Assembly: GCF_002077175.1 (NCBI RefSeq)
Contig: NZ_CP014943.1
Coordinates: 248,001-312,000 of the forward strand
DNA from: Colwellia sp. PAMC 21821
Lineage (GTDB): Bacteria; Pseudomonadota; Gammaproteobacteria; Enterobacterales; Alteromonadaceae
Reading direction: 5' to 3'
Length of the DNA: 64,000 nucleotides
Made by a program: the position numbers and the translations under genes. Every line of letters starts with the position of its first letter. Position 1 is the first letter of the stretch. Below, piece by piece: positions 1 to 64,000 of the stretch. The notes beneath the pieces were generated by a model. The model was not told the DNA's origin and did no database searches. It saw nothing but the letters and a program-made list of their open reading frames with translations.

Positions 1-1
1 A

Positions 2-631
2 ATCAACATGAACGACCCTAAAATTACTGTATCACCCATTATTACTATTGATGGTCGACATGAAGTTAATGAAGTTCATTTTGATAATGCGCGAGTACCT
101 ACTGAAAATCTTATCGGCGTGGAAGGCAAAGGTTGGACATACGCTAAAGTCCTATTAACACATGAACGAACAGGTATTGCTCGAGTCGCTATTTCCAAAG
201 ATCGCCTAGTGCAATTAAAAGCCTTGGCTCAAACATCTCCAGATGGAGATAACAAACTGATTGATGACGCTATTTTTGCGCAAAAAGTCGCGCAAGTAGA
301 AATAGACTTATTAGCCTTGGAATATACTGAATTACGCACCCTTTCAGCTATCAGTACCGGCCAAGCACCGGGGCCAGAATCTTCAATATTAAAAATTGTT
401 GGCACCCAAGTTATTCAGGCAATAGACGAGTTGTACGTGGAAGCTGCTGGGTACTACGCAATGCCATATGTTCCAGATCAATTCAATGATGACTTTGACG
501 GGCAAAGCATTGGTCCTGATATGGCAACGAATAGTTCATTACGTTACTTTAATAATCGAAAAGCATCTATTTACGGTGGCAGTAACGAAATTCAAACTAA
601 CATTATCAGCAAAGCCGTTTTAGGCCTTTAA
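2..631 (+). CDS. Acyl-CoA dehydrogenase, 5'-truncated by the window edge (large-subunit-like)
   Basis: Oxidises an acyl-CoA to the 2-enoyl-CoA with FAD; only the C-terminal half (about 209 residues) is inside the window, the reading frame being open to its left edge. Visible parts are the end of the middle beta domain and the C-terminal helical domain, finishing with the family motif IYGGSNEIQTNI. The position that holds the catalytic Glu in medium-chain enzymes (YEG) is Gly here (YGG). A Glu-Arg pair in LTHERTGIA lies where isovaleryl- and long-chain-type enzymes carry their base, so that Glu is the likely catalyst. It is followed 20 bp downstream by a second acyl-CoA dehydrogenase gene; the pair resembles PimC/PimD-type and other two-subunit dehydrogenases. 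Substrate cannot be told from the sequence. Confidence 0.9.
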   Translation: MNMNDPKITVSPIITIDGRHEVNEVHFDNARVPTENLIGVEGKGWTYAKVLLTHERTGIARVAISKDRLVQLKALAQTSPDGDNKLIDDAIFAQKVAQVEIDLLALEYTELRTLSAISTGQAPGPESSILKIVGTQVIQAIDELYVEAAGYYAMPYVPDQFNDDFDGQSIGPDMATNSSLRYFNNRKASIYGGSNEIQTNIISKAVLGL

Positions 632-651
632 ATTAGCATTAGGAGTTTACA

Positions 652-1773
652 ATGGACTTTTCGTTAAATAGCGAACAACAAATGATTCAAGACAGTGTAT
701 CGAAATTTATTCTAAACGATTACGATTTTGAAACACGCAGAAAAATACTCGAAACTAACACAGGTTATAGTCAAGAAAATTGGCGCTTATTTGCCGAACT
801 TGGCTGGTTAATGCTACCATTTACCGAAGAGGATGGCGGTTTAGGGGGTTCTATGGTCGACCTTATGCTGGTCATGGAAGAGTTTGGCAAAGGTATGGTC
901 GTTGAACCATTTCTAGCAACTGCTGTTATGTCGGGTGGTTTAATTGCCTTGGCGGGTAATCAAGCACAAAAAGACGACTACTTACCAAGAATAATGGCAG
1001 GTGAACTGCAAATGGCTTTTGCCTATGCTGAGCCACAAAGCCGTTATCATTTAAATAACGTGAAATGTAGCGCTAGCGAAAGCAATGGTGAATTTGTTAT
1101 TACAGGTCATAAGTCTGTGGTGTTAAACGGTAACCATGCCGATACTTTAATCGTTGCCGCGCGCACTTCAGGTGCCACAAATGACAACAATGGCATCAGT
1201 TTATTCCTTGTTGATGCCAATCACCCAAGTGTTAAACGTGAAGGTTATGCCAATGTTGACGGACACCAAGCCGCCGACATATGGTTTGATAAGACCCCGA
1301 CCCTTAGCTTGTTAGGTGAACAAGACAATGCCTTGCCAGTCATTAACAATATTATCGACAAAGCCACACTCGCCATTTGCGCCGAAGCCGTTGGTGCCAT
1401 GCAAATAGCCAATGAACGCACAGTTGAATATGCAAAAACACGTAAACAGTTTGGTCGTACTATTGGAACTTTCCAAGCACTGCAACATCGACTAGTTAAT
1501 ATGTTTATCGAGCACCAACAAGCTAAATCTATCCTGTTAATGGCTGTATTAATAATGGATAGCAATAATGGCCAAGATGCCAAAGCATTGTCGGCGGCGA
1601 AAAGTCGAATTGGTAAAGCGGCAAACTTAGTGGGCCGTGAAGCAGTACAATTGCATGGTGCTATAGGCATGACTGATGAACTTGATGTGGGTCATATATT
1701 TAAACGATTAACTACCATACAATTTTTGTTTGGTAGTACTGATATTCATACCAAACGTTTTGCATCTTTATAA
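652..1773 (+). CDS. Acyl-CoA dehydrogenase, probable non-catalytic partner subunit
   Basis: A full-length 373-residue acyl-CoA dehydrogenase fold: N-terminal helical domain starting MDFSLNSEQQMIQDSV, middle domain, and C-terminal helices with RKQFGRTIGTFQALQHRL. Start ATG has an AGGAG ribosome site just upstream. It lacks the usual catalytic Glu at both known positions: the end motif reads FLFGSTDIH instead of YEGTxEI, and the helix position of the alternative base reads IIDKATLA instead of an ER pair. In known heterotetrameric dehydrogenases one subunit lacks the base and completes the FAD site, so I infer this is the partner of the upstream gene. It resembles the PimD-type small subunit. 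Substrate unknown. Confidence 0.88.
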   Translation: MDFSLNSEQQMIQDSVSKFILNDYDFETRRKILETNTGYSQENWRLFAELGWLMLPFTEEDGGLGGSMVDLMLVMEEFGKGMVVEPFLATAVMSGGLIALAGNQAQKDDYLPRIMAGELQMAFAYAEPQSRYHLNNVKCSASESNGEFVITGHKSVVLNGNHADTLIVAARTSGATNDNNGISLFLVDANHPSVKREGYANVDGHQAADIWFDKTPTLSLLGEQDNALPVINNIIDKATLAICAEAVGAMQIANERTVEYAKTRKQFGRTIGTFQALQHRLVNMFIEHQQAKSILLMAVLIMDSNNGQDAKALSAAKSRIGKAANLVGREAVQLHGAIGMTDELDVGHIFKRLTTIQFLFGSTDIHTKRFASL

Positions 1774-1798
1774 CCCATTAATTAGTAATACCTCATAA

Positions 1799-1840
1799 AA
1801 AATGCCTTGAATTGATTCAGTACAATTCAAGGCATTTTTA
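1799..1840. terminator. Rho-independent terminator
   Basis: Long hairpin AAATGCCTTGAATTG / CAATTCAAGGCATTT with an 8-base loop, followed by T-rich sequence. It lies 26 bp after the acyl-CoA dehydrogenase stop and between convergent genes, and can serve both strands. Confidence 0.85.
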
Positions 1841-1989
1841 TTTGCGATATAAAATAGCCAAAATTAGTTAACCTGTAAGAAATTAACGCTATCGATAGCT
1901 TCGAGAAGCCGCCTATTTCATTGTATTCAAATTAGTAAAATTGATATTAAAACCAAGTCATAGATGTAAAGATAATCTATCTTTATAAT

Positions 1990-3588
1990 TTAATGCATGC
2001 TTTGCTTTACTAAAAGCACTGCTGTTTCTTGTTGTGCATGAACAAAAGAGCTTATTTTGATATCGGCTAATGCAGCTTTTTCTTCCAAAGTACTAACCTT
2101 TACGACTAATTTTGCACCCGGGTAATAACCTAGTACGGCTTCACAAATAATTTGTTTATTCATTAAAGAGTTAACTGTAATAATAACACTCGTGCTTTGT
2201 TCTACCCTTAATGCTTCTAATACCGGTGTTTTATCTAAGTGGCCAAAGTAAGCGTTATACCCACGTTTCCTTGCTAATAATACATGTTGTAAGTTATCAG
2301 AAATAATTAAAAAGCTAACACCTTCTTTGCTCAGTTCTTTAGCAACAATTCGCCCTAAAATAGCAAAACCACAAACAATGGTATGATTTTTTGCTTTCAC
2401 GGGTGTTATTTTGTCTGATTCAAAAAACTCAACAACAAAAATGGCTGCTATTTTGTAAATATTGCTGACCATAAAAGGGGTTAATATCATCGACAAAACA
2501 GTGATCAATATTAGAAAACTGCCTAAACTTTCTGAGAGTAGCTTATGGTTCATTGCCATAGCAAAAATAGCGAATGAGAACTCCCCTACTTGGCATAGCG
2601 CTACAGCAGATTTTATCGACTCACTTTTGTTAGACTTCATGCTGATCAGAAAATAAATAATCACGGCCTTAATCAGCATAACCAGCGCTAAAACACCCAA
2701 TACCCAGTGCAGGTTACTGATAAAGTATAAAACATCAATTTTTGTGCCTATAGCAAAGAAAAACGCACCTAATAATAAGTCTTTATAGGAAGCTATATCT
2801 GACTCAACTTTTATATGAAATTTAGTTTCGGCGATGATCATACCAGCGATAAAGGCCCCTAAAGAATAGGTAAAACCCATTTCATGGGCTATCAATGAAG
2901 CGCCCAATACAATAGTAAACACCGAGCTTAAAAATAGCTCTTCCATGCGTGCGTTTGCCGAAAAATGCAGTAACCAAGCGATAATTTTCTTGCCTATAGT
3001 AAACATGAATAGAATGATTAAGCCGGCATACAAAAAAGTTTTTAATAAAATATCTGCCATTGATAATTCATTATTCGATAAGAACCCCATGAGTAACAAA
3101 ATAGGGATCACAGCCAAGTCTTGAAAAACCAGTATCGCGACAGACTTTTTACCATAAGGCGTAACAATATCTTTTGATTTTTTCAGATACGGTAAAACGA
3201 TAGCTGTAGAAGACAAACTAAATGAAAGCGCAATAATTAAAGACGGAATAGGGTCGACATTAAAAAGATAAAATGCCATCACAAAAATAACGATGGAGCT
3301 AAAAGCGACCTGCACAAAACCATTAAAAAATATCAGTTCTTTCATTTTACCTAGTTTCGAGAAAGACATTTCTAAACCGATAGTAAACATAAGAAAAACA
3401 ATACCAAACTCGCCGATAAGCTCGAGTGAGTGAGGTGTAGTACTGCCGTTAAAGTCGAAAAAATTACTGACGATAGTGCCAGTAATAATGTAGCCAATAA
3501 TATGTGAAATTGAAAATTTGGTTAACACTATATTTATTACGCTAGCAAGCGCTAACGATATAGCAATAATAACAAGTATGGAGTCCAT
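1990..3588 (-). CDS. CPA2 family cation:proton antiporter with TrkA-N domain (KefB/KefC/YbaL type)
   Basis: Inner-membrane monovalent cation/H+ antiporter or K+ efflux protein of 532 residues. Residues 1-385 are about 12 hydrophobic segments with CPA2 features (SFSLSSTAIVLPYL, MFTIGLEMSF, GAFIAGMIIAET, LGAFFFAIGTKID). The C-terminal part from about residue 395 is a Rossmann-like TrkA-N/RCK domain (HTIVCGFAILGRIVAKEL), the usual nucleotide or glutathione-responsive gate, though the dinucleotide loop is a variant. No TrkA-C domain follows, so the C-terminus is short as in YbaL relatives. It stands alone, convergent to the acyl-CoA dehydrogenase genes. The transported ion is not certain. Confidence 0.88.
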   Translation of the reverse strand: MDSILVIIAISLALASVINIVLTKFSISHIIGYIITGTIVSNFFDFNGSTTPHSLELIGEFGIVFLMFTIGLEMSFSKLGKMKELIFFNGFVQVAFSSIVIFVMAFYLFNVDPIPSLIIALSFSLSSTAIVLPYLKKSKDIVTPYGKKSVAILVFQDLAVIPILLLMGFLSNNELSMADILLKTFLYAGLIILFMFTIGKKIIAWLLHFSANARMEELFLSSVFTIVLGASLIAHEMGFTYSLGAFIAGMIIAETKFHIKVESDIASYKDLLLGAFFFAIGTKIDVLYFISNLHWVLGVLALVMLIKAVIIYFLISMKSNKSESIKSAVALCQVGEFSFAIFAMAMNHKLLSESLGSFLILITVLSMILTPFMVSNIYKIAAIFVVEFFESDKITPVKAKNHTIVCGFAILGRIVAKELSKEGVSFLIISDNLQHVLLARKRGYNAYFGHLDKTPVLEALRVEQSTSVIITVNSLMNKQIICEAVLGYYPGAKLVVKVSTLEEKAALADIKISSFVHAQQETAVLLVKQSMH

Positions 3589-4333
3589 TTGATCCCTTAA
3601 AACTAACCTGATATTTACATCAGCAAAAAAATATATCTAGTTTATTGCATGCACATTACAGACCAGTTAACTCATGAAACACACATTTCAATAGAAACTA
3701 ATAACCCTAATAATTCAATAACTTAAATAGCATCAATAACAACTATAAATATTAATTATAGATCTAATGCATCATATTGAAGCGCCCGCCCCACAATGGT
3801 GCAAAAAAATTATTTTTTATAATAAACTGTAAATTATCCTTTATATTCTCATCAGCCAGGCTGTTGAAAACACGACTAACCTAAAAAATTATTCATATTT
3901 CGAACTGTTGTACCTACAGCTGATTTAAAAATAAAAAATTAAACTATTATGCTAATTTTTTATTATATCTTAGCAGGGCCTTGCTCTTTTTTTTTGTCCG
4001 CTCAGCTTAAACCAACATAAATAATCGCTGCAGATTAACGAAAGAAATCATCATCAATAAGTAGCCATTTATTCGACGCAAATATGATTAACTGTAAAAG
4101 TTTATACTTCACTGCTAATGCGTTATGTAGAAGAAATCAACCACTCTACTGGCCATAATAGTCATCAAATAAATAGTGATAAAAAGCGCATATTTAAATA
4201 ACGTTGACTTAACCATCACTTTACATCCTACCTCCTTGGTATTACATTCTACGATTCATAACTTGCATATTATCGATTATTGGTAATTTGAATTGGTAAT
4301 AACCATTTGTTTTTTTAATGTTGAGGTGAGAAA
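3589..4333. other. 745-bp intergenic region
   Basis: AT-rich gap between the divergent antiporter and alginate lyase genes, so it must carry both promoters. I see no convincing small ORF with a ribosome site, no RNA gene and no clear operator. The start of the downstream lyase is fixed by GAGGTGAG at 4323-4330. Confidence 0.5.
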
Positions 4334-5734
4334 TTGTCTATATCTAATGCTCTAGTATGTTTATGTGTGCCTATTCTAATACTTGGTTGTAAATCTTCTA
4401 CCAGCTCAGAAACTAAGCCAGAGGAAGTGGTTGTGATTGAACAACCTATCGAACAACCAATCGAAGTGCCTGTTCAAGATATTATCTGCTCAGGTTTAGC
4501 AAAACTTAATTTAAATGAGGCTATTGCCACAAATGAACTGACAGACTATGTAGCAAGTAATGCCATTGATAGTAATTTTATAGCTCAGTCGCGTTGGTCA
4601 ACACTTGAAAGTGAACAACACCTCGTTTTAACATTAGATGAACCCGCCCTATTAAAAGGCGTATCGTTAACTTGGTTTAATAACGATCAAAGAAGTTATA
4701 ACTATGATGTTGAAGTGTCTAAAGATAATGCATCATGGACACCAGTAATGTCTGATCAAATAACCAATGCGCAATCAACGCGTAGTCAATTTGTTGAAAT
4801 TTCAGAACACACAGCTCGTTATATAAAAATAGTGCCAAAAGGCAATAATATCGATAGTGCTAGCCATCTGGTAGAAGTTGAAGCATTTGGTTGTCAACAA
4901 GATGTAAGCACAACAATTGAGTTGACTGATTGGTACTTAAGCATTCCTGTTAACGAAAGCACCAACACAAAAGCACAAAGTATTTATGAAGCTACGCTAA
5001 GTAATAATTACTTTAATGCAGAATTTTTCTTTTTAAATACCGATGGTGGTCTAGTTTTTAGAGCACCTATTAAGGGTGCAAAAACCTCTACCAATACTAA
5101 ATATACCCGCACAGAGCTAAGAGAAATGCTAAGGCGTGGTAACACTAGCATTAAAGTTCAAGGGGTAAATAAAAACAACTGGGTGTTTTCAAGCGCTCCA
5201 GATAGTGACCTTGATGCTTCTGCTGGCGTTGATGGCGAATTAGTTGCAGAGTTAGCGGTAAATCATGTTACTGAAACTGGCGATAACTCGCAGGTTGGAC
5301 GGGTCATTATTGGTCAAATACATGCAAACAATGATGAACCTATTCGTGTTTATTACCGCAAGCTACCGCAGAATAATAAAGGCTCAATTTATTTAGCACA
5401 TGAAATTGAAGGGGGAGATGATATTTATCATGAGTTAATTGGTACACGTTCACAAAGTGCAACTAACCCAGAAAACGGCATTGAACTTAATGAACGTTTT
5501 GGTTATCGCATCAGTGTCGTTGGCAGACTATTGACCCTCACCGTGACAAGACCAGGTCAAGCAGATATCACTAAAACCGTTGATATGACCAACAGTGGTT
5601 ATGACCAAAGCGGGCAATACATGTACTTTAAAGCGGGTGTGTACAATCAAAATAACACCGGCAATGTTAAAGATTATGTGCAGGCAACTTTTTATAAAAT
5701 TGAAAACAGCCATATTGGCTACCAAGAAGAATAG
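4334..5734 (+). CDS. Alginate lyase, PL7 family, lipoprotein with CBM32/F5-8C-like domain
   Basis: Cleaves alginate by beta-elimination at the cell surface or in the periplasm. The TTG start is chosen because a strong GAGGTGAG site precedes it by three bases and it gives a lipoprotein signal (LILGC, Cys near residue 19). A Glu/Val/Pro-rich linker follows. Residues about 50-195 look like an F5/8 type C (CBM32) sugar-binding domain (ASNAIDSNFIAQSRWS, ARYIKIVPKGN). Residues 200-466 are the PL7 catalytic domain with its three conserved motifs: RTELREM (R259), QIH (Q328, H330) and YFKAGVYNQ (catalytic Tyr about 437). Strongly similar to the second lyase at 8456, so the two look like tandem paralogues. 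Lipid anchoring suggests first attack on polymer or large oligomers. Confidence 0.93.
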   Translation: MSISNALVCLCVPILILGCKSSTSSETKPEEVVVIEQPIEQPIEVPVQDIICSGLAKLNLNEAIATNELTDYVASNAIDSNFIAQSRWSTLESEQHLVLTLDEPALLKGVSLTWFNNDQRSYNYDVEVSKDNASWTPVMSDQITNAQSTRSQFVEISEHTARYIKIVPKGNNIDSASHLVEVEAFGCQQDVSTTIELTDWYLSIPVNESTNTKAQSIYEATLSNNYFNAEFFFLNTDGGLVFRAPIKGAKTSTNTKYTRTELREMLRRGNTSIKVQGVNKNNWVFSSAPDSDLDASAGVDGELVAELAVNHVTETGDNSQVGRVIIGQIHANNDEPIRVYYRKLPQNNKGSIYLAHEIEGGDDIYHELIGTRSQSATNPENGIELNERFGYRISVVGRLLTLTVTRPGQADITKTVDMTNSGYDQSGQYMYFKAGVYNQNNTGNVKDYVQATFYKIENSHIGYQEE

Positions 5735-5792
5735 TTAATATAACGACTCCTAAAACATTACCTTTGAAATTACTTAAACTAATGTTCAATCA

Positions 5793-5836
5793 TTAAAGTT
5801 AAAGTTAAAGTTAAAGTTAAAGTTAAAGTTAAAGTT
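5793..5836 (+). repeat. (TTAAAG)7 tandem hexamer
   Basis: Seven perfect copies of TTAAAG plus two bases, 58 bp after the lyase stop. It lies in the otherwise featureless 400-bp gap before the 6136 gene (5735-6135), in which I see no gene. Copy number is likely to vary between strains. Confidence 0.95.
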
Positions 5837-6135
5837 TTATTTATTATTAAGTAGTTAAAAATAAACCAAGCAAAATCACAACAGATAGAAGTGAGTTTTT
5901 TCACTAAAAACCACTAGTTTGTGCGGGTTTAAGGTAATTAACATGGCCTTAATGCTTTACCAAAACCAACAAAGCATTCAAAACAAATAGCAATAAAACC
6001 ATTAATTGGTTGACAGATTGGTAAGTTATTGCAAGTATCAGTAACAGTAAAGCTTGTAGATTAAATATACTTTTAGGTATTTACTGTTTAAAGAGCTATT
6101 AAAAATATAATAATATTCGTTGGGGAATAACTAAG

Positions 6136-8298
6136 ATGAAAAAGAAATTGGTAATAACTATAGCCAGTATATTAGCATTGAGTGGCTGTAACCATGAGAG
6201 CGTAACAGGTTCAACCGGAAACGCTATTGGCTATGTTGACCTATCTGGAGACGCAACAACTGGAGTAACGTTAACATCAACCATTAGCGATGGTAATGGA
6301 TTTGACGCAGCAGACGTAACCTACACTTGGGTTGCTGATAACAAAGTGCTTTCAGGTTCTACTTCGAGTACATACCTCCTTACAGATGCTGATGTTGGCT
6401 CTATGATTTCACTTATCGTTAACTACACAGATAACGATGGCTATGCAGAAAAAGCGATTTCAGCTGAAACTGATGTGATTGAGATTCCAGCAGTACCAAG
6501 CGCTGGTAGTGTAGCTATAACAGGCGATGCCTATGTAGACTTTGAACTTACCGCTGTAATTACCGACGAAAATGGCGCTGGCGATACACCTATCGTTTAT
6601 GTTTGGATGGCTGATGGTGTTGCAATCGCTGATGCTACAAGTGCAAGCTATACATTAACTGAGGCAGAATTAACTAAAACAATTACTGTTTCTGCAACCT
6701 ATACCGATAATGATGACTTCCCAGAAGACACCCTATCTGACCCAACGGCACCAGTTATTGTAAAACCTGCTGATGTTGTAACCAGCCAAGTAGCCAAAAT
6801 CACTGACACTATGGGTGTAGGTATTGGCGATGGCTCTAAAGATACCGGTGAACTTAGATTTAAGCTTAGCGATGAAAGTATTGACCCGCTAGTAGCTGGT
6901 AAGTTGAGCTTATCATTTAGAAAAGAAGCTAACGCAGTTAACAACAACCCTAATGACACTGATACCGACTTTAAAGATGCCTACATTGGTATATTCGGTA
7001 GTAAAGTGAGTACGGGTTATGAGCTTGTTGAGCTAAGAGTTAAAGAAGGTAATTATGTCATTCGTGGCCAAGAAGGTACGGTTGACACTGATGCCACTTT
7101 CACAGGTGAAGAATGGGTTGATATTGATATTACTTGGGACGCTACAAATGCCAGTGCTTCAGTTGCACCATTAATTACTCTTTCTATCAATGGCACACCT
7201 GTTTCAGCCGATGCCTTCCCAACCTACGATAGTGGAAAAACAGATGGCAGTTTAGGTACTCATTTTGAAACCATTATGGATGGTGTTCAATACATGACAT
7301 TCAGATTAGGTGACAATGACGCAACCGTTGCTACAGCATTTTACCTCGACGATATTCAACTGTTTTCTGACGTTGCTGGCACGGTAGAAGTATTTACTGA
7401 TAACTTTGAAAGCTTTGCAGTTGATGACTCACTTGATACAGACAACAGTGCATCGCCTTATAACAGCTCAACTAATGAAGCTATTGTTGCTGAAGTAACC
7501 AGAGAAGGCGCTGATGTTGACGAGCCTGCTAACCCACCTGTTGATCCGCCAACAGAACCATCTGAAGATAATTTACAAATAGCTAAAATTACAGACACCA
7601 TGGGTGTAGGTATTGGCGATGGCTCTACCGATACAGGTGAGCTTAGATTTAAACTGAGCGATGAAAGTATTGCATCGTTAGATGTTGGTAAACTTAGCGT
7701 ATCATTTAGAAAAGAAGCAAATGCCGTAAACAATAACCCTAACGATTCAGATACCGACTTTAAAGATGCTTATATTGGCATCTTTGGTAGTAAAGTTAGC
7801 ACAGGTTATGAACTCGTCGAATTAAGAGTGAAAGAAGGTAACTATGTAATACGTGGCCAAGAAGGCACAGTTGATACCGATGCAACATTCACAGGTGACG
7901 AATGGGTTGATATAGATATTACCTGGGATGCTAGCAACGCAAGTGCTACTGTAGCACCACTCATTACCTTATCAATTAATGGTACGCCTGTTTCAACCGA
8001 TGCTTTCCCAACTTATGACAGTGGAAAAACAGATGGCAGTTTAGGTACTCACTTTGAAACTATTATGGACGGTGTTCAGTACTTGGTTTTCAGAATTGGC
8101 GACAATGATGCAACCGTAGCCACAGCATTCTATATTGACGACATTAAACTATATTCTGACTTAGAAGGCACAACAGAAGTATTTTCAGACGATTTTGAAA
8201 GTACAAGTTATGCTGTAGGTGGCTCTCTTGATACTGACAACCCTGCTTCGCCTTACAACAGTTCTACAAACGAAGCCGTAGTTGCCGATAGATTATAA
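6136..8298 (+). CDS. Large lipoprotein with Ig-like repeats and a duplicated putative carbohydrate-binding domain
   Basis: Lipoprotein signal MKKKLVITIASILALSGC. Residues about 25-120 and 120-212 are two Ig/VCBS-like beta modules (YTWVADNKVLSGS, YVWMADGVAIADA). Residues 217-455 and 480-720 are two near-identical copies of a roughly 235-residue domain that begins KITDTMGVGIGDGS and contains KDAYIGIFGSKVSTGYELVE, TWDA and LDDIQLF, joined by a proline/glutamate linker (PANPPVDPPTEPSED). The duplicated domain looks like a beta-sandwich lectin or CBM; no catalytic residues are recognised. Position between two PL7 lyases implies a role in binding alginate at the cell surface. The domain family is not one I can name with certainty. 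Confidence 0.75.
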   Translation: MKKKLVITIASILALSGCNHESVTGSTGNAIGYVDLSGDATTGVTLTSTISDGNGFDAADVTYTWVADNKVLSGSTSSTYLLTDADVGSMISLIVNYTDNDGYAEKAISAETDVIEIPAVPSAGSVAITGDAYVDFELTAVITDENGAGDTPIVYVWMADGVAIADATSASYTLTEAELTKTITVSATYTDNDDFPEDTLSDPTAPVIVKPADVVTSQVAKITDTMGVGIGDGSKDTGELRFKLSDESIDPLVAGKLSLSFRKEANAVNNNPNDTDTDFKDAYIGIFGSKVSTGYELVELRVKEGNYVIRGQEGTVDTDATFTGEEWVDIDITWDATNASASVAPLITLSINGTPVSADAFPTYDSGKTDGSLGTHFETIMDGVQYMTFRLGDNDATVATAFYLDDIQLFSDVAGTVEVFTDNFESFAVDDSLDTDNSASPYNSSTNEAIVAEVTREGADVDEPANPPVDPPTEPSEDNLQIAKITDTMGVGIGDGSTDTGELRFKLSDESIASLDVGKLSVSFRKEANAVNNNPNDSDTDFKDAYIGIFGSKVSTGYELVELRVKEGNYVIRGQEGTVDTDATFTGDEWVDIDITWDASNASATVAPLITLSINGTPVSTDAFPTYDSGKTDGSLGTHFETIMDGVQYLVFRIGDNDATVATAFYIDDIKLYSDLEGTTEVFSDDFESTSYAVGGSLDTDNPASPYNSSTNEAVVADRL

Positions 8299-8338
8299 GT
8301 AACTTACAAGTTGAAATAGCAATATTCAAACTTAATGA

Positions 8339-8367
8339 AATAGCGCTAATTATAGCGCTATTTTTTT
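8339..8367 (+). terminator. Rho-independent terminator
   Basis: Hairpin AATAGCGCT / AGCGCTATT with a 6-base loop and a run of T, 41 bp after the 6136-8298 stop. It separates that gene from the second PL7 lyase. Confidence 0.88.
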
Positions 8368-8455
8368 GTGATGATTATGTTAAACGTTTAAAGAAACTTG
8401 AGAATATAACGTTATTTCAAATGGTACTATCCCCAAAATTAAAAAGGTAAACACA

Positions 8456-9406
8456 ATGCTATCTTCCATTAAAACACTATTGAGCATTACATTAATTTTA
8501 GCCGTAAGCGGACAAAATCACCTGCAAGCAGCAGAGATAAAAAACAGTCGAAACGAGATTATATCTCTCGATGCTGATGCCAGACCGGCTGATAATTTTG
8601 ACTTAACTGATTGGAGCATTAGCTTACCAGTCGATACCAACAAAGATGATATTGCCGATAATGTACCGGAGTCATACCTTGCGAAAGGCTTGTCAATTAA
8701 ACCTTATTTTTATACGGCAGACGATGGCGGCATGGTTTTTTACGCACCTATACAAGGCCCTAAAACCTCTAAAAACACTAAATATACCCGCAGTGAATTG
8801 CGAGAAATGCTCAGAAAAGGTGATCTAAGGGTCAAAACCAAAGGCATAACAGAAAACAACTGGGTGTTTAGTACCGCAAAACGAAAATCTAGAAAAAATG
8901 CCGGTGGTGTTGATGGCACATTAGAAGCTACATTAGCGGTTAATCATGTCACCACCACTGGAGATGAAAAACAAGTTGGCCGAGTGATAATAGGCCAAAT
9001 TCATGCAACAAAAGACGAACCTGTTCGCTTGTATTATCGCAAGTTACCCAATAACAGCAAAGGTGTTATTTACATGGCTCATGAGCCATTAAAAGGTAAT
9101 GGTAAAGAGCAGTGGTATAACCTTATTGGCTCTCGTGCGAGTAATGCCGATGACCATGAAGACGGAATAGCGTTAAACGAAGTGTTCAGTTACCAAATCA
9201 ATGTTGTGGGTGACATGCTTAGCGTAACCATTATTCGCCAAGGTAAACCTAACGTAGTGCAAACAGTTGATATGAGTAACAGCGGATATGATAAAAGTGA
9301 TCAGTATATGTATTTCAAAGCGGGAGTTTATAACCAAAACAACTCAGGCGCTCCCACTGACTTTGTGCAAGCCACTTTCTATCAGTTAGAAAATAGCCAT
9401 AATTAG
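8456..9406 (+). CDS. Alginate lyase, PL7 family, soluble secreted
   Basis: Second PL7 lyase, 316 residues with a Sec signal (MLSSIKTLLSITLILAVSGQ, likely cleaved after LQA) and no extra binding domain. All three PL7 motifs are present: RSELREM (R112), QIH (Q181, H183) and YFKAGVYNQ (Y292). The catalytic region is very close to the lipoprotein lyase at 4334, including NNWVFS and GRVIIGQIHA stretches. Where the paralogue has a lipobox Cys, the signal here has Gln after AVSG, so this copy is predicted to be released rather than anchored. It has its own spacing and an upstream terminator, so it probably has its own promoter. Likely splits oligomers made by the anchored enzyme, an inference. Confidence 0.92.
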   Translation: MLSSIKTLLSITLILAVSGQNHLQAAEIKNSRNEIISLDADARPADNFDLTDWSISLPVDTNKDDIADNVPESYLAKGLSIKPYFYTADDGGMVFYAPIQGPKTSKNTKYTRSELREMLRKGDLRVKTKGITENNWVFSTAKRKSRKNAGGVDGTLEATLAVNHVTTTGDEKQVGRVIIGQIHATKDEPVRLYYRKLPNNSKGVIYMAHEPLKGNGKEQWYNLIGSRASNADDHEDGIALNEVFSYQINVVGDMLSVTIIRQGKPNVVQTVDMSNSGYDKSDQYMYFKAGVYNQNNSGAPTDFVQATFYQLENSHN

Positions 9407-9505
9407 TCTGACTCAGCGACGAGAAAAACAGCTTAACCACAATACTGTGCAATACTAGATGCTGAGCAAGTCTTATAGCAAAGAACGATAGTTAAAACAG
9501 GTCGT

Positions 9506-9547
9506 AAAAAAGCCCGTTCAGCTTACAAAGCTAAACGGGCTTTTTTG
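9506..9547. terminator. Bidirectional rho-independent terminator
   Basis: A-run, hairpin AGCCCGTTCAGCTT / AAGCTAAACGGGCT and T-run between the convergent lyase and response-regulator genes. It can stop transcription from both sides. Confidence 0.9.
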
Positions 9548-9607
9548 TCAGTATTCATCGATAAAAATTTTCGTCTTTAGCCGTTAAATTATTCGTTAAC
9601 GACTAAT

Positions 9608-10267
9608 TTAACGTTTTAAATATTGATTAAAATCGACATCGCTACAGCCCAATACCACTTTAACGCGATTAGACGCCCCCAATTTTTTCAAAATAGAGGA
9701 AACATGCGACTTAACCGTGGTTTCAGAAATATGTAAATTAAAACCAATTTGCTTATTAGCTTCGCCTTTAGTTAAATGCTTTAACACAATTAATTCGCGA
9801 CGAGTCAGTAAGGAAATATTCTCTGGAGCGACTTGAAATTCTTTTTTAGTGCTAGTGTCGTTGACTTGCGAGCGCATAATATCTGACGGTAAATATACGT
9901 TACCTTGAAACACACTTTCTATCGCTTCGCCAATAACATCTTTTGAAGACGACTTAGAAATAAAACCCACAGCACCATAAGAAATAGTTTGTAATATTTT
10001 CTGCTTTTCTTGTTCTGCCGATACTATTACAACTGGTGTTGTTGGGCATTCGTTACGAATATCTAACAAACCATTAAGACTCGACATGCCAGGCATATTC
10101 AAGTCTAAAAGTATTAAATCAATGTCATCATTTTCTTTAACAAACGCTAATGTCGAGTCAACATCTTCCGTTTCATAGGTAGTAGAACCAGGGAATTTTA
10201 TGCCTATAATATTAACGATTGCATCTCGAAAAAGCGGATGATCATCTGCAACCAAAATTTTATACAT
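9608..10267 (-). CDS. LuxR/NarL-type response regulator (ExaE/ErbR/AgmR-like candidate)
   Basis: Two-component response regulator of 219 residues. N-terminal receiver domain with acidic pair DD at 8-9, phospho-acceptor D55 ([11 protein letters not shown]) and the switch region ending in ISKSSS; C-terminal LuxR helix-turn-helix at about 150-215 ([38 protein letters not shown]). Regulators of this type control PQQ-dependent alcohol oxidation in pseudomonads (ExaE, AgmR/ErbR, PedR). It sits at one edge of the PQQ island here. No kinase gene is adjacent; the hybrid kinase at 32957 is the only one in the window and is the plausible partner. Regulon assignment is inference. Confidence 0.85.
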
Positions 10268-10464
10268 AAAAAGAACTACCGTAAAATGAATGAGCTAACT
10301 AACCATAACAGGTTATGAGAAAGTATTTAACCCTCCTAAAGTTGGAGAAAGCTCATCTTTTAGGTTACACACCTGTAAAATGAAAAATACCAGTACATTT
10401 ATAGCACTGGTATTCATATTTGCAAGCCTATTTATTTAGCTTAGCAGTAGAGCATAATTGAAAA

Positions 10465-11625
10465 TTAAAAAGTGATCACTGAACCAATAGCGAAGGTATC
10501 GTTTTCTTCACCTACTAATGAATTAGACACATCAGCTTCAGTATTGTTATATTCGAAAACAAGCGTTAAGCCTGGGCGCAAGGTTCTAAAGTAGGCAACA
10601 CCTGTATTGGTATGTGTCGCATCTAACACACTGCCGGTATTTTTCACTTCAGTTTCGCCGTAAGTTACCACAAAACGATTATCTTCCATCGTGTAAGACG
10701 CTTGCATTAGGTAACCATCAGATTCAATCGCATCGTCACCAACAATATTATCTAGGCCGGCAACATGCCCCAATCCTTCTGAGCTAAAGCCTGAGGCTGT
10801 AAATGATAAACCGCCAAACTTAACATTAGCACCATAACCTATACCTGACTGATCCTGTTCAGCGCCGCCAGCTTCACTCGACTGTGAAACACCGCTTACC
10901 CATGCTTTTAGTGTTGTTTCATCAAAGCTGGTTGTATACATTAGTTCAGCTTCAAAGCGAGGTAAATCTTCTGAAGAATCAGCACCGGTTTTATTGGGGT
11001 CCATAATACCAACAGCTAAATTAAAGCCATTCATATCTGGCGAACGGTAGGTAATTTGTGATTTTGGTGCTGGATAAGTATAACCGGTACTGATATTACC
11101 AAACGAGACATTACCACCATCAACTAAGCCAAAAAAATCTGACGTTTGGCCGTAACCTAACAACAATTCATCCCCTAAAATATTGGCTCGGTTAAAAAGG
11201 CCAAAGTCTTTACCTAATAACACTTCACCCCAATCACCGCTGACTGTGCCGTAGAACTGTCTTACGTCAATCAAAGAGCCCGTACCTAAATCTGTAGGTG
11301 ATGCGTCGCGGCTTTGATCTGAGTCATTAATAGAAACCCAAAACGAAGAGCGCATGCCAATTTTTATATCGGACAATTGGTTAGAAAAATTAAAACCAAT
11401 ATTATTTGGCAGAAACCCCATGCGAACACGAGACTGGTCACGATCACTCACGTTACCGCTAGCATCTGTCGCTTCAACAGAGCTGTTTACATAGAATACA
11501 TTTACTAACCCGTCAGCACTAAATGACATACCGTCATTTTCATAAATCTCAACAGCGGCGCTGCTGTTAAATGCGGTCATCGATAATGCGGCGGTGATCA
11601 AGCTTACTTTAAATAGTTTAGTCAT
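10465..11625 (-). CDS. Outer-membrane porin (Gram-negative general porin type)
   Basis: 386-residue outer-membrane beta barrel. ATG at 11625 chosen because it begins a clean signal peptide (MTKLFKVSLITAALSMTAFNSSAA) with a GGAAG site upstream; a longer in-frame extension lacks these. Sequence shows alternating beta strands, porin-type stretches (VFYVNSSVEA, FGLFNRANILGDE, YRSPDMNGFNLAVGI) and the terminal aromatic residue (AIGSVITF) needed for BAM insertion. Placement in the PQQ island suggests uptake of alcohols or other small substrates. A weak copy of the island motif (TTTAGTCGTAA) is at 11718-11731. Confidence 0.85.
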   Translation of the reverse strand: MTKLFKVSLITAALSMTAFNSSAAVEIYENDGMSFSADGLVNVFYVNSSVEATDASGNVSDRDQSRVRMGFLPNNIGFNFSNQLSDIKIGMRSSFWVSINDSDQSRDASPTDLGTGSLIDVRQFYGTVSGDWGEVLLGKDFGLFNRANILGDELLLGYGQTSDFFGLVDGGNVSFGNISTGYTYPAPKSQITYRSPDMNGFNLAVGIMDPNKTGADSSEDLPRFEAELMYTTSFDETTLKAWVSGVSQSSEAGGAEQDQSGIGYGANVKFGGLSFTASGFSSEGLGHVAGLDNIVGDDAIESDGYLMQASYTMEDNRFVVTYGETEVKNTGSVLDATHTNTGVAYFRTLRPGLTLVFEYNNTEADVSNSLVGEENDTFAIGSVITF

Positions 11626-11861
11626 TTCATGCTTCCGGTTTGTTATTATAAATGTGTAGTTATAATAAAAAAATCCCCAGTAAATAAAATGAGTCAACTT
11701 AACCAAATAAACTGCCCTTTAGTCGTAATCCAAAGGTGTACTGCTTTAGGAGGAGCAAGGAGGATAAAAGCGAGTTAACACCCTGATTTATCTTAATATC
11801 ATCTTGTTTAAGGCAACATTAAACACCGTATTTTAACCACTAAATCAATACAAAATTCGCT

Positions 11862-13199
11862 TTATTGATCTTTACCTTTATTGATATAGCGAATAGCAAA
11901 CCTGACTAATAACCATGTTGAAAGCAAAATAATGGGCACCGCAAAACCTTTCACCATCACTTTGTTGAGTGAAAACCCTGAAAGATTAACCGCATTCAGT
12001 ACATAGTCTAATAAGCCCATTAAATAATACGCCATTGCCGCGACTGAAACCCCTTCAACCATTTGCTGTAAGCGCAATTGTACTTCGCCGCGTTTATTAA
12101 TAGCCGACAATAATTGTTGGTTTTGCTGCTCAATAGTAAGGTCAACCCGCGTTCTTAGTAAACTGCTTGCACGTGCAATACGCCGAGTTAGGTCTTCTAG
12201 TCGAACAGACAGCGCCTGACACGTTCGAATACCAGGGCTTAGCCTACGGGTAACAAATTCATTAATACGTTCAGTACCGGCGATATCGGTTTCTTTAAGC
12301 TGCTTAAGTCGTGCACAAACCAATTCATAATAAGCATTTGTCGCGCTAAAACGGTAACTGATATCAGCAATAAGTTGCTCAGACTTTCCAGCTAGCTCTG
12401 ACAGCTTATCCAGCATTTCGCCATCATTTTTTTTCTCGGTATCTGCCATTTGCTGATTAATTGCGACTAAATCATTTTCCATTTTTGCCACTTTGGGCGA
12501 TAACGAACGAGCAATGGGTAAACTCAAAAGTGCCATCATTTGGTAAGTCTCTATCTCTAACATTCGCTGGATTAAACGCCCAGCTTGATAACTGTTGAGC
12601 AATTTACTCTGAATAATAATACGGCTAAAACCATCGCTGTGTAACTTGAATGAGGTATAAACGCTAGCACGATTACCCGCTACATTACTGCCAAGAACTT
12701 GGTGCCCTTCAAAAGCATGACAAAGCGCTTCTTCTGATATTTCAGCTTCGTTAATAACCAAGTTAACCGCGCTCACCAGTTCTCCCACGATATTATCAAA
12801 CCACTCTTGCGGCACATACTCAGTGGCATAACCATCAAATAGCGACGGCCCTAGTCCTTTACGAATAAAGCTATAACTGGAAAACTCAAGATGGCGTTCC
12901 CACCTCAGCTCAAAACTGCCAAAGTCTTGATAGTAACAACTGGCTTCACGGGTAGGTGGGTTCACATTGTAGCGCTGACAAAATGTATATATTTGCTGAT
13001 ATTCTTGTTCGCGCTCATGCTCCGTCAAACGGACCGCCATGTGGGTGATAGATGTTGGCACATGAACTTGTGGCGACGGCCTATTATGTAACTCTTGCGA
13101 TATTTGCTGTCGCAAAGGTGAAACAACAATACTTGCGCGCTCGAAGTTAAGCGGATTTATCGTTGCTGCTTTTGATGTTGCAGAAAAGTTAGGTATCAC
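11862..13199 (-). CDS. DUF3422 family membrane-anchored protein
   Basis: Conserved protein of unknown function. The GTG at 13199 (VIPNFS) is preferred: GGAGAG lies five bases upstream and the resulting 445 residues fit the usual family size; the frame is open 42 codons further. Family hallmarks near the N-terminus are LHNRPSP and HMAVRLTEHER; the middle holds alpha-helical coiled-coil segments (about 230-370), and two hydrophobic helices end the protein (MAYYLMGLLDYVL; VPIILLSTWLLVRFAI). The family is known for CorA-like organisation (long soluble part, two terminal TM helices) but has no proven role. Between the porin and the TonB receptor it may serve transport in this island; this is inference. 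Confidence 0.8.
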   Translation of the reverse strand: MIPNFSATSKAATINPLNFERASIVVSPLRQQISQELHNRPSPQVHVPTSITHMAVRLTEHEREQEYQQIYTFCQRYNVNPPTREASCYYQDFGSFELRWERHLEFSSYSFIRKGLGPSLFDGYATEYVPQEWFDNIVGELVSAVNLVINEAEISEEALCHAFEGHQVLGSNVAGNRASVYTSFKLHSDGFSRIIIQSKLLNSYQAGRLIQRMLEIETYQMMALLSLPIARSLSPKVAKMENDLVAINQQMADTEKKNDGEMLDKLSELAGKSEQLIADISYRFSATNAYYELVCARLKQLKETDIAGTERINEFVTRRLSPGIRTCQALSVRLEDLTRRIARASSLLRTRVDLTIEQQNQQLLSAINKRGEVQLRLQQMVEGVSVAAMAYYLMGLLDYVLNAVNLSGFSLNKVMVKGFAVPIILLSTWLLVRFAIRYINKGKDQ

Positions 13200-13568
13200 T
13201 GAATCTCTCCAAAATTTAATCAATGCTTCCAGCGAGCAAGTCAGAGAACTTCGCCATAAGTTTCGCTTGCCATGCAAGCTCCGTAACGCCAGATTCTTTA
13301 CGGGTTTTAGATAAGTCGACATCACTTTGATGATTAATAGTGCAAGGCGATTAACTCATACTTATGCTCGTATAAATGGTTAAACCCTTAATAAAAACTT
13401 ACCAGCGATGAGGCAGAAGTCAGCTAACATTCAACAACGAACTTGTTGAGGCCTCATTGGCTATTAAGCCTATAATGAAACCATCAACAATGCTTTCCTG
13501 CTTTAGAAGGACTTCACTCGTCTTTTAGTGATTAAACTCAAGTTTGAGCACTTAATTTACACCGTAAG

Positions 13569-15908
13569 CTAAAACTGATAATTGATACTGACACTGGCTG
13601 AACGCGGTCTAGATGGACCAACAAAGTATTCATCAAATTCAGTATCAGGATAAATTTCCTCTAACACTTCATCTGCCTCACCATAAGTGCCAAAAGTTTC
13701 AAATTTGCGATCAAAAAGGTTATCAACTTTCGCTGACAAGCGCAGTTGATCGGTTATCTGATAATTAAAATAGATATTAGTTACCGCATAAGATGGAATT
13801 TTTTTATTCTCATTCGCTTCATCGCCACGGTAATATGATGAAGACGCATACAACATCTCAGTACCAATATTTAGTGCATCATTAAACTGCCAATTTGCAT
13901 GAAACTTTACTTGATGCTGTGGTTGGCCAGGAATATTGTCACCTACTTCAACTTGTCTGTTTGCACCTAAAGGATTAACAGGACTAAAAGAGACAAAAGG
14001 TGATTCAAAAGTGGCTTTTAAATAGTTATAGCTCGCGCCTAAATCAACCGAGTTAACTTGCGTAGTAGCTGACAATTCAACGCCTTGGCGTTGTGTTTTA
14101 TCGAGGTTAATAAAATAGCCTTGGTTTGATTTATTCCCTGCTTGTTGAAATATAATATCTTCATAGCTCATGGTTGAAAACACCGTTGCTAACGCAGAAA
14201 AATTATCGTTTTCGAACTGTAATGCCGCTTCAACAGTTTTCGCCACCACTTGCTCAAGCGGCGGATCAGCAACAAACGCATTTGGTAATTTACAAGGGTC
14301 TTCTTCATCTGCACAACTTAACTCAGCCGGGCTAGGAGCACGTGATGATTCGCTATAACTTAGCTTAAAGGTATAGTCAGGTGTTAACAGGTAGTTAACT
14401 GAAACTGCAGGGTTAAAACGGTTAAAATAGTGTTCGCCATTAAGTGAACCTGGCCCGGTTTCAATTTGGTCTTGCATACTTATGTGAGTACGATTATATC
14501 GACCAGCAAGGTTAACGGTTAAATCGTCCCCAATGGCTAAAGTATTTAAGAAGTAAAAATAATGCTGTTTATTACTCACCTCTAACTGAACACGTGACTC
14601 CATATCGAATAAGCCAATACCCGTTACTGAACGATCATCATAGATCGTATCGTTGTGTAGCACTGCGAACTCGGTGTCACTTCTAAAGCTGATATCTGCT
14701 TTATCTATTCCTAGCCCAAAAATAAATTCGTTATTTAATGCTGCATGCGCATCGGTTGCATCAAATTGACTGGCTCGCACCCATTGCAAAGCCACACCGT
14801 AACTTTCGTTATCAGTAAAACCAGTATTATAAGTACCATCAACGTCGTCAGCATCAATATCGCTTAGCTCACTTAACCAAGTATCCTCATCAAAACCAAC
14901 AAAGTGCACGCGCTCTAACTCATCGTTTTCATCTTCTTCACACAAACTATAAAGCGCACCAGACTCGCACTCTTCATAATCGCTGTCGTCACCATTTATA
15001 CTGTTAATTTTGTTTTTACGATAATAAACATTACCCTGCCACGACATTTGCTCGTTAATTACACTGTCAGATTTAAGACTAAATTGTTGAAATCTTGTAT
15101 GAGTTTTATCAGGTTGAGTGTAAATGGCACTTCTTCCTGCTAATTCGGCTAGTACTTCAGGTACAGCCCCATTTCCCAGTAATTGGTTATTATTCGCAGA
15201 GTAAGTAAAATCAATGGTACGGTCTGCATCTACATAACTTAGCGTTGCTAAAAATTGCTTTAATTCACTTTCAGAATAGTCTCGCCAACCATCTTCTTGG
15301 TAATGGTTAGCAATAATGTAATAACCCCAGTTACCACTATTACCGCCTGACTGCACGGTAAACTGCTGTTGTCCAAAACTACCAAAACGCGCTTCAAGTT
15401 CATGCTTGGTATAACTGAAACCATTTTTAGTGGTAAGTGCTAGCGCACCACCTAAGGTATTTTGACCAAAGGCAGGGTTTGAACCAGAAAATAACGCCAC
15501 CTTATCAAGCGCGGCAAGCGGAATTAAATCCCAATTGACCGTATCACCAAAGGGTTCATTGAATCGTACGCCATTAAGATAAACAGAAATCCCCTGAGGT
15601 AAGCCTAATAAAGGCGAAGCAGTGAAGCCACGGTATTGCACATCAGGCTGAAAAGGATTGTTTTGTATGTCATTAATATGCAAGCTTGTTAGCTTGTTTT
15701 TCATGTGATCTGCTAACGAAATAGCTTGAGATTGTGCTAACGACTCTGCGTTAATTGTTTGTACACTGCCAAAGGAACTTTCTTCAGCTAAGTCATTGGT
15801 GGAAAGTGGTGTTTGCCCATATATACTAATATTTTCAACACCATTCATATCGTCCCCTAAAGAAGGGAGTGCAGCACATATAAATAAAAAAGTTAACGTC
15901 CGTTTCAT
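13569..15908 (-). CDS. TonB-dependent outer-membrane receptor (candidate lanthanophore or PQQ receptor)
   Basis: 779-residue TonB-dependent transporter. ATG at 15908 (MKRTLTFLF) with GAGAG six bases upstream is preferred over the in-frame TTG four codons earlier. Order: signal peptide; plug domain about 45-165 with VQYRGFTASPLLGLPQGIS and FNEPFGDTVNWDLIP; 22-strand barrel ending in Phe (SVSINYQF). The plug signature with PLLGxPQGxSVY is the type found in receptors beside PQQ/lanthanide alcohol dehydrogenase genes (LutH-like), as I remember it. Extracellular loops carry dense acidic patches (NGDDSDYEE, EEDENDELE, DIDADDVDG). Substrate is not proven: a lanthanide chelate, PQQ itself or another siderophore-like ligand are all possible. 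An island motif copy lies about 150 bp upstream. Confidence 0.88.
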   Translation of the reverse strand: MKRTLTFLFICAALPSLGDDMNGVENISIYGQTPLSTNDLAEESSFGSVQTINAESLAQSQAISLADHMKNKLTSLHINDIQNNPFQPDVQYRGFTASPLLGLPQGISVYLNGVRFNEPFGDTVNWDLIPLAALDKVALFSGSNPAFGQNTLGGALALTTKNGFSYTKHELEARFGSFGQQQFTVQSGGNSGNWGYYIIANHYQEDGWRDYSESELKQFLATLSYVDADRTIDFTYSANNNQLLGNGAVPEVLAELAGRSAIYTQPDKTHTRFQQFSLKSDSVINEQMSWQGNVYYRKNKINSINGDDSDYEECESGALYSLCEEDENDELERVHFVGFDEDTWLSELSDIDADDVDGTYNTGFTDNESYGVALQWVRASQFDATDAHAALNNEFIFGLGIDKADISFRSDTEFAVLHNDTIYDDRSVTGIGLFDMESRVQLEVSNKQHYFYFLNTLAIGDDLTVNLAGRYNRTHISMQDQIETGPGSLNGEHYFNRFNPAVSVNYLLTPDYTFKLSYSESSRAPSPAELSCADEEDPCKLPNAFVADPPLEQVVAKTVEAALQFENDNFSALATVFSTMSYEDIIFQQAGNKSNQGYFINLDKTQRQGVELSATTQVNSVDLGASYNYLKATFESPFVSFSPVNPLGANRQVEVGDNIPGQPQHQVKFHANWQFNDALNIGTEMLYASSSYYRGDEANENKKIPSYAVTNIYFNYQITDQLRLSAKVDNLFDRKFETFGTYGEADEVLEEIYPDTEFDEYFVGPSRPRSASVSINYQF

Positions 15909-16056
15909 AACAACTCTCAAAACAAAATGAAGAGCTGTTAATGTAACCTGATGACTAAATTAATCAATATCCCCCATAGGGAGAAGAATCAAAAAAAAAC
16001 AAAATAAATAATATAAAATCAATTAGTTATACTTATTCCATTCAAGTTATACCCTG

Positions 16057-16067
16057 CTAAAGTATGA
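16057..16067 (-). promoter_or_regulatory. Putative island operator upstream of TonB receptor
   Basis: Reads TCATACTTTAG on the minus strand within TTAGTCATACTTTAGC, 149 bp before the receptor start. Same core as sites at 24219, 25756, 27855 and 41948. Proposed, not proven, target of a regulator of this island. Confidence 0.4.
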
Positions 16068-16144
16068 CTAATTTACTCCCCTGTGTTTATTCGTAAATCG
16101 CAATTTAAAACGTCAACTTATGCTTTTTATTCAATTTCATACCA

Positions 16145-16456
16145 CTAAATTCTAATTTCACTTATCTGAATGGTCGGCTCTACATTAGTAAAGTTAGCAA
16201 GATCAGCCATTATTACGTCGGCATTAGGACCAAAAGCCGCTTGAAAATCCTCTACCGAATCAAAGGTCATATGACCCATAGCAATAAATGCGGGTGTCTC
16301 ACCAAGTGCACCACCAGCCAATCCAGAATCTACAGCACCAACTTTTAAAGCATCGCCTAACAACTCTACTACCATAGGAATATGAGTATTACAGTAATAA
16401 TCAATATCAAATTTTGCATCCGCAGCATTTGGGTACATTACACTAACTTTTATCAT
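16145..16456 (-). CDS. EthD-family small protein
   Basis: 103-residue dimeric alpha-beta barrel protein of the EthD type: begins MIKVSVMYPNAADAKFDIDYY, has the family THIPMV segment and a second strand region GHMTFDSVEDFQAAF. Start ATG is preceded by AGGATCC. EthD proteins assist monooxygenase-based ether degradation in actinobacteria, and relatives are common beside oxidoreductases; the exact role is unknown. It lies 236 bp upstream of the TonB receptor on the same strand and could be co-regulated with it. Confidence 0.8.
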   Translation of the reverse strand: MIKVSVMYPNAADAKFDIDYYCNTHIPMVVELLGDALKVGAVDSGLAGGALGETPAFIAMGHMTFDSVEDFQAAFGPNADVIMADLANFTNVEPTIQISEIRI

Positions 16457-16723
16457 TATTTGGATCCTTAATGTTTAGTTTTAATTCAATGTTAAATAAG
16501 CTTCAAAACGTTTATTAATATTATCTAGACACAATAGTAGGTTAAAGTTATGAATTAATTTGCCCTTAAATAATTAAACCGTCTTTTTATTTCACTTAAT
16601 TGGAATTTTTTTAACTGCCATATAAGCTTCATAATAATTCCAACACTATCAGGATATGGGCATGTCTAATTAAAAAGTATGCCTCGTTAGTATGATTTAC
16701 AAGATACTTAAGCACTTGTTTAA

Positions 16724-16857
16724 TAAAGTAGGGTCAGATACACATTAATTGATTTTGGTGGTTTTGATAACAGTAAAAGCAGGAATGTTGAGCTCAGCGC
16801 TTGATAATCTTGTACATTGAGAGAACAACAGGTAACTTAAGTTTAATGTTTACCTAA
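16724..16857 (+). repeat. MITE-like element, copy 1 (right end decayed)
   Basis: Begins with TAAAGTAGGGTCAGATACAC, the same 25-bp terminus as copies 2 and 3, and is nearly identical to copy 2 through its interior. Its right terminus has diverged (TTAATGTTTACC instead of TTAATGTGTATC), so it is probably no longer mobile. Confidence 0.85.
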
Positions 16858-16870
16858 TAAACTAGAATAA

Positions 16871-17014
16871 TAAAGTAGGGTCAGATACACATTAATTGAT
16901 TTTGGTGGTTTTGATAACAGTAAAAGCGGGAGTGTTGAGCTCAGCGCTTGATAATCTTGTTCGTGCAGTGAACAACAGGCAACTTAAGTTTAATGTGTAT
17001 CTGACCCTACTTTA
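16871..17014 (+). repeat. MITE-like element, copy 2 (intact)
   Basis: 144 bp with perfect 25-bp terminal inverted repeats: 16871-16895 (starting TAAAGTAGGGTCAGATACAC) and 16990-17014 (its exact complement). The interior has no ORF. GGGTCAGA-type ends are often seen with Y1 (IS200/RAYT-like) transposase systems, but no such transposase gene is in the window. Confidence 0.92.
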
Positions 17015-17045
17015 ATTTATGTTTTCCTACTTTTTGGAGTACCAA

Positions 17046-17417
17046 ATGGAAAGTCATGGTTATCTTAGCTTTAAGTGGTCCAATAACATACTTTATGTTA
17101 ATGCCTTTGGTCCATTTAACGACGAAGGCGCAAAAGAAGCCGCAGAAGCATATATTAAAGAAGTTATTAATAAAAAAAGTTTATCATTCTCTGTAGTCGA
17201 AATGTTAGACAATGAAAGTATAGGTTCTCCCAATACCATGAATGAAGTTTCTAAACTCTGGCGTTTTTTAGGTGAGCATGGCTGCACTTCTCTTGGAATC
17301 ATTTATTCTAATGATATCCAACGCTCGCTTGCTGAAAAATACCTACCAATATTTGGTAAGCTCTTTAGTAAAGTTGAAGATGCTGAAAAATGGTTTATTA
17401 GTAGAGACACTTTATAA
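17046..17417 (+). CDS. Small protein of unknown function between two MITE-like copies
   Basis: 123-residue cytoplasmic protein I cannot assign. ATG 17046 is chosen because GGAG lies six bases upstream; an in-frame ATG at 17019 overlaps no ribosome site. The pattern (hydrophobic beta strands GYLSFKWSNNILYVNAFGPF, then helices, then SFSVVEMLDN and SLGIIYSND) resembles STAS/SpoIIAA-like folds, a weak suggestion. The gene is framed exactly by element copies 2 and 3: it starts 31 bp after copy 2 and its TAA stop is the first three bases of copy 3. Confidence 0.6.
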   Translation: MESHGYLSFKWSNNILYVNAFGPFNDEGAKEAAEAYIKEVINKKSLSFSVVEMLDNESIGSPNTMNEVSKLWRFLGEHGCTSLGIIYSNDIQRSLAEKYLPIFGKLFSKVEDAEKWFISRDTL

Positions 17418-17551
17418 AGTAGGGTCAGATACACATTAATTTATTTCGGTGGCTTAGGTAATTATAAAAGAGGGTATATTGAGCTCAGAGCTTGACCATG
17501 TTGCTCGTTTTAGAGGATATCAGACAACTAAAATTTAATGTGTATCTGACC

Positions 17552-18885
17552 CTGACCTATCCCCACAAATAAACGATAAGAATCAATAAAATAATTTAAA
17601 AAGCAGGGAACATTCATGACGTTTAGTGATCAGATCTATCGCCAAACAAATACAACCAGGAAACGCCATGAATGTCCGCTCTATTTTGAAGAAAACAATT
17701 ACGCTTGTCACCCCTAAAATGCACGCCCGTCGCAGAACTTCATTAATAAGTTCAGTTGATAGCTTATTAAATGGTGCCTCAGCCACGGTGACTAACCTTG
17801 GTAGAGGAATAAATTCTAAAGCAAAAGAAAAGCACCGGATAAAACGCGCTGATAGATTGTTATCTAACACCAATTTACAAAATGAGTCCTTTTCTATTTA
17901 CCAAGAACTCGCCAAATACACGGTTGGCAAAGCCAAGCGGCCGATTATCTTAGTCGATTGGTCCGATTTAGATGAGTATAAAGGCCATTTCTTACTGCGC
18001 GCTACTTTAGCGTCACATGGAAGAGGTATATGTGTTTATGAAGAAGTGCACGACATTAGCACTAAAGAAAAACCCCAAACGCACATTAAATTTTTGAGCC
18101 ATTTAGCAAAGGTTATCGATAAAGACTGCTGCCCTATTATTGTCAGTGATGCAGGATTTAAAACACCTTGGTTTCGATCGGTATCAGCTAGGGGCTGGGA
18201 TTATGTAGGAAGAGCACGTTTGCCGAACTTCTATAGTTTAGATGATTCAAATTGGCAGAGCATTACCCATTTTTACAAACGGGCAACCACCTGTCCGACG
18301 TCTTATTCTGGGACCATTGCCAGAAGCAATCCTTTGAAATGTCGATTAGTACTTTATAAGCAGAAAAAGAAAGGAAGAAAAGATATGAATCAACTAGGTG
18401 CACCGAGGAAATCAAAAACCTCAAAGACTTATAGAAAGTCAGGAAACGACCCATGGCTATTGGCTACATCGTTGCCACAGGGGAAACAATTAGCAAAACG
18501 AGTCATGAAAATTTATCGTTTACGTATGCAAATTGAAGAAGGATTTCGAGATATGAAAAGTCATCAATTCGGGCAAGGATTTGAGTACAATAAAACAACT
18601 AAAACGAGTAGATTATCCATACTCATTCTATTATCAAGCATTGCGCACTGGTTATTAATGGCGATAGGATTAGCGACAAAAAATGAGAATAAACATAGGC
18701 AATACCAAGCTAACAGCTTGAAGAGTGACACAATACTATCGCTGCATTTTATTGGACTGCGCGTTGTTGCGGACAGGTATGCAAAGTTAACGATAAAGAC
18801 GTTTTTAAAAGCGGTCAGGCAGCTCCACTTATTTGGTGGAGCTTATATCATTGAGAGACTCTGATATTTTGTGGGGATCGCTCAG
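17552..18885 (+). mobile_element. IS4 family, IS10-group insertion sequence (complete, 1334 bp)
   Basis: Left end CTGACCTATCCCCACAAA and right end (complement) CTGAGCGATCCCCACAAA form imperfect inverted repeats of the IS10 type (CTGANNGATCCCC). It is flanked by a perfect 9-bp target duplication TATCTGACC at 17543-17551 and 18886-18894, the length expected for this group. Total length is close to IS10. Contains one intact transposase gene, so it may be active. The duplicated target lies inside MITE-like copy 3. Confidence 0.95.
17668..18864 (+). CDS. IS10-like transposase (DDE, IS4 family)
   Basis: 398-residue DDE transposase. ATG 17668 (MNVRSILKK) is preceded by CAGGA; a GTG 14 codons earlier is possible but less likely. 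Catalytic residues: first Asp in ILVDWSDLDEYKG, second Asp in IVSDAGFKTPWF, and the YREK signature with Glu in YRLRMQIEEGFRDMKS. It aligns by eye along its length with IS10 transposase (KRADRLLSN, SNPLKCRLVLYK, PWLLATSLP). Cut-and-paste transposition would be expected. No frameshift or internal stop. Confidence 0.95.
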   Translation: MNVRSILKKTITLVTPKMHARRRTSLISSVDSLLNGASATVTNLGRGINSKAKEKHRIKRADRLLSNTNLQNESFSIYQELAKYTVGKAKRPIILVDWSDLDEYKGHFLLRATLASHGRGICVYEEVHDISTKEKPQTHIKFLSHLAKVIDKDCCPIIVSDAGFKTPWFRSVSARGWDYVGRARLPNFYSLDDSNWQSITHFYKRATTCPTSYSGTIARSNPLKCRLVLYKQKKKGRKDMNQLGAPRKSKTSKTYRKSGNDPWLLATSLPQGKQLAKRVMKIYRLRMQIEEGFRDMKSHQFGQGFEYNKTTKTSRLSILILLSSIAHWLLMAIGLATKNENKHRQYQANSLKSDTILSLHFIGLRVVADRYAKLTIKTFLKAVRQLHLFGGAYIIERL

Positions 18886-18979
18886 TATCTGACCCTACTT
18901 TAATTTGGAGAAGGCATAGTAGGTCTTCCTTTTGTCCTGACACTATCAAAGCCCGGCAAGCCTTTTGTCAAGTAAGTAT

Positions 18980-19100
18980 CTACGGGGTCAGGTTCGTTGA
19001 AATATCTGCTTACTAACAATAGACTTTAGTTATTAAAGCATCAACGTCTGTAATGAGCTGAAGGGAGTATAGATACCATTCTTGATTGACTATCCTCTCT
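18980..19100 (+). repeat. Second dispersed repeat, copy 1 (GGGGTCAG-TTCGTTG type)
   Basis: Begins TACGGGGTCAGGTTCGTTGA and ends near ATACCATTCTTGATTGA. A diverged second copy is at 20011-20150. The 460-bp stretch between the IS (ends 18885) and the lipoprotein gene at 19367 holds this repeat and no gene that I can support. Confidence 0.6.
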
Positions 19101-19366
19101 GAAAATGGAAACGTCAACGGCAAATCTAGGCTCTTATTTTACGTTGAACATACAATAGCAACGCTAACTTTGAGCCTAAACCAACCCTACAAACAAGCAT
19201 TAAATTTTCACTAGTTTCATGCTGCCTACCTTAACGTTAATAATTAGTTTGTCGATATAAAAGATAAAGAAATCATAGCTTGTTGTGTCAGGCGTGCTGG
19301 TGGTTTATGCTAGTTAAACTCAATTTTTTAACTTATAAATAACGCTCGATAGAGTAAGGAACCTTC

Positions 19367-19696
19367 ATGAAAAAACTGATCTTTTGTAGTTTGGTCGTAA
19401 TGCTGGCTGGATGTGTTGCCACTGAGAACGAAACAAAGTGGGTAAAGCAAACCACCAGTGAAAAAAGCAAACAAAAAGTAGCGCTAGATGATTGCAAGGT
19501 TTTGGCAAACACAAAAGCAGGTGAAACACCGATGAGTCAACCATTACTTAAATGTTCGACTAGATTCGATCCCTCATGTTCTTTTTCCCAAAAGAAAATT
19601 AAAGAACAAAATAAGAAAGCACAAGAAGATTGGCAACAAGTCTTTGACTCAACCATTCAAAGCTGTATGAGCGACAAAGGATATGATAAAGGCTAG
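19367..19696 (+). CDS. Small lipoprotein of unknown function
   Basis: 109 residues with a clear lipoprotein signal (MKKLIFCSLVVMLAGC, Cys16) and an AAGGAA ribosome site. The mature part is charged, has three further Cys (KCSTRFDPSCSF; SCMSDKGYDKG) and probable helices. It is framed by the two copies of the GGGGTCAG-type repeat, so it may have been moved or isolated by repeat activity. No recognised family. Confidence 0.65.
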   Translation: MKKLIFCSLVVMLAGCVATENETKWVKQTTSEKSKQKVALDDCKVLANTKAGETPMSQPLLKCSTRFDPSCSFSQKKIKEQNKKAQEDWQQVFDSTIQSCMSDKGYDKG

Positions 19697-20010
19697 TTTC
19701 TGAAGAATAGAATGTTCGCTTAGATAAGATCTCGTAAATGATAACTTTTTTAAGCCACCCATAATAACTTGCTAACGGAGAATTATCCGTTGTTAATGTT
19801 AGTTGGATATTGGCAAAGCGAACTTTGATTTAAAACAGTAACTTTAGGCTCATAGTTAGCATCTAAAAGTTGAACTTCACCGTCAGTTTTAAGCTTCAAT
19901 TCGAAATAACGATTTTTGTCGTTTTATTCGACATTACGGTCGTTAGCATCAATTGATTTTTGTGATTTTTCAATATTCAGAAGACGAAGTTCTACCTTTG
20001 CTCTGATAAT

Positions 20011-20150
20011 ACCTGCGGGGTCAGATTCGTTGGAATGTCGGCAATATGCTCACAGTAATCGTTAACTATCAAAGAACTATCAAAGTACCAATGCGCGCAG
20101 GGTACTAGCAGCAATTATAGGTACCATTCTTAATTGATTACACTCCGACT
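20011..20150 (+). repeat. Second dispersed repeat, copy 2
   Basis: Begins CCTGCGGGGTCAGATTCGTTG and ends near GTACCATTCTTAATTGAT, matching the ends of the copy at 18980. The surrounding gap 19697-20279 shows no other gene; short inverted motifs (CTAACGGAGAATTATCCGTT) are present but unassigned. Confidence 0.55.
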
Positions 20151-20279
20151 CTCGAGTTAATCATCACTGCGGTCATTAAAATATTACATCAAAGCGGTTA
20201 TTCACTTGATTACTGAACTCTCCTCGCCTGCTTAAACTTAAGGTCAAACTTAAGCTCAAAAAGTAATATGAGTTAACTC

Positions 20280-21062
20280 TTACTTACGCCCAAGCTGTGG
20301 TTTAAAACTCATCAGTGCAAAAAATGATGCGATGCTTGTGGCAATTAATACCGTCACCAGCGCTGAAGCATTCACTTGCCCATAAAGTGCAAACCGCAAC
20401 AACTCTACACAGGCGGTAAAAGGATTAAACTCGCAAAGCCAATATAACCAAATGCTCGCTTCTTTCATCTTCCATAGTGGATACAAGGCGCTGGACAGAA
20501 AAAACATCGGGAAAATAACAAAGTTCATCACACCTGCAAAGTTTTCTAATTGTTTAATCAAGTTAGATAACATTAACCCTAGCGCACCTAAAAAGAACGC
20601 AATTAAGAAAATAGCGGGTATTGCACTTAAATAACCGAATAGTGGTATATCTACTTCGACTAACTGGGCAAAAAGTAAAAAAATAACTACTTGTAAAAGT
20701 GATAACAAGGCACTGGCAATTAATTTGCAGCACAATAAATAAGGCCGAGGTAATGGGCTCATTAATAGTACTTTCATACTGCCCATTTCGCGGTCATAAA
20801 CCATTGAAAGCGAACTTTGCATGCCGTTAAATAAAATGATCATGCAGCAAAGGCCAGGAGTAATATATTGCTGATAAGTAATATACGTGCCGTAAGGTTC
20901 CATTATCGACACCCCTAAAGCCGCCCTAAACCCTGCTGCAAATACGACTAACCATAATAAAGGCCTTACCAGTGCGCTAAGTAAACGGGAACGTTGTTGA
21001 AAAAAACGTAAAACTTCACGTTTAACAATGCCATTAAAACAATACAGATATTGGCTGCTCAT
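20280..21062 (-). CDS. ABC-2 type permease of PQQ alcohol-catabolism ABC system (PedC-like)
   Basis: 260-residue inner-membrane permease with six hydrophobic segments and the ABC-2 family layout (VKREVLRFFQQRSRLLSALVRPLLWLVVF near the start; LMSPLPRPYLLCCKL in the loop). This exporter-type permease, next to its ATPase, a YVTN propeller and a binding protein, is the set known beside PQQ alcohol dehydrogenases (pedABC in Pseudomonas putida). Its start overlaps the ATPase stop by one base (TAATG), so the genes are translationally coupled. Substrate unknown; efflux of toxic alcohol or aldehyde has been suggested for the family. Confidence 0.88.
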   Translation of the reverse strand: MSSQYLYCFNGIVKREVLRFFQQRSRLLSALVRPLLWLVVFAAGFRAALGVSIMEPYGTYITYQQYITPGLCCMIILFNGMQSSLSMVYDREMGSMKVLLMSPLPRPYLLCCKLIASALLSLLQVVIFLLFAQLVEVDIPLFGYLSAIPAIFLIAFFLGALGLMLSNLIKQLENFAGVMNFVIFPMFFLSSALYPLWKMKEASIWLYWLCEFNPFTACVELLRFALYGQVNASALVTVLIATSIASFFALMSFKPQLGRK

Positions 21063-21790
21063 TAGATAAGCTCCGTACTAGTGGTTAATCGACGATACAG
21101 CTGATATATATCGTCAACGTTATGCGCCTTACATAATTCACGACTTACGCCCTGTGCGGTAATTTTTCCTTCGTTGATCAATATAAGTTGATCATTCTCT
21201 GCTATCTCGTCAATTAAATGTGTTGCCCATAACACGCAAATATTTAAATCTTTGCAGAGTTTACCCACATATTCAGTGATCATTTTTCTGCTATCAATAT
21301 CTAAACCTACGGTAGCCTCATCAAGCAACAATACTTTGGGTTGATGAATTAATGCACGAGCAATTTCAACACGGCGACGATGCCCACCATTTAACGAACG
21401 CACTTTGTCATTCAGCCGCTGTGTTAATTGCAGTTGCGCTAATATATCGCTGATATTATTCAGTGCTTGTGAAGCAGAAATACCATGCAGCGCGGCATAA
21501 TAAACTAAGTTTTGTTTTACAGATAAATCTAAATCTAGTGTACTTTGCTGAAAAACCACGCCCATCGAGCGCATGATTTTAGGGCGATTTTCTTTAAGGT
21601 CATAACCATTAATGTGAACGCTACCCGTAGCCGCTTGAGAAAGACCTGTTAACATTGAAAACAAGGTACTTTTTCCAGCCCCATTTGGCCCAAGCAACAC
21701 GTTAAAACCGCTGCTAATTTTCAGGCTTAAATTATCAATTGCCGTTTTTTTGCCGTAGTGAAAACTCAGCTGATTAGTCACTATGCTCAT
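21062..21790 (-). CDS. ABC transporter ATP-binding protein of PQQ alcohol-catabolism system
   Basis: 242-residue ATPase. ATG 21790 (MSIVTNQLSFHYG) is chosen since it overlaps the upstream stop in an ATGA; an in-frame extension begins inside that gene. Walker A GPNGAGKST, Q-loop VVFQQSTLDLDLS, signature SLNGGHRRRVEIARAL (a GGH variant of LSGGQ), Walker B KVLLLDEATVGLD and H-loop WATHL are all visible. It energises the ABC-2 permease that follows. The changed signature motif is typical of this subfamily. Confidence 0.92.
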   Translation of the reverse strand: MSIVTNQLSFHYGKKTAIDNLSLKISSGFNVLLGPNGAGKSTLFSMLTGLSQAATGSVHINGYDLKENRPKIMRSMGVVFQQSTLDLDLSVKQNLVYYAALHGISASQALNNISDILAQLQLTQRLNDKVRSLNGGHRRRVEIARALIHQPKVLLLDEATVGLDIDSRKMITEYVGKLCKDLNICVLWATHLIDEIAENDQLILINEGKITAQGVSRELCKAHNVDDIYQLYRRLTTSTELI

Positions 21791-22767
21791 GGTACGTTTC
21801 GTATCACTACGCCCCACGGGTAACGCCCTACTTTAATGGATTTAGTCACTTTCATTGCTTTAACATCAATCACCGAAACATCACCGCTGATGCCATTAGT
21901 TGTTAACAATTGGCTTTGATCATCGTTAAATGCCAATTGCCATACACGGCGACCTACTAACAAGTATTTATCGACTGCCATGGTTTTACGGTCAATAACC
22001 GCCACATGATTTGCCGGGCCAAGGGCTACAAAAGCGAAGCGACCATCACTTGATAATTCTATGCCGACCGGTTGTACACGATCACGGTGAATGCCGCGAA
22101 TAGCAAAAGTAAACTCTTTAACAATTTCTTGTGTATTAACGTCAAGCACGACTACGGCTCCGCCAATTTCAGAGCTAACCCATAAAAACTTTCCATCGTC
22201 AGTAAATTTAGCCGAACGAGGTCTAGCGCCCACTAACGTGTTGGCAAAGTTGGTATTATTTTCGGTGTGTATCCAATGCACCATATTGGTGGTTTCTGAC
22301 GTAACTACCACAATTTTTCCATCCGGGCTAACCGCTAACCCTTCAGGCTCAACACCAACATCAATTTGAGCAATAACCGTAGCGGTTTCAATATCAATCA
22401 CCGTAAGGAGTGCATCGTCTTCATTCGAGGTATAAATAATTTTACCGTTTGGGTGTAATGCAATAGTTTCCGGGTCTTCACCAGAGGGTAACTCACCAAC
22501 AATTTGCTCGGTATTTAGGTCTAATATTTGAATTCTGTCTGACTCACTGGCACAAATATAAGCGAGTGTATGTTGCTTATTAAAAATAATGCCACGTGGT
22601 CGCTCGCCAACCGGTATGGTTTTTATTACTGTATTTTGGTTTAAATCAATCACCGAAATATTGTCGTCTTTCTCATTCGTAACATAAGCGAATTCAGTGG
22701 CATAGCCTGAGGTAATATTGAGAGAAATCGCTAAGCATAATAATCTAACAAGCTTTATAATTTTCAT
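21787..22767 (-). CDS. YVTN beta-propeller protein of PQQ alcohol-catabolism ABC cluster
   Basis: 326 residues with a signal peptide and a seven-bladed propeller made of about 42-residue units, each with the YVTN pattern (FAYVTNEKDDNISVIDLN, TVIKTIPVGERPRGI, IIYTSNEDDALLTVIDIET, KSIKVGRYPWGVV). Periplasmic. Proteins of this type are fixed members of the PQQ-associated ABC cluster; they probably present or sense a ligand, function unproven. Start ATG at 22767; the stop overlaps the ATPase start by ATGA. Confidence 0.9.
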   Translation of the reverse strand: MKIIKLVRLLCLAISLNITSGYATEFAYVTNEKDDNISVIDLNQNTVIKTIPVGERPRGIIFNKQHTLAYICASESDRIQILDLNTEQIVGELPSGEDPETIALHPNGKIIYTSNEDDALLTVIDIETATVIAQIDVGVEPEGLAVSPDGKIVVVTSETTNMVHWIHTENNTNFANTLVGARPRSAKFTDDGKFLWVSSEIGGAVVVLDVNTQEIVKEFTFAIRGIHRDRVQPVGIELSSDGRFAFVALGPANHVAVIDRKTMAVDKYLLVGRRVWQLAFNDDQSQLLTTNGISGDVSVIDVKAMKVTKSIKVGRYPWGVVIRNVP

Positions 22768-22782
22768 AAGTAATAGTGAGCC

Positions 22783-24033
22783 TTATTTACAGAGAGATTC
22801 TTGAGCATCAAAGCCAAGCGTATCAAGTTCGGTTATCGGGTGAAGCATGCCAGGCTGAGGTGATTGCGACACCAAAGCATGTGGATGCACCAAAGCCAGT
22901 GGCATTCTTAATTGTTTATTCCAAGCGCGAAAACTAAGCTTGCGGCCTTTGTATGCGGCTAATTCAAATTTATCTGAGCTAATAAAGTCTTGAAGTTTTT
23001 TACTATCGTTTGAATGCAACTTATGTACTGACTGGGCAATACTGCGCACGGCTAAATAACCTGCAAAGTCCATTTCATTCATCGTTCTATCAGCTAATTC
23101 TGTAAAACGATTTTGCAATTGCGTTGCGCCCCACTGTTCAATTGCGCCATGCCAAGCTAAAGCTTCTAAGCCAGCGGAGCCTATAACTGGGCGAGGTAAA
23201 TAAGTATTAAAAGGTAAAAACTCGGCAAAGTTTTTATGCATATCAGCGACATAAACTACGTCATAATCTCGCACGGTTTGGGTAAACAGCGGTATTTCTT
23301 GCTGGGTACTGCGCCTAAGATCAGTATTAAAATCCCATTGTTTTTCATCTATAAATTTTAAACCGAAACGTTTTGCTGAGCGTTTAAATGACGTTGCTAA
23401 ATTAATATCTTCCGCTTCACTGCCATGTACCAATAAAACCTTGTTCATACGACGATATAATAACCACTGCGCCAGCGCGTCAGATTTCATGGCATGACTT
23501 GGAATAGTATGAAATACCTTGGCTAAACACTGACTCGAGCGCAGCTCATCAGCCGATTCGCTAACATTAAATAACAATACTGGCTTGTTTTTAGCCCATA
23601 GGTCGACCTTAACTAATGTTACGAATGGTGCATCAAGAATAAAAATACGTCGCCCTTGCTGATACTCGCTGTTTAAATATTTTAAAAAATCGTTGCTCTT
23701 CGCTGTACTAAAGTGGCTTAACGTAAAGTGTTGTTGTAAAAATTCCCCTGTGGTGTTTGAGTCATTAATAGCCAATTTAGCGCCCATAAAACCGCTATCT
23801 TTCGGTGTATTAAAAATATTCAGCGCATTGGTTGGTCGTTGTTGATCTAACTTAACATAGCTAATATCAAGCGTAATAAGCTGAGATTGTTGTGCCAGTG
23901 CAGTTAAACAAAACAACGACAAGCCGACAGCAAACAGGTGTTTTTTAGCACTTATATTGACCATCGCTGACATAGAATGGGTAAATACAAACACGGTAAA
24001 TGTAACAACAATAAACATAGCGAACTCAAACAT
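22783..24033 (-). CDS. Periplasmic binding protein of PQQ alcohol-catabolism ABC cluster (type 1 fold)
   Basis: About 416 residues, related to branched-chain amino-acid-type binding proteins as found with PQQ alcohol dehydrogenases. ATG 24033 has AGGA eight bases upstream. An internal ATG at 23964 (MVNISAKKHLFAVGLSLF) would give a more usual signal peptide ending LTALAQQ, so the start is uncertain. Visible features: ITLDISYVKLD first strand, SAQC-like SSQCLAKVFHTIPS, LLYRRMNKVLLVHGSEAED and RPVIGSAGLEALAWHG. First gene of a four-gene operon, 15 bp before the propeller. An unusual partner for an exporter-type permease. Confidence 0.82.
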   Translation of the reverse strand: MFEFAMFIVVTFTVFVFTHSMSAMVNISAKKHLFAVGLSLFCLTALAQQSQLITLDISYVKLDQQRPTNALNIFNTPKDSGFMGAKLAINDSNTTGEFLQQHFTLSHFSTAKSNDFLKYLNSEYQQGRRIFILDAPFVTLVKVDLWAKNKPVLLFNVSESADELRSSQCLAKVFHTIPSHAMKSDALAQWLLYRRMNKVLLVHGSEAEDINLATSFKRSAKRFGLKFIDEKQWDFNTDLRRSTQQEIPLFTQTVRDYDVVYVADMHKNFAEFLPFNTYLPRPVIGSAGLEALAWHGAIEQWGATQLQNRFTELADRTMNEMDFAGYLAVRSIAQSVHKLHSNDSKKLQDFISSDKFELAAYKGRKLSFRAWNKQLRMPLALVHPHALVSQSPQPGMLHPITELDTLGFDAQESLCK

Positions 24034-24218
24034 TAGCAAAGTCCTAAGACTATATAGTAGTCAAAATAGTAGTCAAAAAGCGGTCAAATCGAATTATCAA
24101 TGCTTAGCATATAGAAAAACCTCATAAACTTAAAATTAGAAGTACCAGTCAAAAAACACAGTAAAACATTGATACTTAATGTTATTACTCCAAAATTCAC
24201 TTTGAGTAGCCAATAAAC

Positions 24219-24255
24219 TCATACTAAAGGAGGAGGCCTAACGCGCTAAAGTATA
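24219..24255. promoter_or_regulatory. Putative paired operator between divergent island operons
   Basis: TCATACTAAAG at 24219-24229 and the complement-oriented CTAAAGTATA at 24246-24255, 27 bp apart, in the gap between the ABC operon (minus) and the cytochrome gene (plus). Two opposed copies fit control of both directions. Binding is inference from motif recurrence. Confidence 0.4.
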
Positions 24256-24342
24256 ATTCTTGAACATAGCTCACATCCTTATGATGAGGCTATCAAAATA
24301 AAACTCCACGAATAATTTACGTAGAAAACGAGGTACTAAGCA

Positions 24343-24783
24343 ATGATAAAACTTAATTCAGGCCGCAATTATTTAATTGCATTAATATTAATTTGTTCAT
24401 TCGGCCTAGCGGCTCATGGCCCAGTAACACCGCAATCAATTGACACCTCAACACTGCCCGCTTTAGGCGAAGAATGGAGTGAAACCAACCCATATCGCGA
24501 ATCAGAAGGTGACACTCGCGAAGAAATTTTACGTGTTGGCGCATCGGCGTATAACCAAAATTGTGCACGTTGTCATGGCTTAGAGGGTATCTCAGGTGGT
24601 ATTGCTCCTGACTTACGTGAACTCGCAAGCGATTATGACGGTGATGAATGGTATGTGTATCGTGTACAAAACGGCGCAGTTCGCAACGGTGCGGTTTATA
24701 TGCCAAAAATGACAGAACATTTAAATCAAGAAGCACTTTGGTCAATTCGTACTTGGTTAGAGTCAGTCAGTGAAAAAGAATAA
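24343..24783 (+). CDS. Cytochrome c (PedF / c550-like) electron acceptor
   Basis: 146-residue periplasmic class I cytochrome c: signal peptide (about 1-23), heme motif CARCH at about residues 66-70, and distal Met in YMPKMTEHL. The context and size match PedF-type cytochromes that take electrons from PQQ alcohol dehydrogenases. It overlaps the next gene by 14 bp and lies 1.2 kb upstream of the dehydrogenase on the same strand. Divergent from the ABC operon with an apparent shared control region. Confidence 0.92.
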   Translation: MIKLNSGRNYLIALILICSFGLAAHGPVTPQSIDTSTLPALGEEWSETNPYRESEGDTREEILRVGASAYNQNCARCHGLEGISGGIAPDLRELASDYDGDEWYVYRVQNGAVRNGAVYMPKMTEHLNQEALWSIRTWLESVSEKE

Positions 24784-25660
24784 TTTCACCGCGTTAATTT
24801 TTTGGCTAAGTTGTTGTGGCATATTTTGCACAACAACTTTTGCGCGCTCGTATGATGACATTATCGAAAGTAATGAAATTACGGTTGCTGTTTATCGAGA
24901 CTTTACCCCCTTCTCATATCAAGTAAATGGCGAAGCTAAAGGTATTGATATAGAGGTAGCAAAGCATATTGCCAAAAAATTAGGTGTCGAACTTCGCTTT
25001 AGGTGGGTAACCGCTGATGAAAATGTAGAAGGAGATTTACGTAATAACCTCTGGAAAGGACATTTCCTTAAACGCACGGTTGCCGACTTAATGCTACGCG
25101 TTCCCTACGATAAAAAATATTCTCAACTGCGTGATGACATTGGTGAATTGGTGCATGAACAAGTACATATGTTTGCGCCGTATCATACAGAGTCATGGAA
25201 AATAGTCTTCAATACTAAAAAAATTGAAGATGTAACCACTATGGCTATTTTTCAGTATCACGACATTGGCGTAGAAGTAGACTCCATTCCACAATTTTAC
25301 CTTATCTCCGCTTTTAATGGCCGAATGAGCAAAAGAGCAAAACAGTTTAATTCATTGCCATTAGCGATATCAGCCATGCATGAACAACAGGTTGATGCGG
25401 TCATGGGTCTGAGAAGTCAAGTTAGTCATTACCAGCATCAGCTAGCCTCACCTGACTACCAGTTAGCCAATAATGCCTTTCCCAATATTGGTAAGCAACA
25501 ATGGGATATCGGTATGGCCGTAAAAAGTGACTATAGACAATTAGGTTACGCCATAGCTGACATTGTCGAGGCAATGATTAGCGATAGCACAATGAAACAA
25601 ATATTTGAAGATTACCATGCTATTTATCAACTCCCTGCGTTTTACTCGGTTGCAGAATAG
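24770..25660 (+). CDS. Family 3 extracellular solute-binding protein (MxaJ-like) beside PQQ dehydrogenase
   Basis: 296 residues, signal peptide ending TTFARS, then a PBPb fold (EITVAVYRDFTPFSYQVNG, GIDIEVAKHIAKKLGVEL). The proteins encoded beside methanol and alcohol dehydrogenases (MxaJ/XoxJ type) share this fold and probably help the dehydrogenase mature or work rather than transport; that role is expected here. Starts within the cytochrome gene, so translationally coupled. No cognate importer is nearby. The last codons are part of a 15-bp tandem repeat. Confidence 0.85.
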   Translation: MKKNNFTALIFWLSCCGIFCTTTFARSYDDIIESNEITVAVYRDFTPFSYQVNGEAKGIDIEVAKHIAKKLGVELRFRWVTADENVEGDLRNNLWKGHFLKRTVADLMLRVPYDKKYSQLRDDIGELVHEQVHMFAPYHTESWKIVFNTKKIEDVTTMAIFQYHDIGVEVDSIPQFYLISAFNGRMSKRAKQFNSLPLAISAMHEQQVDAVMGLRSQVSHYQHQLASPDYQLANNAFPNIGKQQWDIGMAVKSDYRQLGYAIADIVEAMISDSTMKQIFEDYHAIYQLPAFYSVAE

Positions 25661-25735
25661 TCAGTTGCTGAATAGCCGTTTGTAGAACAGTCAGTTACTG
25701 AGGGTCGATTGCAGAGCGTGGTTGCTGAGCGTCGG
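25649..25735 (+). repeat. Degenerate 15-bp tandem repeat at the gene end
   Basis: About six units of a GTTGCAGAATAGTCA-like sequence, starting within the last codons of the binding-protein gene and running into the intergenic gap. Period 15 with two shortened units. Confidence 0.75.
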
Positions 25736-25750
25736 TTAAATAATCATCCC

Positions 25751-25765
25751 TTTAGTCATACTAAG
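25751..25765 (+). promoter_or_regulatory. Putative island operator upstream of alcohol dehydrogenase
   Basis: TTTAGTCATACTAAG, an imperfect dyad (CTTTAG-TCATA-CTAAG if the preceding C is counted), 179 bp before the dehydrogenase ATG. Core shared with the sites at 16057, 24219, 27855 and 41948. Confidence 0.4.
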
Positions 25766-25943
25766 TGATGAAAAAAATTCTACCGCTGAGTGATAGTCAG
25801 CAAAAAACCGAGCCTTTAACATGGCTATAGCCTGTAAAAATGTTTCGATTCAAATAACCAACATCTGAATCTAGCCCAGTTTAGCAGGAAGGTAAGTAGA
25901 CAAAAATATCGTTAAGCATATTTAAACCCAAGAGGAAATAACA

Positions 25944-27707
25944 ATGATAACAGCAGGTAAAAATAAAATATTGTCATTATCCATTGCCATGTCTTTAACG
26001 TTAACTGGCCTAGCAAATGCTGGTGTAACCGAAAAAGATATTGCCAATGATCAAATGACAACTAATGACGTAGTGACCTACGGACTTGGCCTAAAGGGTC
26101 AGCGTTACAGTCCACTTGATAAAATAAATACCGAAACAGTTAAGCAAATGCACCCGGTTTGGTCTTTTTCATTGGGCGGCGAAAAACAGCGTGGTCAAGA
26201 ATCTCAGCCTATGGTTAAAGACGGCGTTATGTATATTACCGGTTCATACTCTCGTGTGTATGCTATCGACGTAAATACCGGTGACGAGCTTTGGCAATAT
26301 GATGCAAGATTACCTGATGGCATTATGCCGTGTTGTGATGTTATAAACCGTGGTGTGGCATTATTCGATGACCTAGTTATTTTTGGTACGCTTGATGCAA
26401 AACTTGTTGCGCTGCATAAAGACACCGGTAAAGTTGTTTGGAAAAAGAAAGTAGAAGACTATAAAGCCGGTTACTCAATTACCGCAGCCCCTATTATTGT
26501 TAAAGGTAAAGTCATCACAGGTGTTGCCGGTGGTGAATTTGGCGTAGTTGGTAAAGTAAGAGCTTACGATGCTATCAATGGTAAATTAGTATGGGAACGC
26601 CCAACAGTTGAAGGCCATATGGGCTACATCTGGAAAAACGGCAAAAAAATGGAGAATGGTATTTCAGGTGGTAAACCTGGACAAACTTGGCCAGCAGAGC
26701 TTTGGAAATCAGGTGGCGCCGCGCCTTGGCTAGGTGGTACTTATGATGCTGACGTTGATCTTCTGTTTTTTGGTACTGGTAACCCTTCCCCATGGAACTC
26801 ACATCTGCGCCCAGGCGATAACCTTTTCTCATCTTCACGTTTAGCTATCGACCCAGATACGGGTAAAATTGTATGGCACTTTCAAACAACGCCACATGAC
26901 GGTTGGGATTTTGATGGTGTAAACGAGCTTATTTCATTCGATTACAAAGAAAAAGGTAAAACCATTAAAGCAGCAGCAACAGCTGACAGAAACGGCTTTT
27001 TCTACGTACTTAATCGTGAAAATGGTGACTTTATTCGTGGTTTCCCATTTGTAGACAAAATCACCTGGGCTTCAGGTCTTACTGATAAAGGTCGCCCAAT
27101 TTATGTTGATAGCAACAGACCTAGCGATCCAAGAGAATCAAAAGATGGCAATAAAGGTAGTACAGTTGTTTCGGCCCCTGCATTCTTAGGTGCTAAAAAC
27201 TGGATGCCAATGGCTTACAGTCAAGACACTGAATTATTCTATGTGCCTTCAAACGAATGGCAAATGGATATTTGGAATGAACCTGTCGCTTATAAAAAAG
27301 GCGCGGCATACTTAGGTGCTGGTTTTACCATTAAAGCCATTAATAAAGACTACATTGGTGTATTAAAAGCCATTGACCCTAAAACAGGTGAGGTAATTTG
27401 GCGCTACAACAACTATTCACCATTATGGGGTGGTGTATTAGCTACTGCGGGTAACTTAGTATTTACTGGCACGCCAGAGGGCTATTTACTTGGTCTTAAT
27501 GCTAAAACAGGTGAAGTTAAATATAAATTTAATACTGGCTCAGGCATTGTCGGTTCACCTATTACTTGGGAAATGGGCGGCGAGCAATACCTGTCAGTTC
27601 TCTCTGGCTGGGGTGGCGCAGTACCATTATGGGGCGGTGACGTTGCAGAGCGTATTAAGCACTTCAACCAAGGTGGCAGTGTATGGACATTTAAACTACC
27701 TAAATAG
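25944..27707 (+). CDS. PQQ-dependent alcohol dehydrogenase, predicted lanthanide type (ExaA/PedH-like)
   Basis: 587-residue periplasmic quinoprotein oxidising primary alcohols to aldehydes. Signal peptide ends GLANAG; ATG follows GAGGAAATAAC. Eight-bladed propeller with tryptophan-docking repeats ([28 protein letters not shown]). Key residues: adjacent Cys130-Cys131 in [10 protein letters not shown], which form the ring disulfide at PQQ; catalytic Asp322 in GWDFDGVNE; and Asp324 two positions later. In XoxF, ExaF and PedH that second Asp binds the lanthanide, while Ca-enzymes have Ala, Ser or Thr, so I predict lanthanide dependence. There is no C-terminal heme domain, so the upstream cytochrome is the acceptor. 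Substrate range (ethanol, longer alcohols or phenylethanol) is open. Confidence 0.95.
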
Positions 27708-27776
27708 TTGAATACTGAACTGTTATTGCTGTTCTACACACCTATGTGAGAACAGCATAGCGCACAACCTAAACAT

Positions 27777-27809
27777 AAAAGCTTTTGAATTTTTCAAAAG
27801 CTTTTTTTA
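27777..27809 (+). terminator. Rho-independent terminator after alcohol dehydrogenase
   Basis: Perfect 12-bp hairpin AAAAGCTTTTGA / TCAAAAGCTTTT with a 5-base loop and T-run, 69 bp after the stop. Confidence 0.9.
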
Positions 27810-27854
27810 TTGCCTAAATTAGTTTACAGCCCTATAAAAATCGACTAACTCGTC

Positions 27855-27865
27855 CCAAAGTATGA
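27855..27865 (-). promoter_or_regulatory. Putative island operator upstream of aldehyde dehydrogenase
   Basis: CCAAAGTATGA (TCATACTTTGG on the other strand), 150 bp before the aldehyde dehydrogenase start. One base differs from the core motif. Confidence 0.35.
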
Positions 27866-28014
27866 TGTTTTTAAAGCCTATGGGTAATAGTTTCACTTGC
27901 TTGCACCGCACTACTATAGATACACGAACAAAACGTTTTAGTAATAACTAGAGCAAACATAAATAGGGCCATGGAAAGAGTATTACTCTGGCTGGTCTCG
28001 ACACGAGGTGATAT

Positions 28015-29535
28015 ATGATCTATTCAAACCCAGGCAGTGAAGGTTCTGTTGTTTCTTTTAAACCTAAATATGAAAATTTTATCAATGGTCAGTGGGTAGC
28101 TCCTGTTAAGGGAAATTATTTTACCAACACTACACCTGTTACTGGTGAAGTTATTTGTGAAATTCCTCGTTCAAGCAGCGAAGATATTGAATTAGCACTT
28201 GACGCAGCTCATGGCGCTAAAGAAGCTTGGGGCAAAACATCAGTTCAAGACCGCTCTAGAGTCTTACTGAAAATTGCTGACCGTATTGAAGAAAACCTTG
28301 AAAAAATTGCCGTTGCTGAAACATGGGATAACGGCAAGCCAGTGCGCGAAACTCTTGCCGCTGATATTCCATTATGTGCTGATCACTTTCGCTACTTTGC
28401 CGGTTGTATTCGTTCACAAGAAGGTTCACTTTCACAAATAGATAACGACACAGTTGCTTATCATTTTCATGAACCAATTGGTGTTGTCGGTCAAATTATT
28501 CCTTGGAACTTCCCAATACTAATGGCGGCATGGAAACTTGCCCCTGCACTTGCTGCTGGTAACTGTGTAATTTTAAAACCTGCTGAGCAAACACCTGTCA
28601 GTATTTTAGTATTAATGGAAATTATTGCTGACTTACTACCACCGGGCGTTTTAAACATAGTCAATGGTTTTGGTAAAGAAGCCGGTGAAGCACTAGCTAC
28701 AAGCACACGTATTGGTAAAATAGCATTTACTGGCTCTACAGCTATTGGTGGACACATTCTTAAATGTGCTGCTGAAAACCTAATTCCTTCAACGGTAGAG
28801 CTAGGTGGTAAATCACCAAACATTTTCTTTAAAGACATTACACAATTTGAAGACGACTATTTAGATAAATGTGCGGAAGGCTTTGTTTTAGGCTTCTTCA
28901 ACCAAGGTGAAGTTTGTACTTGTCCGTCTCGTGCCTTAATTCAAGAAGATATTTTCGACGAATTTATGGAAAAAGTTATTGCTAAAGCCAATAAAATTAT
29001 TCGTGGTAACCCATTAGATACTGAAACTATGGTCGGTGCTCAAGCCTCTCAAGAACAGTTTGAGAAGATCATGAGTTATTTAACTATCGGTAAAGATGAA
29101 GGTGCTGAGCTTTTAACCGGTGGTCATAAAGAAAGCTTAGGTGACTCTTTAGAAACAGGTTTTTACATTCAACCGACCATTCTAAAAGGTCATAACAAAA
29201 TGCGCATCTTCCAAGAAGAAATTTTTGGACCGGTTGTCGCTGTAACTACCTTTAAAGATGAAGCCGAAGCACTAGCCATAGCCAACGATTCAGTTTACGG
29301 TTTAGGCGCTGGTTTATGGACACGTGACGCTAACCTTGCACACCGCATGGGTCGAGGTATTCAAGCGGGTCGAGTATGGACTAACTGTTACCATTTATAC
29401 CCAGCTCACGCAGCATTTGGTGGCTATAAAAAATCAGGTATCGGTCGTGAAAACCATAAAATGATGCTTGATCATTACCAGCAAACTAAAAACTTATTAG
29501 TAAGCTATAGCACAAGTCCTTTAGGTTTCTTTTAA
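28015..29535 (+). CDS. Aldehyde dehydrogenase (ExaC/PedI/AcoD-like)
   Basis: 506-residue NAD-linked cytoplasmic aldehyde dehydrogenase that would oxidise the aldehyde made by the PQQ enzyme to an acid. ATG preceded by GAGGTGA. Family motifs: [27 protein letters not shown] nucleotide loop, base Glu in [10 protein letters not shown], catalytic Cys301 in GEVCTCPSR (a second Cys two residues later is typical of the AcoD/ExaC group). Own transcription unit between two terminators, with the island motif upstream. Confidence 0.95.
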
Positions 29536-29554
29536 CCTAACCCTCAATGTGTAT

Positions 29555-29590
29555 AAGGGTGCCTTTCTTTAACGAGATTGGCACTTTTTT
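29555..29590 (+). terminator. Likely rho-independent terminator
   Basis: AAGGGTGCC / GGCACTTTT imperfect stem (two G-T pairs) with a 16-base loop and T-run, 20 bp after the aldehyde dehydrogenase stop and just before the NosR-like gene. Confidence 0.55.
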
Positions 29591-29637
29591 ATTCAGCGAA
29601 TACTGATCAGTTTGTAACGATTTATGGGGGTGTTAGC

Positions 29638-31776
29638 ATGCATTTACAAATACTCAACTTCCTAATAACAAGGGTGATTTTCATTCTTGTTTTTATGCTT
29701 GCACCCTCTTTTTATTCTTTTTCTTTTTCTCCTGTTGAGGCTCAAAATACCACCTCAATTTCTGCCAATATTGCCGAAATTTTCCCCAGTGCTACACGTT
29801 TAGGTCCTGTTGATAAAAAAATTGCCGTAACGCCGGTTTATCAGTTAGGCGATTTACTCGGTTATGTTTTTGAATCAGACGACTTTACTAATTTCATTGG
29901 TTTTTCAGGACAAACCATCAATATTCTCATTGGTATTGACACTCAAGGCGTTATTACCGGATTAAAAATATTAAATCATCATGAACCGATATTTTTGCAC
30001 GGCTTAGGCGAGCCCCCATTATTCAATTTTGTTAATCAGTATCAAAACCATTCAGTTAAAGAGCGTTTTATTATTAATGCGCGCGATAAATCGTCAAAAG
30101 ATGCTACGTATTTCGATGGCATTACCCGCGCTACCATTTCAGTATTAGTCGTTAACGACACCATAATTGCTTCTGCACTTAAAGTGGCACGAGAAAAGTT
30201 ATCGGGCTTTGTTGCACCTTCTAATTTCGTGGTTAATCCCGACTTTTTTGAAAAACTAAGTTTTGAGCAACTAATTAAGAAAAAATATATACAGCGCTGG
30301 CAATTAACTCGCGACCAAGCACTCGCTCTAACCCAAAACGAATCAAACACACTCACCAATACCATAAAAAAATTAAGCGATGATACCAACGACTTTATCG
30401 ATTTATATTTCGGGTTTGCAAACATCCCTATTGTGGGTAAAAACTTATTAGGCGAAACAGAATACCAACGCTTACTCGAAAGTTTAATCCCCGGTGAACA
30501 TGCCTTAATGGTATTAAATCGTGGTAACTATGCTTTTGTTAGTGAAGAGTTTATTCCACAAACCGTTCCTAGTCGTTTAAGCGCAACGCAAGCATCACTG
30601 CCGGTTGATATGCGCGATGTCGACTTTTATAGCTATTTCAATCCTAGGTTTGCAATTGAAATACCCGACTATAATGAAATTAAAGTGTTCCGCATTAAGT
30701 CTCAATCTGGCTTTGAACTGAACAAAGAGTTAACCCTGTCGTTAGCTGTTACCTACAACCAATCATTTTTATCTAAAAACCAGCACAACTTTAACTTCGC
30801 GAGTACATTGCCTGAAGCGTTGTTTCTTGATAAAACCCCTTTAGTTCAGCCTGAAAAAGCGCAACCATTATGGCTAAAACTTTGGCTACAACGTAGCACT
30901 GAAATTATCATACTTTGCATATATCTTATCGCCTTAACACTAATTTTTATTAAGCAAGAAACGTTGGCGAAAAATGAAAAGTTAACCCACCAAGTACGCT
31001 TTATCTCCTTGCTATTTGTTATCGGCTTTATCGGCTTTTATTCCCAAGGCCAGTTATCTGTTGTCAACATTTACACCTTGTTATTGTCAATCAAACAAGG
31101 CTTTAACATTGAAGTATTTTTGCTTGATCCGGTAATATTTATTTTATGGGTTTTTGTCTTTATTACGCTGTTTTTATGGGGCCGAGGTTTGTTTTGTGGT
31201 TGGTTATGCCCTTTTGGTGCACTACAAGAAATAATGACTTTGATAGCCACTAAGCTAAAAATAAAACAAATTAAAATTAAGCCTCAACACCATAAAGCGG
31301 GGCAAAAAGTAAAATATGTATTGCTGGTATTATTAGTCGCTTGTTCTTTTTACTCACTAACACTAGCAGAACAATTAGCTGAAATAGAGCCTTTTAAAAC
31401 CAGCATAACACTTAATTTTGTGCGCTATTGGCCGTTTGTTTTGTATGCTGTTTTACTGCTACTTTTGAGCTTAAAAATTCATAAATTTTATTGCCGTTAT
31501 TTGTGCCCGTTAGGCGCAGGGTTAGCTATTATTGGTCGATATCCCATATTTAAATGGTTAAGACGTCGTGATGAATGTGGCTCACCTTGTCAGCTTTGTC
31601 GTAATAAAAAATGTGGTATAGACGCCATTAAACCCACAGGTGCAATTGACTACAGTGAATGTATTCAATGTTTAGAATGTGTTGTAGTTATTGAAAGTCC
31701 TAAGCTATGCGTAGTTAATAAATATGCAAATAAAACAAAGCCTTCACCGATAAAGGTATTGAACTGTAACCAGTAA
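29638..31776 (+). CDS. NosR/NirI-like FMN-binding, polyferredoxin membrane protein
   Basis: 712 residues from ATG 29638, chosen for GGGGGTG upstream and a signal-like start (MHLQILNFLITRVIFIL); a longer frame begins 20 codons earlier. N-terminal periplasmic FMN-binding domain (about 60-200; FDGITRATIS is the flavinylation-type motif with Thr), then about five TM helices, Cys motifs CGWLCPFGAL and CRYLCPLGAG, and a terminal ferredoxin part (CGSPCQLCRNKKC; CIQCLEC). NosR and NirI pass electrons across the membrane in denitrifiers, but no nos or nir genes are here. Relatives occur in PQQ/methanol dehydrogenase loci. Probably redox supply or sensing; role unknown. Confidence 0.85.
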   Translation: MHLQILNFLITRVIFILVFMLAPSFYSFSFSPVEAQNTTSISANIAEIFPSATRLGPVDKKIAVTPVYQLGDLLGYVFESDDFTNFIGFSGQTINILIGIDTQGVITGLKILNHHEPIFLHGLGEPPLFNFVNQYQNHSVKERFIINARDKSSKDATYFDGITRATISVLVVNDTIIASALKVAREKLSGFVAPSNFVVNPDFFEKLSFEQLIKKKYIQRWQLTRDQALALTQNESNTLTNTIKKLSDDTNDFIDLYFGFANIPIVGKNLLGETEYQRLLESLIPGEHALMVLNRGNYAFVSEEFIPQTVPSRLSATQASLPVDMRDVDFYSYFNPRFAIEIPDYNEIKVFRIKSQSGFELNKELTLSLAVTYNQSFLSKNQHNFNFASTLPEALFLDKTPLVQPEKAQPLWLKLWLQRSTEIIILCIYLIALTLIFIKQETLAKNEKLTHQVRFISLLFVIGFIGFYSQGQLSVVNIYTLLLSIKQGFNIEVFLLDPVIFILWVFVFITLFLWGRGLFCGWLCPFGALQEIMTLIATKLKIKQIKIKPQHHKAGQKVKYVLLVLLVACSFYSLTLAEQLAEIEPFKTSITLNFVRYWPFVLYAVLLLLLSLKIHKFYCRYLCPLGAGLAIIGRYPIFKWLRRRDECGSPCQLCRNKKCGIDAIKPTGAIDYSECIQCLECVVVIESPKLCVVNKYANKTKPSPIKVLNCNQ

Positions 31777-31815
31777 ACGATATGATGGGTATCTACAGAA
31801 TGATGAGCCAAATGT

Positions 31816-32964
31816 ATGCATGAAATAAAAACAATTACGGCAGTTAGTAAAGCTACCGACCCTGCCATTGCAAGCCAAGAGCTTTATCAACAATTAAATA
31901 AAGCTAACATCAGTTTCGTGCTGTTTTATTGTTCTTCAACTTATTCGCTATACACCCTAGCACAAAATATGGAGCGCACCTTTACCGATATCGATATTGT
32001 TGGCTGTACTACCGCGGGCGAAGTCACGAACCAAGGTTACGAGCAGCATTCTATAGTCGCTATTGGTTTTTCTAGCCAATACTTTGCAATTTGCGCTACA
32101 TTGATTGAGTCGATGGAAAAGTTCGACACGATTACTGCCCAGTCAACCATTAATGAGTTAGTAGAAAACTGCCAATCTAAAGAATTAACAGAGATAAAAA
32201 ACAACAGTTTCTTACTCACTTTACTCGATGGTCTTTCTTCTAGCGAAGAACAGTTTTTAGTCACCCTAAACTCTGCAGCCAGAGCCATTCCTCACTTTGG
32301 TGGCTCTGCAGGCGACGATATAAATTTAACTAAAACCCATGTTTATTATCATGGCAATTTTTATCGAAATGCTGCCATTGTTATTATGGTTAACACCATT
32401 TTGCCATTTGAAGTTTTTACCTGTCATCACATAAAGCGCCCAATAGAAAAACTCGTGGTTACCGATGCTGACGCGGCCAACAGAACGGTGTACGAATTAA
32501 ACGCCGAGCCCGCAGCATTAGAGTATGCAAAATTACTTAATGTTGACCTAAAAGATTTAAGCCCAGAAGTATTTTCGCTTAACCCATTAGCCGTTAAAGT
32601 GGGTGGTGACTACTATATTCGCTCTATTCAAAAAGTGAATGAAACCGACTTAAGCCTAACGTTTTACTGCGCAGTAGATGTTGGCATTGTGCTAACAGCA
32701 GTAGAAATGGGTGACATATTTTCCCCGGTAACAGACAAACTCGGTGAAATTTCAAAACGTTATGGTGCCCCTGAATTAGTACTTACCTGTGATTGCTTTT
32801 TAAGACGATTAGAAATCGAGCAAAAAGGCCTAGAAGCACGTGTAAAAACCTTAAATGCGCAATACAACATTGTTGGTTTTAATACCTATGGCGAGCACAC
32901 TAATGGCATTCACTTAAATCAGACTTTTACCGGCGTTTATATCGCTGGAGGCTTAGATGAGTGA
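31816..32964 (+). CDS. FIST-domain sensor protein (NosP-like)
   Basis: 382-residue cytoplasmic sensor: FIST N domain (about 30-220; DIVGCTTAGEVTNQGY, FGGSAGDDINL) and FIST C domain (about 225-375; NPLAVKVGGDYYIRS, CDCFLRRLEIE, GFNTYGEH). It ends overlapping the hybrid kinase gene by 8 bp. In Pseudomonas aeruginosa the FIST protein NosP (PA1975) binds heme and nitric oxide and is encoded with the hybrid kinase NahK/ErcS' (PA1976), next to the ethanol-oxidation genes; the same arrangement is seen here. Heme and NO binding by this copy is inferred only. Confidence 0.85.
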   Translation: MHEIKTITAVSKATDPAIASQELYQQLNKANISFVLFYCSSTYSLYTLAQNMERTFTDIDIVGCTTAGEVTNQGYEQHSIVAIGFSSQYFAICATLIESMEKFDTITAQSTINELVENCQSKELTEIKNNSFLLTLLDGLSSSEEQFLVTLNSAARAIPHFGGSAGDDINLTKTHVYYHGNFYRNAAIVIMVNTILPFEVFTCHHIKRPIEKLVVTDADAANRTVYELNAEPAALEYAKLLNVDLKDLSPEVFSLNPLAVKVGGDYYIRSIQKVNETDLSLTFYCAVDVGIVLTAVEMGDIFSPVTDKLGEISKRYGAPELVLTCDCFLRRLEIEQKGLEARVKTLNAQYNIVGFNTYGEHTNGIHLNQTFTGVYIAGGLDE

Positions 32965-35521
32965 ACAAGCATTAAAAGACGAACTAGCAGAATTAAAACA
33001 TCAAAATTCCAAGTTAAAAAAAATTAACAATGCCTTAATGCAACGTGTTGAAGACAGTGGCGAAAACCAATATGCGCCCTACACTGCCTTCGAACATTCG
33101 GTTCATTTAGCCGAACAAGTGAGAGAAAAAACCCAGACATTAAATGAAACTCTGGCAAAACTTGAATCGACCAATCGCGCGCTTAAACAGGCAAGTGATA
33201 AAGCGAACCTATTTAAACAGCGTTTTATTGATGCCATTGAAAGCATTTCAGAAGCCTTTGTTTTACTCGATGGCGATGGCAGAATTATTCTTCAAAACAG
33301 TAATTTCGCCAGTTTTTGGAGCGACTCTGGCTTACCAATTGTTGAAGGCGCGAACCTTAAAGACTTAAAAGAGTTAGCAAAAACTCGCGGTATTATTCGC
33401 CGAGCATCACCAGGTGATAATTTTGCCAGCCCAGTTTATCAACTGTCAGATGATCGATGGTTTCAATTAAACGAGCATCGCACCAGCGAAGGCGGCTGGG
33501 TAATGCTTTATACCGATATAACCGCCATAAAAAATGCCGAAAGTGCCCGTTACGAGCGCGGTATGGCGCAAAAGTCGCTGTTACTACAAAACTTAATTGA
33601 TAACCTTTCGCAAGGTGTTGTGTTGATCAGCAGCCAAAACAAAATTGAAGTGTGGAACATGCGATTTGCTCAAATAAGCCAGTTGTCGCCTAACCTTTTG
33701 CGCTCTATGCCCAATACCGCCAACGTGCAAAATTTAACCGAGCTTGATCTAGCGCCCAAATCTAGCACCGATAATTATTATTACACTCAAACGCTGATGA
33801 ACGGCACGGTATTAGAAATACGCGATCATCGACTGAATAACGGCAAAATAATTAAAACTTACAGCGATATTACTGAACGCCATCGTTATGCAGAATCATT
33901 AAGAAAAAGTGAAAGTTGGCTGCGATTAATTACCGATAACGTGCCCGCTATGATCGCCTACATAGGTGAAGATCTAAAATATCAGTTTACTAATCAGGTG
34001 TATGTTGATTGGTACGGTTTGCCACAAGGCGGACTTAATGGTTTGGAATTAGAACAAAGTCGTGTGCATTCAAATTTCACCGAATTAAAGTCTTATGTTA
34101 ATCGCGCCTTAAAAGGTGAAAGTGTCAGCTTTTCAATGGAAGAAAAAAACAAAAAAGGTGAGCCCTGCTATCTTTTAAAATCTTATGTACCTAATCGCGA
34201 CAGTAAGGGGCATGTTCTTGGGTTTTTCGTGCTTATTCGCGACATTACCGCACGAAGAAAAGATGCCCTAGCGCTACAAAAAGCGCATGACGAACTTGAA
34301 GTAAGAGTGCAAGAAAGAACCGAGCAGTTACAAGGGTTAAACGACAAACTTATTGTAGAAGTAGCAGAGCGAAGCCAAGCACAAAGTAACTTACATAAAG
34401 CCAAAAGCGAAGCCGAGTTTGCCAACAGTACCAAAACTAAATTTTTAGCCGCGGTAAGCCATGATTTACTGCAACCATTAAATGCCGCACAGCTATTTAC
34501 CAGCTCATTGATGGAAAAAACGTTAGAAACCCATACCAAAAAATTACTGGGCTCTGTGTCTAATTCATTGGACGATTTAGAGAATTTAATTTGCACATTG
34601 GTAGATATTTCTAAACTAGATGCGGGTGTTGTAAAAGCCGATAAAAGCTCATTTAAATTGTCAGAATTACTCAATAACCTCGCCAGTGAATACCAACAAA
34701 CCAGTGACCAATTCAATGTAAAATTAGGCTATGTAAGTAGCGATTTAGTGGTAAATTCTGACAGTGTATTATTAGCGCGCATACTACGTAACTTTCTTTC
34801 TAACGCTTTTAGATATGCAGGCAATGGCAAGGTATTACTGGGTTGTAGACGACAAGGTGACCATGTATCAATTGAAGTATGGGACAACGGTATGGGTATC
34901 GCCCAAGACCAACTTCAAGAAATTTTCAAAGAGTTTAAACGCCTTAAATCTTCTCAATCAGCATTTAGAAATGGCCTAGGTTTAGGACTTGCCATTGTGG
35001 ATAAAATTTCAAAAGTATTAGAGCAACCTATTATGGTTAGCTCTACCTTAGGAAAAGGCTCGGTATTTTCGGTAAAAGTGCCATTAGGCAGAATAAGCGA
35101 GTTACCTCAGTCCATTGACCCACAAAATTTCATCATGGACAACACAGTTTTAGCTAAACGTAAAATTTGGATTGTCGATAACGATGCCACCGTATGTGAA
35201 GGTATGGCTGAACTATTAGGTGGCTGGGACTTTATAGTAACCACCGCAACAAGCCTTAAGCATTTACAGCAACAAGTTGATATTGCAGCTGATCATGCGG
35301 ATATATTAATTGTTGATTACCATCTTGATGACGGCGTAAATGGTTTAGACGTTGCTAATGAAATTAATAACTTACGCGATGATGTACTACCGGTCATTAT
35401 GATCACAGCCAACTACAGTAAAGAGTTAAAGAACGAGGTAAAAGCCAACGATGTTTTATTGCTAAACAAGCCAGTTAAACCGATGAAGTTAAAAACGTCG
35501 ATGCTTTACTTATTAAAATAA
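32957..35521 (+). CDS. Hybrid histidine kinase with PAS domains and receiver (NahK/ErcS'-like)
   Basis: 854 residues, no TM segment, so cytosolic. Order: coiled coil (1-80); PAS (about 90-200); PAS-like (205-300); PAS (320-440); coiled coil; HisKA with phospho-His502 in AAVSHDLLQPLNAAQ; HATPase with DNGMGIAQDQ and NGLGLGLAIV; receiver with phospho-Asp787 in LIVDYHLDDGVNG and Lys in LNKPVKP. The SHDLLQPLNA H-box and order match NahK/ErcS'. Translationally coupled to the FIST protein, its probable input. It could signal to the LuxR-type regulator at 9608 directly or through a phosphotransfer protein; no Hpt gene is in the window. Confidence 0.9.
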   Translation: MSEQALKDELAELKHQNSKLKKINNALMQRVEDSGENQYAPYTAFEHSVHLAEQVREKTQTLNETLAKLESTNRALKQASDKANLFKQRFIDAIESISEAFVLLDGDGRIILQNSNFASFWSDSGLPIVEGANLKDLKELAKTRGIIRRASPGDNFASPVYQLSDDRWFQLNEHRTSEGGWVMLYTDITAIKNAESARYERGMAQKSLLLQNLIDNLSQGVVLISSQNKIEVWNMRFAQISQLSPNLLRSMPNTANVQNLTELDLAPKSSTDNYYYTQTLMNGTVLEIRDHRLNNGKIIKTYSDITERHRYAESLRKSESWLRLITDNVPAMIAYIGEDLKYQFTNQVYVDWYGLPQGGLNGLELEQSRVHSNFTELKSYVNRALKGESVSFSMEEKNKKGEPCYLLKSYVPNRDSKGHVLGFFVLIRDITARRKDALALQKAHDELEVRVQERTEQLQGLNDKLIVEVAERSQAQSNLHKAKSEAEFANSTKTKFLAAVSHDLLQPLNAAQLFTSSLMEKTLETHTKKLLGSVSNSLDDLENLICTLVDISKLDAGVVKADKSSFKLSELLNNLASEYQQTSDQFNVKLGYVSSDLVVNSDSVLLARILRNFLSNAFRYAGNGKVLLGCRRQGDHVSIEVWDNGMGIAQDQLQEIFKEFKRLKSSQSAFRNGLGLGLAIVDKISKVLEQPIMVSSTLGKGSVFSVKVPLGRISELPQSIDPQNFIMDNTVLAKRKIWIVDNDATVCEGMAELLGGWDFIVTTATSLKHLQQQVDIAADHADILIVDYHLDDGVNGLDVANEINNLRDDVLPVIMITANYSKELKNEVKANDVLLLNKPVKPMKLKTSMLYLLK

Positions 35522-35696
35522 TAGCTAATTGAAATAATAGCTATTTGAAGTGATAGTTTATTAAAGGTAATGGCTTGTTGAAGTAATAGCTTGTTGAAGT
35601 AATAGCTTGTTGAAGTAATAGCTTGTTGAAGTATTAGCTTGTTGAAGTAATGATCTATTGAAATAGGGACATGTTGAAGTATTAGCTGTTGAAATA
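35519..35696 (+). repeat. ~17-bp tandem repeat array after the kinase gene
   Basis: About ten units based on TAATAGCTTGTTGAAG. The central four (35571-35641) are near perfect and the edges decay. Begins at the kinase stop codon. Fills half of the 349-bp gap to the CHRD gene, which otherwise holds only the hairpin at 35730. Confidence 0.9.
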
Positions 35697-35729
35697 ACCA
35701 TTTTTGATTAATTAAATGCCAAAAATTAT

Positions 35730-35762
35730 GGCTAAGGGTATTACTAATTAATCCCCTTAGCC
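35730..35762. terminator. Likely bidirectional terminator
   Basis: Hairpin GGCTAAGGG / CCCTTAGCC with a 15-base loop; on the minus strand it is followed by ATAATTTTT. It separates the kinase gene from the convergent CHRD gene. Confidence 0.5.
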
Positions 35763-35870
35763 AATCAGCATTGCCTAATAAGCTACTTCCATGCAGCGAT
35801 AATGATTAAATAACGCCGTAGTCGGCTATTTTAAGCAATAAAAATGTAAAGATAACGTGTAAGGTCCCTA

Positions 35871-36407
35871 TTAAAGTTTAGAGTGTTTTTTACGAGAAAA
35901 GAATATACCAATCATCGAAAGTAGCAAGAGAGACATTGTTGCAGGTGCAGGTACACTAGCTACTTGCCCTCGGATTACTTGACCTCGAATTTCACCACCG
36001 CCAAACTGGGCTGTATGGATATTGATGTACCATAATCCAGCTAGTAGATCTGTTGCTTGAACTGCACTAATCAGAGCGCTGCCAGATGTTGGATTAATAG
36101 TATGATCTATAAATACTTGAACTCCTGAATTTTGGTTTAGTAAAGCTGGACCATGAAAGTGTGCAGCTAAAGCATTACTAATTAGCCCAGACCAGCTTAT
36201 ATCCCAAGAAAACTCATTACTCACGTCATCAAAGAGCATGTTTGCGATACCAGAACCCAAACTTCCAGTACCAATCCCAGCATTAGCTTGCGCGCCGTTA
36301 AGGTCAGCAGTTAGTATAATAAGAGAAGCTTGGCTGGACGATGAAATTGTGGCTATCCCAAAGGTAAATGCACAAAGCAGTAGGCGAAGATTTCTTGTAA
36401 TTTTCAT
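35871..36407 (-). CDS. CHRD-domain protein with PEP-CTERM-like sorting tail
   Basis: 178 residues: signal peptide (1-27), CHRD domain (LTADLNGAQANAG; AHFHGPALLNQNSGVQVFID; WYINIHTAQFGGGEIRGQV), then a C-terminal sorting signal VPAPATMSLLLLSMIGIFFSRKK, that is, a PEP-like motif, hydrophobic helix and basic end. CHRD domains bind metals or sugars in some proteins but have no general assigned activity. PEP-CTERM proteins are processed by exosortase, whose gene is not in this window. It sits between the kinase gene and the pqq operon with no clear link to PQQ. Confidence 0.85.
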   Translation of the reverse strand: MKITRNLRLLLCAFTFGIATISSSSQASLIILTADLNGAQANAGIGTGSLGSGIANMLFDDVSNEFSWDISWSGLISNALAAHFHGPALLNQNSGVQVFIDHTINPTSGSALISAVQATDLLAGLWYINIHTAQFGGGEIRGQVIRGQVASVPAPATMSLLLLSMIGIFFSRKKHSKL

Positions 36408-36696
36408 AATAATTCTCTTTTAAAAAGTAAGGGCAAAATTATTACTGCATAAGGAAATAGCCCGTTAGCCTCCAAAATGGCATTAAATATTATCAGTGAT
36501 AAAAAGCATATTTTATGCCAATTTTATTAATGCATACTTATTAATAAGTTAAAAAAAGAGTAGCGTTCTTAACTTAGTAACTGTAAATAAACTTGACAGT
36601 TACCAGCAGAAATATAAATTAAACAAGCATTCCCACCATTAATAAAGTTCAACACATTGCTTAGCTAAGCCCTATTGTTTTGATTGGCATAGTATA

Positions 36697-38448
36697 TTAT
36701 TCAGAGTCTGAATAATCAGTGAGAGCTTTCAAGTAGTTCGATATATCTTCTGCGGTTAAATGCTCAACTTTACTGCAGTTTATTTGCTGAACTCGGCAGT
36801 ATTTTGTTTTAGCTAGCGCTAGGCTAGCGTTAATAAAGTGCTTATCTTGGCTTAAACTCAATAAGCACTTTGGTATTTCTTTTAATCGTGCATCAGGGTC
36901 AACATCGAAAGCACTATAAATAGCGAAATAAGCCGAATTTTCAATTATTAACGCTTGCGTTGCATAACAAAAACCTTGGCAACGACGTGCTAAAAACGCT
37001 GGGTAGGCGCTAACGATATAGCTGGTAATATTGGCGATGACTTGTTCAGTGGCGATAATTTTTGTTAGCCATAAGACGTTGTTTTGATCACACACCCTAG
37101 CCGCCTGAACGCTCTGCTGTTTACTAACCCGCTCTTTACTAACCCGTGCATGGTCACTTAGTTCAGCTTTGGATAACTGCTCAGAAGTTAGCTGAGCTTT
37201 TGCTTGTTCGCAAAGCTTGCTGAACAATTTTGGTAGTAACGTCTGTTTGGCAGTTGTTGCTATTGCCTCACTATTTATATCAGCTGTTCGTGCGTTATTA
37301 GCCGTTTTTACAAACTTTTTAGATAATAATGCTAAAGGCGCAATTAAGCCGCATTTAAGTGTATCTGCTAGCGCCGCAGTATTATTTTTTAATATATTTG
37401 CATTGCTTGCATTGTTTGCATTGCTTGAACAGTTAACTTCTGTGTAGCTAGTTATGTTTTGATGCTTAGATGCTTGCAAACTAACATGGTAGGCATTAAT
37501 CAGTGCGTTTATTGCTGGAGAATACTTTGCTTGATGTTGAACAGTTTCATCATTGTTAGCCGCTTCATTTATCTCAGGTTTACGCTCAGGTTTATTCTCG
37601 ACCTTTAATGCTGGTTCTTGCTTAGGTGGTTCTTGCTTAGGTGGTTCTTGCTTAGTTGACGCTTGCTGTTTTTGCCCTTGATTCGTTAGCTTTTGGTTAG
37701 TTTGCTTTTTGTTAGTTGGCTTTTTTGTAGTTGGCACAGGTAAGAGCGAAATTAACGCTGAAATTTTTTCAACATCGGCATTAGCGGTAACTAAAGTCAT
37801 ATTACTTGCTTGATAAAAGCGTTGATGAAAAGCCGTTAAATCATTTAGGGTTAAGTTGCCAATAGTGCTGCTAACGCCACCATAGTTAAACTCTTCTTTT
37901 GTCTCGCTGCTTGCACTTATAACAGCACTTTCAACCGTACTTTTAGCCCTATTTTTAACCGCACTTTTTACATCGGTTTTAACATCAACTTCTGTTGCAC
38001 TTTGTATTTCACTTTCTTTATCGGCTTGCTCTATGCCAATAAGTTCTCGATAGATAACACCTTTTTCATGCCCGTCATAAACTTCACAGCCTAAATCATC
38101 TTTATCGAATACTGGCGAAAACAAACCATTTAATAAATATTGAATACTTAAATCAAAGGTATCAAGACACTGGCTTTGGCAATGAAAATAAGTGCTTTGT
38201 GCAAACGTTGAGGCATTAATTTTTGCATCGGTGAGTGCGGTTAGTTGAAATAACGTTTCAGGCTGAGGAAAAGCAAAGCTGCGACGAAAAACACTATGTT
38301 CAACGCCATGCGCAACCCCGCTATTATCAAATATAGGGGTGTTAACAACAAACAATGCGCTAAAGCCCTCACTATTGACAATATTGACATGTTTTAAACC
38401 ATTTTCATGGCGATATACTTTGTCTATCAACGGTGCAGCTAAGCTCAT
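36697..38448 (-). CDS. PqqF-like M16 peptidase, with low-complexity insert
   Basis: Last gene of the pqq operon, overlapping pqqE by ATGA. The N-terminus is M16-like: zinc motif HxxEH (H47, E50, H51 in AHGVEHSV) and a distal Glu region GVIYRELIG. Known PqqF/PqqG peptidases trim the PqqA product. It has 583 residues, shorter than most PqqF. The middle, about 155-350, is low complexity: a [20 protein letters not shown] repeat-like tract and a [14 protein letters not shown] tract, and recognisable peptidase-domain homology after this is weak. It may have a single active domain plus degraded remainder. Activity is uncertain. Confidence 0.75.
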
Positions 38449-39698
38449 ATTTTCACAGTAACAATGTTTAACTCAGCATTTTTAGCATGTTTCATTGCCG
38501 TACTTTGGTTAATGCGCTCAACAATAGCTTTAGAGGGCTTAGTTGCCTCTGCTATTGCCTGCTGAATTAAATGGTGATCTTCAGACTTACTGCAAACCGG
38601 GTCGGTTTTGTGCATATCGCCCGTCATCATAAAGGCCTGACAACGACAGCCGCCGAAGTCTTTTTCTTTCTCATCACAACCTTTGCAAGGCTGTGGCATC
38701 CAGTCGTCGCCACGAAAGTATTCAAATGAGAAGTCTTGCTGCCATATATCGGCAATCGACTTGTCTTTAACGTTGGGGAAAGTCAGTGGTAACATTTTTG
38801 CGCTATGACAAGGCAGCGCTGAACCATCAGGCGTAACCGTTAAAAAAGTAGTGCCCCAGCCATTCATGCAGGCTTTTGGACGGGTTTCAAAGTAGTCAGG
38901 CGTAACAAAAATAAAATGCGGCCCTTTACCTTGTTGTTTATCTCTAAATTCGTTAACAATACGCTCAGCTTCAACCAATTCGGCTTGCGTAGGGAGTAAA
39001 TGATCACGGTTTTGATACGCCCAACCGTAATATTGCGCAGTGGCTAACTCAACATAATCAGCCTCTAACTCACAACTTAAACGCATAACTTCAGCAATTT
39101 GACTGATATTTTGTTTTGAAATAACAAAGTTAAGCACCATAGGATAACCTTGCGCTTTAACCGATTTAGCCATTTTAAATTTTTGCTTGTAGGCGTTACC
39201 TTTACCGGCAATAGCATCGTTAACTTCTGGGTCAGCCCCCTGAAAACTTATTTGAATATGGTCTAAGCCCGCTACTTTTAACTTCGCAATGCGTTTTTCA
39301 GTTAAGCCAATACCCGAGGTAATTAAGTTCGTATAAAAACCTAAATCTCTAGAATGTTTTACCAATACTTCTAAGTCTTTTCGTATTAGCGGTTCGCCAC
39401 CTGAAAAACCTAGCTGCACCGCGCCCATGTCTCGGGCCTCGGTAAATACTTGGCACCATTGCTCGGTGGTTAGCTCATCTTTGGTTTCAGTTAACTGTGT
39501 GGGATTTGAACAATAAGGGCAATGTAATGGGCAGTCGTAAGTTAACTCGGCAAGCAACCATAGTGGTGGGCCAACTGTTGAAACGCTTTCAGTTAGCATT
39601 TCGCTTGAATTTTCACTTGAATTTGCACCCTGATTTTCGCTTATATTTACACTAGGAGTTTCGCCTACTGAATCAGATGTAGCGGTTTGATCATTCAT
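38445..39698 (-). CDS. pqqE: PqqA peptide cyclase (radical SAM/SPASM)
   Basis: Joins Glu and Tyr of PqqA by a carbon-carbon bond, the first step of PQQ synthesis. ATG 39698 (MNDQTATSD) is chosen since it overlaps the pqqD stop in ATGAATGA. 417 residues, longer than usual because of an N-terminal Ser/Glu/Asn-rich tail of about 45 residues before the radical SAM core. CPLHCPYC binds the SAM cluster; GFSGGEPL follows. The SPASM end carries [28 protein letters not shown] and PVC for two auxiliary clusters. All expected cysteines are visible. Confidence 0.97.
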
Positions 39699-39975
39699 AA
39701 TATAGCCACTTTTTTTCAATCGCTGTACTAATAAACTCATTCACATCAGCGGATAAGTCGCCAGCATCAGGGAATTTGTCATTCAGGGTATCAGTAATTT
39801 CTTTAACGCTTTTTTTACCGTCAACTAGCTGCATAATCTCGCCAGCACCAGCGTTAAGTTTAACCATACCTTCAGGAAACAATAGCACAAAACAGTTTTG
39901 TGCTTTTTCCCACTGAAAACGAAACATGGTATTAAGTACGGGGACTTTGTTAGATGCTAATGCTGCTGTACTCAC
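39691..39975 (-). CDS. pqqD: PqqA-binding chaperone PqqD
   Basis: 94-residue peptide-recognition protein that presents PqqA to PqqE. GTG start at 39975 overlaps the pqqC stop (GTGA), and its stop overlaps pqqE. Family features: [31 protein letters not shown] and [14 protein letters not shown]. Complete and of usual length. Confidence 0.96.
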
Positions 39976-40738
39976 TTAAATATCCCCTTGTGGTAAATAG
40001 GATTGGCTATCGCTTCTTCACCTAAAATGGCTTGATAAGGCGCCTTGCCTTGCTGGTAAGCTAATGAAATTGAATCTAACATGCTCCAAAGAATATCGAG
40101 TTTAAATTGTAATATATTCAATGCCTCTTCTTGTTGGGCGCGACTAGTAAAGTGGTCTAAAGTTATTTGCAAACCATGATTAACATCACGACGCGCTTGC
40201 GACAAACGCATTTGAAAATAACTTAAGCCCTCAGGCTTTATCCACGGATAATTTGACGGCCAAGAATCAAGTCGGCTTTGGTGTATTTCAGGAGCAAACA
40301 TTTCCGTTAATGACGAACATGCCGCTTGTTGCCAGTTAGCTCTGCGAGCAAAATTAACATAGGCGTCAACCGCAAAACGCACACCAGGCAGCACAAACTT
40401 TTCATCTAATAAATCTTGTCGATTTAAACCTACGGCTTCACCTAAACGCAACCAGGCTTCAATACCCCTAAGTTATCATCACCAACACTACCATCGTGAT
40501 CAATAATACGTTGTATCCATAACCGCCGAGTTTCTATATCACGGCAATTGGCCATAATGGCTGCGTCTTTTATCGATATATTCGCTTGATAATAAAAACG
40601 ATTAGCAACCCAGCCTCGTATTTCTTCTTTACTGCACTCGCCCTTATGCATGGCAATATGGAATGGATGATGAATATGGTAAAGCTGACCTTTATCTTTT
40701 AATTTTTTTTCAAACTGTGCTTTGGTCCAATCATGCAT
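39972..40738 (-). pseudogene. pqqC: PQQ synthase gene pqqC, broken by a one-base frameshift
   Basis: PqqC does the last, cofactorless oxidation and ring closure in PQQ synthesis. The first frame (40442-40738) encodes [11 protein letters not shown] to the conserved [15 protein letters not shown]. Reading then leaves the family and stops. The rest ([14 protein letters not shown] to the normal C-terminus, ending GIFK) is in another frame down to 39972. One extra G in the GGGG run at 40465-40468 would restore a normal ~255-residue protein. All residues on both sides look conserved and no other lesion is seen, so this is either a very recent mutation or a homopolymer sequencing error. Without repair, PQQ synthesis would fail unless PQQ is imported. 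Confidence 0.9.
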
Positions 40739-40762
40739 AAAAATGGATCCTATAAAGTAAGG

Positions 40763-41680
40763 TTAAATCGTTATTTCCATGCCATCGGTGGCAATTTCAA
40801 CACCATTGTCTAAAACAAATTTATGCTGAGCAGATTCTTCATTCAAAATCGGGTTAGTGTTATTAATGTGAATAAGAATTTTTCGCTCTATCGGAAACTT
40901 ATTCAATAGTGCAACAGTACCAAATTCACCATTTACCGGCATATGTCCCATTTCTGAGCCCAATTTTTTACCAACACCTAGCGCAATCATTTCATCATCT
41001 AGCCATAATGTGCCATCGATAAGCACGCAACTCGCTTTAGACAATATTTGCTCTACTTCAGCATTACTTTCAACAATACCGGGTAAATAAAATAAATATT
41101 TACCGCTGGTTTTATCAATAATCTTTAAGCCAATATTATTACCGTCGACAACTTTATCGCGATAGCGGGAATATGGCGGCGCGTTCGATTCAATAATCAC
41201 CGGTTCAAATACTATATCTTCGACCCCCTTAACACTAAATGGTGGCCGTTTTTCGGTATCTATCGCATTAAAATTTAGTCCGCCATGCCAGTGTTCTAAC
41301 AAATTAAACAATGGAAAAACGGTAGATAAATCTTCATAGACTACATCACTGCAATAAACTTCCAGTGGCAGTCCTTCGCGCAAGGTTAACAACCCAGTGG
41401 TGTGATCTATTTGGCTGTCGGTTAAAATTGCCGCACGAATGTTAGTACCACGACTGCCCTGCTCAGGCCAAAGTTGTGGTGATTGATTAATTTGTTGACG
41501 AATATCAGGAGATGCGTTGATCAACACCCAATCTTTGCCATTAGGGCTGACAGCGATTGACGATTGTGTACGCGCAGTAGCTTTAATACTGCCGTCACGT
41601 AAACCTTTACAGTTAGCGCAGTGACAATTCCATTGTGGAAATCCGCCACCTGCAGCTGAGCCTAGCACTAAAATTTGCAT
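40763..41680 (-). CDS. pqqB: PQQ biosynthesis protein PqqB
   Basis: 305-residue metallo-beta-lactamase-fold oxygenase that hydroxylates the Glu-Tyr intermediate. ATG 41680 (MQILVLGSAAGGGFPQWNCHC) with GAGG upstream is the family start; the frame runs seven codons longer. Visible: CHCANCKG Zn-type cysteines, DSQIDHTTGLLTLREG metal motif, LIDGTLWLDDEM, MGHMPVNG and ILIHINNTNP. Lies 24 bp before pqqC. Confidence 0.97.
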   Translation of the reverse strand: MQILVLGSAAGGGFPQWNCHCANCKGLRDGSIKATARTQSSIAVSPNGKDWVLINASPDIRQQINQSPQLWPEQGSRGTNIRAAILTDSQIDHTTGLLTLREGLPLEVYCSDVVYEDLSTVFPLFNLLEHWHGGLNFNAIDTEKRPPFSVKGVEDIVFEPVIIESNAPPYSRYRDKVVDGNNIGLKIIDKTSGKYLFYLPGIVESNAEVEQILSKASCVLIDGTLWLDDEMIALGVGKKLGSEMGHMPVNGEFGTVALLNKFPIERKILIHINNTNPILNEESAQHKFVLDNGVEIATDGMEITI

Positions 41681-41793
41681 ATGTGCCTCGAAATAAAACA
41701 AGTGGGAAGAGAGAAGTAACCGGTGATAATTAATTACCTCAGTTATTCATCAAATAGAGATAACTGAAGTAATTTATTAATGATGTAAAATAA

Positions 41794-41865
41794 TTAACGA
41801 TTATTGATGTAAAGAGTAACTTCAAATCCTAAACGCATTTCTTCAAAATTAGGCTTAATCCACAT
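41794..41865 (-). CDS. pqqA: PqqA precursor peptide (23 residues)
   Basis: Ribosomally made substrate of PQQ synthesis, too short for routine ORF calls. Begins MWIKPNFEEMRLGFEVT and ends YINNR. The Glu and Tyr that become PQQ are in EVTLY (Glu-x-x-x-Tyr, residues 15 and 19), as in all PqqA peptides. Strong GAGGA site seven bases upstream. First gene of the operon, 113 bp before pqqB; the gap allows higher expression of pqqA than of the rest. Confidence 0.96.
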   Translation of the reverse strand: MWIKPNFEEMRLGFEVTLYINNR

Positions 41866-41947
41866 AATTTATTCCTCTTTGGTTGATGAAATTTAACTGT
41901 AACATTGCTTACCCAGTTACTGTATTTAATTTTCATTTAATAAAAAA

Positions 41948-41958
41948 TCATACTTTAG
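41948..41958 (+). promoter_or_regulatory. Putative island operator upstream of pqqA
   Basis: TCATACTTTAG, 83 bp before the pqqA start, in the 209-bp gap to the proline iminopeptidase gene. Identical to the site before the TonB receptor. Confidence 0.42.
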
Positions 41959-42074
41959 ATGGAAAAGTATAGGCGCATGTAGGGATAAAGGTAACGTGAG
42001 CAAAAAAATGGCTTTAAAAGTACTGTTTTATTGCTTAGCTCAACAAATATAAAGCATGCAACACTAACCATTAT

Positions 42075-43052
42075 TTACTTTCGTTTTGCAAAATTATCAG
42101 TGGTTTTTACTAGCGCCGCAATAATTTTAGGCTCACTGGCAACATGCCCCGCCATTTCAATAATTGACAGTTGTGCTTCAGGCCAACGTTGCTTTAATAA
42201 CCATGCTTGCTCAACGGGGCACACCATATCATTACGGCCATGTATTATTGTTGTTGGAATATGTCGAACTTTATCTACATGTTCAAGTATCGGGGTATGC
42301 TCAATAAAGCATTGATTCATTGAATAATAAAGCTGAATAATGGCCGGTACTTTGTCATCTTCGGTGGCTGAAACTTCATCTGGAGTAAGCCATTTTTGCC
42401 AATAAACTAGGTTAGCTTCCCAGTGTTGTATTTTATTTAGCATAGCGTTTGATACTTGGCTATTATCACTTAAAAGCTGTTGATATATGGCCGATAGCGG
42501 CTGAGCTTGTTGCGAAACAGGTAAGTGCTCAACTAAGTGTTGCCAAGCATCAGGATAAATTTTAGCTGCGCCCTTTTCACGATAAAACCAATCAATATCT
42601 TGTTGACGAGCCAGAAATACCCCGCGTAATATTAAGCCAGTTACCCTTTCAGCAAATTTTTGCGCATAGCATAAAGCTAAGGTAGCTCCCCAAGAGCCGC
42701 CAAACACTAACCATTTGTCGATAGCCAAGTGCTGACGAATTAATTCGATATCTTCAACAAGATGCGCTGTAGTATTTTCGGCTAACAAACCTTGAGGACG
42801 AGAGCGCCCACAACCGCGCTGATCAAACAAAATAATATGGTATAAAGCAGGATCAAAAAAACATCGATGCGAAGGCCGACACCCTGAACCCGGGCCACCA
42901 TGCAAAAACACCACAGGAATACCTGCCGGATTTCCACATTGCTCAACATAAAGTTGATGTGTTTGTGTTGCATCTTCATTGGTTATTGCTGCATTAGCAA
43001 CGCTGAGAAAGTAATGCTTAAAAGGCTCAATGGCAGGATAGAGTGATAACAT
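42075..43052 (-). CDS. pip: Proline iminopeptidase (S33 alpha/beta hydrolase)
   Basis: Removes N-terminal Pro from peptides in the cytoplasm. 325 residues. Oxyanion region VVFLHGGPGSGCRPSHRCFFDP and FDQRGCGRS are typical of the family; nucleophile Ser in FGGSWGATLAL; acid Asp in HGRNDMVCP and His in IEMAGHVASEP. Upstream of the pqq operon on the same strand; functional link to PQQ (peptide trimming of PqqA) is conceivable but not supported by anything beyond position. Confidence 0.95.
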   Translation of the reverse strand: MLSLYPAIEPFKHYFLSVANAAITNEDATQTHQLYVEQCGNPAGIPVVFLHGGPGSGCRPSHRCFFDPALYHIILFDQRGCGRSRPQGLLAENTTAHLVEDIELIRQHLAIDKWLVFGGSWGATLALCYAQKFAERVTGLILRGVFLARQQDIDWFYREKGAAKIYPDAWQHLVEHLPVSQQAQPLSAIYQQLLSDNSQVSNAMLNKIQHWEANLVYWQKWLTPDEVSATEDDKVPAIIQLYYSMNQCFIEHTPILEHVDKVRHIPTTIIHGRNDMVCPVEQAWLLKQRWPEAQLSIIEMAGHVASEPKIIAALVKTTDNFAKRK

Positions 43053-43189
43053 TTATTAGACCTACGGTTCGCTACTGCTGAATGTTAAATAAACTGAGTA
43101 ATTAATTTAACACAATGAATTTAAAACAATAAACTTAGCACAAAGTAGCTCACACAACGAACACAAAGAACTTAGCACAACGAAACTTA

Positions 43190-44041
43190 TTAATGCTGTC
43201 CAAGCATCAACTGAATATTTAAACTACGCACATCATCCCAATCTTCATCTTCTGCCGCGGTAAAACCTTTCATAAGCAAAGGAGTAAGCAATTCACTACC
43301 CTTTTCAGACTTCGCAACCGCTAAAAAACCAGCAAGTAATTTTTCACGAATATCATTATTTACCCGCGGATGCGTAGCAATAGCATGTGGTGTATACCCT
43401 TGAGATGTCCAAATCACTTTTAATTGTTTACTAAAATAATCTGGTAAGGCATTAAAAGTACGCATAATGCCGCCACCTGCGACAAAGCGGCCCGCAACTA
43501 TATTGCGATACACTTCGTCATGAGAGTTAACGTATTCACTTTTAAAACTAATATGCTGTTGTGCCAGGTTGGCCTTAGGAATAAGTGTTGCAGCAAAAGA
43601 TGCAGGCGCCGGAAAAGCAATAGTTTGTGCAGACAAGTCTTCCAGTTTATCAATGCTACTATTTTTAATAGCGACAATAATGCCCTGAATTTTCTTATCT
43701 TGCTCGTGCACCAGCGCTTTAAAACCGACTTGCTTACTTAAAACAACGTAATGATAAGGGTTCATATAAGCAATATCATAATGCCCTTGGGCTAATCGCT
43801 TTTCAAAAGTTGGAATATCTGGCGCAGTAGAAAATTGCAGCTCAATGCCTGCTTGTTCACTAACAAATTTAAGCAGAGGTAACCACTTGCGAGCCAATTT
43901 AGACGGAGATTGCTGAGGAACCACACCAAAAACTAAATGCTTATTTTGTTCAACTTGCTTAGTATCAGCTGCATATACGTTGGTCGAGACAATAAAACAC
44001 GCAATATAAGCTACTACTACGAATTGACTAAATGCTTTCAT
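43190..44041 (-). CDS. PhnD-like phosphate/phosphonate-type binding protein
   Basis: 283 residues with signal peptide (to VYAAD) and a PhnD/SsuA-type fold: HLVFGVVPQQSPSKLARKWLPLLKF, YDIAYMNPYHYVVL, IAFPAPASFAATLIPKANL, FVAGGGIMRTFNAL. No permease or ATPase gene is next to it, so it may be an orphan binding protein or a sensor partner instead of part of an importer. Ligand unknown. About 137 bp from pip, same strand; the gap has loose AACTTAGCACAACGAA-like repeats. Confidence 0.85.
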   Translation of the reverse strand: MKAFSQFVVVAYIACFIVSTNVYAADTKQVEQNKHLVFGVVPQQSPSKLARKWLPLLKFVSEQAGIELQFSTAPDIPTFEKRLAQGHYDIAYMNPYHYVVLSKQVGFKALVHEQDKKIQGIIVAIKNSSIDKLEDLSAQTIAFPAPASFAATLIPKANLAQQHISFKSEYVNSHDEVYRNIVAGRFVAGGGIMRTFNALPDYFSKQLKVIWTSQGYTPHAIATHPRVNNDIREKLLAGFLAVAKSEKGSELLTPLLMKGFTAAEDEDWDDVRSLNIQLMLGQH

Positions 44042-44662
44042 CAGTTACCTTTATTATGTTTTGTTTGGACTGAACGTAAGAGCTTTAAATTTTGATTTTA
44101 ATTTAAAAAATTACGCCTGTTCAAACTAAGCAGCTGATCCTTGCCTTTATCAGTGAGACTTTCAGGGATTGTAAAACATTTTGATACAATTAAATATCAC
44201 TGACTTATATCATTGTGTTTTGGTAATGGGTTTATTTTGATTATTTAGTTTTTTGGTTGGGATTTATAAGTTATTACGTTAGTAATTTACAGCAATAACA
44301 AACCACAACATGAGGATTTATTTTCTCTTTTTGGTATACAGTTTCGACGGTTGCATTGCTTAGCTCTGAATAAATTATTAACACATTTTTTATATGTACT
44401 CTAACCTATATTATAGGTGTTAGGCATCAATTAAGCCTATGGAATTTCAGCGACATTCATACCAAAGCATTATGATATAGATCAACTACAATAAACCTAA
44501 TTGCTACACTCTTGCAATCGTTAACCGTCCATCACCCCATAGGTTAATAAACCGTTTAAGATACTCTTTATATAGAGAAGTCCGGCATAACAGCAATAAT
44601 TATATACTAATAAACATAACGATAATTCAGCCTATTAACAGTCAAATACAACGGAGTTAACA
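44042..44662. other. 621-bp intergenic region
   Basis: AT-rich gap between divergent genes at the left border of the accessory region. No gene, RNA or attachment site that I can support. The next gene has CGGAG nine bases before its ATG. Confidence 0.5.
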
Positions 44663-45487
44663 ATGAAAAACACTAGGACCAGAAGAAGAGGAAAAGGCAA
44701 CCGTTATCGCTCTAGTATTTATTCTGTTCGCTTTTTGGAGGATTTAAGAGACTTTCCTAATGCTCCGTCAATGCTTAGTGAAGGTGACTCCTGGTTTGGT
44801 TACCCTGTTGGCCGTGACTTAAACGACCACATTTCTGAGCTTGGTGCCTTTAATGTTCGACATTTCGAAAAAGCAGGCGATGAACTTTTAGATGATATGA
44901 TGGATGGCCGTCAAAAAAAACTCCTCACAAAAGTACTACACGAACATCAATTTGACGTGTTGATCTATTCTGGTGGCGGTAACGATATTGTTGAATCGAA
45001 CCTCACCAACTACATCTTAGATAATACAACCGGCGTTGGCCCTCATAACCGTGTCAATCAACAGGCAACACTCCAGCGTTTAGATGAACTTAAACAAAAG
45101 TATATAGAGTTGATTGACTTGGTAGCTGCCACTCAAAGTAACTGCCCTATTATTGTTCATGGCTACGACAGAATTATCCCAAGTAATAAAGGCTTCAAAA
45201 TCGCAGGATTTACCCTTGCAGGACCATGGGTAAAACCCACCATGGACAAAAAAGGTGTACCAGCTTCACAGCAAGCCGATGTTATAAATTACATTATGGA
45301 CTTATTTAACAACCTGTTGCTAGAATTGCAAACTCAATACAGTAATTTTCATTATATTGATCTGAGAGGAACATTAACCAAAAGTGAATGGGCAAATGAA
45401 ATACACCCAACCTCAAAAGGCTTTAGCAAACTTGCTCAGCTTTACGATGAGAAACTAAAGCAGTTAGTGCCTAGTGGGTTTGTATAG
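44663..45487 (+). CDS. SGNH/GDSL hydrolase-like protein
   Basis: 274 residues, no signal peptide. The three SGNH blocks can be seen: nucleophile Ser in LSEGDSWFGYP, Asn in YSGGGNDIVES, and the His of EIHPTSKGF near the C-terminus (the usual Asp is Glu here). Very basic N-terminus (KNTRTRRRGKGNRYR). Likely an esterase or acyl-hydrolase; substrate unknown. Followed 216 bp later by the helicase gene on the same strand; whether the two act together is not known. Confidence 0.8.
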   Translation: MKNTRTRRRGKGNRYRSSIYSVRFLEDLRDFPNAPSMLSEGDSWFGYPVGRDLNDHISELGAFNVRHFEKAGDELLDDMMDGRQKKLLTKVLHEHQFDVLIYSGGGNDIVESNLTNYILDNTTGVGPHNRVNQQATLQRLDELKQKYIELIDLVAATQSNCPIIVHGYDRIIPSNKGFKIAGFTLAGPWVKPTMDKKGVPASQQADVINYIMDLFNNLLLELQTQYSNFHYIDLRGTLTKSEWANEIHPTSKGFSKLAQLYDEKLKQLVPSGFV

Positions 45488-45703
45488 ACGGTTCTGAATG
45501 ATTAACAGGCGTATGTTATAAAGCGGCACGCGCCTCTTACTTTCGAGTGTTTCCGTCAACAATTAAAGTTTGTAGATCAACCAAAAATTTGTCAAATACC
45601 CTCCTGCCTATACTTGAACTAATTAAAATATCCTTTACCCATTAAATTTAAACTGTTTATACTAAGTAAAACGTATAAAAAACCAGTATTTAAAAGGATT
45701 TTC

Positions 45704-48700
45704 ATGAATCAAACGGGTATTTATGAGCAATTAATTACTCAATTAGTTGAGCAAAATTTAGATCGACAATCCTTTCATGTCGGCGAACGATTACTCGAAG
45801 CTGGCGAAGCGGCAACTTGGCTATCTCGTTTTTTAACTCGACTTATTGAGATTGCTATGGACTCAGTTCCTAGTGGCGACACAAGAATTCATGATCAAAT
45901 TAACCTAGCAAATACTATTATCCAATGGCTTAGTAAACACATAAAAGATGAACAATTAATCAGTGAAAATTTACTTGATAGCCAAGGTAAAATCCTGACA
46001 GCGTTATTCGACAAGTCGAATCCTATAGCCGCTGATCTACCTAAATATGCTGAAGCAATAATGCCACTAACAGGGCTAACGCAAAGTGAATTATTTTGTG
46101 GAAGCAATGTTGGCATTTCATTAGAAACCGAAATAAAAAGGGAAATTCAATCTTCTGATAAAATCTATTGGTTAGTTTCATTTATCAAGTGGACTGGTAT
46201 TCGAATATTTAAAAAAGAGCTAGAGGCTTTCGCTCGCAGTGGCAAACAGTTAAAAATAATCACCACTTCTTACATGGGCGCTACCGATGCAAAAGCAGTC
46301 GAGTTTTTAGCTTCATTGCCAAATACGCAAGTAAAGCTAAGCTACAATACTCAAAGTGAAAGACTGCACGCCAAGTCCTACCTATTTATGCGAAATACAG
46401 GCTTTCATACCGGTTATATTGGCTCATCTAATTTATCTCATTCTGCATTAACTAATGGCTTAGAGTGGAACCTAAAAATTACTTCAAGAGAAATTCCGCA
46501 TATTATCGAAAAGTCACTCAGTACCTTCGATACCTATTGGGAATCACCTGACTTTGAACACTTTGATGGTGAAATTGAAAGTCGTGATAAATTAAATAGC
46601 GCACTGCAAGAAGCTAAAGGCAGCTTTAATCCCACAACACCTAGCTTCTATTTTGATATAAAGCCGCATTCACACCAGCAAACCATATTAGAAAAATTAC
46701 AGGTAGAACGTGAGCTCCATAACAGATACCGAAACTTAGTAGTGGCAGCTACGGGAACAGGTAAAACCATTATTTCTGCATTTGATTTTTCGCGTTTCTA
46801 TACTAAAAATCCTGAGGCAAAATTTTTGTTCATCGCCCACAGAGAAGAGATCCTTAAACAAGCATTGGGTGCATATCGTGGTGTATTAAAAAATAGTACA
46901 TTTGGTGAATTATGGGTTGGTAATAATAAACCTAGCAAATATCAGCATTTGTTCGCTTCAATTCAAAGCTTAAACAATCAAATTGATACTTTAGCGTTAA
47001 GTGAAGATTACTTTGATTACATTGTTATTGACGAAGTTCATCATATTGCAGCAAGCAGTTACCGTGCAGTGTTAAAGTATTTTACCCCTAAAATACTATT
47101 GGGGTTAACGGCAACTCCAGAACGACATGACGGCAGTGATATTCTAAGCGACTTTTGTCATGTTATTGCTGCAGAAATCAGATTACCTGAGGCTATCAAC
47201 CAACGGCACCTTTCACCCTTTCAGTACTTTGGCATAGATGACGATACTGACTTAACTAAAATACCTTGGGCTAAAGGCCGTTACGATATTGCCGAACTAA
47301 CAAATCTTTACACACATAACGATCAACGGGTTTTACGCATTCTACAAAGCCTTAGTGAAGTTGTTACCGATATACCTCAAATGCGAGCACTGGCGTTTTG
47401 TGTCAGTAAAGAACACGCAAAGTATATGGCTACAAAGTTCACCCTACATAATATTGCTTGCGGCGTGTTAACCAGTGACAACAGTAAAGACCGTGAAGTT
47501 TTGCAGCAACAGTTAAGATCAAAACAAATTAATGTCTTATTTGTTGTTGATATATTTAACGAAGGTGTCGATATTCCAGAGTTAGACACCTTACTATTTT
47601 TACGCCCGACCGAAAGCTTAACGATATTCCTACAGCAATTGGGTCGTGGCTTGCGATTAACTAACGATAAAGAATGCTGCACTATTTTAGATTTTGTTGG
47701 CAATTCACGTCCTGAATACGACTTTTCACACAAATTTAGAGCATTAGTCGGCAAAACTAATCAGGCGATTTCGAAGGAAGTTAAGCAAGGATTCCCTCAC
47801 CTACCATTAGGCTGCCGCATTGAGTTACAAGAAAAAACTCAAGCCATGATCCTGAAAAACATTAGCCAAGCGACATTAAACAAAAACAAGCTAATTAGCT
47901 TAATCATTAACTACCCTCATGTTACAAACTTACCGTTAACGCTGACTAATTTTTTACAGTTCCACCCTAATATTACCTTAGAAGATATTTATAAAATTAA
48001 ATATGGCACTTTTGGTGGTTGGTCTTTGTTACTTACGACCAGTAAAAACATGGAAATAGCGACAGAGAATAAAGCCTTATATGCGGCTTATTATCGTGCC
48101 ATTAATAATCGTTTACTCAATTGCTCATCAATATCCTATTTACGCTTTATTAAAGCGCTTTGCGATAATAGCTTTGCTATCGCACCAATGAATTCTGATG
48201 ATGATGCAACAAAAATTCAGCAACAATTTGCTTTAATGTGCCACTACGACTTTTGGGATAAATCAGGTAAGCAAGCTGGGTTTATTAATTTACCTGAAAG
48301 CTTGCTAGCACTTAAAGACTCTACACTAATGAGCGAACTATCTGAGGTTATGGCAATACTTATCGAACGACTTGAAGTAAGCGAATTTGATATGCCAAAG
48401 GTTCATAATCCAGTGGTCGATTCATCTCCCCTTAAAATGCATGTGCGTTACCCGAAAGAACATATTTTGGTCGCTTTTGCTGACAGCACTTTTACTAAAA
48501 AGTCATCAAGCCGTGAAGGTGTCTTAAATATCGCCAACGCTAATACTGAATTGTTATTCGTGACTCTGAATAAATGCGAAAAGCAATTTTCAGCCACAAC
48601 CATGTACCATGACTACGCCATCAGTCCGACCTTGTTTCACTGGCAAACTCAAAATAGCGCGAGGCCAAATTCAGGCCGAGGCTTAGGTTACATTACGCAG

Positions 48701-48901
48701 AAAGAAACCAAAAAAACCTACCTGTTATTTGTGCGTGAGCAAGGTAAAGATGAAAACGGAAGAACTATGGGGTTTGTCAATTTTGGGCCTGTCGACTTTG
48801 TAAAACATGAAGGCAGCCAGCCGATGAATATTACTTGGAAATTGAAACACCCCATGCCAGCGTATTTGTGGCATGAGACGGCTAAATTGGCTATGGGGTG
48901 A
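45704..48901 (+). CDS. PLD-like nuclease / SF2 helicase protein with DUF3427-type C-terminus
   Basis: 1065 residues. N-terminal part with phospholipase-D-like region (about 140-290; HxK at His222 in LHAKSYLFMRNTGF, then GSSNLS). SF2 helicase core: Walker A ATGTGKT at about 350, DEVHH box at about 444, LGLTATPER, and motif VI QQLGRGLRL at about 645. The C-terminal ~350 residues resemble DUF3427 (HVRYPKEHILVAFADS; GLGYITQKETKKTYLLFVREQ). Proteins with this plan are often in defence or mobile regions and may process DNA ends. It is convergent with a methyltransferase-HNH fusion gene only 69 bp away. ATG has AGGA upstream. Confidence 0.88.
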   Translation: MNQTGIYEQLITQLVEQNLDRQSFHVGERLLEAGEAATWLSRFLTRLIEIAMDSVPSGDTRIHDQINLANTIIQWLSKHIKDEQLISENLLDSQGKILTALFDKSNPIAADLPKYAEAIMPLTGLTQSELFCGSNVGISLETEIKREIQSSDKIYWLVSFIKWTGIRIFKKELEAFARSGKQLKIITTSYMGATDAKAVEFLASLPNTQVKLSYNTQSERLHAKSYLFMRNTGFHTGYIGSSNLSHSALTNGLEWNLKITSREIPHIIEKSLSTFDTYWESPDFEHFDGEIESRDKLNSALQEAKGSFNPTTPSFYFDIKPHSHQQTILEKLQVERELHNRYRNLVVAATGTGKTIISAFDFSRFYTKNPEAKFLFIAHREEILKQALGAYRGVLKNSTFGELWVGNNKPSKYQHLFASIQSLNNQIDTLALSEDYFDYIVIDEVHHIAASSYRAVLKYFTPKILLGLTATPERHDGSDILSDFCHVIAAEIRLPEAINQRHLSPFQYFGIDDDTDLTKIPWAKGRYDIAELTNLYTHNDQRVLRILQSLSEVVTDIPQMRALAFCVSKEHAKYMATKFTLHNIACGVLTSDNSKDREVLQQQLRSKQINVLFVVDIFNEGVDIPELDTLLFLRPTESLTIFLQQLGRGLRLTNDKECCTILDFVGNSRPEYDFSHKFRALVGKTNQAISKEVKQGFPHLPLGCRIELQEKTQAMILKNISQATLNKNKLISLIINYPHVTNLPLTLTNFLQFHPNITLEDIYKIKYGTFGGWSLLLTTSKNMEIATENKALYAAYYRAINNRLLNCSSISYLRFIKALCDNSFAIAPMNSDDDATKIQQQFALMCHYDFWDKSGKQAGFINLPESLLALKDSTLMSELSEVMAILIERLEVSEFDMPKVHNPVVDSSPLKMHVRYPKEHILVAFADSTFTKKSSSREGVLNIANANTELLFVTLNKCEKQFSATTMYHDYAISPTLFHWQTQNSARPNSGRGLGYITQKETKKTYLLFVREQGKDENGRTMGFVNFGPVDFVKHEGSQPMNITWKLKHPMPAYLWHETAKLAMG

Positions 48902-48970
48902 TGGAAGCTAACTATGTCACCCTTTAATTTTAAACAATACAAATAAAGGTGTTTAAATAAACTTTTAAGA

Positions 48971-50857
48971 TCACCACTCGCGCAACTGCTGCATCTCTTT
49001 CAACCGCCCGCGCTGCATTACTAGTGCTTCAAACAAGTCATCTATTGAAGTATTATCTGAATTTAGTCCCGGTAAGGCAATATTCGCTTCAGCAAAAAAC
49101 CGTTTACTTTCTGCTGGCATGTCTTCTGTTGTTTGTTCTAGCGTTGCTGTTGGCGTAAAAGATTTAGTACTTATTAGATAGCCTGCTGATACATCTTTTA
49201 CTTTATTTTTTTCAAGTGGCAGTGCAGCACTGGCCGTGTTGTTATCTAGCCAAGCTACTTGCCACCAGTGTTGAATTCGGTCTTTTGCTTGTTTTAATTT
49301 ATGTTCGGTTGGCAACCTATCACTTTTCTGATTATTTACTTGGCAATCGGTTGGCAGTAAATTCCATAAGTCGTTATTTGGCCAGCGCGCGAATGGCATG
49401 CTGTGGTCAATATCGTAACTTTGCATTAATGATTTTTCTGACCATACACAACGTATTTGCTCAGACTTTGGTAAATTTGTTTTAAGCTGTTCAAACCTTT
49501 CACGCACTTCGATTGTCGTGCGTTTTGGCTCTTCCCAGTTTAGGGCTTGATATAATGTGTGTTGATTTTCAGGGGCTTTATATTGGCTATTTCCTGCATA
49601 ACTAGCCATGGTTTTAACCCATTCACTGACCAATACTGGTTCAATCCAGCAGGCATAACGATTGAACGCTAGCCAAGTAGATTCAGGCAGAGAAAATTCG
49701 CCCCATTGCTCAAGTGTTTGCAAATCAAGGAAGATACTACCTTTTGCTTTAACCGTTTTACTGGCAACTTCAAATACCGTTTGGGTACTATTCGGCTGGG
49801 TAATGTAGCGACAAGGCATAGTTTTAATATTGCTCACTGCCGCTGATAGGGTTTTATGCAACGCAATGGCGTCTTCCCCCCTGAGCATATTGCCAATACG
49901 ATAGTCAGATGCTGCTTTATCAGTTAATTTATGCCAGCCATCTGCTTTCATAAAGCCCATATTGGGGTTTTTATTTGGTGTTTGGAAAAGGCCTTTTTTA
50001 TCAATTAATGCTTTATATTGATGACACCAATAAAGCGCGACTAAGCCAACGGGTAAAATAACGCGATCGCCAAATGGCGATGATTCTCTGCGCAGCACGG
50101 CACCCGGATGACCGTCTGCAATGCGCAGTAAAACTCTTAATAAGGCTAATTTATGTGTGGCTGATTTTCCGTCATTAAGTGCTACATGACGGATAAAGGG
50201 GAATGCACCTGTGCCATCGTCTGGCATTTGCAATACAACAGTTTGCCAAGAAACGTGATTTCGACCTAATTTGTCTTCCTCTTTCGGAGTTTCTAGTTTT
50301 GTGAACAAACCAACATCAGTGGCTAAACGTTTTAATTCTTCTGCACAAACAATGTGCATTTTACGTTGTTTTTTCTCTTCATCGGTTTGCCCATGTCGAA
50401 GAGAAATAACTAACTTACCGCCTGGCTTTAGTAAATTGGCAAGTTTACGAATAGCGCGAGCACGTTCACTTGTTGGTATATGCATCCAAACAGCACTTAA
50501 AAGGATTAAATCAAAACTGACTTCTTGCTTAGTTATGTGACTTAATGCCGGCAGTGTATCTTCGAGCCACTTAACGTTAAGCCCAGCCGTTTGGCGTGCG
50601 CCAATTTCTGCCAGATTTTTTGCAGGTTCAACCGCAAATATTTGAATGTTGTTTTTATCACCATGGGTTTTAGCGGCTAACTCAGCAAGATGCTTAGCAT
50701 CTCGACCAGCGCCGGCGCCTAAATCAAGAATACGGGCATTAGGATTTGCTATAACAACAGGTAAAAACTGCGACCAACTTTGATGTACCTCATCAAACGA
50801 TTTAAAGAGGTATTGTTGAGCTAATTTATCAGCATTGTCGTTATAAAACTCTGTCAT
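48971..50857 (-). CDS. Methyltransferase-HNH nuclease fusion protein
   Basis: 628 residues. Residues 1-220: class I SAM methyltransferase (motif I ARILDLGAGAGRD at 41-53; acidic end of strand 2 in FAVEPAKN; SFDLILLSAVWMHIP), of the small-molecule/type 11-like kind with no DNA-methylase motif IV. Residues 220-440: a domain I cannot name (FIRHVALNDGKSATHKLALLRVLLRI). Residues 465-515: HNH-like nuclease (CVWSEK; YDIDHSMPFARWPNNDLWNLLP; NNQKSDRLP with DH at 484-485). Tail about 110 residues. One chain joining methyl transfer and nuclease beside a PLD-helicase gene suggests a restriction or defence role, by inference. Confidence 0.8.
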   Translation of the reverse strand: MTEFYNDNADKLAQQYLFKSFDEVHQSWSQFLPVVIANPNARILDLGAGAGRDAKHLAELAAKTHGDKNNIQIFAVEPAKNLAEIGARQTAGLNVKWLEDTLPALSHITKQEVSFDLILLSAVWMHIPTSERARAIRKLANLLKPGGKLVISLRHGQTDEEKKQRKMHIVCAEELKRLATDVGLFTKLETPKEEDKLGRNHVSWQTVVLQMPDDGTGAFPFIRHVALNDGKSATHKLALLRVLLRIADGHPGAVLRRESSPFGDRVILPVGLVALYWCHQYKALIDKKGLFQTPNKNPNMGFMKADGWHKLTDKAASDYRIGNMLRGEDAIALHKTLSAAVSNIKTMPCRYITQPNSTQTVFEVASKTVKAKGSIFLDLQTLEQWGEFSLPESTWLAFNRYACWIEPVLVSEWVKTMASYAGNSQYKAPENQHTLYQALNWEEPKRTTIEVRERFEQLKTNLPKSEQIRCVWSEKSLMQSYDIDHSMPFARWPNNDLWNLLPTDCQVNNQKSDRLPTEHKLKQAKDRIQHWWQVAWLDNNTASAALPLEKNKVKDVSAGYLISTKSFTPTATLEQTTEDMPAESKRFFAEANIALPGLNSDNTSIDDLFEALVMQRGRLKEMQQLREW

Positions 50858-51365
50858 CGATTACAACATCCTATTTGCATGCTAATACATGCAACTTCAT
50901 CCGTGCTGCGTTTGTCTGTTGATAAATGAAATAACAAAGCAGGGTTAAACCTAGATAACTGAATGTTATATATAAATAATATCAATTATGGCTAATTATA
51001 TAATGCTTTATATATATTTTAATGTCTGTAACTATTTATAATATTATAAAAAAATCAACCTAACTCTGCTTGATTGAACTAGCAAATTGCGTTTCAGTTT
51101 ACAACTGTTCTCAATCGTCAATATCAGGTTACTGGCTAGAAAGAGTTTGATTTCGTAATTTTATGTAAATATTTTTTCTAAGCATACACATTGAATTTAA
51201 ACAGTATCAGTATCAATGTCAAAAACACACTATTTATAACGGTATTAAAATTTTGCTATGATTTTTATGATACCTCTCAGTGAACAAGTAAAAATAATTA
51301 AAGTGTAAACTTGATTTTTAAATTTTTTAGGTCCTTACTTTATAATACAAAGCAGGGATGTTTTT
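50858..51365. other. 508-bp intergenic region
   Basis: Very AT-rich gap between divergent genes (fusion protein and large membrane protein). No gene or RNA recognised. CAGGGATG before the start at 51366 acts as ribosome site. Confidence 0.5.
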
Positions 51366-54300
51366 ATGGACAGTCAAACAGTATTACAGCAAAAAACACC
51401 AGTACCCGCAAAAAAACGTAAATGGGGCTTTTTATTCCTGCTCGTTATTGTGGTTACTATTATCGGTTACTTTTCTTACACAAAATCACAAAACACTGAT
51501 GTTAACCATGATTATTATCGTTTACTTTACGAAACCTCTAAGAAGTTTAATGATAATTTAATTAAACTCGAGCGCTTAATTGAAAGTAAGGAAAGTGGTA
51601 CATCTATAAGATCCATACTACCAAGTTACAAATTAACTGGAGATTCTGTTAAAGAAGATAAAGACACTTTTAAATACTACATACAAGGTGATGAAATACA
51701 TATAAAGAAAAGTAATGAGGATAAAACCCCATTTGTTCTTTATGCTAAATTAAGTATTAAAGATTTGTTACCAAAAGTTAGTAAAGGATTTAGTCAACTA
51801 ATTTTTTCTGATAGTAATGCAAGAGTTATTCATTCCAGTGGTGGCGAGAAAAACATTTCTTTCTCAGATTTAACTAGTATCAGCCAAGAAATAAGGAAAC
51901 AAAATAAACCTATTAGCTTTTCTACTAAAACTAATACTAAACAAGAGGAGCTAGAAGAAGAATTACCCAGCTATAGTAGCCATGTTGATATGAATTTGTC
52001 TTATGGTGAATTTCGGGTTTACATTTTTCCTTTCAAGTTAATTAAATCATTAACAATCAAGACAGAAGTGGAAGGTAAAGAATTGAAAGATGTGGAATTT
52101 TTCAGTCTTTACATAGTTGCCCTACTCCCTAAATACGAATTAAAAATGCATGGTACCGGTCAATGGAACATATCTTTATTAGTTGTTCTGTTAGTTAGTT
52201 TGCTGACTATTTTGGCAATGTTAAGGCTTTATTTATTACCCCTAAATCACCCAATCACTCGTTTTTATCGTTATTTTGTGTGTAGTTGTTGCTACCTTTT
52301 TTTCTTCGTTATCGTTGCAATGTTATTAGCCTATTTACAGATGTTGTCTTTACAAGAATATAAAGACTCTGAAGCAATTAAATTTACTACAGCAATATCA
52401 TCAGATTTAAACAATGATTTGAATGAATCGTTCACTAGATTGAAAAAATATCAAAAATTTTATTCTGAAATACTTAAGGATGTAGTAGATAACAATGAAA
52501 ACACCCCCTTAAACGAGGTACTACCTTTAACATTGAGTGAAATAGAATCAACGAAACTTAGCTTACTTAATATAACTACAGCCATCACACAAGATAAAGA
52601 ATACCAGTTGTTCCCCGATGACAATATTGAAAATGCTTTAGATATTGAAAATTCTTTAGATATTGAAGCCCAAAACACCTTAGTTGATGCTTATCTAAGT
52701 AAACAAATTAAAACACCAACACTTGGCTTTCTTAGTGAGTATTTAAAGGTAAATGTAATAGAGAACAAAGAAGTTGAAGAAGTTGAAACTTATTTAGATA
52801 TAGATTGGAATAATGGGAATTCAAATTTAGGTAAAGAGAATATTTTACCTAACAATATATTGAGCATATTTGCACTTGATGGCTTAGGTAATTCGTGGTT
52901 ACCTGGAATTAATTACAATGAAGACAATAGTTTACCACAAACGCTTAATTTATCTTATCGTGATTATTTTAAAAAAGTTAGGGATAATAATGCATGGGAA
53001 TTAAAATTTTCGTCTACTATTTTTCAAAATGTTTATATTCAACGATTGCAAAATATAGCTAATGGCTCTCGTGGCACGACTATTTCAATGCCATTATTCG
53101 ATGAAAATAACAGATTCGCAAGCCATGATAAAGCAAAATCTTATATTTTAGGAGCCGATATATTATTACCCTCGGTAGAAATGCGTGAACCAGCAGGTAT
53201 GGATTTCACATATATGATAGTCAATAGAAAGAGTGGTGAGATTCTATTTCATTCGAATGAAAGCAGAACTATGGTGGAAAACCTTTTTTATGCTGGCAAT
53301 GACCAATCAATTTTAGCCCAATGGATTAAGGCTGGCCTAGAAGGGCAGGATAATATTGTTGATAAGAATAAAGCTATAAAAGGAAATTATCACGGTCAAA
53401 TGGGACGGTTCTTTGTTAGAGCTAATGTGGTTGATAGTTGGGCAACCGTTGTTTTTTATCCTGATGATACTCTGAATGCTTTTATGACCAGTCAATTTAT
53501 ATATTTATTGCTCAGTCTTATTTTCTTTTTATCACTGATATTTTTAATGTTTTTTATAAGTAAAAGAATAACATTATACCTTTCACCCAACACAGAAAAC
53601 TACTTTTTTTCTAAAAGTGATACACGTGTATTCCTATTTGGATCCTCACTATTTTGTACTATTACTTTTTCTATTTATATTATTTTATTAACTCTATCAC
53701 CAAATTTAAATGATTTTTTCACGAGTACCGTGTTTGATTGGCCTTTTATTCATTTATCAGCCCTTATTTTATTCAGCTTGTTTATTTACCATCTGTATCA
53801 GTTATGGACAGTAAAAGTCGCAAAGAGTAAAACTATAAAACTAACAATGTTTAGCTACCATGGTGCTTTTACCCAGTTGGTATTACTCGCTACTATTATG
53901 GCTTTTGTTCAAATAAATTATTTGAACACTACAGCAAAAGTGTCATTTGGATTTTTACAAGAACACTATGAAAATCAATATTGTAATGAAACTAATTTAA
54001 AAAAGTTAGAGTTTAATAATATTGGTATAAGGCTTTTTCCTAATTCAATAATGTTACATAACTTTAAATCTATAGATATATTGCAGTCCCATAATAATTG
54101 GCTAGAGGAGCTAACTGCATGCGAAGGTTACTCTACTGTAGTTCACCCTGAGGATTTTCCATATTTATCTACTCTTGTAGGGACAAACTATTTTTGGGAA
54201 TGGGTGGGAAATATTTTTACTGGACAAAAAAATACTGAACTATCGAATAAAAACACAAAGCTTAATCCAGCTAATTTTCAGATATTTGGGTTTGTTCTTT

Positions 54301-55565
54301 TAATTATTTTAACCTTAATAGCTTGGATTGTTTTTACTAAAAAAGTGCTGTGGACACGTTTATACTGTTCTGTTGAACTTTTAGAACATATTAGTCAACT
54401 TACGTCTGAAATACAGAAAATAAAGCCAGACACAGTAAATGAAAAACTTCGTATTAACTGTGGTAGCAGTAAAATTAACAGTGTAGGTTTAGATTACTTA
54501 ATAGGTAGACAAACTATTAAAAATCAAATTATAGGACTGCCACCAGAAACTAAAGATAATGATGATGAACAAACAAATGAATTAATAAAATATTTCCCTT
54601 TGCTTTTTAGTGAAAGTGCGGTGTTACAAGATTTTTTACAAGAAAACAAGAAACTACCAAATGTTAAGCTAAACATCAGGGAAAGTGAAAATCTATTAGA
54701 TGTTGAAATTGGTGATATTGAAATCTGCTTAGATGAGCCCAAGTGCCGTCATTCGCTTTTAAATCTAATTATGGAGTTAAAATCTTTAACTTTATTAGGT
54801 AAGTTTAATTGTTTTACTATTTACGCTAGCTTTCATAGCTTGCAACGAGTTGCAATGAAAAACTTACTTGCTTTGGATAATGATTTTCTTTTAAAGCATG
54901 CAGAATATTTGTCATGGGCTGAGTGTTTAATGGACTTTAAAATTAAATTGCCGGATAAGTTCAACATAGACTTTGATAAAAATTTTTTAAATCTAGAGGT
55001 TGCCAACTTTCCTGAATTAAGGACTATGTTTATTTGCAATGACCCATCAGAGCAGAACAAAGAAAAATTATGTGACAACCCGCCACCTTCTTTATCTGAA
55101 AAAAGTAAAGAATGGAGCACAATTCATTATATTTTAATGCATGCTGAACCTATATATCGTTTTAAATGGGAGTTATGCTCTAGCGCTGAAAAATTAGCTT
55201 TATATAACTTAGCTAATCAACGAAGATTAAATCCTCAAAATTACCAGATGATCGAACATTTAGCTTTAAATGGTTTAATTAAAGTGGAGAAAGATCATTT
55301 AACAATAATAAATAAAAGTTTTGCTCAATTTATACTTAATGCTGAGTCTAGTGAAACAATGAGCCATCTAGAGATTCAAGCAGAGGAAGGTGTTTGGAAA
55401 ACTTATAGAGTACCTATTGCACTGTTAGTTATATTGATTATAGGGGCTGTTGCTCTGACGTCAGGGCAATCTATTGCTATTATTGGTGCTTCAATGTTAG
55501 GTATTTTAACTACAGTTGCCAGTGTAACCAATAGTGCTAACTTATTAAAAAGCCAAATAAAATAA
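51366..55565 (+). CDS. Large multi-pass membrane protein of unknown function (1399 residues)
   Basis: Unrecognised. About ten hydrophobic segments: near 20-40, 270-292, 305-330, 710-735, 755-782, 795-815, 835-855, 972-995 and two at 1345-1390. Large presumably periplasmic parts lie at 45-265 and 335-705 (the second with Cache-like features: DILLPSVEMREPAGMDFTYMIVNRKSGEILFHS) and a cytoplasmic part at 1000-1340. That part ends in a winged-helix-like segment (SSAEKLALYNLANQRRLNPQN, HLALNGLIKVEKDHLTIINKSFAQF) seen, to my memory, in some large membrane NTPase-like proteins; no P-loop is visible here. Codon use is more AT-rich than in the neighbours, suggesting transfer. Could be a sensor or defence effector. 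Confidence 0.65.
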   Translation: MDSQTVLQQKTPVPAKKRKWGFLFLLVIVVTIIGYFSYTKSQNTDVNHDYYRLLYETSKKFNDNLIKLERLIESKESGTSIRSILPSYKLTGDSVKEDKDTFKYYIQGDEIHIKKSNEDKTPFVLYAKLSIKDLLPKVSKGFSQLIFSDSNARVIHSSGGEKNISFSDLTSISQEIRKQNKPISFSTKTNTKQEELEEELPSYSSHVDMNLSYGEFRVYIFPFKLIKSLTIKTEVEGKELKDVEFFSLYIVALLPKYELKMHGTGQWNISLLVVLLVSLLTILAMLRLYLLPLNHPITRFYRYFVCSCCYLFFFVIVAMLLAYLQMLSLQEYKDSEAIKFTTAISSDLNNDLNESFTRLKKYQKFYSEILKDVVDNNENTPLNEVLPLTLSEIESTKLSLLNITTAITQDKEYQLFPDDNIENALDIENSLDIEAQNTLVDAYLSKQIKTPTLGFLSEYLKVNVIENKEVEEVETYLDIDWNNGNSNLGKENILPNNILSIFALDGLGNSWLPGINYNEDNSLPQTLNLSYRDYFKKVRDNNAWELKFSSTIFQNVYIQRLQNIANGSRGTTISMPLFDENNRFASHDKAKSYILGADILLPSVEMREPAGMDFTYMIVNRKSGEILFHSNESRTMVENLFYAGNDQSILAQWIKAGLEGQDNIVDKNKAIKGNYHGQMGRFFVRANVVDSWATVVFYPDDTLNAFMTSQFIYLLLSLIFFLSLIFLMFFISKRITLYLSPNTENYFFSKSDTRVFLFGSSLFCTITFSIYIILLTLSPNLNDFFTSTVFDWPFIHLSALILFSLFIYHLYQLWTVKVAKSKTIKLTMFSYHGAFTQLVLLATIMAFVQINYLNTTAKVSFGFLQEHYENQYCNETNLKKLEFNNIGIRLFPNSIMLHNFKSIDILQSHNNWLEELTACEGYSTVVHPEDFPYLSTLVGTNYFWEWVGNIFTGQKNTELSNKNTKLNPANFQIFGFVLLIILTLIAWIVFTKKVLWTRLYCSVELLEHISQLTSEIQKIKPDTVNEKLRINCGSSKINSVGLDYLIGRQTIKNQIIGLPPETKDNDDEQTNELIKYFPLLFSESAVLQDFLQENKKLPNVKLNIRESENLLDVEIGDIEICLDEPKCRHSLLNLIMELKSLTLLGKFNCFTIYASFHSLQRVAMKNLLALDNDFLLKHAEYLSWAECLMDFKIKLPDKFNIDFDKNFLNLEVANFPELRTMFICNDPSEQNKEKLCDNPPPSLSEKSKEWSTIHYILMHAEPIYRFKWELCSSAEKLALYNLANQRRLNPQNYQMIEHLALNGLIKVEKDHLTIINKSFAQFILNAESSETMSHLEIQAEEGVWKTYRVPIALLVILIIGAVALTSGQSIAIIGASMLGILTTVASVTNSANLLKSQIK

Positions 55566-55693
55566 TGTTTCCTTTTAAGGTAATTACAGCATTAATAACT
55601 GCTAGCCACCAGTAGTTTACTGTCTCTTTTCTTGGCTGAATGTTTAGCTTATTTTTACTTTCAAAATTTACTTGATGACGAGAGAGTCTCAAT

Positions 55694-56038
55694 TTATTTG
55701 TAAATATAATGTTTATCTTCAGTGGCTGGTTTTTCAAACTTAACATTTCTACTTTTTATTTCTTCAAAAATAGTACTTAATAGTTCGCTATTTTCATTAA
55801 AGTAGTTCGCGGATTTAGCATTTTTAACTTGAATGAATTCTTTAATCCTATCGTCATTTATTGCAGGGTGATCAGCATCACGAAGCCAACCAAATTCATC
55901 ATGATATTCTTGCTCATGATAATTCAGTTTATTATATAGCGAAATTGCCTGCTCATTTTGGTTTTTATCAAAAGCAGTTACAGTTGCATTAGCTAATCCA
56001 ATGCAAGAAAATAAAATAATAACCAATAAATAATACAA
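55694..56038 (-). CDS. Small exported protein of unknown function
   Basis: 114 residues from a TTG at 56038, chosen because GGAGG lies five bases upstream; the open frame extends four codons further through that site. Signal peptide YYLLVIILFSCIGLANA, then a helical, charged mature part (NEQAISLYNKLNYHEQEYHDEFGWLRDADHP). No family recognised. Convergent with the large membrane-protein gene. Confidence 0.55.
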   Translation of the reverse strand: MYYLLVIILFSCIGLANATVTAFDKNQNEQAISLYNKLNYHEQEYHDEFGWLRDADHPAINDDRIKEFIQVKNAKSANYFNENSELLSTIFEEIKSRNVKFEKPATEDKHYIYK

Positions 56039-56302
56039 AACAACCTCCAAAATCTGAAGAGTTCAGTATAACAATTATGCTTTGTAAGCCTTTAACAAAA
56101 ATAGACATTTTAACGATTGGCATATTGCGCTAATTTTATACCCACCAACGTATTACTGGGATATTATCTAATGCCTGTGCTAAAGTCATACCCATAAATC
56201 GACCTAGTGTTAAGTACTTACGAATAACTTTATATCTAAAGCGATAATAAAATACCAAAAAGTAAGATTACATAACTAATAAAACTCAACAAGTTGTTTT
56301 AC

Positions 56303-57778
56303 ATGGATAAAATGAATCAGAACTCTTCAGCCCAAAACACTCAAGACCAAGCTACTATCCTCTGGCACGATTATGAGACCTGGGGAATATCACCAAAATT
56401 CGACAAGCCTTCGCAGTTTGCCGGTATTCGTACCGATCTTGATTTAAATATTATTGGTGAGCCTGAGATGTTTTATTGTCAGCCGCCACAAGACTATCTG
56501 CCGCAACCTGAGGCTTGTTTAGTTACCGGTATTACGCCGCAAAAAGCTTTGCGTGAAGGGTTAACTGAAGCTGAGTTTGCTGACCGTATTCATGGGTTGT
56601 TTACCCAACCTAATACTTGTGTTGCTGGGTATAACAGTATTCGTTTTGATGATGAGGTAACTCGCTACCTGCTCTATCGTAACTTTTACGACCCTTATGC
56701 GCGCGAATGGCAAAATGGTAATAGTCGTTGGGATATTATTGATATGGTGCGCGCTTGCTATGCATTGCGCCCTGAAGGTATTGAATGGCCAACGGTTGAA
56801 CGCGATGGCGAGCAAGTGGTTAGCTTTCGTTTAGAGTTGCTGACAGAAGCGAATGGCATTAGCCATGAAGCCGCGCATGACGCCATGAGTGATGTTTATG
56901 CCACTATTGCGATGGCAAAACTGATTAAAGAAAAACAGCCTAAGTTATATGAGTTTATTTTTAATTTGAAGAATAAAAAGCAAGTGGCTGAGCTAATTGA
57001 CGTTTATAACATGACGCCTGTTGTGCATACCTCTAGCAAGGTATCTTCAGTGCATGGTTGCACGAGTTGGTTTGCGCCGGTTTGTTATCATCCGATTAAT
57101 AAAAATGCGGTTATTGCTGTCGATTTAGCGCGTGATCCTACGCCGTTATTTGAGCTTTCAAGTGAAGAGATTAAAGCGCGTTTATATACCCGTTATGATG
57201 AGTTAGACGAAGGTGAATTACCAATTCCCATTAAGTTAATTCATTTAAATAAGTGCCCTATTGTCGCGCCTGCAAAAACCTTGTTGCCTGAAAATGCCGA
57301 GCGTTTGGCTATTCCTCGTGAGCTTTGTCTTGAGAATCTAAAAAGACTTAAACAATATACTGAGCTTAGAGATAAGTTAACCGATGTTTTTGCCGAAAGT
57401 GATTTTGGTGATGAACCGGTTGAAGCTGAGTTTGCACTTTATGGTGGCAAGTTTTTCTCGCATAGCGATAAAGCGCAAATGGATATTTTGCATCAATTAG
57501 CGCCAGAGCAATTAGGTACGCATCCGTTTCAGTTTCAAGATGAGCGTTTAAATATTTTGTTGTTTAGTTATCGTGCGCGTAATTTTCCTTATACCTTGGA
57601 CGATGGCGAGCAACAAAAATGGCAAGCCCATTGTCAAAATAGACTACAGCACGGTAAAAAAGGTTTGTTAAGTGTTGATGAGTTTATGATAAAAATTGAA
57701 GACTTAGCGCATCAGCATGAGCAAAACCAACCAAAAATGGCCGTGCTTAAAGCGTTATACGAATACGTGCAAAGTTAA
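56303..57778 (+). CDS. sbcB: Exodeoxyribonuclease I
   Basis: 3'-5' single-strand DNA exonuclease used in recombination and mismatch repair. ATG 56303 or 56312; neither has a clear ribosome site. 491 residues, close to E. coli SbcB. DEDDh residues visible in LWHDYETWG, IRFDDEVTR and HEAAHDAMSDVYATI. C-terminal SH3-like and helical parts present (FSHSDKAQMDILHQL, FPYTLDDGEQQKW). Confidence 0.96.
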   Translation: MDKMNQNSSAQNTQDQATILWHDYETWGISPKFDKPSQFAGIRTDLDLNIIGEPEMFYCQPPQDYLPQPEACLVTGITPQKALREGLTEAEFADRIHGLFTQPNTCVAGYNSIRFDDEVTRYLLYRNFYDPYAREWQNGNSRWDIIDMVRACYALRPEGIEWPTVERDGEQVVSFRLELLTEANGISHEAAHDAMSDVYATIAMAKLIKEKQPKLYEFIFNLKNKKQVAELIDVYNMTPVVHTSSKVSSVHGCTSWFAPVCYHPINKNAVIAVDLARDPTPLFELSSEEIKARLYTRYDELDEGELPIPIKLIHLNKCPIVAPAKTLLPENAERLAIPRELCLENLKRLKQYTELRDKLTDVFAESDFGDEPVEAEFALYGGKFFSHSDKAQMDILHQLAPEQLGTHPFQFQDERLNILLFSYRARNFPYTLDDGEQQKWQAHCQNRLQHGKKGLLSVDEFMIKIEDLAHQHEQNQPKMAVLKALYEYVQS

Positions 57779-57797
57779 CACAATACTGCCTATTTAT

Positions 57798-57846
57798 GCC
57801 GACTTACTTAACTTAACTTAACTTAGCTTAGCTTAAGTAAGTCGGC
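57798..57846. terminator. Perfect 14-bp hairpin with CTTAA/CTTAG repeat loop
   Basis: GCCGACTTACTTAA / TTAAGTAAGTCGGC with a 21-base loop made of pentamers (CTTAA, CTTAG). Between convergent sbcB and the dehydrogenase gene; likely a bidirectional terminator or REP-like element, though the T-run is poor. Confidence 0.6.
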
Positions 57847-57904
57847 TACTTTCTTGTATATAGAATAAAGCTATTCAGCTACAAAATATTTCTTCGATAA
57901 CGTT

Positions 57905-58768
57905 TTACTTTTTAAAGCGACTAATTAAGCTTGAAGTATCCCAACGGTTGCCACCATTTTCTTGAATTTCTTTATAGTAGCCATCAAGCTGTTTAGTCAC
58001 AGTTAAATCTGCACCTAGTTTTTCAGCCTCTTCAAACGCAATGGCTAGATCTTTTCTTACCCAGTCAACCGCGAATCCGAAGTCAAACTCTCGTGCACAC
58101 ATTGTTTTACCGCGGTTATCCATTTGCCAAGAGCCTGCAGCGCCTTTGCCGATAGTCGCTAGTAATTTATCAACATCTAAGCCCGCTTTTTGCGCGAAGT
58201 TTAAGCCTTCAGCTAAGCCTTGTACGGTATTAACGAAACAAATTTGGTTTACCATTTTAGCTAATTGCCCTGAGCCAACTGGCCCCATTAATTGACTAAA
58301 TCTAGCGAATGCTGCCATAACAGGTTCAGCTTTATTAAAAATAGTTTCGTCACCACCAACCATTACGGTTAGCACACCATTTTCTGCTCCTGCTTGGCCG
58401 CCAGAAACAGGGGCGTCTAGAAAGTATTGTTCTTGGTTTGCGGCAATACCCGCAATTTCCACAGCGACTTCGGCCGATGCGGTGGTATGGTCAACTAAGA
58501 TACTGCCCTTGGGCATGCCTGCTAATATGCCGTTTTCACCTAATGCTACTTGACGAAGATCGTCATCGTTACCTACGCAACAAAACACAATTTCACAGTT
58601 TTTAGCGGCAAGTGCCGGTGTTTTAGCCGTAGTACCTGAAAATTCAGCCTGCCATTTATCGGCTTTTGCTTGAGTACGATTAAAAACACAAACTTCGTGT
58701 CCGGCTTTTTGTAAATGCCCTGCCATGGGATATCCCATTACACCTAAACCAATAAATGCTACTTTCAT
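57905..58768 (-). CDS. 3-hydroxyisobutyrate dehydrogenase-like NAD(P)-dependent beta-hydroxyacid dehydrogenase
   Basis: 287 residues. N-terminal Rossmann motif VAFIGLGVMGYPMAGHL, family signature DAPVSGGQAGAENG and catalytic Lys in LAKMVNQICFVN. Oxidises or reduces a beta-hydroxyacid such as 3-hydroxyisobutyrate, tartronate semialdehyde or glyoxylate; the sequence does not decide which. Upstream of the HopJ-family gene's stop on the same strand (69 bp), so possibly co-transcribed. Confidence 0.92.
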   Translation of the reverse strand: MKVAFIGLGVMGYPMAGHLQKAGHEVCVFNRTQAKADKWQAEFSGTTAKTPALAAKNCEIVFCCVGNDDDLRQVALGENGILAGMPKGSILVDHTTASAEVAVEIAGIAANQEQYFLDAPVSGGQAGAENGVLTVMVGGDETIFNKAEPVMAAFARFSQLMGPVGSGQLAKMVNQICFVNTVQGLAEGLNFAQKAGLDVDKLLATIGKGAAGSWQMDNRGKTMCAREFDFGFAVDWVRKDLAIAFEEAEKLGADLTVTKQLDGYYKEIQENGGNRWDTSSLISRFKK

Positions 58769-58837
58769 CGAACGGATCCTTTTGTAATATCTGAAATTTA
58801 GTTGAAGTCAGTAAAGTCTAGCATGCGCTATTTTTAC

Positions 58838-59203
58838 TTAATTTATTGGTGATAAAGCAACTGATTTAAATGCAATACCTTGCCAGCCAGTTTGCATGAA
58901 ATTGCGAATATTTTGGTGATCACTGCCCGCAGGGTTAGCTAAAACATCTTCTCGATAATAACGTCCGAAACACGCGAGGGTTTGCTCTGGGCTTAAGTTA
59001 TTTAATTGCGCAAAGTAAAATATTTTACACGAGCCTTCGTTAGTGCCGCTGTCATTAACAAGTTCGCCATTGGTAAACGTTGTGGGTTGGTACTGATAAT
59101 TATCGGCAATAACTTGCATGACTTGGGAAAACTCTATCGGGTATTGTGCGTGTTTAATGCTTTCGATAAAGCTATCTAAATTGCTGGTTTCAATATTATT
59201 CAT
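58838..59203 (-). CDS. HopJ-type protein
   Basis: 121-residue protein of the HopJ family, named after a Pseudomonas type III effector but widespread in non-pathogenic gammaproteobacteria and of unknown function. Family features: IADNYQYQPTTFTNGELVND, GSCKIFYFAQLNNLS, LACFGRYYREDVL and NIRNFMQTGW. No type III secretion genes here, so the effector name should not be taken literally. Confidence 0.88.
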   Translation of the reverse strand: MNNIETSNLDSFIESIKHAQYPIEFSQVMQVIADNYQYQPTTFTNGELVNDSGTNEGSCKIFYFAQLNNLSPEQTLACFGRYYREDVLANPAGSDHQNIRNFMQTGWQGIAFKSVALSPIN

Positions 59204-59503
59204 GGAAGTATTACACCTTGGTTAAATTTTATTTATACGATTTAAATTCTGAAAATTTATTTCTAACTCTGCATGCGAAAAAGTATTTATAAGCTCAGGG
59301 AGTCGCCTTGATTTTATGCGCTCTATGTTAATAAAGTTAGCCTTATTTTGAAAGAAGCTATTGTGGGAGTTTTTTTATACCGAAGCTATTAAGCTAGTTC
59401 CCAGTCAGAGTTTGTCAGCTTGGTTGAAAAGGGAATAACACAGAGCATTTGGGCTGAAATTTAGTGATAAAAATTTACTGCTGAACCTTTCCTTTAAATA
59501 TCA

Positions 59504-59590
59504 CTTTAAAATATCACTTTAAAACATCACTTTTTAAGCATCGCTTCTTAAACATCACTTCTTAAACATCACTTCTTAAACATAATCCCT
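59504..59590 (+). repeat. Degenerate ~15-bp tandem repeat (ACATCACTTCTTAA type)
   Basis: About seven units of the form ACATCACTTCTTAAA, perfect in the middle and decaying at both ends. Lies in the 621-bp gap 59204-59824, which holds no gene that I can see. Confidence 0.9.
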
Positions 59591-59824
59591 TAAAGATAAC
59601 TCTTCAATTTACCCTTAATTTAGCTTAATGATTTAACTGCTGAATTAACTTATAAAATACTGCTTTTTTCTAAACCTATTCAATATCATTAACAAAGTTA
59701 AATTTATTTTAAACACTAACTAGTTTTAATTTTTTGCTCTGAAATATAATGCTTTGCTGAATCTTGTTAAATATAACTATTTACTCTATTCTATTTTTAA
59801 CATTGATCCGACCAGTTAAATAAA

Positions 59825-60307
59825 ATGACTCAAGCTATTTACACCTTTGGTGCTAACAATTACAAAAATGAAGCCGTAAATTTTACTAAATATGAAGGTA
59901 AAACGCTGTTAATAGTGAACACTGCTAGTGCTTGTGGCTTTACACCGCAATATGCAGGTTTAGAAGATTTATACAAAAAGTACAAAGATAAAGGTTTAGA
60001 AGTATTAGCGTTTCCTTGTAATCAATTTGGTAAACAAGAAAAAGGCGATAACACTGAAATTAAACAGTTTTGTGATCTTAACTTTAATATTTCTTTCGAG
60101 CTGTTTAGTAAAATAGAGGTTAACGGCGAAAACACCCATCCATTATTTGAGCATTTAAAAAGCGAAGCGCCTGGCATTTTAGGGAGTAAAGGTATTAAGT
60201 GGAATTTCACTAAGTTCTTGGTAAACAACCAAGGCAAAGTGATTAAACGCTATAGTCCAACAACTAAGCCAGCCGATATTGATAGTGATATTGCCGCGAT
60301 ACTTTAG
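59825..60307 (+). CDS. Glutathione peroxidase family thiol peroxidase
   Basis: 160 residues. Reduces hydroperoxides with thioredoxin or glutathione. Catalytic tetrad residues visible: Cys37 (NTASACGFT), Gln in FPCNQFG and Trp-Asn in KWNFTKF. A second Cys in FPCNQ and one in KQFCDL may resolve it, as in thioredoxin-dependent members (BtuE-like). Start ATG has no strong ribosome site. Confidence 0.94.
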   Translation: MTQAIYTFGANNYKNEAVNFTKYEGKTLLIVNTASACGFTPQYAGLEDLYKKYKDKGLEVLAFPCNQFGKQEKGDNTEIKQFCDLNFNISFELFSKIEVNGENTHPLFEHLKSEAPGILGSKGIKWNFTKFLVNNQGKVIKRYSPTTKPADIDSDIAAIL

Positions 60308-60316
60308 TGGATTGAT

Positions 60317-60360
60317 TGGTTTGAATGGTTTGAATGGTTTGAATGGTTTGAATGGTTTGA
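60317..60360 (+). repeat. (TGGTTTGAA)n tandem nonamer, about 5 copies
   Basis: Four perfect copies and most of a fifth of TGGTTTGAA, beginning 10 bp after the peroxidase stop. Confidence 0.92.
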
Positions 60361-60398
60361 TAAAAATATCCCCCTCTATTTTCTGATTGTAATTATTT

Positions 60399-60685
60399 GG
60401 TTAGGGTTACATTTTAATGCGGGTTAAATTTCATTTAACTTGATGGACTGAAGTCCAACCTACAGGGGCATAGATCAACCTACATGGGCCTTGGGCGATT
60501 ATTGAGCGCTGGAGAATGTTTTTTTGTAGGTCGGACTTTAGTCCGTCAATCGCTAAAAAGGCTAATAATCAGGTAGTTACACAATCATTTCCGGTATTTT
60601 TTCTGTTGGTATTAATTGGTTAGAGTCACATTTTAATGCGGGTTAAATTTCATTTAACTTGATGGACTGAAGTCCAACCTACAGG
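60399..60685 (+). repeat. REP-like repeats: two 68-bp direct copies and one inverted core
   Basis: 60399-60466 and 60618-60685 are almost identical (two mismatches) and contain GATGGACTGAAGTCCAACCT. Between them at 60525-60550 is an inverted version (GTAGGTCGGACTTTAGTCCG). GGACTxAAGTCC palindromes can form cruciforms and are typical of dispersed REP sequences of marine gammaproteobacteria. Fills the gap between the peroxidase gene and uvrB. Confidence 0.85.
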
Positions 60686-60776
60686 TGGTTACATTAACCT
60701 ACAGGGGCTACGTTAATTTATATAGGCGTTGGTGATTTATTTGGGTTTTTCATCTATAAATCACTCTATACTCGCT

Positions 60777-62777
60777 TTAGGTTTCCAACTGTAAATCGCG
60801 TAATTGCTTAATTTTATCTCTTACTGATGCAGCTAATTCGAACTCTAGGTTTTGCGCATGATTAAACATTTGCGTTTCTAGCTCTTGTACTTTTACGTCA
60901 ATTTGTTTGGTGGTTAATGTTTCATATTCTGACGCTGGCTCTGCGGCTTTTAATGCTGCTGCCGCGCGAGTTTTACCGCCGTCAAGGTCCATAACATCTG
61001 AAATATTACGTCTTACGCCACGTGGGGTAATATTGTTATCTAGATTGTATTGATGCTGTTTTGCACGGCGTCGGTCAGTTTCGTCAATCGCTTTTCGCAT
61101 TGAACCGGTAATGCGTCCAGCGTAAAGAATTGCTCTTCCGTTTATGTTACGTGCTGCTCGGCCAATGGTTTGAATAAGTGAGCGTTCAGAGCGCAAGAAG
61201 CCCTCTTTATCGGCATCAAGAATTGCCACAAGTGACACTTCTGGCATGTCTAAGCCTTCGCGCAGTAAGTTAATACCGACTAGCACGTCAAACTTTCCTA
61301 AACGAAAATCTCGAATAATTTCTACGCGTTCAACCGTGTCTACATCGGAATGTAGGTAACGCGCTTTTATTTGATGTTCGTCTAAATAATCGGTTAAATC
61401 TTCTGCCATGCGTTTAGTTAATGTGGTGGCTAATACCCTTTCATCAATTTTTACGCGTTTACGAATTTCAGATAGTAGATCATCAACTTGCGTTTCAACA
61501 GGACGCACTTCTATTTGTGGATCAAGCAAGCCGGTTGGGCGAACAACTTGCTCAGCAATTTCACCAGCCGATTTTTCAAGTTCATAATTGCTTGGTGTTG
61601 CTGATACATAAATGGTTTGCGGCGATAAAGCTTCAAACTCTTCAAACTTCATTGGGCGGTTATCAAGTGCTGAAGGTAATCTAAAGCCATATTCAACCAG
61701 GTTTTCTTTACGTGAACGGTCACCTTTGTACATAGCGCCAATTTGCGGCACGGTGACGTGAGATTCATCAATAATTAACAAGCCATCGCTTGGCAGGTAA
61801 TCGAACAATGTCGGTGGTGCTTCGCCTGGCCCACGGCCTGATAAGTAGCGAGAATAGTTTTCTATACCTGAGCAATAGCCAAGCTCTGTCATCATTTCAA
61901 TATCGAATTGTGTACGTTGTACAATGCGTTGTTCTTCAATAAGTTTATTGTTTTCTTTTAGCTGCGCGGCTCTGTCTTTTAATTCAATTTTGATTTTATC
62001 AACGGCAGCCAATATTTTTTCACGAGGAGTCGCGTAATGGGTTTTAGGATAAACGGTTACGCGAGCGACTGTGCGTTCAACGGCCCCCGTTAGAGGGTCA
62101 AATACGCTAATGCGCTCAATTTCTTCATCAAATAACTCAATGCGCAGGGCCATGCGGTCTGATTCTGCTGGAAAAACATCTATTACATCACCGCGCACGC
62201 GATAAGTAGCACGTTGAAATGCCACGTCATTTCGGGTGTATTGCAACTCGGCTAGGCGTCTTAAAATATCGCGCTGATTAATAATATCGCCAACACTTAT
62301 GTGCAACATCATTTTTAAATACGAGTCGGGATCACCCAAACCGTAAATAGCCGACACAGAAGCGATTATAATGACATCTTTTCGCTCTAACAGTGACTTG
62401 GTAGCCGATAAGCGCATTTGTTCAATGTGCTCATTTATAGAGGCATCTTTCTCGATAAAAGTGTCTGTGGTTGGAACATAGGCTTCTGGTTGATAGTAAT
62501 CGTAATAAGAAACAAAATACTCGACGGCATTATCAGGAAAAAAATCTTTCATTTCACCGTATAGTTGCGCAGCCAGGGTTTTATTAGGCGCTAACATCAT
62601 GGTCGGACGGTTAAGCTTTTCAATTACATTGGCGATGGTATACGTTTTACCTGAGCCAGTTACCCCTAACAAGGTTTGATGCGCTAAGCCTGATTCAATA
62701 CCATCAAGCAATTTTGCGATTGCGGTGGGTTGATCGCCACTAGGAATATAATCTGAATGTATTTTTAACGCTTTCAT
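60777..62777 (-). CDS. uvrB: UvrABC excinuclease subunit B
   Basis: 666-residue DNA damage-recognition helicase-like protein of nucleotide excision repair. Walker [11 protein letters not shown], beta-hairpin region [21 protein letters not shown], helicase motifs DESH ([13 protein letters not shown]), VSATPSN and QTIGRAARN, and the C-terminal UvrC-binding UVR motif ([24 protein letters not shown]). Start overlaps the MATE stop (TAATG). Confidence 0.97.
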
Positions 62778-64000
62778 TAAGCAATAACCTCAACTGTGAC
62801 ACGATCTTTTTCACATTGTTTACTAAACAAGTTATATGAAATTGCCGCCATCACTACATTGCCAAGTAATGCGCCAACAAAAAAGCCTTCTAAACCAAAC
62901 CATACGCTGCCAAGATAAGATAAAGGCACATAACAAATAAACAGTCTAATAACACTTAATACCAAGGCAACCATCGGCTTATGCAATGCGTTAAATGATG
63001 AATTAGTGAGAATTATTACACCTTGTAAACCATATCCTAAAGGTAAAATCCAAATAAAGAGTTTAATAATATCGGCTACCGCTTGCTCTTTAGAAAATAT
63101 ATCGGCGATAAACGGCGCGGCTAACACTAGCACAACATAAATTAACACCTGCCATGCTATAACGAATTTTATTGAGGTTTTGTAACCCTCTTCAACACGC
63201 TTCATGTTACCCGCTCCAAAATTTTGGCTGATAAATGGCGGTAAAGTCATTGATAAAGCTAACACGACCAAGCAAGCGATTGATTCTATTCTTGAACCTA
63301 CCCCAAATGCAGCAACAGCTGACACGCCGTATTCAGCAACAATAGCTGTTAATACAGCAGAAGCAACGGGGGTCAACATATTAGCGCCAGCAGCGGGTAA
63401 ACCAATATGTAAAATATCGCGTGACGAGCAAATAAAGTCTTTAATCGACATTAAGTGAGTATGAATTAAGCCACGTTTAGCCGCTAAAATATATAAAACA
63501 TAGCCTAAACCAAAGACCCAAGACACTAATGTCGCTATTGCGGCGCCTTGAATACCCATCGCGGGTACAGGGCCAAAACCGAAGATAAAAATAGGATCTA
63601 AAATGGCGTTTATTAAGCCTGCGCTGCCCATAATTAGGCTGGGGGTTTTTGTGTCGCCGTCAGCACGTAAAACAGCGTTACCTATCATCGGGCCAATTAA
63701 TAAAATACAACCTAAAAACCAAAGGTCCATGTATTCATGAATTAAAGGCAGTAGCGCTTCGCTAGCGCCCAAAAGTAAAAAGGTTTCGTCGATAAGCAGG
63801 TAACCAATAACGGCAAGAATACCGACTATGATTGCCGCTAAATATAATGAACTGGTGGCTAAGTTTTTGGCTGACGCTTTGTCGCCTTTGCCGAGTGCTT
63901 TGGCAATAACGGCTGACGTTCCTATGCCTAAACCTATAGTTAAACTAATGACGGTAAACGTTATGGGGAAAGTAAAACTAATCGCAGCTAATGGCTGTGT
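62777..64000 (-). CDS. MATE family efflux transporter (5' end beyond the window)
   Basis: Multidrug/toxin exporter driven by Na+ or H+. The frame is open to the window edge, giving about 407 residues; the N-terminus (about 40-50 residues) is missing. Visible: [69 protein letters not shown] and [11 protein letters not shown], all typical. Ten or so TM helices. One-base overlap with uvrB suggests co-transcription. Confidence 0.93.

Follow-up and report, generated by a model that had tools for sequence, protein, structure and literature searches.

A PedH orthologue with predicted lanthanide dependence and a candidate outer-membrane lanthanide receptor on one island of the Colwellia sp. PAMC 21821 genome

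Within the stretch of the Colwellia sp. PAMC 21821 genome that was analyzed for the current report (64,000 nucleotides of contig NZ_CP014943.1, referred to here as the window) there is an island of genes that includes an orthologue of the Pseudomonas gene pedH. We consider it very probable that the product of this gene is a periplasmic PQQ dehydrogenase that uses a light lanthanide and not calcium, and that the island also carries a lanthanide uptake route. The metal, the substrate, the ligand of the receptor and the transport steps are predicted here from the sequence of the enzyme, the register of its metal ligands, its clade, the gene content of the island and the co-occurrence of some of these genes in related genomes. 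By its sequence the window gene is an ordinary orthologue of PedH and its product an enzyme of a kind that is already known; the more useful result is the TonB-dependent receptor that is encoded on the same island. The features on which the analysis draws are collected in Table 1.

Table 1. Features of the island, with positions in the window and the basis for each assignment (scores in bits)
Feature	Position	Strand	Basis
LutH-like TonB-dependent receptor, candidate outer-membrane lanthanide(-chelate) receptor	13569..15920	-	PF07715 and PF00593; co-occurrence with pedH
pedC/lutF-like ABC permease	20280..21062	-	PF01061; ped/lut name by position
pedB/lutE-like ABC ATPase	21062..21817	-	PF00005; ped/lut name by position
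pedA2/lutB-like beta-propeller protein	21787..22767	-	TIGR03866, 511.7 (cut-off 287.3)
pedA1/lutA-like substrate-binding protein	22783..24039	-	TIGR03863, 494.4 (cut-off 413.6)
pedF, cytochrome c-550, electron acceptor	24343..24783	+	TIGR04494, 188.7 (cut-off 122)
pedG/XoxJ-like periplasmic binding protein	24770..25660	+	Position; weak MoxJ-type family match, 22 (cut-off 212)
pedH orthologue, PQQ-dependent alcohol dehydrogenase, predicted lanthanide-dependent	25944..27707	+	TIGR03075; identity with PedH 6ZCV
W321-D322-F323-D324 (D322 predicted catalytic, D324 predicted extra lanthanide ligand)	26904..26915	+	Register with PedH Asp323/Asp325
exaC/pedI acetaldehyde dehydrogenase	28015..29535	+	NF050026, 964.5 (cut-off 900)
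NosR-like FMN/4Fe-4S membrane protein	29578..31776	+	NF046105, 618 (below cut-off 1000); FMN_bind and Fer4_5
nosP, nitric-oxide-sensing protein	31816..32964	+	NF041558, 563.5 (cut-off 450)
nahK/ercS-family hybrid kinase (pedS1-like)	32957..35521	+	NF041832, 521.6 (cut-off 400)
pqqF-like M16 peptidase	36697..38448	-	PF05193, 27.7 (cut-off 23); named by position
pqqE	38445..39740	-	TIGR02109, 550 (cut-off 381)
pqqD-like small ORF	39691..39975	-	Position between pqqC and pqqE
pqqC, split between two frames (about 40738-40466 and 40472-39975)	39972..40738	-	Both pieces below family cut-off
pqqB	40763..41701	-	TIGR02108, 390 (cut-off 245)
pqqA, 23-residue precursor peptide (presumed)	41794..41865	-	Motif (E-V-T-L-Y core)

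The dehydrogenase and its metal ligands

The pedH reading frame specifies a protein of 587 amino acids, which belongs to the methanol/ethanol family of PQQ dehydrogenases by its score of 786.5 bits against the TIGR03075 model (cut-off 480). The original prediction for this DNA had drawn attention to an Asp-X-Asp signature in the protein, and the four codons concerned (TGG GAT TTT GAT) do specify W321, D322, F323 and D324. The closest solved structures are those of the P. putida PedH protein, 6ZCV (E 5.8e-295) and 6ZCW (E 9.8e-293), and the alignment with 6ZCV yields 408 identities among 577 aligned residues (71%). In this alignment E198, N280, D322 and D324 stand opposite E199, N281, D323 and D325 of PedH, i.e. 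all four metal ligands are in register, and the vicinal cysteines Cys130-Cys131 match C131-C132. The four ligands of PedH are described as holding Pr3+ in 6ZCW (PMC11845868). The WDFD stretch aligns in register not only with PedH but also with PNDAWDFSGNNE of the calcium-dependent ExaA (1FLG), which has Ser at the position equivalent to D324. The possibility that the motif is a chance match is ruled out by the register with PedH together with its conservation in relatives (see below), and a calcium enzyme of the PedE type is ruled out by the presence of Asp, not Ser, at position 324. The assignment to the PedH/ExaF type of lanthanide enzyme, which had also been put forward from the sequence, gains support from the same identity and ligand register and from the clade to which the protein belongs, and it fits the immediate neighbours of the gene, which specify a cytochrome of the PedF type and the aldehyde dehydrogenase ExaC.

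The likeness to PedH of Pseudomonas putida/alloputida KT2440 (PP_2679; 6ZCV and 6ZCW) extends beyond the protein, in that the KT2440 locus is likewise neighboured by pedF and a pedG-like gene. Unlike KT2440, the window's genome yielded no PedE calcium partner, and its pqq genes and a TonB receptor gene lie on the same island. PedE/ExaA (1FLG) belongs to the same fold family as the window enzyme and shares with it the Glu, Asn and Asp ligands and a cytochrome of the PedF type, but has Ser in place of D324. The host of another enzyme to be compared here, ExaF, is methylotrophic and possesses MxaF and XoxF in addition. ExaF itself, from Methylorubrum extorquens AM1, is likened to the window enzyme by description, as an ethanol dehydrogenase that depends on lanthanides and shares its PQQ-ADH type, 2b (PMC11996626).

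The genome consists of one contig of 4,884,300 bases. A search of this contig with the dehydrogenase (E<=1e-5) returned one full match and a partial match of 29% identity over residues 72-218, and TIGR03075 returned one match at E<=1e-20, so that no other full-length PQQ dehydrogenase of the methanol/ethanol type was found by either search. It had been proposed that the enzyme is the only one of its kind on the island, and the proposal can be extended to the genome as far as it was searched. The alternative that a second, calcium-type enzyme is encoded elsewhere in the genome found nothing in its favour at E<=1e-5 beyond the partial match.

Distribution and clade of the PedH-like enzymes

We examined a sample of 395 genomes of the family, drawn from a larger group, by searching with the whole protein and without use of the motif, and by scoring up to the best three candidates per genome. 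A PQQ dehydrogenase match at E<=1e-40 occurs in 61 of these genomes; PedH-like proteins (74-100% identity) are found in 52, and nine genomes carry only PQQ enzymes of the Thr type. Position 324 is Asp in each of the 51 PedH-like proteins in which it can be read, namely the window protein and 50 others, the 52nd (in G155) being a fragment that ends short of the motif site and is left out of this count. The same position is Ser in all six PedE-like proteins (51-54% identity) and Thr in all 16 rows of the quinohaemoprotein type (L158-L173). Six more distant rows have no cysteine pair, and read WDWDE in two cases and WDWAA in four; the two WDWDE proteins (L174 and L175) are distant PQQ dehydrogenases of genomes G355 and G406, each of which has a second copy of the receptor gene a few kb away from the gene for this dehydrogenase (G355:C34 and G406:C40).

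In a midpoint-rooted tree of 55 proteins, which does not include P. putida PedH itself, the window protein is placed inside the D-x-D clade of PedH (support 100/94), with the Ser-type PedE clade (100/100) as its sister under one node (100/100), and apart from both the Ser-type PedE proteins and the Thr-type quinohaemoproteins. The residue at position 324 follows the clade. The window pedH is 97% identical to its counterparts in three congeners, with every ligand kept, and its nearest named relative is that of Colwellia polaris (97%). A set of 80 named loci was left out as evidence of motif conservation, one of the two search patterns by which they were collected containing the motif.

When up to the best three candidates per genome were scored, a PedE-like partner was not found in 46 of the 52 family genomes with PedH, and PedH was the only match at E<=1e-40 in 39 of them. 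The PedE-like proteins that do occur in this sample always accompany PedH (6/6 genomes); PedE is reported to occur alone in some Pseudomonas species (PMC12997753). An enzyme of the PedH type is not unusual, given its presence in 52 of 395 family genomes and the lanthanide dehydrogenases already published for marine bacteria, which by one account occur in 20% of 1,888 marine genomes (PMC11996626).

Gene content of the island

The genetic surroundings of pedH vary in how faithfully they are shared. Among the flanks (up to 10 kb) of the 80 named pedH relatives, a match to pedF is present in 71 and to pedG in 72, and the substrate-binding gene, exaC, the NosR-like gene and the receptor are matched in 44, 39, 18 and 6, respectively; in the window the NosR-like gene adjoins exaC. 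Across whole genomes the PedA1-like substrate-binding protein follows PedH more closely, in that all 52 family genomes with PedH have it, as against 0 of 28 that do not have PedH (80 tested). The hybrid kinase that follows nosP also scores 984 bits against NF041831, below the cut-off of 1500 for that model.

A transposase gene (17626-18864, + strand) sits between the receptor gene and those of the ABC transporter, and gave no match in the stretches from three congeners. Further upstream are two alginate lyases with the PF08787 domain (4334-5734 and 8456-9406, + strand), which we take to be of the PL7 type, and a repeated-domain protein is encoded between them at 6136-8298. These lyases fit the earlier description of the host as an alginate-degrading marine bacterium. 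A response regulator at 9608-10267 was considered as ErdR and set aside, since it scores 150.8 bits where the cut-off is 390; it was likewise rejected as the counterpart of the regulator that lies beside a receptor relative in Methylobacterium nodulans (see below), to which it is 23% identical.

PQQ synthesis and the split pqqC gene

The pqq genes of the island span 36697-41865 of the window. The pqqF-like gene at one end of this span, which we named by its position, had no NCBIfam match at E<=1e-8, and the small peptide at the other end is presumably PqqA, its E-V-T-L-Y core being the mark by which we recognized it. The frame of pqqC is broken at a short homopolymer near 40466-40472, and the split gene is the only copy found in the genome; consequently, the strain as sequenced may be without PQQ synthesis of its own. 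The gene is intact in the relatives G006, G009, G014, G022 and G050. Across the 52 genomes with PedH, pqqC is matched in 41 and exceeds the cut-off in 40, the exception being the window's genome; the G245 copy is divided by a contig boundary. The other 11 genomes yielded no pqqC match; they include the single-contig genomes G177 and G198, and all of them have the receptor. The loss of PQQ synthesis alongside PedH thus seems to be recurrent, and with these 11 genomes as precedent the frameshift in the window may be real, an error of assembly being as possible. In three of the genomes without a pqqC match (G154, G177 and G198), PedH and the receptor are present and no PqqU-like receptor was found among the 15 candidates scored.

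The state of pqqC bears on whether the island is in decay, in which case pqqC would be a genuine pseudogene and this particular strain would leave the dehydrogenase idle as an apo-enzyme. The two frames in which the pieces of the sole copy lie, the intact gene in five relatives and the apparent recurrence of the loss are what such decay would leave behind. The remainder of the window speaks differently: among the congener ORFs that could be matched to it (three congeners; at least 100 amino acids and at least 60% identity) none is split except pqqC, the near identity of pedH to that of the congeners has been retained together with every metal ligand, and the break, one indel next to a short homopolymer, could have arisen in assembly. 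We regard decay of the island as doubtful.

The TonB-dependent receptor and its association with PedH

The receptor has the plug and barrel architecture of TonB-dependent proteins. In the family sample, in which up to the best two candidates per genome were scored for the receptor, it was found at E<=1e-60 in 52 of the 395 genomes, and these are exactly the 52 that have PedH. The 343 genomes without PedH yielded no match to it, and among these are the nine that have only Thr-type enzymes. The two genes are on one contig in 40 of the 52 genomes, at distances of 7.9-44 kb, and on different contigs in the remaining 12. Their co-inheritance is therefore due in part to linkage, and the related genomes of one family are not independent events for the co-occurrence.

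A wider sample of 369 genomes of the class, also drawn from a larger group and scored for PedH with up to the best three candidates per genome, gives a looser picture. PQQ dehydrogenase matches occur in 63 of these genomes, and the motif was read in 62 of them, i.e. in all except the genome of the window. Where at least one D-x-D enzyme is present the receptor was found in 33 of 48 genomes and not in the other 15, as compared with 1 of 12 genomes that have only the Ala, Ser or Thr types. Two genomes fell into neither group, and one of them has the receptor. The difference between D-x-D and Ala/Ser/Thr-only genomes has a Fisher p of 2e-4 for the 60 classed genomes (the two unclassed ones were left out), in a test that ignores kinship. 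The sole genome with only calcium-type enzymes and a receptor match, G488, is 78% complete. The other 306 genomes of this sample gave no PQQ dehydrogenase match, and the receptor was found in none of the 80 of these that were tested. Outside the family, the receptor is present in only 4 of the 13 class genomes with a PedH-like protein. This proportion, together with the 33 of 48 for D-x-D enzymes at large, indicates that the receptor is not obligatory, and the 4 of 13 suggest that other bacteria with PedH use another lanthanide route, as P. putida must. A LutH homologue is described as missing from KT2440 (PMC12997753; PMC6839425), unlike the window's genome with its LutH-like receptor.

Insights into the possible role of the receptor can be drawn from its relatives. 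The protein of M. nodulans shares 33% identity with the window receptor over 733 aligned positions (E 3e-115), and its gene is followed by one for a response regulator and then by one for lanmodulin (175.5 bits, cut-off 135). When the M. nodulans protein is used as the query in the window's genome, the window receptor is the sole match at E<=1e-3 (13 candidates scored). The row of receptor, regulator and lanmodulin genes is borne on plasmid pMNOD02 (L323, 14788-18547), which also bears a dehydrogenase cluster of the MxaF type (WDYA). For M. extorquens AM1 it is reported that lutH neighbours the gene for lanmodulin and that lanthanum deposits are absent from a lutH mutant (PMC7391723); by its position two genes from lanmodulin, the protein of M. 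nodulans is presumably LutH. The lut cluster of AM1 is described as having, like the island, a substrate-binding protein, an ABC ATPase and a permease in addition to the TonB receptor (PMC7391723). Unlike LutH, to which it is compared by way of the M. nodulans relative, the window receptor is tied to PedH and not to XoxF.

The position of receptor relatives next to dehydrogenase genes varies. On a plasmid of Sphingobium indicum a relative has pedF close by and a WDFD dehydrogenase at a distance of 4.4 kb. In three of the five plasmid contexts that were read (Caballeronia, Ideonella and Methylocalor) the genes listed for the 12-15 kb around the receptor relative include no PQQ dehydrogenase, and the one nearest to the M. 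nodulans relative is of the calcium type (WDYA). Because of these contexts, the positional link between receptor and dehydrogenase does not hold everywhere. The wide occurrence of LutH-like receptors has been described before (PMC12482762, PMC11996626); the link between the receptor and PedH in this bacterial group was not found in the open-licence papers searched.

One might ask whether such a receptor is instead an importer of PQQ, by which a strain with a broken pqqC would scavenge the cofactor. The nearest solved structures to the receptor are those of E. coli PqqU/YncD (partial, E 1.5e-16), the 11 PedH genomes that have no pqqC match all retain the receptor, and a PqqU-like protein at E<=1e-50 was not found in 63 of 64 genomes, a soft absence in that up to the best 15 candidates per genome were scored. 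Against a role in PQQ import, the receptor scores 108.7 bits where the PqqU model has a cut-off of 1200, and scores higher (153.5) with a general model for TonB-siderophore receptors; 40 of the 52 PedH genomes keep it despite a pqqC match over the cut-off, and a relative of it is found near lanmodulin. Eight of the nine genomes with only Thr-type enzymes are also without pqqC and none of the nine has the receptor, so that PQQ probably enters by another route, and we judge the PQQ importer to be improbable. Our preferred assignment, based on its sequence and on the company that it keeps, is that the receptor is probably an outer-membrane receptor for lanthanides.

A proposed route from lanthanide uptake to alcohol oxidation

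The observations can be accommodated in a scheme in which the window enzyme would oxidize ethanol and other short alcohols in the periplasm, with PQQ activated by a light lanthanide and not by calcium. The ion would be held by E198, N280, D322 and D324, with D322 doubling as the catalytic base and D324 supplying the additional negative charge and bidentate coordination required by a trivalent ion. Electrons would pass to the adjacent PedF cytochrome and the aldehyde to the adjacent ExaC dehydrogenase, and PQQ would come from the pqq genes of the island, in which pqqC is split. Since the searches of the genome turned up no partner of the calcium type, PQQ-dependent alcohol oxidation in this strain should depend on the supply of lanthanides, and such a dependence would explain why a complete uptake route is present on the island. 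This route would lead across the outer membrane by way of the LutH-like TonB receptor and across the inner membrane by way of the ABC transporter, which is similar to PedA1A2BC/LutABEF.

Strict dependence of the window enzyme on lanthanides is suggested by analogy with the biochemistry of PedH. A metal-flexible or calcium-using enzyme in this organism is very improbable, even if the D-x-D motif alone is no proof of dependence (it is taken as a sign of at least facultative dependence in PMC11996626, which also puts seawater at about 10 mM calcium and about 10 pM lanthanides) and one review reports that PedH can also coordinate calcium (PMC11845868), since the protein is a close homologue of a PedH whose activity was seen with lanthanides only (PMC5487730), the calcium paralogues in the same family all keep their Ser, and the uptake genes track the D-x-D enzyme within the family.

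Implications for marine relatives of Colwellia

If the dependence on lanthanides is true, the oxidation of alcohols by these bacteria would be a lanthanide-requiring process, in spite of a roughly billion-fold excess of calcium in seawater (PMC11996626). The crossing of the outer membrane by lanthanides in P. putida is described as unresolved (PMC12997753), and the agreement between the presence of the receptor and that of PedH in 395 of 395 family genomes now provides a named and testable candidate for this step in marine bacteria. We give an about even chance to the broader proposition that the receptor is a dedicated outer-membrane gate for lanthanides in a wide group of non-methylotrophic marine bacteria whose PQQ-dependent oxidation of alcohols depends on these metals, and that it is inherited with PedH and kept despite the loss of PQQ synthesis, such that the cells would import the metal through this receptor and PQQ by some other route. 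The receptor might also serve as a marker that separates the lanthanide-using genomes of this family from those that use calcium.
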